From: a virus
Reading direction: 5' to 3' (one strand)
Length of the DNA stretch: 37,693 bases
Virus record (IMG/VR): IMGVR_UViG_3300031669_004012
Span: 1-37,693 of that record
The notes under the pieces are model-generated. The model saw only the letters and a program-made list of their open reading frames with translations, made no database searches and had not been told where the DNA came from. Positions 1-37,693 of the stretch are shown piece by piece; positions within the stretch are counted from its first letter, which is position 1; every line of letters starts with the position of its first letter. A program made the translations under genes and the position numbers.

Positions 1-58
1 GGAGAGAAAGGAAAACAGTAAATAGAGATATAAAAAATTTATTTTGGAGGTTATGAAA

Positions 59-2068
59 ATGGCTAATGTTTCTCCGGGTGTTTACACCAAAATTATTGAT
101 TTATCTGCCTTTGTGCAAGCTGTACCATCCACAATTGGATTTATGTGCGGTTTTACACATAAAGGTAGAGATAACGAATTACTGTTCTTAGGTTCAAGAG
201 CAGAATTAATTTCAGAATTTGGCGAACCGAATATTGTTGATTTCGGAAAGAGTTACGGACAAGGTCCATATATAGCATACAATCACTTAGGTGAATCTGG
301 AGCATTGTTTTGGATTCGTCTATTACCAGATGATGCACAATATGCTAACTTTAGAATTGATAGTGCATTAACTGGCGATACTACTGCTACAATTTCAATT
401 ACATATGTTGATAGTCTAAATACACAAGCTGAAATTAAAACAAAGCTGGAATCGAGTGCTCCTACTTATCCGATTGCTTTTTTAAGACCAATAGGAAGGG
501 GGGATTATTACAATTCTATCGGGGTAAGATTAACAGAACACTCAAATCCAACGCTCAATGGAATTTATGTTTTAGATGTGTATGAAAAACAATCGGACGA
601 TGATGATGTTATTGTTGAATCATTTGAAATTTCGTTTGATGCAAATGCCACCGATTCCGCTGGTGATTCAATTTTTATCGGATCTGTGTTAGAAACTTAT
701 TCATCTTTCTTGAGAGCGGATCTAGAACTATCAAGTGGTGCTCTAACAGAAGGTTATAATAGGGTAATTAAAGTTTATGATAAAGATATCGGAACAGCAG
801 TTGTTGTAGATACAGCAGGTTCAGCAACGATTACAGATAATAAACAAGATTTCTCTGAGTGGGAAAACACTCTTGAAACTGGAAATGCAACTTATGTAGT
901 TATTGCTAAAGATGGTAGAGGAAATGAACTTTGGGGTTGGTTGGGAGCTTCATCAGGAGTTGATGGTGAAACAATCAATGTCTTCCAAGGAAGAAACCTA
1001 ACAGGTGGAACAAAATCATGGAATGGTACTGCAGAAGCTATTGCAGCATTTGATACAGATTCTTCTATTACATATTCTGTTAAACAATCATATGCAGATA
1101 TGGCACAACCATTTACTTCATCTGAACCAGTTCCTCTAAGAAAAGGTTCAGAAGGATCATTATGGAAAGATGATGGAAGTCTTAACACAGAAACTACTGG
1201 CATTTTGGCTGCTGATTCAGCTCCAACTCTACTAGAACAAGGTTATACTGGTATTCTGTCAAACCCAAATACTGGTAATTATGTGGATGAGGTATTGGAT
1301 ACTGAGAATATTTATTTTTCAATTGTATATGATGCTGGTTATCCGTCAGATACTAAGACAGCTATCAGCACACTTTGTACAACTAGACGAGATTGTGTTG
1401 CAATTCTTGATAATGGTGATAACGTATCAGTAACTGCTGCGTTATCAAAACGTACAACCAATCATCCTTATAACAATTACTTTGTTTCATTATATGAATC
1501 ATATAGCAAAGTATCTGACGCATTTACGGGACAGGACATTTGGTTCTCACCAGTATACCATATGTCATACTTGTTACCAAGGAATGATAATATTGCTGAG
1601 CTATGGTTTGCAGCAGCAGGTTTCTCAAGAGGTGCAATTGATAATATCAAGGAATTAAGATATAATCCACGTCTTGGACAAAGAGATCAAATGTATCTGA
1701 AACAACTAAATCCAATTGTTCAATTCTCAGCGGGTTATGTTGTTTGGGGACAATTGACAGCTCAAGCGAAAGCAAGCGCACTACAAGACTTAAACATTGT
1801 AAGACTTGTTCTGTATTGTAAACGAGCTCTTGAACAATTCTGCCGATTCTTTATCTTTGAACAAAATGATCCTATTACATGGGGTGAAGTCGGTGGAGCA
1901 ATTACCGAGTTTCTAGAGGTTATTAAAAATAAACGAGGTCTTGATGCTTATACTGTTGAAGTCGGTGCAACAGATTATGAAAGAAAAACAAAGACTTTCC
2001 ATGTTAATATCGTTCTAGAACCTACTAGAGTTGTTGAGAAAATCGAACTCAACTTCTTTATTAAATAA
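59..2068 (+). CDS. contractile tail sheath protein (T4 gp18-like)
   Basis: This is the outer contractile sheath of a myovirus tail, which polymerises around the tube and shortens to drive it into the host. The N-terminus reads MANVSPGVYTKIID and is followed by a stretch on passing through zero-length or bad-value checks (VPSTIGFMCGFTHKG), typical of sheath proteins. The last 70 residues (AYTVEVGATDYE then VNIVLEPTRVVEKIEL) match the conserved C-terminal domain that interlocks neighbouring subunits. I place the start at ATG 59: GGAGG at 46-50 lies eight bases upstream, while the in-frame TTG 44 and ATG 53 overlap or crowd that site. The product is 669 residues, in the usual range for large-phage sheaths. 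The variable middle (about 120-400) is likely surface-exposed. The identification rests on both ends of the protein and on the baseplate genes downstream. Confidence 0.93.
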   Translation: MANVSPGVYTKIIDLSAFVQAVPSTIGFMCGFTHKGRDNELLFLGSRAELISEFGEPNIVDFGKSYGQGPYIAYNHLGESGALFWIRLLPDDAQYANFRIDSALTGDTTATISITYVDSLNTQAEIKTKLESSAPTYPIAFLRPIGRGDYYNSIGVRLTEHSNPTLNGIYVLDVYEKQSDDDDVIVESFEISFDANATDSAGDSIFIGSVLETYSSFLRADLELSSGALTEGYNRVIKVYDKDIGTAVVVDTAGSATITDNKQDFSEWENTLETGNATYVVIAKDGRGNELWGWLGASSGVDGETINVFQGRNLTGGTKSWNGTAEAIAAFDTDSSITYSVKQSYADMAQPFTSSEPVPLRKGSEGSLWKDDGSLNTETTGILAADSAPTLLEQGYTGILSNPNTGNYVDEVLDTENIYFSIVYDAGYPSDTKTAISTLCTTRRDCVAILDNGDNVSVTAALSKRTTNHPYNNYFVSLYESYSKVSDAFTGQDIWFSPVYHMSYLLPRNDNIAELWFAAAGFSRGAIDNIKELRYNPRLGQRDQMYLKQLNPIVQFSAGYVVWGQLTAQAKASALQDLNIVRLVLYCKRALEQFCRFFIFEQNDPITWGEVGGAITEFLEVIKNKRGLDAYTVEVGATDYERKTKTFHVNIVLEPTRVVEKIELNFFIK

Positions 2069-2074
2069 TTAGAC

Positions 2075-2116
2075 AAAAAAAGGACTGACTATTGATCATT
2101 TAGTCAGTCCTTTTTT
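2075..2116. terminator. bidirectional intrinsic terminator
   Basis: A stem of GGACTGACTA (2082-2091) pairs with TAGTCAGTCC (2101-2110) around a nine-base loop. An A-run precedes it (2075-2081) and a T-run follows (2111-2116), so it can work in both directions. It lies between the convergent stops of the sheath gene and the minus-strand gene ending at 2127. Confidence 0.88.
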
Positions 2117-2126
2117 CCGTCGTTAA

Positions 2127-2642
2127 TTAATCAAGACGACCGATAGTATCGGAGGTCTCTTGTCGATCTAATTCCAAATCGTCAATCTTTAATAAAGAAT
2201 TAACAGCATGCTCCAAATAGAATTTTCTGTTTTGAATCAATGGAAAGATATTCACAATATGGACTGCCATTGATGTCCGACCCTCGCTGACCCTTTTGAT
2301 GAACGAGTCAAACGCTTCTTGTTTATCCCCGCTCCAATATGTATTGAAAGAGAATTTTTTGAACGAATCAACAATTAATCCTATCTCCTCTAAACACATT
2401 AAGTAAGCGGCTGCTGATGCAATGGCTTGCTGTTCTTGAAATACTCTATCTGTATGCTGTGCATATACAACTTGCAAATAACCTGTAGTCTTTACTACTG
2501 CATTTGTCTTGTTAATTGTTTCTAAAGTAACTAAGTTTGGGTTTTTGAAGATACCCATTCTTTCGCGCATTCCCATATAATCCTCAATAATAAAATCCTC
2601 AGGAACAGCGACAAAATCGGTAATGTGAATAGGACTCGACAT
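2127..2642 (-). CDS. hypothetical protein, last gene of the radical SAM cassette
   Basis: I do not recognise this 171-residue protein. It is mostly alpha-helical in appearance, without signal peptide, membrane segment or clustered cysteines. The start MSSPIHITDF is supported by AAGGAG just upstream on the minus strand. It is the distal gene of a minus-strand group (4536 to 2127) inserted between tail sheath and tail tube and ends at the shared bidirectional terminator. The neighbours give no firm clue; a structural or assembly role is possible but unsupported. Confidence 0.75.
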   Translation of the reverse strand: MSSPIHITDFVAVPEDFIIEDYMGMRERMGIFKNPNLVTLETINKTNAVVKTTGYLQVVYAQHTDRVFQEQQAIASAAAYLMCLEEIGLIVDSFKKFSFNTYWSGDKQEAFDSFIKRVSEGRTSMAVHIVNIFPLIQNRKFYLEHAVNSLLKIDDLELDRQETSDTIGRLD

Positions 2643-2663
2643 AGTAACTCCTTTTGTTAGTGG

Positions 2664-2903
2664 TTAAGGGCTGAATCTTAATCCGACCGGTATATCATTC
2701 ACAGTTTTAAATTGTGGTCTTTTGTTCATATGGCAACTTTCTTCATTCAACAGTTGTTCTAATAGTTGATTAGATAAAAATCTATAATCTGAAATACGAG
2801 ATCTACAACATTTACAAAGTTTGTAATGACCCGTAATAATTATTCCAGGATCATCAAGATCATGCTTTGGATTCTTCTCCACACATTCCGGGCACATCTC
2901 CAT
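2664..2903 (-). CDS. small Cys-rich (zinc-finger-like) protein
   Basis: A 79-residue protein whose N-terminal half carries CPEC (residues 4-7) and CKCC (about 30-33), spaced as in a small treble-clef or zinc-ribbon unit. The C-terminal half is basic and without recognisable motifs. Its start lies inside the 3' end of the membrane-protein gene upstream (44-base overlap), implying translational coupling. In the context of a radical SAM enzyme it could be a partner or a substrate peptide, but nothing in the sequence proves this. A structural zinc site is the simplest reading. Confidence 0.65.
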   Translation of the reverse strand: MEMCPECVEKNPKHDLDDPGIIITGHYKLCKCCRSRISDYRFLSNQLLEQLLNEESCHMNKRPQFKTVNDIPVGLRFSP

Positions 2904-3255
2904 TCGTTTCTTTCTCCTTTAGATATTTGATATATTTTTTCTTTTCTATTGCAGTTGAAGCTGTAACCAGAGCTGTAATCAACCAAACAACAACCTTGAA
3001 CCAAGCACCTAAAGCACCACAAATTAACATATTAATTCCAAATGTGATTGTTGCAGCAATAAGAACATGCCCATTTTTTGCTGGTTTGGCAGCTGTTTTA
3101 TCTCGAATCCCTTTTTGAGCAATTGATCCTGCCGATATAAAAAGGAGACCAGATAAAATGGTTAGTAACATATAAAGATTCAATGCCCATTGCTGAGGAA
3201 GAATCGAGAGTACAGTTAAAACTACAAAATAAGAATATATAGCATATTGTATCAT
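2860..3255 (-). CDS. small integral membrane protein
   Basis: 131 residues with an N-terminal hydrophobic hairpin (residues about 2-45, containing a small-residue stretch LLTILSGLLFISAG), a second hydrophobic pair around residues 63-100, and a charged C-terminal tail rich in Lys and Glu. I predict about four membrane spans with the tail in the cytoplasm. I chose ATG 3255 (MIQYAIYSY) because AGGAGG stands four to five bases upstream; an upstream ATG at 3282 has no such site. The gene follows the radical SAM gene by eight bases. Function unknown; perhaps an inner-membrane partner of the cassette or an unrelated phage membrane gene. Confidence 0.75.
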   Translation of the reverse strand: MIQYAIYSYFVVLTVLSILPQQWALNLYMLLTILSGLLFISAGSIAQKGIRDKTAAKPAKNGHVLIAATITFGINMLICGALGAWFKVVVWLITALVTASTAIEKKKYIKYLKEKETNGDVPGMCGEESKA

Positions 3256-3263
3256 TGGTCCTC

Positions 3264-4292
3264 CTAATACCCTAAAGGGCATTTTTTTGGATTTAATTTT
3301 AATTTTATTCTAACTTGCTGAAAAGTATCAAATAATTTCCATACAGCAAAAATGGTATGTCTTCCAAAATCATGTTTTTGAAGATTAGTAGAATATACTT
3401 TATCCATAAAGCTACAAGGAATCATTTCCATAGATGGACTGATATATGCTGATTGTCTTGCTGCTTCACAAGTAGTAATAAAAAATTCCATATTTTTTGG
3501 AACTTCAATGTGATTAGCAAGACAACTGTCCATACCTACTTTGGAGATTGCTTTATTGTTTAATGCTAAATCAGAAAATGTTTGTAATTGATCTTTGGAT
3601 GGACGTAATTCTTCATGTAACGATCCTTTACCAACAGGTTTAAATAATAGAAAAATCACTGCATTTAATTTATCTAAATCAACATTATCGTTCCAAGGGT
3701 TGTGTCCTTTTAAAAAACTGAACGCTTTAAATGCTGAGTTACAAGTAAATACAAAATGCATATTTGTTTTTATCCCTGCGGTTTGGAATCTTCTAATAGC
3801 GTCATATGTAAAATCTTTTGAATAATCACTAACTGCAACTGCACCACATAATTTTGATATTTCGATTTGTTCATCTGTGAGATCGATTCCACTTGTGGTA
3901 TAATTCGGAACAACTTGCTTGCTCCGGCAGTATTCTACAATTTCTTTGAAGTTTGGATGATGATTTGGATCCCCACGACCTCCTAAGGCAATTTGATTCG
4001 TGTGAGAATGACATTGATCAACGATAAATTTGAAATTATCTAAAGTCATATGATTTTCTTTATAATGACCTTGATAACAAATATCACACTTGTTTTTACA
4101 ATGTCCCATTATACCCACGTCTAATAATGCAGGCATATCCAAACAAAAAGGATCGGGTTTTCCGTTGATCCCTCTAATGAGTTCGAAACCACTTTCTGTA
4201 TTGAAGTACATTTGGTAATCATCATTTGAATAATATTTGTCATATTTTGCTATGACGTTTATTCCGTTTTCACTCGCCTTTAGAATCTTCAT
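3264..4292 (-). CDS. radical SAM enzyme with SPASM-like C-terminal cysteines
   Basis: A 342-residue radical SAM protein. The cluster-binding motif is CKNKCDIC (C65, C69, C72), which coordinates the 4Fe-4S cluster that cleaves S-adenosylmethionine. A GGRGDP segment (about 104-109) corresponds to the SAM-binding GGE-type motif of this superfamily. The C-terminal part has C257, C275, C293 in a 'C...I.PS.EMIPC' context and a final C338, which resembles the SPASM/twitch domain that binds auxiliary Fe-S clusters in peptide- and protein-modifying enzymes. It is too long for QueE and lacks obvious QueE features. The gene overlaps its upstream neighbour by 23 bases. The substrate is unknown; peptide or protein modification is an inference from the SPASM-like tail. 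Confidence 0.85.
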   Translation of the reverse strand: MKILKASENGINVIAKYDKYYSNDDYQMYFNTESGFELIRGINGKPDPFCLDMPALLDVGIMGHCKNKCDICYQGHYKENHMTLDNFKFIVDQCHSHTNQIALGGRGDPNHHPNFKEIVEYCRSKQVVPNYTTSGIDLTDEQIEISKLCGAVAVSDYSKDFTYDAIRRFQTAGIKTNMHFVFTCNSAFKAFSFLKGHNPWNDNVDLDKLNAVIFLLFKPVGKGSLHEELRPSKDQLQTFSDLALNNKAISKVGMDSCLANHIEVPKNMEFFITTCEAARQSAYISPSMEMIPCSFMDKVYSTNLQKHDFGRHTIFAVWKLFDTFQQVRIKLKLNPKKCPLGY

Positions 4293-4536
4293 CGACTGTG
4301 TCCGGAATTTGTGAATCGTCGGTAAAAAATTTAATATGATATAAGAGTCTCTGTACTCCGAATAATGTAACGATAAATAGTATAGAAAATTTACTCATAA
4401 GAACTAAACTTAATATAGCAGCGACAAGTAAAATCCCTGTGTTGTTAGTTTTGTCCCCCCTATCCCATTTCTCGTTGAGGGTTTGCATAATATACTTCGC
4501 TTTATCTGATACATCTCCCTTGTAAATCTTGTCCAT
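4270..4536 (-). CDS. small membrane protein, first gene of the cassette
   Basis: 88 residues beginning MDKIYKGD. A hydrophilic N-terminus of about 35 residues is followed by a hydrophobic segment of roughly 25-30 residues (ILLVAAILSLVLMSKFSILF and on), enough for one long or two short membrane passes, then an acidic tail. ATG 4536 was chosen because GGAGG lies eight bases upstream; an in-frame ATG 15 bases further up overlaps that site. The end overlaps the radical SAM start, so the two are probably co-translated. No family recognised. Confidence 0.7.
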   Translation of the reverse strand: MDKIYKGDVSDKAKYIMQTLNEKWDRGDKTNNTGILLVAAILSLVLMSKFSILFIVTLFGVQRLLYHIKFFTDDSQIPDTVDEDSKGE

Positions 4537-4688
4537 AATTAAAACCTCCATTAAATTTAGTTAAAAAAATATCACAACCCTTCCTATTCAATTATTAATA
4601 TATATAGTTCTTATTTTTAAACGAGATATACATAGTTTATTAGAACAAAATATAAACTTGATGCTTACTTAACGGAGTTTGAAAATTT
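4537..4688. promoter_or_regulatory. divergent intergenic region, probable promoters for both sides
   Basis: About 150 bases of very AT-rich DNA between the divergent starts of the minus-strand radical SAM cassette and the plus-strand HAD gene, so it must hold the promoters of both unless they are read through. No convincing bacterial -35/-10 pair stands out. On the plus strand GAACAA (4643-4648) is followed by TATAAAC (4651-4657); similar arrangements appear upstream of the hub and Ubl genes. Confidence 0.45.
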
Positions 4689-5174
4689 ATGAATGTTTCG
4701 GATTATTTAGAAAAAATACAAAATGATGAATCCGTATTCCCTATGGACTCTCCCTCTAAGAAAAAAAAAGTTCTAAGATACTATTCGGAAGCAGATAATA
4801 GTACACGAAGAGCAATGATTGATTTAGATGGTACAATTCACAAATATTCAAAAGGTTATCAGGATGGTTCAATATACGATGATGCTTTTGATGGAGCGAA
4901 AGAAACAATAGATTGGCTGAAAGAATTGGGGTTTGAGATTATTATTTTCACAACCCGAGTATCTAAAGAAAATGCGGAAGAACAGGGCGGAGATCATCTT
5001 AAACAAATCACAAACATTGAAAATTATTTAAATGATAATGAGATTTATTTCGATAGAATTACATCAGATAAACTTCATGCAGACTTTTACATTGACGACA
5101 AAGCAATTACAATAGCGAATGGAGATTGGGATTCTGTTAAGAAAATTATTAGATCGAGAATTAAAGTTGATTAA
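4689..5174 (+). CDS. HAD-superfamily hydrolase (phosphatase-like)
   Basis: 161 residues with the haloacid dehalogenase signature. Motif I is DLDGT (D45 as the nucleophile, D47 as acid/base), motif II lies in IIIFTTR (about 84-90), and the acidic motif IV is DFYIDDKAI with D136 and D137 binding magnesium. The cap is minimal, as in small phage phosphatases and the phosphatase half of polynucleotide kinases. About 40 residues precede motif I and carry a short Lys-rich stretch (SKKKKK-like, residues 22-27). It likely removes a phosphate from a small substrate or nucleic-acid end; the substrate is not readable. It is the first gene of the plus-strand tail operon, 17 bases before the tube gene. Confidence 0.85.
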   Translation: MNVSDYLEKIQNDESVFPMDSPSKKKKVLRYYSEADNSTRRAMIDLDGTIHKYSKGYQDGSIYDDAFDGAKETIDWLKELGFEIIIFTTRVSKENAEEQGGDHLKQITNIENYLNDNEIYFDRITSDKLHADFYIDDKAITIANGDWDSVKKIIRSRIKVD

Positions 5175-5191
5175 TTTGGAGGTATTATAAA

Positions 5192-5914
5192 ATGGGTATT
5201 AAAAATTCATTTGCGAAGGTGCCAAACAATAGGTTTAGCAGAAACTTCGGTGGAACAATTGCCGGAGTAGCAGATCCTTATTTAACTGGTTATCACTTTG
5301 TGTATTTTGCAGGGATACCAGCTTCCCTTCCACAATATGCAGATAATATGACTAAACAAGAGATTGCAAATATTCTAGCGGCTGCCTGTCTATCGGTTAC
5401 ACCACCTGGAGGAACTCTCAACAAAGTAGAGTTTACAGGACTTGGTGGAATTAAATGGTCAGTTCCTGGAAACATTGATTACGGAAACTCTGTTTCTGTA
5501 AAATTCTTAGAGTTCAACGGAACCCCACTTCTGAACATTATGCATGGTTGGATCAAAATGATAAGAGATTATCGTTCTGGTGTATCCAATCTTATTGATG
5601 GTGAAGAAGGAGCTGGTTATACTAAATCGACATATGCTTGCGTTATGTATTACTGGACAACAGCACCTGATGGAAAAACAGTAGAATATTATGCAGCATA
5701 CGATGGAGTATTCCCAACAAAAGATCCACAAGACCTTTTTACAAGTGATGTGGAAACAGTAGGAAGATTAGATGTCGAGATTGAATTTAATTGCGATTAT
5801 GTATGGCATGAACCATGGGTTAAAGAAAAATGCCAAAGTCTATCTGACCAAGTATACGGAATTAAATCAAAACTTATTGAAACTTATGGTGATACTATTA
5901 GCTCATCAACTTAA
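5192..5914 (+). CDS. tail tube protein (T4 gp19-like)
   Basis: 240 residues that fit the inner tail tube, which stacks as hexameric rings inside the sheath. Supporting segments are the beta-rich core with SVSVKFLEFNGTPLLNIMHGW (a 'v.F.e......l..W' pattern seen in gp19-type tube proteins), followed by YYAAYDGVFPTK and VEIEFNCDYV, which resemble the conserved C-terminal strands. A GGAGG site stands just upstream of ATG 5192. The gene is separated from the sheath gene by the minus-strand cassette and the HAD gene, which is unusual since sheath and tube genes are normally neighbours. The call is by pattern and context; a different tube-like structural protein is possible. Confidence 0.75.
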   Translation: MGIKNSFAKVPNNRFSRNFGGTIAGVADPYLTGYHFVYFAGIPASLPQYADNMTKQEIANILAAACLSVTPPGGTLNKVEFTGLGGIKWSVPGNIDYGNSVSVKFLEFNGTPLLNIMHGWIKMIRDYRSGVSNLIDGEEGAGYTKSTYACVMYYWTTAPDGKTVEYYAAYDGVFPTKDPQDLFTSDVETVGRLDVEIEFNCDYVWHEPWVKEKCQSLSDQVYGIKSKLIETYGDTISSST

Positions 5915-5957
5915 GAATGTAACTTAAATAAAAAGAGAATAGAAAGGAGATAAACTC

Positions 5958-6749
5958 ATGTTTAAAGGATTTGATGTAAAGTATCCAGAATACGAGGTAA
6001 TTACACCTCAAACAAATTTATCGTATCACGTTAGATCATTGAATGTTCAAGAAGAAGAACGTTTAAAAGCAAGTTTTTTAACACCGTCGAAGGCAAATGA
6101 CCATTTGAATAAATGTATATTTGATTCATTCGTCAAGAAACCCAAGACAATCACCAGTTATGATTCTTGGTTAAAAAATACAACTTTAAAAGATAGAGAT
6201 GCTTTGTTATATGGTCTCTATCATATTACTTATGAAGATATCCGAAATTATGATGTTACTTGTGGTTCTTGCACAAAGCCATATTCTGTAACTGTTAAAG
6301 CATCTGAAACATTCAATATCAATTTCTATGAAGAAGGTAATATTCTAGAAAAAGTAGTTGAAGTTACTTTACCTATTTCTGAAGGTGTTTTTGCTACTAT
6401 AAAACAACCCACGCTTTGGGATGAAATTATGGGATTGCAAAGTGGTGCAGGCGGAAATAATACAAAAAATTTGGATATTATAACAGAAACTTTGATAATT
6501 TCAAAGTTTTATCAAAATCCAAAAGGCGGTGGGGATACAGTTATTTATTCTGAAAGAGAAGATATAATTGATGCATATAGATCTCTTCCTGCTAAAGATA
6601 AAAGATATATTTATGCCGAATATAAAGATCATTTTGGTAAATTTGGAATTGAGTTGAATATGTTAAGTGGGTGTACACATTGTGGTAATGAGGCGGTTAT
6701 AAATATAGATCTGGTCGGCAATTTTTTTCGCATGGTGTACTCGATCTAA
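5958..6749 (+). CDS. baseplate hub / tail assembly protein (T4 gp26-like), zero-frame product
   Basis: A 263-residue protein with two half zinc sites, CGSC (about residues 99-102) and CTHC (about 239-242), and the ending INIDLVGNFF, matching the general design of gp26-type baseplate proteins of T4-like phages. Its RBS (AAGGAGA) is strong. The position, immediately before a gp51-like fragment and a gp25 gene, resembles the T4 order 25-26-51. The last residues after NFF (RMVYSI) look unconserved, and coding sequence continues in the +1 frame, so this stop may only end the short version of a frameshifted protein. It probably acts in assembly rather than in the mature virion. Confidence 0.7.
   Translation: MFKGFDVKYPEYEVITPQTNLSYHVRSLNVQEEERLKASFLTPSKANDHLNKCIFDSFVKKPKTITSYDSWLKNTTLKDRDALLYGLYHITYEDIRNYDVTCGSCTKPYSVTVKASETFNINFYEEGNILEKVVEVTLPISEGVFATIKQPTLWDEIMGLQSGAGGNNTKNLDIITETLIISKFYQNPKGGGDTVIYSEREDIIDAYRSLPAKDKRYIYAEYKDHFGKFGIELNMLSGCTHCGNEAVINIDLVGNFFRMVYSI
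6722..6729 (+). promoter_or_regulatory. candidate ribosomal frameshift site at end of the gp26-like gene
   Basis: Seven T residues (6722-6728) followed by C are read AAT TTT TTT CGC in the zero frame. A Phe tRNA on the last TTT could shift one base forward onto TTC, entering the frame that codes for the gp51-like segment (+1), or slip back two. A -1 shift would hit a stop after eight codons. Neither frame is proven. Confidence 0.45.
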
Positions 6750-6942
6750 ATTAGTAGACGAGTACATTGACCAACTTGAAAAAAATATATACTCTTGTAT
6801 GGAGATGAGTAAACAATCGTACGATCAGGTTATTCAAATGCCTGTTAAAAGGTTTTATTCATACTTAAAGTGGAAAAGCGATTTAGAAGAGGAAAAGAAA
6901 AAATTAGTTGTCGAAGAAATTCTTGGTGGAATGGGTGGTTAA
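6730..6942 (+). CDS. gp51-like C-terminal extension, probably reached by frameshift
   Basis: An open stretch in the +1 frame relative to the gp26-like gene, ending at TAA 6940-6942. It reads AWCTRSKLVDEYIDQLEKN, then about 50 residues with YDQVIQMPVKRFYSYLKWK and a Glu/Lys-rich end. Short helical proteins of this kind ('Y..v..mP...r..y...k') follow gp26-type genes in many T4-like phages. In this frame there is no ATG, GTG or TTG before 6799, and ATG 6799 has no ribosome binding site, yet the coding-like text clearly starts upstream. The simplest explanation is a fused product of about 327 residues made by a shift at 6722-6729, in the manner of G/GT tail assembly chaperones. If it starts at 6799 instead, the protein is only 47 residues. 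Confidence 0.6.
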   Translation, partial: AWCTRSKLVDEYIDQLEKNIYSCMEMSKQSYDQVIQMPVKRFYSYLKWKSDLEEEKKKLVVEEILGGMGG

Positions 6943-6945
6943 TTA

Positions 6946-7377
6946 ATGGCAAATTTATTAGATAGATTTAGACAGGATATTACTGGATCTGATAATCGAC
7001 TCAGAGACTTCCTTCCTAAAATCACATCCGCAGGTGATTTCCAAAAAATTACTAATTTAAATGTGATTATTGCTTCTTGGAGTAATATTCTAATTACTCC
7101 AAGACGAACACATCTTCACGATCCTGAGTATGGAAGTGATTTACATTTAATGGTATTTGAACCTGTAGATGATCAAACCATTGACCAAATCAAAAGAGAA
7201 ATTGAATACAGAATATTGAGATATGATAATCGAGCAGGCATTAATGATATTCAAATCAGATTGCTTCTAAATAGAAAAGGGTTTGAGGTTGATATTTCTA
7301 TTGATTACGAGGGAGAAAAAGGGACTCTCAATTTAAAATTTGACGATTTAACTTATGGAAGTTCAACGGGGCAATAA
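6946..7377 (+). CDS. baseplate wedge protein (GPW/gp25 family)
   Basis: 143 residues with the gp25 pattern: an N-terminal helix, then a segment on R-T-H--PEYGSDLHLMVFEP (about 54-73), the conserved 'EYGs.l' joint, and 'D.T..QI+REIE.RI...D.RA.I..I' after it. The protein nucleates sheath polymerisation at the baseplate and is one of the few baseplate parts conserved in all contractile systems. A weak GGTGG site precedes ATG 6946, three bases after the stop of the gp51-like segment. Its own stop overlaps the next start by one base (TAATG). Confidence 0.9.
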   Translation: MANLLDRFRQDITGSDNRLRDFLPKITSAGDFQKITNLNVIIASWSNILITPRRTHLHDPEYGSDLHLMVFEPVDDQTIDQIKREIEYRILRYDNRAGINDIQIRLLLNRKGFEVDISIDYEGEKGTLNLKFDDLTYGSSTGQ

Positions 7378-8021
7378 TGCAAAAATACGAAAAAATATAT
7401 AATTATATTCATGAGTATCAAAATCTAATATATAATTATTATAGTAAAGATGCTATTTCTTTTCTTACGACATATTATCATATTGACACAGAGGAAACTA
7501 TTTGGGAGGACGAGCATGTTTTTGCTGGATCTTATGATAGAGTCGGTGAATATTCTGGAGTCAGATGGAATAAAGTTTTATTATTGCCCGTATTTTATAT
7601 TGAGGAAATAAATACTCCAATGGACGGTCAGGATATTGGATATGTAAAAGAAAACCATACCACATTTGTTATACCTAGCACTTACGGAATAACCCCTTTA
7701 CCAAATGATAAAATTAAAATGGAGCAAGAATATTTAAGAGTGACAAATAATACATATCCACTATTTAATGTTGGAGGTGTAGAAAAGTCAGTTAACCAGG
7801 ATAGATTATTTTGGAAGCTTTCAGTTCATCTTGAACAAAGTGTTACTGAATCTCAACTTAATTTACAGGTTGAAGATGTATATACGTTTTATGATTATGA
7901 TAAAAAAATTCATACTGTTGAGGATGCTTCATTTATGACAAAACTTTTAGCTAAGAATAAAGAATTAAGATGTACAAGTCAATCTTTATTTGACAATAAC
8001 AGCGGATTTTATTTTATATAA
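7377..8021 (+). CDS. hypothetical baseplate-region protein
   Basis: 214 residues, soluble and rich in Tyr, Glu and Asp, with no motif that I recognise. It starts on the last base of the gp25 stop codon and ends 11 bases before the gp6-like gene, so it is certainly co-translated with the wedge genes. An N-terminal helical part (1-45) is followed by a beta-rich body. Position between gp25 and gp6 makes a baseplate wedge or assembly role likely (T4 gp53 is a wedge protein of similar size), but similarity to gp53 is not visible to me. Confidence 0.75.
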   Translation: MQKYEKIYNYIHEYQNLIYNYYSKDAISFLTTYYHIDTEETIWEDEHVFAGSYDRVGEYSGVRWNKVLLLPVFYIEEINTPMDGQDIGYVKENHTTFVIPSTYGITPLPNDKIKMEQEYLRVTNNTYPLFNVGGVEKSVNQDRLFWKLSVHLEQSVTESQLNLQVEDVYTFYDYDKKIHTVEDASFMTKLLAKNKELRCTSQSLFDNNSGFYFI

Positions 8022-8032
8022 GGAAATAAATA

Positions 8033-10516
8033 ATGGCAGATATATCAGTATCATCACAAGTTTATAAATCAAAAGATCAAACAACTCTCAAGATTATTGA
8101 GCTTCTTGCTCAATATATGGAGTTGTCTGAAGTTGATTTAACAAAATCGTCATTTCTTGCTTTCGTCGTTGAAGCCTTATCAACTCTGACAACCAATAAT
8201 TTATTTTATCAAATATCATCGTATAGGGAATTCTTTTTAACTAAAGCACAACTGTCAGGATCCATTTATAATTTAGCTGCGTTCTTAGGATATCAACCAT
8301 CAGAAGCATCTGCTGCATATGTTAATGTTTTATTTACAATTCCTCTGGAGTTTACAGAAAATAATGTAACTTTTATAATCCCAGAAGAGTTTTCATTATC
8401 AGCAGGAAGCATAGCTTTTACTACATATTATCAAACGACTGTTAATGTATTAAATAATTCAGATGTGACGATAACAGTTGTAGAAGATAATAAAATTTAT
8501 AATCTACCTTATACTACTTCAACAGATGCCCAAGGAAATATTTATTTTTCAATGGTTTTACCTTTTAAACAATTTGAGGTAGATGAGCAAGAATTTCAAG
8601 TTCCTGAGGATTTACAAATATATCAATTCTTTGATTTTGATGTATCATTTACCGATATAACTAAAAAAATATCCGATGTTGTGGTTGAGATTCGTCCTCC
8701 GGGGTCTTCTGGTTATGAGCTATATACAGAGTATAGTAGTTTATTTTTGATGGAATCAACCACCAAAGGGTACGTCAAAAGAAGAAATGATACAGGATTT
8801 AATCTACAATTCGGTAATGGTTTAATTGGTTATCAACCTGAAGCTGGCGGAACAGTTAGAGTCACCACAGAACTAACAAAAGGAGCAGATGGAAATGTCA
8901 TTACTGGTTCTGTAACAGGAAAAACAACTGATCTTAAAACAAGAATCTCAGACGACGAAGGTCGAGCTGTTACTTATACAGTTACGAATCCGGCACCTGG
9001 AACTGGTGGAGTGGATGAAGAATCTATTGAGGAAGTTAGAAGAAATGCAATTATTAATATAACAGCATTAGAAAGACTTGTTACTGAAAATGATTATATC
9101 AATACCAATATAATAATTGATGATTCTCCTCTGTCACAAAATTCATTACCTGTTTTAAAGCGTTCTGATATTAAAGTAAATGAAATAAGTTTATTTTCAA
9201 CTTTACTATATGGGGATGTAATTGTCCCTGCCAGAAATATTAAGTATAATTTTTTAACTCAGCAAGTTCCAAGGGGAACAGTTCTAACACACGGTGGACA
9301 AAATTATTATACAATATTTGATATGACAATTGAGTTATTAAATTCTGTTGCCAACTATGTATATGTAATGACTGAAATTCAACAAATTCCAACTCTTGTT
9401 ACAAGCTATGGTTCGGAATATGATTTACATTCAGATTTATTAATTGTAACTAAGAATGGAGCTGCTGCCGAATTTCAACTAAATTATAAATCAACCGAAA
9501 CTGATTCAGAAACAGTGACCTGTAAAGTTGAAGTATTGGAATCAGGGTCTACTTATAATATGGTTAATGATTCTACATCCTCTACCTTTACACTAAACTT
9601 ACCTGATTATACTGTTCTACCAACAGGCGAAGCAACATATTATTTTACTATAAAATATGGAACAACTTTTATTTCCCAATATACTGCATTATTTACATTT
9701 AGAAAATCTTTAGATGATTTTGAATTTTCAAATGTTATTTATGATTCGACATCTTATACTGTTTATGATATTCCTGCGATTCAAGCTAGTTACTATGATT
9801 CAATTAATCAAGCTGATTTTGAAGCTAATGTGATGCAGATATTAGTTACAACATTAGAATTTAAAGATTATAAAATGGCAACAGATTTTGTTAATTTTAA
9901 ACTTGCTAATACATTGGGTTTAATGGAAAATATGCAACTTAACAAAATAAATATAACTGCTGTAACAGATATTTTGTCGGATCCTCCTACGTCTGGAACA
10001 GATGGTGATAGATATATTATTCTAAATGGTACAGGGGATTGGTTAGGAAAAGATGATCAAGTTGCTACATTATCTGATTCAACTTCATTAACTTGGGCTT
10101 ACAATGAACCAAAAACTGAGCAGATGGTATATGTTACAAATAAGTTGAAAAAATATATTTATTGTGAAACAGGATGGGTTGTTCCTATATATGAGATTCC
10201 GTTACAAATTGAACTTGATATTTTCAAGTCTTCAACATATGCAGGATCAAATAGTGACTTAACTTTGGAAGTAAGGACGGCAGTTGTAGCTGCCTTTACA
10301 AGTAGGTTTGGCATCAATGCTTTCTTATATCGTTCTGAAATTATTGACGTTGTTCAAGAGATTGAAGGCGTTGAACATTGTCGTTTGATTAAACCCGAAT
10401 CTAGTATCTTTTTCAATTTTAATTTAGATGAATTAACCCAAGAAGAATTACTTTCATATGGTCCAGAATATATCTTCTTTGAAGCAGATGATATAGCAAT
10501 TAGGATATTCTCATGA
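8033..10516 (+). CDS. baseplate wedge protein (T4 gp6 / baseplate J-like)
   Basis: 827 residues. The N-terminal region (YREFFLTKAQLSGSIYNLAAFLGY, about 62-85) and the segment GTGGVDEESIEEVRRNAI (about 322-339) with 'ALERLVTENDY' are hallmarks of gp6/J-type wedge proteins, where the dimers form the inner ring of the baseplate. A C-terminal part repeats the 'V.EIEGVEHCRL' logic of the family. An insertion at about residues 640-720 contains a WLGKDDQVATLSDSTSLTW segment that resembles a small phage receptor or carbohydrate-binding-like module. The stop overlaps the next start (ATGA). Confidence 0.88.
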   Translation: MADISVSSQVYKSKDQTTLKIIELLAQYMELSEVDLTKSSFLAFVVEALSTLTTNNLFYQISSYREFFLTKAQLSGSIYNLAAFLGYQPSEASAAYVNVLFTIPLEFTENNVTFIIPEEFSLSAGSIAFTTYYQTTVNVLNNSDVTITVVEDNKIYNLPYTTSTDAQGNIYFSMVLPFKQFEVDEQEFQVPEDLQIYQFFDFDVSFTDITKKISDVVVEIRPPGSSGYELYTEYSSLFLMESTTKGYVKRRNDTGFNLQFGNGLIGYQPEAGGTVRVTTELTKGADGNVITGSVTGKTTDLKTRISDDEGRAVTYTVTNPAPGTGGVDEESIEEVRRNAIINITALERLVTENDYINTNIIIDDSPLSQNSLPVLKRSDIKVNEISLFSTLLYGDVIVPARNIKYNFLTQQVPRGTVLTHGGQNYYTIFDMTIELLNSVANYVYVMTEIQQIPTLVTSYGSEYDLHSDLLIVTKNGAAAEFQLNYKSTETDSETVTCKVEVLESGSTYNMVNDSTSSTFTLNLPDYTVLPTGEATYYFTIKYGTTFISQYTALFTFRKSLDDFEFSNVIYDSTSYTVYDIPAIQASYYDSINQADFEANVMQILVTTLEFKDYKMATDFVNFKLANTLGLMENMQLNKINITAVTDILSDPPTSGTDGDRYIILNGTGDWLGKDDQVATLSDSTSLTWAYNEPKTEQMVYVTNKLKKYIYCETGWVVPIYEIPLQIELDIFKSSTYAGSNSDLTLEVRTAVVAAFTSRFGINAFLYRSEIIDVVQEIEGVEHCRLIKPESSIFFNFNLDELTQEELLSYGPEYIFFEADDIAIRIFS

Positions 10517-11625
10517 AACAGTTAATAGAAAAATCTAATTATAATATTAGAGGTCTTAAAGTGTTAATCACTAGATTTGCGGCACGAGAATTTGATGCGT
10601 TATCTGAACCTTGTTATTATCCAAAAACTAAATTAGCATACCATGAAATTCTAAATATGATGAAACTGACAGATAAGGACGTTAAAGAATTTGTGAAAAG
10701 ACAATATAAAGGAACCATCGCTGAGAAATGGTTATTATGGCAAGACCCTGCAACAAATCTTCTAATTGTTATTATGCATTTATTTCTTTTACATAGAGAC
10801 AATGCTGCCTTCAAAACAACTATGGCGTATTATATGTTTTTTCAATATGGTCGTTTAATGTATAAGCAATTGAGATATTGTAATGATGATATTTTTCGAC
10901 ACACCATTGATACATTAACAAGAACACATCTGTTTGTTCGTGAAAAAACTATTGCTAATAGTCTATATTATTTATCAGGCGAAGTTAAAAGAAAATATGA
11001 AAAGGATATTCAAGAGTGGGATTTAGATAGAATCATAGAATTTATTTCAGCTTCTAGACATAGAATTTCTCAAAGCGTCAAAAGTTTTGTTAATAATTAT
11101 TACAAATCAAAAGAAAAGGGATCATCTATTAAAACACAGGATGATATAGGGGATGAAGATTCTAATGCATATCAATATAAATCGTTAGAACGTGGAAAAT
11201 CTAAAATAGATGAAACGATCAGAAAACTAACTGTATATAAGGTTATTGATAAGGGAGCATTAGATGTAGCGAAGAAAATTAGTAAAGTAAAAAGTTCAGT
11301 TGCTGAAAGTATTGCTAAAGAAATGATAAATGTGGAATACTCTGATAATATTTCAATGATTTTAAATCTATATTTAAAACAGTTAAGATCAGCAAATGAA
11401 TTATGTGGAAGTGAATATGAAAAATATCTTAGAAGTTTAATGGCAGTGAAAAGAAGTAATGCAACTGTATATTTCAAACAACAAGTAAACGTCCTTTTAA
11501 TAAGAGTTTTACATAATTTAAAACTAACAAATCAATACAATTCTTATACCTCACAAACTCAATTCATCGTAAATTTATTTCTCGCCTCTTATATAACATT
11601 AATATTCAAAAGTACTATGTGTTAA
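10513..11625 (+). CDS. hypothetical helical protein downstream of gp6
   Basis: 370 residues, strongly helical and basic, without recognisable motif. A central acidic/polar linker (about 195-225) separates two helical halves. It overlaps the gp6-like gene by four bases. In contractile tails gp6 pairs with gp7 to form the wedge core bundle, so a shortened gp7-like role is an inference from position only. It is the last plus-strand gene; its TAA overlaps the stop of the convergent minus-strand gene. Confidence 0.7.
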   Translation: MKQLIEKSNYNIRGLKVLITRFAAREFDALSEPCYYPKTKLAYHEILNMMKLTDKDVKEFVKRQYKGTIAEKWLLWQDPATNLLIVIMHLFLLHRDNAAFKTTMAYYMFFQYGRLMYKQLRYCNDDIFRHTIDTLTRTHLFVREKTIANSLYYLSGEVKRKYEKDIQEWDLDRIIEFISASRHRISQSVKSFVNNYYKSKEKGSSIKTQDDIGDEDSNAYQYKSLERGKSKIDETIRKLTVYKVIDKGALDVAKKISKVKSSVAESIAKEMINVEYSDNISMILNLYLKQLRSANELCGSEYEKYLRSLMAVKRSNATVYFKQQVNVLLIRVLHNLKLTNQYNSYTSQTQFIVNLFLASYITLIFKSTMC

Positions 11626-12920
11626 AAATCAATCTTAAATCCAGACGGTATTAAAGCTTGTAACTTTGTTGCAATATTTTTAATAGCTTGTGGAACTCTA
11701 TCTGGTATATCATTATTTTCTTCTGATGAGCCATCAAGGATTGCTTGAGGTTTTGTAAATGCCTGTTGATTTCTACCAGGTCCAATTACTTGTGTATTTA
11801 TTGGTTTTTGAGGTTGTGGATCAAGAAGATTACCTCCTGTGATATTATAAATTGGTTTTTCGGTTTCCATAGCTTTTAAATAATTTTTTAAAGTTGGTCT
11901 TGTTTTTTCAGTAGAATTTCCAGTTGCTAACATGCTACTGAATAAACTTCCAAAATCAATTCTAACATCAACAAGACCAAGAGATTGTCTCCAAGAAATT
12001 TGTTGTTGATCACCACCTTTAACAACTGTAATATTTTGAATAAAAGCTGGATCTAAACTATAGATACCTTTACATTCAACTTTATGAAGAAATGGCCAAC
12101 TATATGTACTTCCATCTTGTGATATTGGAATTCCCAATAACATCAATGCTGCAATAGGAGCAATAATGTATTTTTTTGTTGATTGTGGATTTCCCGGATT
12201 TGGATTATATAATCTAATAGTCATTGTATATGATGGTTGAAAGGCGCTGGTTTTCCAAACCATAGGAAAATCAATTCTTGAACCAGCCATTAGTGAGCTA
12301 ACCATTCCTGCCATTCTTGCACCAGCAGGACTGAACTCTTTAAACATAGTTCCCAAATCGTCTATATAACCACGCGCCTTATCTGCCATTCCTGCCATCT
12401 GAGCAGCAAATCCACCTTGTTTTTTAGCGGCACCAGTCATTTTATTTGCAACCTGTCCTATATCTCTGGCTCCAAACATTTGTGCAATTGAAGCTGCACC
12501 CTCAGAAGCTACATCAGTAAATTTTTGTAAAAAGTTTTCCCCGTATTCATTAGAGAATGTATCTGTTGGAAAGTTATCAGCAATGTATGCTACCTTTAAA
12601 CCTTGATTGTGAATACTCTCGTCTAAGTTATAACCGTGTTCTCTCAACATAGGAAGATAGAAATTTGTATTTCTTGTGGTCTTCCGTTGAAATCGCAGAT
12701 CTTCGTTAAAAGAACTAGGTTTAAATGCATTTTGTCTAGTAAATAAATCTATACCAAATTCAAACGATGGAATCCCAGGATAGATAGTTGCAACAGGCAT
12801 AGTATTCTTTACAGCTTCTGCTGACCTTTGTGTATGTATACTGTCTCCAGTTCTAGTTGTTATTGGAGGCATACCAATAACATAATCTACTGTGGTTAAA
12901 TCGCCAGAATTATTGGCCAT
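11622..12920 (-). CDS. virion structural protein, probably tail tube/baseplate junction
   Basis: 432 residues. The N-terminal half is extended and polar. A Gly/Ala/Met-rich helical middle (about 140-215, IAQMFG to MAGMVSSLMAG) resembles a channel- or membrane-facing segment. The C-terminal beta domain has WKTSAFQPSYTMTIRLYNP, an aliphatic 'APIAALMLLGIP' stretch and IQNITVVKGG, a layout I associate with tail-tube cap or baseplate structural proteins of large myophages, though no single family name is certain. AAGGAGG precedes the start. It follows the tape-measure gene by 13 bases on the same strand, which supports a tail role. Confidence 0.65.
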   Translation of the reverse strand: MANNSGDLTTVDYVIGMPPITTRTGDSIHTQRSAEAVKNTMPVATIYPGIPSFEFGIDLFTRQNAFKPSSFNEDLRFQRKTTRNTNFYLPMLREHGYNLDESIHNQGLKVAYIADNFPTDTFSNEYGENFLQKFTDVASEGAASIAQMFGARDIGQVANKMTGAAKKQGGFAAQMAGMADKARGYIDDLGTMFKEFSPAGARMAGMVSSLMAGSRIDFPMVWKTSAFQPSYTMTIRLYNPNPGNPQSTKKYIIAPIAALMLLGIPISQDGSTYSWPFLHKVECKGIYSLDPAFIQNITVVKGGDQQQISWRQSLGLVDVRIDFGSLFSSMLATGNSTEKTRPTLKNYLKAMETEKPIYNITGGNLLDPQPQKPINTQVIGPGRNQQAFTKPQAILDGSSEENNDIPDRVPQAIKNIATKLQALIPSGFKIDF

Positions 12921-12933
12921 TTATTTATCCTCC

Positions 12934-15642
12934 TTAGTGAAAGTTACCTGCCATAACTCTCTTACTCAGATCATCCATAAATGATCCTGCTTTATCTACA
13001 CCTGAGTTATATACGCTGGTTACATTACTTGCTTGTTGAGTGATTACATTCGATACTTGGTGAAGTTGTTGATTTACTGACTCTCCAAGAGTCTTTAACC
13101 CTTGTAATCCTTCCATCCCTCTTTTTTGCATTTCTTGACCTATTAGTTTACTTGCTACTGTCAAGTCGGATGCTTGCATTTTTGCTATATCTTTTGCTTG
13201 GATAACTTTACCGGTTGCTTTTTCAACAAGTTGCCCTGTTTGATCTATTGCCCATTTCCCTTTTTCAGCGACCCAACTTTTTACATCCCCTGCTACTTTC
13301 ATTCCTTTTTCGGTAAGATTGGCATGTTTACTAAATACAGCAGCTTGTTGCTCAGCCGTCAATGGAGTTGCATTATCTTTAAGAAATTTTAAGAATGCAG
13401 CTTCTCGTTTAGTTCCGTACGCTTTAACTTCACCTTTATCAATTTGACTTCCAAGGAACGACCATTTTTTTTTAGTAAAATGTGGTTCAGATGGGGAACC
13501 AATGAAGCTTCGTCTCATTATCTCAATGGTTTCTGGATCGTAGTTCATATATTCATGTAGATTACTTAACAGGTACTCAGATTGTGATTCGGCTACTGCT
13601 TCTTGAGCAAGTTTTCCTGCCATTCCTAATGCGTGAGCTCTATTTTTTCTAGTCACTGCACTTCCCGACTGATGCTCAGCCAGTTTTGAAATTCCGCCTG
13701 TCAATTTTAATATTTGTGCAGAATCATATCGTTTCATTCCAGTTTCATCAGCTACAGTTTTAGTAGCTTTATCTTTTACTAGATTATTTTTAGCTTTTAT
13801 CTGTTGAGTTAATATATCAATCTCTTTAAATGATTTCATTCTTGCAGGATGAAAAAAATATCTATCTAACCATGTTCCAAATGCTGCTCCTGCACCCAAT
13901 GCAACTAAACCTGCTAAAACGGTTGGAACTGCTCCTGTTATTAAACCAGCTATCATAGACAAAAGATTAGTTGGTATTAGATTTTTAATAAAGTCCATTG
14001 CTAAACCAGCAATATTTAATATACCGCCACCTAACATGCCAAACAATCCAAGAACTCCTTTTCTTTTTTCTCTTTTATTAGCTTTATCTAATTCTTTAGC
14101 CGATGTTTCTGAATGATAATCAATACCTTCTAATAAGTCTACAACTTCCTCTTGTGCTTTACCTGCATCTATTGTTATAAGAGGAGGTAGTTTTTTATTT
14201 TTTTGATCTATTATTAGCTGTTCAATCTGATTTATAGGATGTTGAACATCAATTTCTCCATTATAAAGTTGTCGCAATTCAGCCTGTCTTTGAAAAACTT
14301 TATCCCAAGCATTTACAAATGGTTTTTCTAAAGCATAATTTAAATACTTTCCGACTTTAGTTTTATCTGCTAACCAAGCAAAAGGTTTAGATATTAAACC
14401 TATACCGGATCTTAAAAGACTAAAAACACTCCAACCACCGATAGGTATACCCGTAACTTTTGGATATCTGTTACCCGTTACAAATGATGCCAGATCTCTT
14501 GATGTCTGCGCCGTCATTTTTGTAAATTTAGCAATATTATCCAATCTCCACATTGTTCCAGTATATAATACAGCGACGTTTTCATTTAGCGCTTCAAATG
14601 GATTACTTCTATTTGATAGGTGGCTTCGATAACTTCCTTCTCGTTTAAAAAATCTATAAACAAGTTTGTATGGAATTCCAAACACAGTTCCGACACCTTT
14701 CATAACAAAGGCAAGTTGTCTGAAGTACGGATGTTCAATAAGCATTTTAGTATATATTTGTTGCCATGATGAAACCGTCGCGCCCATAGTATCTTGTATA
14801 GCTAACACAGCTCTTAAGAGACGAATATTAGATGGTTCTTCATATTGAGAATGAGTTTCTCTCATTGCTCTCAAGAAACCTTTGACCATACCAACAGGTT
14901 CTTTATCTCTTTCAGCTTCAACAAATACAGACATTTTTGCTAGAGATCTTATTTGACTTTTTTGAGCAATCTCAGAAATTTCACGACCAGCGGATATTGA
15001 ATCATCAATTCTTGCAAGAATCTTTTCTATCGGTATTACAACTTCAGCAGGGTGGACTTCAACCATACCTCCCTTTTCAACATATCCACCACGAGCCATT
15101 TTCGGAACAGGATCTTTTCTACCGTCAGCTTTTTCTTTTCCTCTAAATATACTTGCAACACTAGAACCAATTCCTTTAAATGCACCGGCAATTGATTCTT
15201 TCATTCTCTCTTTTGCTTTTTGGAAAACATCAGTCTCCATAAATTTAGCAGCGAAATAACCGAATAATGGAGTTGTTCTTGCTAGTGCCATAGCAACCAT
15301 ATTTTGTTTATTATAGTTTATATCTTGACCAATAGCTTTTCCATATTGACCAATAGCATCTTTAGTCGCACGTGCTGTACTCATCGAAATGTCTTGAATA
15401 CCTTTTGTAAATGCTGTGATTGTTTCTCCGAAACGTGAAAGGACTCCATTCATCTGTCTTGCTGATGATTCCGGAGCTTGCCCGTAGTTTATGGACTCAT
15501 CGGTTTCTTCAATTTGTCGTTGGGTAGTCTTTTGCATTTGTGTAATAGTATTAGATACATTACTTATGCCGGATATCCTTTCTTGTTGGGCATCAGACGT
15601 TTTAGTTATACTACCTGGCTCTTGACGTTTATCATTAGCCAT
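12934..15642 (-). CDS. tail tape measure protein candidate
   Basis: 902 residues. Residues about 180-208 read MARGGYVEKGG then VHPAEVVIPI, the 'GG.v..G....VhpgEvVvPi' segment typical of tape-measure proteins. A long Gly/Ala/Leu-rich hydrophobic region lies at about 535-605, as expected for a protein that enters the host membrane, and helical, Gln-rich ends flank it. Tape measures set tail length; at about 0.15 nm per residue this would give roughly 130 nm, an estimate only. It has AAGGAG before the start and is followed by the structural gene above. The coupling with hub and terminase genes on the minus strand fits. Confidence 0.75.
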   Translation of the reverse strand: MANDKRQEPGSITKTSDAQQERISGISNVSNTITQMQKTTQRQIEETDESINYGQAPESSARQMNGVLSRFGETITAFTKGIQDISMSTARATKDAIGQYGKAIGQDINYNKQNMVAMALARTTPLFGYFAAKFMETDVFQKAKERMKESIAGAFKGIGSSVASIFRGKEKADGRKDPVPKMARGGYVEKGGMVEVHPAEVVIPIEKILARIDDSISAGREISEIAQKSQIRSLAKMSVFVEAERDKEPVGMVKGFLRAMRETHSQYEEPSNIRLLRAVLAIQDTMGATVSSWQQIYTKMLIEHPYFRQLAFVMKGVGTVFGIPYKLVYRFFKREGSYRSHLSNRSNPFEALNENVAVLYTGTMWRLDNIAKFTKMTAQTSRDLASFVTGNRYPKVTGIPIGGWSVFSLLRSGIGLISKPFAWLADKTKVGKYLNYALEKPFVNAWDKVFQRQAELRQLYNGEIDVQHPINQIEQLIIDQKNKKLPPLITIDAGKAQEEVVDLLEGIDYHSETSAKELDKANKREKRKGVLGLFGMLGGGILNIAGLAMDFIKNLIPTNLLSMIAGLITGAVPTVLAGLVALGAGAAFGTWLDRYFFHPARMKSFKEIDILTQQIKAKNNLVKDKATKTVADETGMKRYDSAQILKLTGGISKLAEHQSGSAVTRKNRAHALGMAGKLAQEAVAESQSEYLLSNLHEYMNYDPETIEIMRRSFIGSPSEPHFTKKKWSFLGSQIDKGEVKAYGTKREAAFLKFLKDNATPLTAEQQAAVFSKHANLTEKGMKVAGDVKSWVAEKGKWAIDQTGQLVEKATGKVIQAKDIAKMQASDLTVASKLIGQEMQKRGMEGLQGLKTLGESVNQQLHQVSNVITQQASNVTSVYNSGVDKAGSFMDDLSKRVMAGNFH

Positions 15643-15645
15643 CCA

Positions 15646-16539
15646 TTAATCTCCTTGTGCGACTATCTTTAATATAGATTTTACTCTTGAATCTTTAGAT
15701 ATCATTTCTGCCATAACACAAGCTACTTCCGAGACAGAAACTAATTCTTGAAATGGTGAAGTATATGTATTACGTTTCCCAAATGTTTTTGTGTATGCAT
15801 GATTTAATTCTATAAATATACTTTGCCATTTTCTATATGATCTTACAAACGATGGAAAACTTACAAAAAAGATCTTCATTGATACAATATAATTTTGTAA
15901 TTGTAATCTAAATGGTGTTTCCTCTAATTTTGTTTGAGGTTTAAACGTATCATAAAGCATATTATAATATTGAGTTAGTTTCTTATTTGTATTTACTGTT
16001 TCTGCGCTTTCATATGATGCTATATGATATATAATTTCATCAATGTTCGGAACTGATTTTAGAGAAAATATTTCTGTAAATAATTCAGAATAATATTTTC
16101 TTAGAGTTGGCATCATCACTTTCAGAAATTGTTTCATGTTTTTTCCTGCTGCTAAATGCATACATTCGTGTAAAGTAGTAGATACTATTTCATCATTTGA
16201 TGATGTTCCAAAGATGGTGGAATTGTTATCAATTAAAACATAAACTCTTTTATTTTCAAGATGATACATTCCAAGAATCGCTTTTGAATCTTGGCTTCCA
16301 AAAAATTTCTGTTTTAAAAATCCTAATGTACCCTTTGATTTAAAACATGGGATTAAAAGTCCTTTTTTCATTAACTTGTCGATTAAATCAACTTTGTCGC
16401 TACCTCTACTAGATTTCTCAAATGCAAATAAAAACTTTTTGAATAGTTTTGCTGATGAATATAATTTCATTCCATCAACAACATCAACTAATTTGAGTCC
16501 AATAGGGGGCGCAAATAATTCCTGGACATTTTCAGTCAT
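15646..16539 (-). CDS. putative zinc metallopeptidase (HExxH)
   Basis: 297 residues with TTLHECMHLAAG, where H124, E125 and H128 form the HExxH zinc-peptidase motif. The third ligand is not obvious; a downstream Glu in the helical region 140-175 is the likely candidate. No signal peptide is seen. The start has AAGGAG upstream and lies four bases from the terminase stop; its end touches the tape-measure gene. A virion-borne or maturation protease is plausible, yet it does not look like the usual phage prohead proteases, which are serine enzymes. The motif alone could occur by chance, but the hydrophobic flanks (IVSTTLHECMHLA) make it convincing. Confidence 0.65.
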   Translation of the reverse strand: MTENVQELFAPPIGLKLVDVVDGMKLYSSAKLFKKFLFAFEKSSRGSDKVDLIDKLMKKGLLIPCFKSKGTLGFLKQKFFGSQDSKAILGMYHLENKRVYVLIDNNSTIFGTSSNDEIVSTTLHECMHLAAGKNMKQFLKVMMPTLRKYYSELFTEIFSLKSVPNIDEIIYHIASYESAETVNTNKKLTQYYNMLYDTFKPQTKLEETPFRLQLQNYIVSMKIFFVSFPSFVRSYRKWQSIFIELNHAYTKTFGKRNTYTSPFQELVSVSEVACVMAEMISKDSRVKSILKIVAQGD

Positions 16540-16543
16540 GTTA

Positions 16544-18193
16544 TTACTCCTTAAAGAAACTTATCGTATCTACAAATCCGTGTACATCTTGTGGTCTACT
16601 TTTAACATATTTCATAATACTTTGGTCTGTAAATTGAACACCACTATCTTCCATGTTAAATGCTAGAATATCTTTGAGATCATTTGCTATCATTGAACCG
16701 TCTGTCATGTTCATTAATAATGCTAAAGGTGGATCATATTTTCTAACATAAAAACATAAAGATGCTGATAAGGCAATATCGTCAGTACACCCTGTATCTG
16801 CTTCAACTTTTCCATTAGATTTAGATACGAGTCCTGTTAATTCTAATGCTAATCTTTCAGACTTAACAGATTCAGGATATTGAGTTATATATGAATAGAG
16901 AGCGTCAATCATTAATGGTCTAGTTTTTGAATTAGTTGACAGACCTGGAACTAATGTATTGTTCCCTCGTTTTTCTTTATATAATTGTGAACAGTATTCG
17001 CTTGCATTTAAATGCTCTACAACTTGATTTCCATATGAGTTCGATTCTACAACTATTACAGAATTTTTGTATGTTGTTGCTGCAATTTTAACAACATTTA
17101 CAAAATCAAGGACTTTACATTTACCTTGATATTCCCATACTTGTTCTAGAGTTTGATAATCCCAAACTGTAATAGCAGATTTATCTGTTCCATGCTCAGG
17201 AGCTGTATCGACCCCTATGATGTAATTTGTTCCAGGAATTGCATCAGAAAATTCCCATATTTCTCCATTATAAAGTTTGATTTTTTGCTTAGGTTTGACA
17301 GCACCATCCTGCATCTTTTCAACTGTATCTGCTTCAAAGAATGAACCCTCTGCCGGTAAGAATTTTAATTCCAACTCCTGTGCGATTTTCTTTTTGTCAT
17401 GGTCGAATAATCTACATTGTGTATTATACCATTCAGGATCCTGTGCAAGCTCAGGAATCATTTTCCAATGAATAACAAATGGATGAAAAATATCATTTCC
17501 AGAAATTGACTTCAAATATCTTTCAAAATACCATTGACCAACACCAATTGTTTTATTAGGAGTTGAAAGAACAACTGTCCCATAAGGAATCCCGACTTTA
17601 CGAGCTTGCATCTGATTGGTTGATAGAGCAGGAACCATTGAAGTCCAAGCGGTATCAACATAGTTAACAAATGCAGCTTCGTCGATAACCAAAAATGTGA
17701 TTGCTTTACCACGAAGTGTCTTCTCTGGAGCATTTGGGTTTACTGGTGAAGCGAAGACTTTACTACCATTTGTTAAAATAAATGATTGTTCAGTTCTTTT
17801 TGCAAACCCTCTACCTAGTATACCCTTTAATGGTTTCATCCAATCAGGAAGTTTCTCTATCATTCCTCTAATTGCTCTTGCAAAATCGGTTGCTTCCTTC
17901 CCATCTTTTGAAATAATTCCTATTACAACATTGTTAAAAAATATAGTTAACCAAGCTGAATAAGCTTGAATGACTGTTGATATTCCAATTTGCCTACTCT
18001 TTAAAACAAGAACATAATGATAAAGTTGAACTAGATCTATTAACTCAGTTTGTTTCTGATAAGGAATTAATTTTTCATCTCTTCCAGGCAGTTCGATTAG
18101 AATGTAATTTCGGCAGAAATAGTCGAACGAGGATTTACACTTTAGAAATTCCTCTATGTATTTTTGAGCTAACCTTTTTAGTTGTATGGACAT
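16544..18193 (-). CDS. terL: terminase large subunit (T4 gp17-like)
   Basis: 549 residues: the DNA-packaging motor ATPase and headful nuclease. The ATPase half has a Walker A-type LKSRQIGIST (64-73), Walker B FLVIDEAAF (167-175) and a coupling motif near VVLSTPN (about 207-213). The nuclease half has GVDTAPEHGTDKSA with D329, VVESNSYGNQV with E383, and CTDDIALS with D471/D472, the acidic triad of the RNase H-like fold. Length and order match T4 gp17. A small terminase subunit is not recognised beside it. It lies between the metallopeptidase and the hub gene in the minus-strand late operon. Confidence 0.95.
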   Translation of the reverse strand: MSIQLKRLAQKYIEEFLKCKSSFDYFCRNYILIELPGRDEKLIPYQKQTELIDLVQLYHYVLVLKSRQIGISTVIQAYSAWLTIFFNNVVIGIISKDGKEATDFARAIRGMIEKLPDWMKPLKGILGRGFAKRTEQSFILTNGSKVFASPVNPNAPEKTLRGKAITFLVIDEAAFVNYVDTAWTSMVPALSTNQMQARKVGIPYGTVVLSTPNKTIGVGQWYFERYLKSISGNDIFHPFVIHWKMIPELAQDPEWYNTQCRLFDHDKKKIAQELELKFLPAEGSFFEADTVEKMQDGAVKPKQKIKLYNGEIWEFSDAIPGTNYIIGVDTAPEHGTDKSAITVWDYQTLEQVWEYQGKCKVLDFVNVVKIAATTYKNSVIVVESNSYGNQVVEHLNASEYCSQLYKEKRGNNTLVPGLSTNSKTRPLMIDALYSYITQYPESVKSERLALELTGLVSKSNGKVEADTGCTDDIALSASLCFYVRKYDPPLALLMNMTDGSMIANDLKDILAFNMEDSGVQFTDQSIMKYVKSRPQDVHGFVDTISFFKE

Positions 18194-18223
18194 ATAACCC
18201 TCTTTAATATTTGTTCTAAGTTT

Positions 18224-19459
18224 TTAACCCTTCGATATAATTCGATTCGTCCTAATTAATCTTAAATCGGCTGAAGATTCCCAATCTTTTGCTTTGGAAA
18301 AATTCAACTGTGTTGCTCGCATGATATATATTCCTGTGAGATCTTTATAATCATCAATTTTGGAAGTGAAAGATACTGCTTCTCCAACATTCATTAGATT
18401 TTGTAACTTTAAATTTCGCTCTAATTTTATTCTTATTTCAGATAAATCTCCTATTTCTTCTGCCATATTTGCATTTATAAATGACTGGCTAGATTCATAT
18501 CCTGTATGATCTTTATATATTCTTTGTCTGTTGGTTAGAGACATAGCTTGATTGTCAAAAAATATTTTATTTTTTTGTGATACTAAACCATATTGTTTAG
18601 CGAAAGTTTCTAATTCTAACTGAATAGTTTGACTTAATTTATCTTTGGGTTTTACAATATGCTTCATAGTTGGAGCAAAAACAGCAAATTTTGTATTGCC
18701 TGTATATGAGGTTTCAATATCATATGTTGTATAGTATACGGTATCATTTAATGTTTCTATAATTTTAGAATTATCAATATTACCTGCTAATTGATAAACA
18801 GAAAATAAATAAGATGATTTCATTTTATTTGTTAAATTTTTCAAATAGACTTTATTATCATATGTACACCATAATCCTAACCATCCATTAAATACTCCAA
18901 AAGTCCTATTTAGATGTTTTATAGCTTGATATAGTGTAGTAGGAGGAACAATTACTTGATCTAAGATATCTAGATTTCTTCCTGTGGAATCTTGTCTTAT
19001 TAGACCTTTAGCTTTTGATACTATATCTTCAATAACATATCCGACAGATGCTCTTTCATAAACTTCATTTACATACGTTGACATTGTAGTAAATGCTTTT
19101 CGAGAAACAGCTGATATTGATATTGGAGCTCTTTTAACGTCAGTATTGGTCTGTATTGTATTTTGCATAGTTAATGGGATTTCGCTTGACAAACTCATTA
19201 AACTTATCTCAATTATATCAGTTGGGATGTTTGGCGCCGTTCCGAATAATTTTATTGTCAACTTGATCTCTTCTTGCCCATATATTTTTTCTAATATCAA
19301 ATCATTTTGATTCATAAAAAATTCTAATAAAAATGTTTGATATGGCAAATCTATTGAAGTTAAAATAGTTAATTTGATAAGATCGGGAGTGAGGTCTCTA
19401 TCTGATACCTTCACTTCAAACTCATATGTTCTCGATGGTGACCAATAACTTGATGCCAT
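18224..19459 (-). CDS. baseplate hub protein (T4 gp27-like)
   Basis: 411 residues, beta-rich, with the segment VPPTTLYQAIKHLNRTFGVF (about 172-191), a hallmark of gp27-type hubs where the hub domain binds the tail tube base and adapts sixfold to threefold symmetry. The N-terminal strand pattern 'YEFEVKVSDRDLTPDLI' and a C-terminal 'LTGIYIMRATQLNF' also fit. GGGGAG precedes ATG 19459. The gene starts just after the terminator at 19515-19547 and therefore probably has its own promoter in the 19460-19514 stretch. I assign by pattern; a late-control D-like alternative is the same structural class. Confidence 0.7.
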   Translation of the reverse strand: MASSYWSPSRTYEFEVKVSDRDLTPDLIKLTILTSIDLPYQTFLLEFFMNQNDLILEKIYGQEEIKLTIKLFGTAPNIPTDIIEISLMSLSSEIPLTMQNTIQTNTDVKRAPISISAVSRKAFTTMSTYVNEVYERASVGYVIEDIVSKAKGLIRQDSTGRNLDILDQVIVPPTTLYQAIKHLNRTFGVFNGWLGLWCTYDNKVYLKNLTNKMKSSYLFSVYQLAGNIDNSKIIETLNDTVYYTTYDIETSYTGNTKFAVFAPTMKHIVKPKDKLSQTIQLELETFAKQYGLVSQKNKIFFDNQAMSLTNRQRIYKDHTGYESSQSFINANMAEEIGDLSEIRIKLERNLKLQNLMNVGEAVSFTSKIDDYKDLTGIYIMRATQLNFSKAKDWESSADLRLIRTNRIISKG

Positions 19460-19480
19460 AAACGAACTCCCCTTATTTTT

Positions 19481-19499
19481 TATTTACATTATTTTGTTC
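19481..19499 (-). promoter_or_regulatory. possible phage promoter upstream of the hub gene
   Basis: After the terminator, new transcription must begin here. On the minus strand GAACAA (19499-19494) is followed seven to eight bases on by GTAAATA (19487-19481). The arrangement recalls the motif in the 4537-4688 region, but no consensus for this phage is known to me. Confidence 0.3.
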
Positions 19500-19514
19500 C
19501 AAAAAAAATCGAAC

Positions 19515-19547
19515 GAAAAAAAATGAAGCAGATTTCTCTGCCCCATT
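19515..19547 (-). terminator. intrinsic terminator with GAAA tetraloop
   Basis: On the minus strand an 11-pair stem (arms 19537-19547 and 19522-19532, two G-U pairs) closes a GAAA tetraloop and is followed by a run of eight to nine U. It lies four bases after the stop of the 85-residue gene and separates the accessory operon (upstream) from the structural operon (hub, terminase, tape measure). Confidence 0.88.
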
Positions 19548-19550
19548 CTT

Positions 19551-19808
19551 TTATGGTAATACAGTTGTTATACGATCTTTAGAAAGTGAGAATACAACTT
19601 TAACAATCTTGTTTTTAATAGATATTGTATGAACTTCTTGTTCCCCATTATTATCAGTTTCGTAATCAAATCGGCTATTTGATATATACGGGGCAATATC
19701 TTTATTCATTCTATCATAAAAATCGCGATCAATGTCGAGATTATGTCTTTCCATTAATCGTTGTTTTACATGATTGAAGCTGTATTCCTCATCTTTTATA
19801 GTTTTCAT
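19551..19808 (-). CDS. hypothetical small protein, last gene of accessory operon
   Basis: 85 residues, with YSFNHVKQRLMERHNLDID near the start and VKVVFSLSKDRITTVLP at the end. The layout (a 'H...R..ER' helix followed by beta strands) recalls DUF4258-type or BrnT-like small folds, but this is a weak impression. No partner antitoxin is evident. Its start overlaps the stop of the preceding gene by four bases (ATGA), and a strong terminator follows. Confidence 0.65.
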   Translation of the reverse strand: MKTIKDEEYSFNHVKQRLMERHNLDIDRDFYDRMNKDIAPYISNSRFDYETDNNGEQEVHTISIKNKIVKVVFSLSKDRITTVLP

Positions 19809-20725
19809 AATTGCCCTAAGACCTCATACATTCGAGTCGGAACGACTAAAACGCTTTCAGCAATGTTCTCCAAAAGTCTTTTCATATTCAAATTTGGTTC
19901 AAGAGCGCAATACCTTGTAATAGATAAAAAGACTTGCCATGCACTTGGCAATGCTGGAGGTTGACCTTCTCTTGGAGGTGGTTGCATTGATGTTAATATA
20001 TCGGTTATTTGTTTTCTTCTCTTTTTGCCATATTTTTCAATAACATCAAGAGTTCCAAACATCTGATCTTGGGTTAATATTGTATTGAAGCTTCTATCAA
20101 TCATATCTAAAATATGATTATTGAAAACTTCAAGATATTGATTGATACCTGAAGATAATCTTGTATTATTGCTTGCAATATGAATCATCTTCATCTCACC
20201 AAGTGAGAAACCGAATATTGTTTGGCCAATAATCTCTCCACCATCAACAGCTATACCGAAAGCAACAGTTGCTGCTTTTGTTCCGTTATAACTATTTCCA
20301 ATAATCATTACAGGGTTAATATCACCTGCTTGTGGAGAACTGAGACTACTTCTTAATACAGTTTCTTCTCTGATTGCAGTTAGATCATAAAGAAGATGTG
20401 TTGCAATTTTAAGTATAGGGGTGCCGACTTCTTCTAAGGCATTACGAACTCGATCAATGATAAGTTCATTACCAACAAATTTATAGATGTTTGAAACGTA
20501 CCCGACATAACTATAATTATTAGTTTGTGGGGGTGCTGTCCAAACGCCAATCATTGGAACTTCAGCTCCATCGGTCGGATGATGTTGTGGATCCAGATGC
20601 GGTTGCGAGGCTCCTAATTCTCTATATACAACTTTTGAATAACGATCTTCATATGAATACAAACCTTTGTAGGATGATGAAACATCAAGTCCCATCTCCT
20701 GTGCTCTTTGTGCGAAAGGGATCAT
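19805..20725 (-). CDS. DUF932-like phage protein (tentative)
   Basis: 306 residues. YKFVGNELIIDRVRNAL, then NPVMIIGNSYNGTKAA (about 158-173) resemble the 'NSyDGs.A' core of DUF932 phage/plasmid proteins, and the C-terminal part with 'W..FLSITRY' fits loosely. The role of that family is poorly known. A Pro-rich linker (about 249-260) precedes the C-terminal helix. ATG 20725 is supported by AGGAG six bases upstream even though it lies 41 bases inside the preceding gene. Confidence 0.6.
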   Translation of the reverse strand: MIPFAQRAQEMGLDVSSSYKGLYSYEDRYSKVVYRELGASQPHLDPQHHPTDGAEVPMIGVWTAPPQTNNYSYVGYVSNIYKFVGNELIIDRVRNALEEVGTPILKIATHLLYDLTAIREETVLRSSLSSPQAGDINPVMIIGNSYNGTKAATVAFGIAVDGGEIIGQTIFGFSLGEMKMIHIASNNTRLSSGINQYLEVFNNHILDMIDRSFNTILTQDQMFGTLDVIEKYGKKRRKQITDILTSMQPPPREGQPPALPSAWQVFLSITRYCALEPNLNMKRLLENIAESVLVVPTRMYEVLGQL

Positions 20726-21032
20726 GTGAGTCTCCTATTTTTTTCATTATGGTTTCTTTTATTGCTTCTTCTAATTCAATTCGAAATAATTTTAACGTCT
20801 CTCCGAAAACAGACATAGCAATCATACGAGCACAAAGTTCAATAGTTAACTTTGGATCTGCTCTACCAGTTTCACCAGTATATCTGTTTTTTAATATTTT
20901 TACAAATCTTTCTTTCGGATTATTCCTATCTCTTGTTAATGCTATCATAAAATCTGCCATAAAAAGACTGTCGCGATATGAGTTTTGTCGGTTAATAAGA
21001 GGTCGTCTAAGGGATGGTACTGCGAGCGGCAT
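20685..21032 (-). CDS. hypothetical protein
   Basis: 115 residues, basic N-terminus (MPLAVPSLRRP) and a helical remainder with no recognised motif. Its start overlaps the methyltransferase stop by one base (TAATG), and its last 13 codons overlap the next gene, which has its own Shine-Dalgarno site within it. This packing is the main evidence that it is expressed. Confidence 0.65.
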   Translation of the reverse strand: MPLAVPSLRRPLINRQNSYRDSLFMADFMIALTRDRNNPKERFVKILKNRYTGETGRADPKLTIELCARMIAMSVFGETLKLFRIELEEAIKETIMKKIGDSHDPFRTKSTGDGT

Positions 21033-21637
21033 TATGACACTCTCTTTGCTTGGAATCTTAGATATATATTACGACCATCATAGACAAAATGAGGATCTAT
21101 TGTCTTTTCATCAACTGTAAATCGACCTTCAAATTCCCAAAAATAAGATGCTCGTTGTGGAGTCCATATAGAAGCGTGGGGGTTTGATGGTTCATTTAAT
21201 AGTTCTGTTGTCAATAAAATATTTCGTTCCTCAAACTCCGGACTATCAGTAGTATCATCTAATAACATTTCTGCTAACGAGTGATAATTAGGAACAATTA
21301 CATCAACGATTCCATCAATACGAACAGCAGTCGATACTAAATATATGAAATATAATATTTGAGTAAAAGAAACGTGCTCAAGAAATCTGTAAATTGCAAT
21401 TACATCAAAATTCATTACAGTTCGTTCTAGAAATTTAAATACATCTTCGTTGCAGTAATATACCATATCACTTTGTAGGTTGTGAGAACGATGTTGATAA
21501 TTCCATTCAACTTGTGATATTTCAGTTTTGTTATAATAATTTAGATCTAAATTGACTTGAAATTTTCCCTGTTTGAACCTGGTTGCCATATCTGCAAGGA
21601 CTGGCATTTTTCCTGCTGCGATATTCAATATATCCAT
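21032..21637 (-). CDS. class I SAM-dependent methyltransferase (probable)
   Basis: 201 residues with a recognisable Rossmann methyltransferase order: MDILNIAAGK (motif I, SAM glycine loop, in reduced form), VNLDLNYY (the acidic motif II residue), VYYCNEDVFKFLE (motif III region) and FDVIAIYRFLEHV (motif IV), then IVDVIVPNYHSLAEML. The 'LEHV' and 'VPNY' segments are shared with small-molecule and glycan-associated methyltransferases. No DNA-methylase catalytic motif such as DPPY is present, so the substrate is unclear. AGGAGG precedes ATG 21637; the gene is eight bases from its upstream neighbour. Confidence 0.68.
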   Translation of the reverse strand: MDILNIAAGKMPVLADMATRFKQGKFQVNLDLNYYNKTEISQVEWNYQHRSHNLQSDMVYYCNEDVFKFLERTVMNFDVIAIYRFLEHVSFTQILYFIYLVSTAVRIDGIVDVIVPNYHSLAEMLLDDTTDSPEFEERNILLTTELLNEPSNPHASIWTPQRASYFWEFEGRFTVDEKTIDPHFVYDGRNIYLRFQAKRVS

Positions 21638-21645
21638 ATAACCTC

Positions 21646-22374
21646 CTACGCATATTGAGCAACAATACTTTTTGTGAATGGTGAAATGTAAATATCAAAA
21701 TATCTTCTCTTGTCGATTTCATCCGTATCGACTAACTTAACTGTTCCAGGTGATACTTCCATTTCTCCATATCCTCTTAAGAAAATGCTCAATTTGTCAT
21801 TTTTTGTTGGGATTGCAAACAAATTTACATCATTTGAATCCAGAATGAATCTCTTTATATTTTCTAACCCTCTAAACAATCCGGGTTTATTGGCAAAATT
21901 TAATTGACATATTTTTTTGTATACTTTATCCATATGTGGATATCTGAAAGGAATTCCTTTAATAGAAATTTGTTGTATTGTATCAATAGCTATATACATA
22001 TCTCTATCTATCGACGTAATGAGCACATCAAATGTTTTTCTGAGGTTTAAAGGAATTTCTTGTATATTATTTTTATGTAGAAGTTTGGTGAGTAGCAAAC
22101 CATCGTATTGTCTAATAACAATATCAGAGTCATCAATTTCATTAGCTGTTATATATTCATCTATCAATGATATTGTTGTACTCCTGAGAAACTCTGTGAG
22201 TCTTGGATTCTTTTGCATCATTTTACCGATTGCAATATTTCTAGCTTCCTTATCATTTGGGTCTATACCTCCCAAATCATATCCATTCATTTTCATTAGA
22301 GTATAGTGACAGGATTCAATATCATAAACATAGATTTCTTTTAGAACAAGGTTTAAATCTGGATTGATTTTCAT
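21646..22374 (-). CDS. hypothetical protein with DIESCHY motif
   Basis: 242 residues that I cannot place. Notable are YDIESCHYTLMKMNGYDL (about 17-34) and IVIRQYDGLLLTKLL (about 85-99), separated by a helix. The two acidic strands resemble motifs A and C of polymerase palm domains in order, but the protein is far too short for a complete polymerase and the likeness may be accidental. AAGGAGA precedes the start. It is next to a putative methyltransferase gene and preceded by a GC-rich hairpin. Confidence 0.7.
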   Translation of the reverse strand: MKINPDLNLVLKEIYVYDIESCHYTLMKMNGYDLGGIDPNDKEARNIAIGKMMQKNPRLTEFLRSTTISLIDEYITANEIDDSDIVIRQYDGLLLTKLLHKNNIQEIPLNLRKTFDVLITSIDRDMYIAIDTIQQISIKGIPFRYPHMDKVYKKICQLNFANKPGLFRGLENIKRFILDSNDVNLFAIPTKNDKLSIFLRGYGEMEVSPGTVKLVDTDEIDKRRYFDIYISPFTKSIVAQYA

Positions 22375-22389
22375 ATAATCTCCTTATAA

Positions 22390-22431
22390 CTCGGGTGAGG
22401 AGTGGACGGGGGAGGCAAAACCCCACCCGAG
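22390..22431 (-). other. GC-rich intergenic hairpin after the 248-residue gene
   Basis: On the minus strand CTCGGGTGGGG (22431-22421) pairs with CCTCACCCGAG (22400-22390), eleven pairs with one G-U, loop of about 20 bases. It begins nine bases past the preceding stop and ends 15 bases before the next start. No U-run follows, so it is not a standard intrinsic terminator; mRNA 3'-end protection, processing or attenuation are possible. A second hairpin with the same GGGTGGGG arm follows the Ubl gene. Confidence 0.6.
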
Positions 22432-22439
22432 CTAAGAAG

Positions 22440-23186
22440 TTAGTTCAACAGGGTCATAATCACTTTATCAATCTCAAGGTGATGATTGATGTCTGTAATC
22501 CCATCCTGTCGATCTAACAACCAATTGATTGCGGCGCCTTTTGTTGCAAAGGCATCGGATTTAACACTCTGTCTATATAACAGATGCATAGTTTCTAAAT
22601 CAATAGGTTGTGTCCATTGTTGCCGGTAACTTTCAATATCGCCTGTTTGAATTTCAATGGTTTCTACTCTCTTTTTTGCAACAAATTTTGCATATGGTAG
22701 AAGTCCATTGCCGATGGCATAACAAAACATTGCAATAAGACCGGTCTTTACTCCATACATTTTGATAAATATATCATCGTTGATTGGATAAATAACTCTG
22801 AAACCATTATTATAAATTTGCATACTCGATGGTTCCAGATCAAGGACAGGTTGGATTAAAGCGTCATCAAATAATTTTAATGATCTTTTTCTTTGTCCAT
22901 CTGCTAATTCAGCTCCCTCTGGGTCATCAATTGAAATTAATAGATTTTCGAGTGGGTCAACGCCACGAATGGCGACTCGAACCTGATGTAGATTCGTAAA
23001 CCCTGCTCCATATTTTTCAAACCATCCACCCAAAGTTACGATTGCAATCTCATTAATGGTAGCTTCTGGTTCGATTGGAGCGACTTCATCCGATGGATCT
23101 TCTGCTAGTTCCAGATTCTCAGGAACGAATTGTGCCCCTTCATCTGCTGGTGTTTCTTGGATCATTTCATTCAAATTGTCAGTCAT
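22440..23186 (-). CDS. hypothetical protein with acidic N-terminus
   Basis: 248 residues: an acidic, Pro-rich, probably disordered N-terminus (about 1-45) and then a folded domain. Cys is nearly absent and no catalytic motif is visible. The start has AAGGAG. It sits between a small helical protein and a GC-rich hairpin. An abundant structural or nucleoid-type role would fit the acidic tail and the hairpin, but this is conjecture. Confidence 0.7.
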   Translation of the reverse strand: MTDNLNEMIQETPADEGAQFVPENLELAEDPSDEVAPIEPEATINEIAIVTLGGWFEKYGAGFTNLHQVRVAIRGVDPLENLLISIDDPEGAELADGQRKRSLKLFDDALIQPVLDLEPSSMQIYNNGFRVIYPINDDIFIKMYGVKTGLIAMFCYAIGNGLLPYAKFVAKKRVETIEIQTGDIESYRQQWTQPIDLETMHLLYRQSVKSDAFATKGAAINWLLDRQDGITDINHHLEIDKVIMTLLN

Positions 23187-23193
23187 TGGACTA

Positions 23194-23553
23194 TTACTCC
23201 TTTTCCCATTTTTTCAAATCTTCTTCTATATTGTTGCGCCATTCTGATAGATTAATGACAGCGTAAGTTTCAAGTGCTGCCCCTGCAAGGGTGAACACTT
23301 TAATCAATTCCTCATATGCTTCAACTGGAGCGGAACCTTCTAAAACATTTTCTCTACAATTGGTTAACCATTCAGGAAGGTTTTGTTTCCACGGTCCGGA
23401 GTAACTTTTTTTAGCTTTTTCTAAATAATTATCAATTAATATAAGAAAGCTTCCTAAGTTTAAACTCTCAACATTGTTATAATCTCCATGAGCACGCTTT
23501 TGATATTCTCGTTCTTTTTGGTACAAGTTACAAACATCTTCAGTTCTATCCAT
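23194..23553 (-). CDS. small helical protein, nucleotide pyrophosphohydrolase-like (weak)
   Basis: 119 residues. The beginning, EREYQKRAHGDYNNVESLNLGSFL with a later YLEKAKKSYSG and TLAGAALETYAVI, resembles the all-alpha MazG-like or phage dNTP-pyrophosphohydrolase-like families that have 'E.......GD' helices. The EExxD metal-binding set typical of MazG is not clear, so function is uncertain. AAAGGAG precedes ATG 23553, which lies inside the end of the TIM-barrel gene (eight-base overlap). Confidence 0.6.
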   Translation of the reverse strand: MDRTEDVCNLYQKEREYQKRAHGDYNNVESLNLGSFLILIDNYLEKAKKSYSGPWKQNLPEWLTNCRENVLEGSAPVEAYEELIKVFTLAGAALETYAVINLSEWRNNIEEDLKKWEKE

Positions 23554-24262
23554 TCAAATGCTCCTTTAAAAAGTGATAATTTTTAATTTTCTTGTCCGTG
23601 TATTCAGGCATATATTCAAGGACAAGATCACCATTCCATTTAATAAATTTCAAATGGTTGACAAATGCCATTAGATTCAAATCACCCTTCCCTGTATTGA
23701 ATGGCATATGTTGTTTTCTTTCAGAATAGATTCTGTTTGATAAATGAATTACTTCGGTGTATGGAAGTAATGTATATAATATTTTGTGATCTAACCAAAT
23801 CTCTTCCGTGTGTGATGTATCAAGACAAAGTCCAAAATATTGTGGATACTCAATACAATATTTTAATATTTCAAGAGGCGATCTTAGTTCTTTCTTTTTT
23901 CTCCACTGAAAATTCTCAATACATAATTTATATTTTGGAAGAGTTTGACTTCCAACATGATCATTGATATAATAATGAATAAAACTGGTGATTAATTTAT
24001 TAGGATGGATTACAAACTTTTCTGTTCCTACTGTTTCATGTATTTTATTCATTAATTTTATTATTTCATATTGTGGTCTTTTTAGAGTATCTAGGGGAAG
24101 GTGAACTACATTTACGTTCACATTGTTTCGTTCTAAGAAGTTCAAGTTACCTTCTGAGTATCTTTCGTATTTGTATAATGCCCATTGTATATTTTCCGGA
24201 ATATAATTAAGATTATATCGGTTATCTTCCCCAAATCCGTATGAGATTGAAACTCGAATCAT
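23546..24262 (-). CDS. AP endonuclease family 2 / sugar isomerase-like TIM barrel protein
   Basis: 238 residues with the strand-end pattern of the EndoIV/xylose-isomerase-like barrel: NVVHLP (about 52-57), FVIHPN, CIENF, GLCLDTSHTEEI, VIHLSNR and MPFNTGKGDLNL, ending in DLVLEYMPE. Those His, Glu and Asp residues are at the sites that bind zinc in the family. It may repair abasic DNA or act on a sugar phosphate; the sequence does not decide, and it is shorter than typical endonuclease IV (about 280 residues). It starts on the FolE2 stop (ATGA overlap), so the two are made together. Confidence 0.72.
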   Translation of the reverse strand: MIRVSISYGFGEDNRYNLNYIPENIQWALYKYERYSEGNLNFLERNNVNVNVVHLPLDTLKRPQYEIIKLMNKIHETVGTEKFVIHPNKLITSFIHYYINDHVGSQTLPKYKLCIENFQWRKKKELRSPLEILKYCIEYPQYFGLCLDTSHTEEIWLDHKILYTLLPYTEVIHLSNRIYSERKQHMPFNTGKGDLNLMAFVNHLKFIKWNGDLVLEYMPEYTDKKIKNYHFLKEHLNG

Positions 24263-25149
24263 ATGTACCGCCTTCCATCAAATCCTCCAGCAATACCTTT
24301 CCAGTTTACAGCTACAGCTTCCGAAGTATGGATGGACTCCTCATGAATACATTTCACAATCCAATCCATAATACCGGGTATGCTATCGACGGCACTTGAT
24401 ATAATTCTTATTGCATCTTCAACAAACATCGGATTTTCTGCTGCAACTCGAGCTATTTCTTGTTCGTCGATTCTTTTGATAATTGGATAAGGTAATGTTG
24501 GTATACTACTTTCAACTGCATCAATTATATCCTCTAACCAAATGTAATGCTTGTCTGTATCTACCTCGGTTAAAATGTGAGCAAACGATCTCTGATTATG
24601 TGGAAATCCAGCTCCATCTAATGCATTACATAATTCAGCAGAGCATGGACAATATGATGAGTATTGAACTGTTACTCCTTGAAAGAATCTAAATCTGTCA
24701 ATTGACGGATGATTTATGTCTCCGCTTTCTTGCACATCTTTGATTTTATAAATCTGTCCCTCGAACTTACACTTGTAGTATATTGGAAATGAATTATCTG
24801 TTTTAATTGATTTTCGATTAATTGGCATTCTGAATTGAAACCTCATAAATGCCGATGACCCTCCAACATTTTTTAACATCATAAAGATGATTTCTTTTAT
24901 TAATTTGCTTTTTAAAGGTAAGTCTAAATAAGGTTTTAATGTTAATAATAATCTTGACATTGAGATCCCTTTTGTGCCTTCGTCTAAATCAGTCATCATT
25001 GTGACATTTGCAGTCAGCTGATGAAAACCTCCATATTTAGATTCTAACTTAAAAGGTACCTCAACATTTTCCACCCCCACCTGTTTAATAGGAATTGTTA
25101 TGTCGGGTAAATCGCATTGAATGTCGGGTAAGCATTCTTTATCTGTCAT
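24259..25149 (-). CDS. folE2: GTP cyclohydrolase IB (FolE2-type)
   Basis: 296 residues. FolE2 converts GTP into dihydroneopterin triphosphate, the first step of folate and of queuosine/7-deazaguanine synthesis. Family marks: GISMSRLLL (61-69), YSSYCPCSAEL (163-173) with the active-site CPCS, GFPHNQRSFA (181-190) and NPMFVEDAIRII in the C-terminal half. I chose ATG 25149 (MTDKECLPDI) with AAGGAG six bases upstream; a longer frame up to 25284 lies within the neighbouring gene and is unlikely. No queC, queD or queE is in this window, so whether it feeds DNA base modification or folate cannot be seen here. Confidence 0.9.
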   Translation of the reverse strand: MTDKECLPDIQCDLPDITIPIKQVGVENVEVPFKLESKYGGFHQLTANVTMMTDLDEGTKGISMSRLLLTLKPYLDLPLKSKLIKEIIFMMLKNVGGSSAFMRFQFRMPINRKSIKTDNSFPIYYKCKFEGQIYKIKDVQESGDINHPSIDRFRFFQGVTVQYSSYCPCSAELCNALDGAGFPHNQRSFAHILTEVDTDKHYIWLEDIIDAVESSIPTLPYPIIKRIDEQEIARVAAENPMFVEDAIRIISSAVDSIPGIMDWIVKCIHEESIHTSEAVAVNWKGIAGGFDGRRYI

Positions 25150-25387
25150 AATATGCTCCTTTATAAAATCCTTCTCTAACAGGATCTTCCCATTTGGGAT
25201 AGTTTGGTATTTCGTGTTCTCTATCATTTGAACACTCAAATAATAATTCGGGGGTATCCCAAAAACCCCTTTGGTGGGCATCATCCCTGACTATCTTTCC
25301 TTTTTCAAGACGGAAATATTTGTCTTCGACGTGATACCTGAGTGTGACTTCTGCTTTGCAGATTGGACAATATCTGTTTTCAAACAT
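25139..25387 (-). CDS. small zinc-binding protein
   Basis: 82 residues starting MFENRYCPICKAEVTLRY. CPIC (7-10) and a later FECSNDREHE provide three Cys and a His for a small zinc site; the rest is polar. GGAG lies about nine bases before ATG 25387. Its end overlaps the FolE2 start by 11 bases, and its beginning overlaps the end of the 131-residue gene. No specific function recognised. Confidence 0.7.
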   Translation of the reverse strand: MFENRYCPICKAEVTLRYHVEDKYFRLEKGKIVRDDAHQRGFWDTPELLFECSNDREHEIPNYPKWEDPVREGFYKGAYYDR

Positions 25388-25686
25388 TTTGGTTCACTCC
25401 ATAAATTTTCTGGGTCGAATTTAACAGCTTGAATGGGGTCGATTTTTTCTTCTATATTGGTATATTTGATTGGCCGGTTAGCTATTTCCTCTTTAAAGAA
25501 ATCGTTAATAGGAGGTTTTTTCATTCCGAAATTATAACGAAAGTCGGAATAGTATTGTTTATACCAAAGTTCTCTATCTCTACGAAAATAGTCCTCCTCG
25601 GTTACAACTTTATAATCGGTTGAGAGGTTGGTACAAGATGATGTTGCCTCGTACCAACCCCACCTCTTCTCATTAGGAACTCCCAC
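25291..25686 (-). CDS. hypothetical protein overlapping the rpoB end
   Basis: 131 residues, no recognised domain; the N-terminal part (PNEKRWGWYEATS, then YFRRDRELWYKQYYSDFRY) is rich in aromatic and charged residues. I chose GTG 25686, nine bases after AGGAG, inside the last codons of the beta-subunit gene; TTG 25695 touches the site. Its 3' end overlaps the small zinc protein by 97 bases, so the last third could be less constrained. Direct coupling to the polymerase gene makes a polymerase-associated role possible, without sequence evidence. Confidence 0.6.
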   Translation of the reverse strand: MGVPNEKRWGWYEATSSCTNLSTDYKVVTEEDYFRRDRELWYKQYYSDFRYNFGMKKPPINDFFKEEIANRPIKYTNIEEKIDPIQAVKFDPENLWSEPKCLKTDIVQSAKQKSHSGITSKTNISVLKKER

Positions 25687-28600
25687 GATAATCAACTCCT
25701 AAGACTGTAAGATAAGAGTTCAACAGTTTAACAGATTCAGGCATTGGGTCTAAATCTTTTGAGTCTTCTATACCAACTCTACCCGGGTCAATGCAGTTTC
25801 TGATGTAATCGTTCTTCAAATCTATACAATCTGATTTTGTTGTCAGAAATTCAAATAAATTCTTTGGAGCATCATGACCAATAATACATGCTGTTTCCAT
25901 TTCACCACATCTTTGTCCACCTTTGTTTTTTCGACCCCCTAATGGTTGCAAGGTTCTTTTCGCATATGACCCGATTCCCCTTGCTGCTAATTTTTCTTCT
26001 GCTATATGAACCATTCTGAAGAAATAAAGATATCCGGCTGCAATATCATTTAATAGATATTTTCTTGCAATAGGATCATATATTTTATATTTAAAAGTAG
26101 ATCCTGTATATTGTAATGCTTGAGTCAAATCTTTTAATTGACAAGATTCAAATGGAGGCTGAATAATCGACAGAGTTTCAATAAATTCTTCATCTATTTT
26201 TTTCGGCAGTTGCTCTATGAATTGTTTAATATACCATTTATCTTTTGTTTTGTCAATTATATCAATGTATCCTAACAGATATGACTTAAGATCTTCTTGA
26301 CTTCCTTCTTCTAATATTTTTAGAAGGTTTTGTTGTAGATCATATAAAGACATTGACAAATGTAACTCAAATAATTGACCGATATTCATACGAGAGATTA
26401 TACCCAATGGATTGATGCATATATCAAGATGTCTTCCATCTGGCAGTTGTGGCATTTTATCATGTGGTAATATTCTTGATATAACTCCTTTGTTTCCATG
26501 TCTATTGGCAATTTTATCCCCGACCTTGATTGATCGAACATGAATGCCATACATTTCAACATAAATACCGTTAACCCTTTCTTTCTTATTTTTATATTTA
26601 CCTACGAAAGAAAATAATTCTAAGTCTTTCTCTCTGATGAATTTAACAGCTTGATCTCGGGGTAGTTTCTCTTTAACGATAGATCTCAGAGCTAATTCTT
26701 TTTCTTTTTGCTTTTCAATAGTTTTCTCTACCCATTCTTTATATTCTGGAATGTCTCCATTCCATTCGTTAGCAAATATTTTTACACCTGAAATGATATA
26801 AGATTTTTCTGCTTCCAAAGGTGTTGCTTCTGAAAAAACTGAATATAAATCATCTGCTGATAGAGTTTTCATAATTGCATACGGATCTCCCTGTGCGACT
26901 CTATCAAGAGTACTTGGTAATGGTTTATATTCATCGTTTGTTAATGTCAATAAAACCTTATGGGGAGGAATAGTAAATGATAAATCTTTGAAATGGGCTG
27001 AAGTGAATGTTTCTTCATTTACTAACCTGTCGGATATGATAATTCCATCTTCATAGTTATGACCATAATAAATCATAACTCCTGTTAGAAGATTTCGGCC
27101 GAAAGTGATTTCGCCATTCTGAACAAAGTTGCTTTCAGCTAATATTTCCCCAGCTTTGAATTTGCTACCTACACTGACATAAACTTTCATTAAATCCATA
27201 TGTTCAACATAAATATTTCTATATGAAACGTCAAAGATGTCAACCGTTTTATCATCATAAACAACCATTAAATATTTTTCATCAAGGTGAACGACCTCAC
27301 CATCTTTTTTAGCACACTTGATAAATTGTGTATGCTTTGTATATAAACCTTCACACCCGGATTTAATCATCGGTTGGTCAAAGTCTTTTAACATGATTGC
27401 TTGCCTCATTTGTGATGATGCCATTTGTAATCTTGTTTGATCATCATGCTCACAGAATGGGGTAAACGACACAGGTATTGAAATGGGTTGTTTCTCGCAT
27501 ATATCGCTTGTAAAACGGAGTTCGTCATCCAACTTGACATTAGGGATGAGGTTTTGTAGAACACCGCAATTATCGCGGTCTGGGGTGTCTACTGGACAAA
27601 TACGACCGAACATTGTTGGACATATATCCCTTAAATGTTTAGGAATGTTTTCCCTTTTAAATCCACCGGGACCCAAAAGACTTATCCTTGATAATTTGGT
27701 TAATTCTTCAATTGGGTTAATTGAAAAATCGAACTGAACAATATCTGATACATTACATTCTGTTAATATCATAGATGAATTAATATTGAATTTTGGAGCT
27801 TTTGATGTTCTGTTTGAAAAGCACATATCGAAAATAATTTTTGAAAGCTTTGCAAATATCATATATTCAAAACATCTAACTCTTTTATTTATAAATAGAG
27901 TATCATCTACATCTCCTGTTGCGATTGTATGAACCAACTCGTCTAACAATGATCCTGTTTGAAGTAAATTTTTTGTAAATATATCAACTTGCGGAATTAA
28001 ATCAAGAGCATATACAATATCATGCCCTTTTGATTTAGAATTATATCTTGAATACATACGACCTATCTCTAATATAAAATCGTCCTGTGTGTCGGTTTTT
28101 AATTCATCGTAAATCATTTTACATTCAGATACTAATATATCCATCAACTCGATTTTACCTAAGTCATCTAATTTGACATTTGCTAAATCAAATTTCTTGA
28201 TCATTTCGTCAACCCCAAAATATGCAAACATCAAGATAGATAACGGAACCTTTTTTCCCAAAAAACTTACTTTGATAAATGGTTGTTCTCTATCTTTGAA
28301 GATCATTAGGGTTGCGACATTGGTTCTTAATTTAATATTTTCTCCTCTTGTAACAATGGGGATATCAAATAGTTGAAATAAAGGGATTTTTCTACGCCCG
28401 TTTATTACAATATAATTATCGTCAACTAATTTAGGAAGATGTAAACTCAAATCAATATTTGCTGTTCCCTTTTGCAATTTAATTGCAAGGGTTTGTTTTA
28501 TCGTCTTTGATAATTCTCCAGACGAAAATCTTGATTCCTTTATGTCCAGTTCATTCAACTGGAATCCTAAATCTATTGCAGGTTGGAGTATTTGTCTTGT

Positions 28601-28693
28601 TACGGGTAAAATCTGTTTGTAGTCATTCACTCGAAGTGTGAAGATGTTTTTATCTTCATTTTGAATCTTAAAGATTGGATTAATTATGTTCAA
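25673..28693 (-). CDS. rpoB: RNA polymerase beta subunit, phage-encoded
   Basis: 1006 residues (E. coli beta has 1342), a compact but complete beta subunit. Seen in order: SRISLLGPGGF (335-345) as the fork/rifampicin region, FGRICPVDTPD (362-372), FCEHDDQTR (413-421), YEDGIIISDRLV (547-558), KVGDKIANRHGNKG (723-736), INPLGIISRMNIGQ and the C-terminal YAKRTLQPLGGRKNKGG with RCGEMETACI. The lineage-specific insertions of bacterial beta are missing. Start is TTG 28693, five bases after GAGGAGGAG. It is not split into separate polypeptides as in AR9 and phiKZ phages. Together with beta-prime it should form a virus RNA polymerase core; alpha, omega and sigma genes are not in the window. Confidence 0.95.
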   Translation of the reverse strand: MNIINPIFKIQNEDKNIFTLRVNDYKQILPVTRQILQPAIDLGFQLNELDIKESRFSSGELSKTIKQTLAIKLQKGTANIDLSLHLPKLVDDNYIVINGRRKIPLFQLFDIPIVTRGENIKLRTNVATLMIFKDREQPFIKVSFLGKKVPLSILMFAYFGVDEMIKKFDLANVKLDDLGKIELMDILVSECKMIYDELKTDTQDDFILEIGRMYSRYNSKSKGHDIVYALDLIPQVDIFTKNLLQTGSLLDELVHTIATGDVDDTLFINKRVRCFEYMIFAKLSKIIFDMCFSNRTSKAPKFNINSSMILTECNVSDIVQFDFSINPIEELTKLSRISLLGPGGFKRENIPKHLRDICPTMFGRICPVDTPDRDNCGVLQNLIPNVKLDDELRFTSDICEKQPISIPVSFTPFCEHDDQTRLQMASSQMRQAIMLKDFDQPMIKSGCEGLYTKHTQFIKCAKKDGEVVHLDEKYLMVVYDDKTVDIFDVSYRNIYVEHMDLMKVYVSVGSKFKAGEILAESNFVQNGEITFGRNLLTGVMIYYGHNYEDGIIISDRLVNEETFTSAHFKDLSFTIPPHKVLLTLTNDEYKPLPSTLDRVAQGDPYAIMKTLSADDLYSVFSEATPLEAEKSYIISGVKIFANEWNGDIPEYKEWVEKTIEKQKEKELALRSIVKEKLPRDQAVKFIREKDLELFSFVGKYKNKKERVNGIYVEMYGIHVRSIKVGDKIANRHGNKGVISRILPHDKMPQLPDGRHLDICINPLGIISRMNIGQLFELHLSMSLYDLQQNLLKILEEGSQEDLKSYLLGYIDIIDKTKDKWYIKQFIEQLPKKIDEEFIETLSIIQPPFESCQLKDLTQALQYTGSTFKYKIYDPIARKYLLNDIAAGYLYFFRMVHIAEEKLAARGIGSYAKRTLQPLGGRKNKGGQRCGEMETACIIGHDAPKNLFEFLTTKSDCIDLKNDYIRNCIDPGRVGIEDSKDLDPMPESVKLLNSYLTVLGVDYRGSS

Positions 28694-28695
28694 AT

Positions 28696-28872
28696 TTACT
28701 CCTCCTCATACTGTTTTTTAAGACTTTCTAAAAGTACGTCGTCTTCAATATAATATACTACGCTTTCAGAACAGGCATTTAATATTAACTGACCTAATCG
28801 AAGGTCTGGATGTTTATACCAGACCTTCGATACCATTCGTAATACTTCATTGATTCTGTTGGGGTCTCTCAT
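28696..28872 (-). CDS. small DUF1040/YihD-like protein between rpoC and rpoB
   Basis: 58 residues beginning MRDPNRINEVLRMV, with HPDLRLGQLILNAC in the middle and an acidic end. The 'R.NEVL......W...PDL.L.QL' core resembles the small YihD/DUF1040-type helical proteins of bacteria; function unknown. Its ATG overlaps the beta-prime stop (ATGA), and its last codons (GAG GAG GAG) are the ribosome binding site of rpoB, which starts two bases after its stop. It is therefore translated with both polymerase genes. A near-perfect hairpin lies inside it. Confidence 0.75.
   Translation of the reverse strand: MRDPNRINEVLRMVSKVWYKHPDLRLGQLILNACSESVVYYIEDDVLLESLKKQYEEE
28797..28831 (-). other. 13-pair perfect hairpin inside the small gene
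   Basis: The arms 28797-28809 (ATCGAAGGTCTGG) and 28819-28831 (CCAGACCTTCGAT) are exact inverse complements around a nine-base loop. No U-run follows, so it is not an intrinsic terminator. It lies in codons for SKVWYKHPDLR and could regulate, pause or be cut between beta-prime and beta translation. Confidence 0.7.
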
Positions 28873-31553
28873 TCGATATACTCCCCTTTTAAAATTTTAT
28901 CCATTATACCAGAATATTTTCCTTCGTTAAGAATACCTTGGAGAATACTTCTCTTTGGATTTGAGAATGCCATTGCTAATATCCAACTCTCTTGGTTTGG
29001 AACAGATTGAATTGAATAATAATCCGGAGCTATTAAATGACGATTATTTAATAATCTCCATTTTTGATGATTCTTCCACATTAACTGAGCCACGACACAT
29101 TCAAAATGGACATGGTAAATATCTTTATCATATACTTCAAATAGCTCTGAAACTATATCTGTATATGTTTTATTCTTGAACTTATGCAGGAGCTGAGATA
29201 CTGATGCAAGATCACCGATAATATCTTTTTGTCTCATTGACTCTGTTTCGGTGTCCTGTCCTTGTATTACAGCTGAACCTGACGTATGGAATGTCCTGAG
29301 AACTAATTGTGTCCCACGCTCACCAAGAGTTTGAGCAGCTATGATTCCAACGAATCTGCTGTTTAATTTTTTATGTAAATCTCCATAACAAGTCTGACAT
29401 AATTTGGGTGATTTACATAATATCGGAGTTCGAATCCATATAGTTTTTCCGATTATATCTTTGTAATTTTGCTTGGTGATTAACTCAAGAGTTCCTTTAT
29501 TTGACTGGTATTTGTTGACTAACATTCTAGCTTTTCTTTCAGTTTTCACATATACTTCCAAACAATCTGTAGTTCCACAATCTTCTAACTCTGTATGAAT
29601 TTGGAGGTTAGCACAAGTAAAAATTAATTTTCTTGAAAGATATCCTGATGTTCCTGTATTCAGCGCAATGTCAAGAAGACCTTTTCGGCATCCGTATGTT
29701 GAATAAAAGAACTCTTCTTCTGATAATCCTTCGACTAAATTATGTTTGATTGGTATTGGCAAAATTTCTCCGTCGAAATTTGATACAAATCCTCGGGTCA
29801 TGATTATCTGTTTAACCTGGTCCCAACTTCCTCTAGCACCAGATTCAATCATGTATGCGTATTCAAAGTTTTCTCTTAAAGCTTTTGTAATTCCCTTATT
29901 CGATGATGCAACTAATTGTTGTCTGATTGTGTCTTTCTCATAAATTTTATCCCTTAATAATGTTAAGGAATCCGATTGAAAGTTTTCCAGTGACATAGTG
30001 CAACCAAATAAAGTTGCATATGTGAAACCTATTGCTTTTATATTATCCAAAACTTTAACAATTTCATCAATTGGATATCTATCTTTTATATCATTCAAAA
30101 TGTCTAATAATTTCTTTTCATTGACAACTTCTTCAACTCTTGGATAATCATCTGGAAGGGAATTGTTGAAAATATTGATGCCTGTTTGATCGTCCAGTTG
30201 ACCATCAAAGACACCTGTTGTTAAGAAATAAATTCCTAAAATAATATCCTGACTTGGAGTTGTTGTTAAAGTTTCATTTGATGGACTGCTTAAATTTTTG
30301 ATAGCTGCAATTTTTTCTATTATTTCATCTTTTGCTCCTTCTGTTACAGGAATATAAACTGCCATTTGGTCTCCATCAAAGTCAGCATTGAATGGAGGAC
30401 ACACTAACGGATGAATTTTAATAACTTGATCTGATGTAATCAAAATTTTAAATCCCAACATTCCTAATCTATGCAAAGATGGTTGTCTATTCAAGATACA
30501 CATTTGACCTTCAACAACGTCCTTACATATTTTAAAAAGATCAGGTTTCTTTAATTCAATACATCTATCAACAAAATCAATAGCTTTATTTAACAACTTA
30601 TATTTACCTACCTGAATAATTCGTTTTGCAATAGGAAGTTTGAACATTTCTAATGCCATAAAATATGGTAGTTTACATTCATTCAAAGATAATGAAGGAT
30701 CTGGAGTTATAACAGCTCTACCCGAAAAGTCAATCCTTTTTCCTAAAATGTTTCCACGAATTAACCCTTCCTTCTTTGCCATTTTTTCAAGGATACGATT
30801 ATATAATTCATTTACATCTTTTTGTAGTTGTTTGAAATAAGTATAATATAAATTTTTATCTCTTTGAATGTTAAGAATTGTTCCTTGCATTAACTCTTTT
30901 TTGGTTAAGATTTGAACATAATACCTGTTAATTTTATCCATTAAGTGTTTGCCGCCTCCGCCTCTTGATGCAGGTCTCAAGTCTGGAGGAAGAACAATTA
31001 CTTGATGGATCAGAAGACTATCAATATTAAGTAAAACATTTTTCCAGTCTTCAATTCCTTCCTCTGCCATTTGTGTAGCAACATCAAAAACTAGTTTATA
31101 AACGGCATCGGTCTTCTCATAGATTTGCACTCCACGGGGTCTTTGTGTTTCATCGTAATTTACAACATGCTCTGTTCCATCAACATACATAAAACTTTTT
31201 TCATTTCGCATCAAATCATCAAGAGCTGATTTAAAAGTTTTACCTGCAATCTCAACTACGAGATCATAAAATAATGGGTTGACCACTGGAATGGGTAATA
31301 TAATTTTAGCAAATCGAGTTCGTCTAACATCACTATTGACAATATCGACGTGGCATAAATCACATTTGCCTCCAGTTTTTGGATTCGAGGGTCCATAATA
31401 TGTCCCACATTGGCAAGTGTAATTTTTTACTGGTCCAAAAATTTGCTCGGAAAATAAACCCTCAGGATGGTATTTCTTTTTTGCTATGAGTTTTAGAGAC
31501 GTCACTTCGTCTAAATTTTCACAAAAGTTTCTATAACTAAGAATTTTTGGCAT
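28869..31553 (-). CDS. rpoC: RNA polymerase beta-prime subunit, phage-encoded
   Basis: 894 residues (E. coli 1407), compact and unsplit. Visible: zinc-binding zipper region with C47, C49, C64, C67; IDFSGRAVITPDP (about 274-286); CILNRQPSLHRLG (352-364); the catalytic NADFDGDQM with D391, D393 and D395; bridge helix and trigger loop around SGARGSWDQVKQ, GCRKGLLDIALNTGTSGY and TFHTSGSA; a second zinc site with CQTCYG; and a C-terminal SWILAMAFSNPKRSILQ region. I chose ATG 31553 (MPKILSYRNF), ten bases after GAGGAG, over an upstream TTG that overlaps that site. The upstream gene stops one base before. Confidence 0.95.
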   Translation of the reverse strand: MPKILSYRNFCENLDEVTSLKLIAKKKYHPEGLFSEQIFGPVKNYTCQCGTYYGPSNPKTGGKCDLCHVDIVNSDVRRTRFAKIILPIPVVNPLFYDLVVEIAGKTFKSALDDLMRNEKSFMYVDGTEHVVNYDETQRPRGVQIYEKTDAVYKLVFDVATQMAEEGIEDWKNVLLNIDSLLIHQVIVLPPDLRPASRGGGGKHLMDKINRYYVQILTKKELMQGTILNIQRDKNLYYTYFKQLQKDVNELYNRILEKMAKKEGLIRGNILGKRIDFSGRAVITPDPSLSLNECKLPYFMALEMFKLPIAKRIIQVGKYKLLNKAIDFVDRCIELKKPDLFKICKDVVEGQMCILNRQPSLHRLGMLGFKILITSDQVIKIHPLVCPPFNADFDGDQMAVYIPVTEGAKDEIIEKIAAIKNLSSPSNETLTTTPSQDIILGIYFLTTGVFDGQLDDQTGINIFNNSLPDDYPRVEEVVNEKKLLDILNDIKDRYPIDEIVKVLDNIKAIGFTYATLFGCTMSLENFQSDSLTLLRDKIYEKDTIRQQLVASSNKGITKALRENFEYAYMIESGARGSWDQVKQIIMTRGFVSNFDGEILPIPIKHNLVEGLSEEEFFYSTYGCRKGLLDIALNTGTSGYLSRKLIFTCANLQIHTELEDCGTTDCLEVYVKTERKARMLVNKYQSNKGTLELITKQNYKDIIGKTIWIRTPILCKSPKLCQTCYGDLHKKLNSRFVGIIAAQTLGERGTQLVLRTFHTSGSAVIQGQDTETESMRQKDIIGDLASVSQLLHKFKNKTYTDIVSELFEVYDKDIYHVHFECVVAQLMWKNHQKWRLLNNRHLIAPDYYSIQSVPNQESWILAMAFSNPKRSILQGILNEGKYSGIMDKILKGEYIE

Positions 31554-31554
31554 C

Positions 31555-31770
31555 TCAAGAGATCTCCTCTTTTTCTGCAAGTGATTCTAATAAATATTCT
31601 GCCAGAATCGTTAAATGCAGTTTGATTTTTTTGGCTACTATTTTTTCTAATGAAGGCATCAATACTTCCATTATTTTTTGTGCATCTTCTTCTTTAATAA
31701 TTGTGTCATGTTTATCCAACTCTTCTTTAATTTTATCTTGGATATAATTGTCTAAAGGGTGCTTCTGCAT
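31555..31770 (-). CDS. small helical protein between the E2-like gene and rpoC
   Basis: 71 residues, predicted entirely helical, rich in Lys, Glu and Leu (DKIKEELDKHDTII to LLESLAEKEEIS), suggesting a coiled coil. ATG 31770 has AAGGAG nine bases upstream and overlaps the 3' end of the E2-like gene by 38 bases. Its TGA is one base from the beta-prime start. No family recognised; its place between conjugation and polymerase genes suggests translational coupling, possibly an omega-like or adaptor subunit, but similarity to omega is not visible. Confidence 0.7.
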   Translation of the reverse strand: MQKHPLDNYIQDKIKEELDKHDTIIKEEDAQKIMEVLMPSLEKIVAKKIKLHLTILAEYLLESLAEKEEIS

Positions 31771-32200
31771 CGTGTATTTCTCCTTTGTCAAAGTTAACAT
31801 TTATTTTCATAAAACCATCGACTGGTTTTGTTTCGTAATCTTTTTGATTAGGTCTAAAGTGAGATTCATCAAAATAATAAACTTCAAGTCTATTAATTAA
31901 AACATTTAATAGACAATTTATATCCGTAACTTCCGCACCATACTCCTCATCTCTTAGACAAAGTTCATCTGTATTCAAATCAGCGTTTGGGTGACTTCCG
32001 AAAATTCTAACTTCACTTAGTTTGTTGTTGAATCTTTTAATAATAAGACCTTCTAAATGTAATTTCTCATGAATTTTTGTTATTGTTTTCGGAACTCCAT
32101 CATCTATAATAAATTTAGGAATTATTTTTCCAACGAAAATATCATAATCAATTGATACATTTTCTTTACTTCCTGGTATATATAAATGCTTATGTTCCAT
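31733..32200 (-). CDS. E2-like ubiquitin-conjugating-fold protein
   Basis: 155 residues. The decisive segment is HPNADLNTDELCL, where H70-P71-N72 and C81 reproduce the eukaryotic E2 signature HPN...ICL with the catalytic Cys nine rather than eight residues after Asn. It is preceded by beta strands (LIIKRFNNKLSEVRIF) and followed by a helix (VTDINCLLNVLINRL) and a YYFDESHF segment, the order of the UBC fold. C81 should accept the Ubl from an E1 as thioester. AAGGAGGAG stands before ATG 32200, which overlaps the previous stop by one base. Bacterial Prok-E2 families differ widely, so the exact class is unknown. Confidence 0.75.
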   Translation of the reverse strand: MEHKHLYIPGSKENVSIDYDIFVGKIIPKFIIDDGVPKTITKIHEKLHLEGLIIKRFNNKLSEVRIFGSHPNADLNTDELCLRDEEYGAEVTDINCLLNVLINRLEVYYFDESHFRPNQKDYETKPVDGFMKINVNFDKGEIHDAEAPFRQLYPR

Positions 32201-33099
32201 TATGCTCCTCCTTCTGTTTGTAATATATGAATTTCATTGTCTATTAGAACTGGTAAAAATATTAAACTTTTACTTTTATTCTTTATAGCATTTTTAAGAA
32301 CTTCGATAACGTCCTCGGGGTGTTTTAAACTGTTTTGAGGAATAATCTGATACGTTGTTTTTGCAACCCTTGGTATTTCAAAAACTTCCCTGGCTATCGA
32401 ACCTCTTTCTTGAACTGCTACTTTAAGAGGAGCTTTTTTATTTCTATTTAATATAGGTTGTATAACTTCCTCTAATTTTGATATTCTATTTATATTATCA
32501 TCTGTATCATATATCAAGTCTGGATAAGATTTTGATTCTTTAATACTTTTTAACATTACTGATTGAATTATGTCAATATCAATATATTTAATAGATTGTC
32601 CTTTTAATAATTCTTCAATAACATTACTACATATTAAATCAGTTGCATAAGAAGCTGCTCTACTAATTTCATGTTTTGATAGTTGTATAACATATTCGCC
32701 TTTTGGTCTTGTTTGATCTTCTAGTTTCTTTTGAAAATCGAGTATTAGAAACTTTCCATTGATAAACATCTTCATATCAATATTCAAGTCTCTTTTGCCA
32801 AATATATTTCGGCAATCAATTATTAAGTCTGATTCTGGGAGATCGGTAATACCTTCAATGTAAAACTCTGCTCTTGGTTGAATCTCTATATTATAATTTA
32901 AAAGATTACGATATAGTACATGAACTTTTGGTTCATCAATATCAATAGGTTGAAATATTCCTATTTCTGTATCTTTTTTATCAACTATATCCTTATCTAT
33001 TAATATAAGTTTACTAACCTTAGAACATTCTACCAGATGTTTACAAAGGTGTCCTCCCAACGTTCCGGTTCCAATTACAGTTACAGTGCTGAGATTCAA
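32200..33099 (-). CDS. ThiF/E1-like protein with degenerate adenylation site
   Basis: 299 residues starting at TTG 33099 (AAGGAG nine bases upstream). The Rossmann beginning VTVIGTGTLGGHL (6-18) and LILIDKDIVD (31-40) are those of ThiF/E1 adenylating enzymes, followed by DLIIDCRN (91-98). The Asn and Arg that normally follow in 'N..RQ' are absent: the corresponding segment reads KKDTEIGIFQP. The C-terminal third is not obviously part of the fold. It may be an inactive partner that supports the active E1 as SAE1-type subunits do, or it may use a different chemistry. No active-site Cys is evident. The terminal Glu-Gly-Gly-Ala is encoded by the Shine-Dalgarno of the next gene. Confidence 0.78.
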   Translation of the reverse strand: MNLSTVTVIGTGTLGGHLCKHLVECSKVSKLILIDKDIVDKKDTEIGIFQPIDIDEPKVHVLYRNLLNYNIEIQPRAEFYIEGITDLPESDLIIDCRNIFGKRDLNIDMKMFINGKFLILDFQKKLEDQTRPKGEYVIQLSKHEISRAASYATDLICSNVIEELLKGQSIKYIDIDIIQSVMLKSIKESKSYPDLIYDTDDNINRISKLEEVIQPILNRNKKAPLKVAVQERGSIAREVFEIPRVAKTTYQIIPQNSLKHPEDVIEVLKNAIKNKSKSLIFLPVLIDNEIHILQTEGGA

Positions 33100-33123
33100 A
33101 GGGTTAATTCTCCTTTCGGAAGG

Positions 33124-33154
33124 ATTGGGTGGGGACCCAATCGAATCCCCACCC
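33124..33154 (-). other. two overlapping hairpins after the Ubl gene
   Basis: Arms GGGTGGGGA (33127-33135) and TCCCCACCC (33146-33154) form a nine-pair stem with a ten-base loop. An alternative seven-pair stem uses 33124-33130 (ATTGGGT) and 33135-33141 (ACCCAAT) with a GGGG loop, sharing bases with the first. Only one can form at a time. They lie 14 bases past the Ubl stop and about 25 before the E1-like start; without a U-run they are not a standard terminator. Confidence 0.6.
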
Positions 33155-33167
33155 GCCAGGCTCCTAT

Positions 33168-33617
33168 TTAGCAGCCTTTACGACCGGAAGGTTTCATGAA
33201 CTCAAGAGAATCCCCCACTTTCAATTCATAATCGCCGGAAACTTCTTTTCCATTAACCAGACCTGTGGAGAGTTTGTCCACGTTCAACACCTCACGCAGG
33301 AACTCACCGACTTCGGCAACACTTTTCCCTTCAACAGGAAAGGCGCCGGTACTGGCACCACATGATACACGGATTGTGGTTGTGGTTTTTTGACCGAAAG
33401 CAGCAGACGGTTTGGTCATAACGCTGTGGCCATCAAATGCAATACCTTCCAGCTTATCCGAAACATCCGGATTTCCATCGGCCAGCAGGATAGCGTCGAT
33501 AACGACGTCTTTACGTTTTTTGGTCAATCCCGGCAGTCCCAGGTTGTCCACACAAAGACGACGAAGCTCTTTAAGATTCATTCCTTCTAAATTTTCACGA
33601 GTATATTCATTAGCCAT
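33168..33617 (-). CDS. ubiquitin-like (beta-grasp) protein with N-terminal SAP-like segment
   Basis: 149 residues. The C-terminal half (about 77-149) follows the MoaD/ThiS/PRTRC-C plan: TTTIRVSCG strand, helix SVAEVGEFLREVL, STGLVNGKEVSGDYELKVGD and SLEFMKPSGRKGC. It ends in Gly-Cys, not the usual Gly-Gly; Cys might be removed or the last Gly used after processing. Residues 7-48 (LEGMNLKELRRLCVDNLGLPG, RKDVVIDAIL) resemble a SAP or Rho-N helical domain that binds nucleic acid. Composition is near 50% G+C, far above the neighbours. GGAG precedes the ATG. The likely role is the modifier protein of the locus. Confidence 0.82.
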   Translation of the reverse strand: MANEYTRENLEGMNLKELRRLCVDNLGLPGLTKKRKDVVIDAILLADGNPDVSDKLEGIAFDGHSVMTKPSAAFGQKTTTTIRVSCGASTGAFPVEGKSVAEVGEFLREVLNVDKLSTGLVNGKEVSGDYELKVGDSLEFMKPSGRKGC

Positions 33618-33637
33618 TTTAAAATTCTCCTTACAAA

Positions 33638-33652
33638 GTTTAGTTGTTGTTC
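33638..33652 (-). promoter_or_regulatory. possible promoter upstream of the Ubl gene
   Basis: The 47 bases between the E1 gene end and the Ubl start contain, on the minus strand, GAACAA (33652-33647) followed by CTAAAC (33643-33638), close to the pattern at 4643-4657. It could give the Ubl gene its own transcript, as expected if Ubl must outnumber its enzymes. Confidence 0.25.
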
Positions 33653-33664
33653 ACGTTCGGCTTA

Positions 33665-34348
33665 TTACTTTAAAGCCCTTGATTGCGCAATCACGGACAT
33701 CTGTTTCATATCAAAATAAATTTCGGATGCCTCTATTTTATTACTGATTACTACGTTGTAAAACACGCCACACATGAGTGTAGCTACCCATACATTTACG
33801 AAATATAATTGAGGATCAGACTGAGCTAGCTCTTCGCAGCTCATTTCCTCAGGTAATTTATCTACGGGATCTGCAATCTCCGGATGATAAGCGCACAAGT
33901 CAGGTGTTAAATCTTTACCCCCTTCTCTGACATATAGTTGTACGTTACCGTCTGTAAATTCGTTCCCACCAGAAATTAAAGTAACATTATTTAAGTTTTT
34001 GCAGTAATTGGATGTGATCATTCTGGTTTTGTGATTGTCTACGCATAAGAACACAATATCACCATTTAAAATAACATTGGTGATGTTTGCGTCATTTATA
34101 TACGAAGGAAAGAAATCTAAATTCAGCCTTGGGAATTGGTCTTCTATATCGCCAGCTTTAATCTCAGCTTTATTTCCCATTTGTGTAAATTCTTGTCTTT
34201 CGTAATTTTTAGTTTCATATGTATCCCCGTCCACTAATGTTAATGTTGAATCTATATCTTTTGCATAGTTTAAGAATCGAGCAATTCTTCCACATAATAC
34301 TGATCCGACTCCACCGAGTCCAATGATTTTTATAGATATTTTTTTCAT
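33665..34348 (-). CDS. ThiF/E1 enzyme (canonical adenylation site)
   Basis: 227 residues starting MKKISIKIIGLGGVG. The nucleotide loop is GLGGVG (10-15), followed by LTLVDGDTYETKNYERQEF with D40, D42, N48 and R51, and GNKAE with K60: all standard E1/ThiF residues. LCVDNHKTR (101-109) supplies the conserved Asp. Near the end EEMSC (C171) followed by 'LYFVNVWVA' resembles the E1 catalytic Cys segment of PRTRC-type ThiF proteins. It should adenylate the Ubl C-terminus and pass it to the E2-like protein. ATG 34348 was chosen: GGGAG lies seven bases upstream and the ATGA overlaps the JAB gene stop. Confidence 0.85.
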   Translation of the reverse strand: MKKISIKIIGLGGVGSVLCGRIARFLNYAKDIDSTLTLVDGDTYETKNYERQEFTQMGNKAEIKAGDIEDQFPRLNLDFFPSYINDANITNVILNGDIVFLCVDNHKTRMITSNYCKNLNNVTLISGGNEFTDGNVQLYVREGGKDLTPDLCAYHPEIADPVDKLPEEMSCEELAQSDPQLYFVNVWVATLMCGVFYNVVISNKIEASEIYFDMKQMSVIAQSRALK

Positions 34349-36120
34349 CGTTTTCTCCCGAATTTTTCCATCATCCATTGTAGAGGATTCATATTGGATC
34401 TTATCATCTCATCCATATGATGTAGATCTTGCCCCGGTATCATATTAGCAGGGTTTGGTGGTTCTTCAGCTGCCTGGTAATTGGCTGCTTCTTCGATTGC
34501 AACTTGCTCGACTTCGTTTGCGTCTCCTAATAAGTCCCTGTTTTTTGCCCCCGAGTATTCCACTAGAGCAATTTTGCAGAAAGGGCAGTTGTTATCCTTG
34601 ATCAATTCTTTTGTAAATTGACTTCCGCATGATTTGCAATTATAGTGTTCTCCCTTTTTTTCATAGTTAAGGGATTGATCAGGCATTAATAATGTTCCAC
34701 AGAATGGACATGAGCCACCATCTTTGCCAGTTTCTAAAAAACTAACATCAAATGTGCTAACACAACTTACACATTTAATTTGCCCTGGTTCATCATCATC
34801 GACGGTAAAATCATTTTCCTCAATTAGAGTCATATGCTCATCTGATTTACATGATGGGCAAACCATATTACCTTTGATTTCATCTTCATCATCATAGTCA
34901 AATGTAACAAGAACATTACATTTTTCACACACATATGATTCTTTATCATCGTCTAGAATTGAGTTCTCTTCAATAGTTCCGTCGTTTTGATCAACTAATA
35001 GTTCAGCAACATATTCCACTGCCTTTTCTTTAAATGCGCATGTTTTGCAAGGCATATATCTAGAAGGTGTCACTTCTGTAATAACGGGACCTTGATCATG
35101 TGCAGGAAATTTAATAGGATCGACTTTTACTCCCACATTCTGTGGTGGACGTTTTACATCTTTTTGAACTCCGGCTGCAAGGGCGCCTGGTTTTGTTCGG
35201 TCTTTCCATGCATCTGCATCAAAGTTTCTACCCCAGTTGTTATTATATTTGGGTGCGATCCATTTACCACTTTCCCAATGACCAGCTTGATAATTTCCTC
35301 TCCAGCCGCCATATCCGCTCCATGCTGTACCATATGAATAAGTAGGTTTGTATTCAACTGTATCCATCCATGATTTCGGACATTGGGCTTTAACATTTTT
35401 CTCGCTTGTTATAACATATCGTCTGTCATATTTACGATATGATCGGAAAGTGGTTGCTGCATATTTTGTTGTTTCAACCATCTTTCCATTCTCCCATTTA
35501 TATACTCTGGAGGTTGGAACTTTTTCAACTTCATCAATCTCATGATCTAATCTAATTCCTTTTAAATATTCTTCTGGAGGAACTATTGTTCTGTGACCAT
35601 TTGATACGATTGATGCTGAAATACTTATAAGTTCGGAATTGAGATTTCCGAATGTGATATGGAGCCCATCAAAGGACTCTTCATCACCTTGATCCGTCCC
35701 GGAATGAAACGCAGACATACTTGAATGACTGTGAATGTCACCGATCATTGTCCACCCGTCTATAACAATTGATCTATTATAATCGAGCGAGGCAGGACCG
35801 ACCTTCTGCGCTGGCGGGATAACTTTATATTTTCGTGTTTGTTCATTGAAGAATAATAATACGATTGCTTCTGACCTATGTTCCTTCTGAACTTCCCGGA
35901 AGAAATTAGCAATCTTAGCTATCAATCTTGCAGGTATCTCTGGAATGTGCATTTTAGCTGTTGCTTCAACACTCTCCAGTATTGATATGGTTTTGACTGG
36001 AGATAGACTTTCCATAATCCCTAATCTCTTTTTAATAAATACTCCTTCTTTTCCTACAACATAATAAATATCATCTTTTGGCATCTCTTGCGTGCCGTCA
36101 GCTATCACTATTGGGAACAT
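34345..36120 (-). CDS. JAB/JAMM metallopeptidase with C-terminal zinc ribbons
   Basis: 591 residues. The JAMM motif is exact: HSHSSMSAFHSGTD, H130-x-H132-x7-S140-x2-D143, with E84 (SEAIVLLF) as the upstream catalytic Glu. Such proteins remove ubiquitin-like tags or trim their precursors. A Gly/Trp/Tyr/Asn-rich stretch (about 261-305) separates this from a Cys-rich half: C358/C361, then paired CxxC sites at 398/401 with 421/424, 450/453 with 471/474, and 495/498 with 512/515, i.e. three zinc ribbons. These could bind nucleic acid, substrate or E2. The start has AAGGAG and overlaps the preceding stop (TAATG). Confidence 0.85.
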   Translation of the reverse strand: MFPIVIADGTQEMPKDDIYYVVGKEGVFIKKRLGIMESLSPVKTISILESVEATAKMHIPEIPARLIAKIANFFREVQKEHRSEAIVLLFFNEQTRKYKVIPPAQKVGPASLDYNRSIVIDGWTMIGDIHSHSSMSAFHSGTDQGDEESFDGLHITFGNLNSELISISASIVSNGHRTIVPPEEYLKGIRLDHEIDEVEKVPTSRVYKWENGKMVETTKYAATTFRSYRKYDRRYVITSEKNVKAQCPKSWMDTVEYKPTYSYGTAWSGYGGWRGNYQAGHWESGKWIAPKYNNNWGRNFDADAWKDRTKPGALAAGVQKDVKRPPQNVGVKVDPIKFPAHDQGPVITEVTPSRYMPCKTCAFKEKAVEYVAELLVDQNDGTIEENSILDDDKESYVCEKCNVLVTFDYDDEDEIKGNMVCPSCKSDEHMTLIEENDFTVDDDEPGQIKCVSCVSTFDVSFLETGKDGGSCPFCGTLLMPDQSLNYEKKGEHYNCKSCGSQFTKELIKDNNCPFCKIALVEYSGAKNRDLLGDANEVEQVAIEEAANYQAAEEPPNPANMIPGQDLHHMDEMIRSNMNPLQWMMEKFGRKR

Positions 36121-37693
36121 TAAATTAGACTCCTTGGGTCAGTTAAATAGAGAAATGCAGATCCTTCAACAGGAACAAATCCTCCATTAAAGTTAGCGTT
36201 TGCAGGAACAAACCCATCAATATCTTGTTGCGATTTACTGATTCTCGGATTGGGTATACAGTCGAGTACACATTCATCCTGAAATGATTTATCAGCGGTA
36301 TACGATTCCAATCCTCCATTTGAATAATAACTTAATGGATGATATTTCAGAGATCTAGAATCATTTGTTTGAATCATTAAATAACCATGATCTTTTGATG
36401 AATCCGCATAAGATGGTATAACAACATCCCCTGCTTGAAATTTAATTTTTTTTGGATCTAATGGAGTATGATCCTTAGTTTTCCAGACAGCTGAACTCAT
36501 TGGAATATGTTTGAATTTCTCCATTACATCTTGATACCATAAAGTACAACCGTTTGAACATAATACCAATGGATTTGGACCGTCAACAATAATACCAATA
36601 ACAATATTAACGTCTTTCATTGGAAAGTTTGAAATATTACCATCAGTGGCGATAATCTTTGTTCCTGAACTTAACTCTTCAAACTTAGTTACAATTTTTC
36701 TAATATATCCAATCCGAACAATTTGATTAGATACAAAGATTTCTTGTGATAGAGTGCTATTTTTATCCATTAATATAAATGATAAGTTTGTATAATCTCC
36801 TTTATCTTCAACCTTGAACCCTTGGATTCTTTTAATATTTAAAACGCTTAAAGGATCTTTCCAGTTAGCGACAACAACAAGATCACCTATCTTATGTTCC
36901 AATAATCCAAAGTGAGTATCAATCTGAAATTTCTCATTGTTTATAATGAGATTTTTAATATCACTTCTGTTGAGAGTTTCTATTCTGGTATTAGCAAAAT
37001 GTATATATCCTGATGGGGTTTTGAAAACCTTTTTTCTTTCTTCATGTTCTTCCATTGGTAATGATATTCTTCGAATCATTCTACCTATTGAAATCATTGA
37101 AGGATTAATACACTCAGAACCTTTTTTTACGGCAAGAGGTGGAAATAATTTTCTTGAAGATTCTCCAAGATTATTTATCGGAATATTTAAATGCCTTCCG
37201 GTACGATCTGTGGAGAGAAATTTGAATATCAATTTGTTTTCTTGCCCAACATCAATGCCATCATAAGAGCATCTTTCTACTTGATGGATCATCGTGTTTC
37301 TATTATTTCCTGAGTGTGAATAATAATATTCAGAACTTTTCACCAAATCCATCCCATATATATTAGGTTTATCTTGATTAAATAATTGTGCGTTTTCTGG
37401 TAGATTTGCAGCTATATAATATTGATTTCCTAACCTAACTTCTGGGCGACCATCGAGACCTTTTCTAATATAAAATACTCTTCGATATAATTCTGCTCCA
37501 GCTTTATTTGTGTATTTAATAATATCATCACTTTTAATAACTAGCCCATTATTCATCTTTATACTGGGTAGATATTTTTGGGCTCCTATTCTCTTTTGGA
37601 AATAAGATTTTGATATATTATTCAATTTATAATTGAACAGTTTCCCTTTATATGAAAGGCGAACTTTTTGTGGTTCTTGCCCACTGACTCCTA
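36120..37693 (-). CDS. unknown protein, 5' end beyond the window
   Basis: At least 523 codons. The frame is open to the window edge on the minus strand and the translated text (ending in PQKVRLSYKGKLFNYKLNN before the first in-window start, a TTG at 37625) looks coding, while TTG 37625 has no ribosome binding site near it. The gene therefore probably begins outside. It is beta-rich, without cysteine clusters or motif that I recognise. It ends with the TAA that overlaps the JAB start, so it belongs to the same operon. A structural or accessory part of the conjugation locus is possible. Confidence 0.75.
   Translation of the reverse strand, partial: GVSGQEPQKVRLSYKGKLFNYKLNNISKSYFQKRIGAQKYLPSIKMNNGLVIKSDDIIKYTNKAGAELYRRVFYIRKGLDGRPEVRLGNQYYIAANLPENAQLFNQDKPNIYGMDLVKSSEYYYSHSGNNRNTMIHQVERCSYDGIDVGQENKLIFKFLSTDRTGRHLNIPINNLGESSRKLFPPLAVKKGSECINPSMISIGRMIRRISLPMEEHEERKKVFKTPSGYIHFANTRIETLNRSDIKNLIINNEKFQIDTHFGLLEHKIGDLVVVANWKDPLSVLNIKRIQGFKVEDKGDYTNLSFILMDKNSTLSQEIFVSNQIVRIGYIRKIVTKFEELSSGTKIIATDGNISNFPMKDVNIVIGIIVDGPNPLVLCSNGCTLWYQDVMEKFKHIPMSSAVWKTKDHTPLDPKKIKFQAGDVVIPSYADSSKDHGYLMIQTNDSRSLKYHPLSYYSNGGLESYTADKSFQDECVLDCIPNPRISKSQQDIDGFVPANANFNGGFVPVEGSAFLYLTDPRSLI

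Follow-up and report, generated by a model that had tools for sequence, protein, structure and literature searches.

We identified, in an uncultured, distantly T4-like tailed phage, a gene that, judged from its sequence and from that of its relatives, almost certainly yields both a short and a long protein, with ribosomes skipping one letter at UUU-C. The product of this gene is very probably a T4 gp26-family tail assembly chaperone made in two forms, the long form arising by a +1 slip from UUU to UUC at UUU_CGC. The window, i.e. the whole stretch of DNA analysed, comprises positions 1–37,693 (37,693 nucleotides) of IMG/VR record IMGVR_UViG_3300031669_004012 and contains the following features around and related to this gene:

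5192..5914, + strand: tail tube-like protein, immediately upstream (matches to phrog_21400/21257, virion structural protein, and a weak one to Phage_TTP_14, E 0.015)
5945..5949, + strand: Shine-Dalgarno AGGAG of the zero-frame gene, read from the sequence
5958..6749, + strand: zero-frame ORF, short form (TAC-N), T4 gp26-like, 263 aa (PF12322, phrog_150, AlphaFold2/Foldseek)
6723..6731, + strand: putative shift site TTT TTT CGC, with E-site UUU, P-site UUU and A-site CGC; the skipped base would be C6729
6729..6749, + strand: zero-frame tail RMVYSI and stop; termination 4–9 codons past the shift codon is conserved
6730..6942, + strand: +1-frame extension, putative C-terminal domain of the long form, 70 aa past the shift (AWCTRSK...GGMGG), open and conserved in relatives
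6946..7377, + strand: gp25-like baseplate wedge protein, directly downstream (PF04965 above cut-off)
12934..15642, − strand: candidate tape measure protein, 902 aa, suggested by a weak phrog tape-measure match (E 0.02)

The zero-frame gene ends in ...AAT TTT TTT CGC ATG GTG TAC TCG ATC TAA (stop at 6747–6749) and is overlapped by the +1 frame, which is open from 6709 to its stop at 6940–6942, so that coding-like text in this frame indeed starts ahead of the zero-frame stop, as the original prediction had stated. The overlap includes TTTTTTTC at 6722–6729. The prediction had also held that the +1 frame has no start codon with a ribosome-binding site before 6799, which agrees with our finding that its earliest start codon is ATG 6799 and that the letters preceding this codon, AAAAAAATATATACTCTTGT, contain no Shine-Dalgarno sequence. 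The probability of 78 open codons by chance is about 0.0008 under a crude base composition, and in-frame TTT TTT CGN is present a single time among the roughly 12,300 codons in genes of the window. Fusion of 5958..6728 with 6730..6942 would give a product of 327 aa with the predicted junction LVGNFF-AWCTR and the tryptic peptide FGIELNMLSGCTHCGNEAVINIDLVGNFFAWCTR, while a −2 fusion would give GNFFFAWCTR. Read from 6728, the −1 frame encodes SHGVLDLN and then stops, the eight codons expected from the prediction; a −1 shift of the heptamer type (X_XXY_YYZ) was ruled out on this ground.

Scans of IMG/VR recovered relatives at about 40–100% identity, which after removal of duplicates represented 124 distinct zero-frame proteins; the gp26-like gene was also present on two contigs in metagenome bins labelled as archaeal. 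All 124 distinct relatives carry an in-frame [UUU/CUU]_CGN near the gene end, mostly as UUU_UUU_CGN (n = 121), with UUG_UUU_CGA, UUA_UUU_CGA and UUU_CUU_CGU found once each. P-site and A-site codons are thus UUU_CGN in 123 sequences and CUU_CGU in one, and the first (E-site) codon is UUU in 122 of 124. The zero-frame stop follows 4–9 codons past the site and the +1 frame then remains open for 58–90 codons in the 124 relatives, whereas the −1 frame closes early after the site in most of them. Three divergent relatives (L280, L324 and L325) have about 80–120 extra residues inside the short form and retain the +1 layout.

Comparison of the relatives' sequences thereby established the two-form layout and the shift site, and it also revealed synonymous constraint on the site. 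On the tree, UUU/UUC changes are absent from the two Phe columns of the site, whereas 11 further Phe columns show 2–32; departures of the Arg codon from CGN (to AGR) are likewise absent, versus 9–23 class changes at 8 other Arg columns. The third base of this CGN changed 41 times and is free among the 124 relatives (57 T, 36 C, 18 A, 13 G), and the sequence downstream is similarly free over much of its length. Since the Phe and Arg codons are locked at the site, the constraint acts on the RNA and not on the protein. Beyond the site, pN/pS is 0.42 between the zero-frame stop and the first common Met and 0.36 after that Met, versus 0.40 in the gene body. These sequence comparisons speak strongly for a programmed shift into the +1 frame, and the predicted joining of gp26-like and gp51-like products by a programmed frameshift is supported by conservation of site and extension in the 124 distinct relatives.

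The original prediction had left the shift as either +1 or −2. Both reach the same frame, and +1 now stands as the likelier of the two. A −2 slip within the run of Us, of the kind used by phage Mu (PMC5009743), would produce the same long form with one additional Phe; tRNA-Phe could re-pair on UUU in 121 sequences, and the first UUU codon is constrained as well (122/124). The extension is, however, retained behind UUG_UUU_CGA and UUA_UUU_CGA, where re-pairing would need UGU or UAU, and the C that follows UUU in all 124 sequences is a requirement of UUU to UUC re-pairing and not of a −2 shift; the constraint on the first UUU can be explained by the E-site effect known from influenza A PA-X. We therefore regard −2 slippage as unlikely. 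The UUG and UUA variants break the U run and so favour the +1 slip over polymerase slippage too. In that scenario one T would be lost, or two gained, on the T6–7 run in part of the mRNAs; six or seven Ts are present in most relatives and the phage of the window encodes its own multisubunit RNA polymerase, but six-T runs are short for polymerase slippage and the layout persists in relatives whose site reads just TTGTTTC, TTATTTC or TTTCTTC, which makes this explanation very improbable.

Slightly less probable still is that the +1 ORF constitutes a small gene of its own, expressed from an internal start (ATG 6799, 47-aa product) or by coupling. ATG is frequent at the CME position (first ATG of the +1 frame in 40 of 68 relatives), but several relatives have Ile in place of this Met, the window lacks a Shine-Dalgarno sequence for it, the stretch from the zero-frame stop to the CME Met is under constraint equal to that of the gene body, and the synonymous lock of the shift site would be without reason. 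Neither a conserved start nor a conserved ribosome-binding site was found in the +1 frame among the relatives, and a separate gp51-like gene with its own ribosome-binding site, which would have spoken against a frameshift, occurs in no close relative; internal start and coupled re-initiation were rejected accordingly. A sequencing error or pseudogene, for which nothing speaks beyond the frame break itself, is refuted because 124 distinct sequences, drawn from many samples, share the frame break.

The UUG and UUA variants, together with the C that invariably follows UUU and the E-site-like constraint on the first UUU, lead us to infer the direction and mechanism of slippage, P-site slippage by +1 being favoured and not proven. 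Most ribosomes would terminate at 6747–6749 and release the 263-aa short form. A minority would pause with UUU (6726–6728) in the P site and the Arg codon CGC in the A site, where peptidyl-tRNA-Phe may slip one base forward from UUU to UUC and skip C6729, and decoding would resume at GCA to give the long form. Product ratio and chaperone function are likewise deduced: if the pair works like lambda G/GT, the tape measure protein would be coated by numerous short chaperones and a few long ones, and the additional domain of the long form would recruit tail tube subunits. The expected client is the candidate tape measure protein, whose gene lies 6 kb from the gp26-like gene on the opposite strand. 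A minor long form would fit a low shift rate, such as the approximately 1% at PA-X or the 30:1 ratio of G/GT.

Searches for stimulators recovered neither consensus pairs indicative of a pseudoknot or hairpin 3′ of the site (mean z about −0.85) nor a position with notable pairing to the anti-Shine-Dalgarno sequence, and no phage-encoded tRNA was found within the window. There was no avoidance of UUU_C elsewhere in the window (UUU_C 58/402; in-frame UUU_CGN, four occurrences), and hence the motif is either insufficient alone or leaks little. CGC is, together with CGG, the rarest Arg codon in the window (8/493), but with any third base tolerated in CGN among the relatives, scarcity of one particular codon cannot be the rule.

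The zero-frame protein is gp26-like, as predicted: it matches PF12322 (T4_baseplate) with 29.2 bits (cut-off 24.5) over model positions 2–219 of 219 and phrog_150 (baseplate hub) with an E-value of 6.6e-8, and its AlphaFold2 model (pLDDT 88) retrieved predicted T4-like baseplate hub/gp26 proteins in Foldseek (e.g. Q19CJ6, E 1.2e-7). Among solved structures, no significant match to this model was found (HK97 tail assembly chaperone 2ob9, E 1.4). Structures of the zero-frame body and the +1 extension were predicted separately and not as a fused protein; the extension is predicted to form a three-helix element. Its proposed gp51-like identity held in part, with position, length and an MP...L...EEE motif resembling gp51, while its hhalign matches to the T4 gp51 C-terminus (E 0.021, probability 2%) and to cyanophage gp51 (E 0.045) were below significance. 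As the likeness to gp51 and the cyanophage extensions lies in position, length and MP motif only, common descent of the window extension with the cyanophage and T4 gp51 extensions is no more than likely. The gp25-like gene follows the gp26-like gene in 118 of 121 relatives, and a single query found a tube-like gene immediately before it in only 35 of 106, which counts against the chaperone reading. The short and long forms most likely make up a tail assembly chaperone pair that is the counterpart of T4 gp26/gp51.

Lambda G/GT, described by Xu et al. 2004, comprises a short form and a C-terminally extended long form, produced in a 30:1 ratio because ribosomes occasionally shift close to the 3′ terminus of a gene beside the tail tube gene, and tail chaperone shifts of −1, −2 and +1 have all been recorded (reviewed in PMC5009743). 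Chaperone genes of this type are situated between those for the major tail protein and the tape measure protein, and the chaperones bind the latter protein and do not occur in the virion. The phage gene would resemble G/GT in having two products with a common N-terminal part, the long one made by a frameshift near the 3′ end; unlike it, the gene has no detectable sequence kinship to lambda G, its fold match to HK97 2ob9 is weak, and its site is UUU_CGN. According to the account of Vladimirov et al. 2022 in citing papers (PMC10885494, PMC12846349), a short chaperone gene occurs alongside a long one in some T4-like phages. The zero-frame protein belongs to the gp26 family of T4, and T4 gp51 consists of a gp26-like body with a C-terminal extension, as does the putative long form, but T4 gp26 (short) and gp51 (long) are, unlike in the window phage, two separate genes on opposite strands.

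Cyanophage-type (Kyanoviridae) gp26 genes end in a heptamer U_UUU_UU[C/A/G] followed by a −1 extension in 56 of 57 cases, and this extension matches the T4 gp51 C-terminus (hhalign E 1.5e-6). The order of tail tube, gp26 and an other-frame extension at the 3′ end is shared with the window, with the frame being −1 there and +1 here. The cyanophage extension is annotated as a short gp51 or left unannotated, as in S-CAM8 (L037), where no gene is annotated at the gp26 extension. The annotated short gp51 is probably this frameshift extension, which would be why the first ~200 residues were earlier remarked to be missing from cyanophage gp51 (PMC3037559). In cyanophage S-SCSM1 (L038, near 2185) the gp51 extension lies in the +1/−2 frame and not in −1, reflecting either a real switch or a sequencing indel. 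Takahashivirus-type phages PBS1, AR9 and BpSp, and also Goe21, have a gp26-like gene with an open −1 extension that is not annotated as a fusion; the Takahashivirus body is homologous to that of the window (22–24% identity) and the frame-shifted C-terminal extension is alike, although in frame −1. BpSp slips on U_UUU_UUU, and the run of PBS1 has only five Us. In a Pseudomonas phage, the extension has an overlapping TAATG start. The logic of a two-form chaperone thus appears to persist while direction and site are swapped (+1 at UUU_CGN here, −1 at a heptamer in cyanophages, −1 in PBS1-like phages, duplication in T4).

At the UUU_CGU site of influenza A PA-X, a +1 shift was demonstrated by mass spectrometry, with a rate of about 1% and an effect of the E-site codon, and the authors of that work suggested a class of UUU_C sites, with CGN preferred, that is active in diverse eukaryotes (PMC3498833); in plant amalgaviruses UUU_CGN is prevalent with all four N (PMC5052127). 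The phage site has the properties of this class (in-frame UUU followed by C, A-site CGN, conservation in the overlap), with the +1 direction supported indirectly by the UUG/UUA variants, and like PA-X and the amalgaviruses it combines a UUU_C P-site tetranucleotide and A-site CGN with no obvious structure. The E-site codon is constrained as in PA-X but is UUU in the phages and UCC in PA-X, and unlike these eukaryotic RNA viruses the host of the site is a tailed DNA phage with prokaryotic translation. The UUU_CUU_CGU relative resembles the CUU slip site of prfB (RF2). Until now, most descriptions of such skip sites have come from viruses of animals, plants and fungi, and as far as the literature was searchable we found no phage example of a UUU_CGN shift site. 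Earlier reports cover both the assignment of T4 gp26/gp51 and +1 shifts in tail chaperones, whereas a UUU_CGN site conserved across an uncultured phage clade appears to be new. On balance, we consider it likely that the UUU_CGN class operates on prokaryotic ribosomes and sets the ratio of chaperone forms across this clade, with E-site UUU as co-determinant. The more than 120 natural UUU_CGN variants tell which positions matter, indicating UUU or CUU followed by CG, a free third base and a preferred E-site UUU, and are directly testable with reporters in bacteria.

Other genes of the window include adjacent and unsplit RNA polymerase subunits beta (1006 aa, 25673–28693, − strand) and beta′ (903 aa, 28869–31580, − strand); in PBS1-like phages RNA polymerase subunits are split. 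A gene group at 32200–36120 (− strand) encodes two ThiF/E1-like proteins and a JAB peptidase like PRTRC protein A, as well as a small protein (33168–33617, − strand) with a C-terminal GRKGC, a ubiquitin-like tail, and resembles a phage-borne conjugation set of the PRTRC type. The window further encodes a FolE2 GTP cyclohydrolase (24259–25284), a radical SAM protein (3264–4292) and a CbiR-like protein (23546–24262), all on the − strand.
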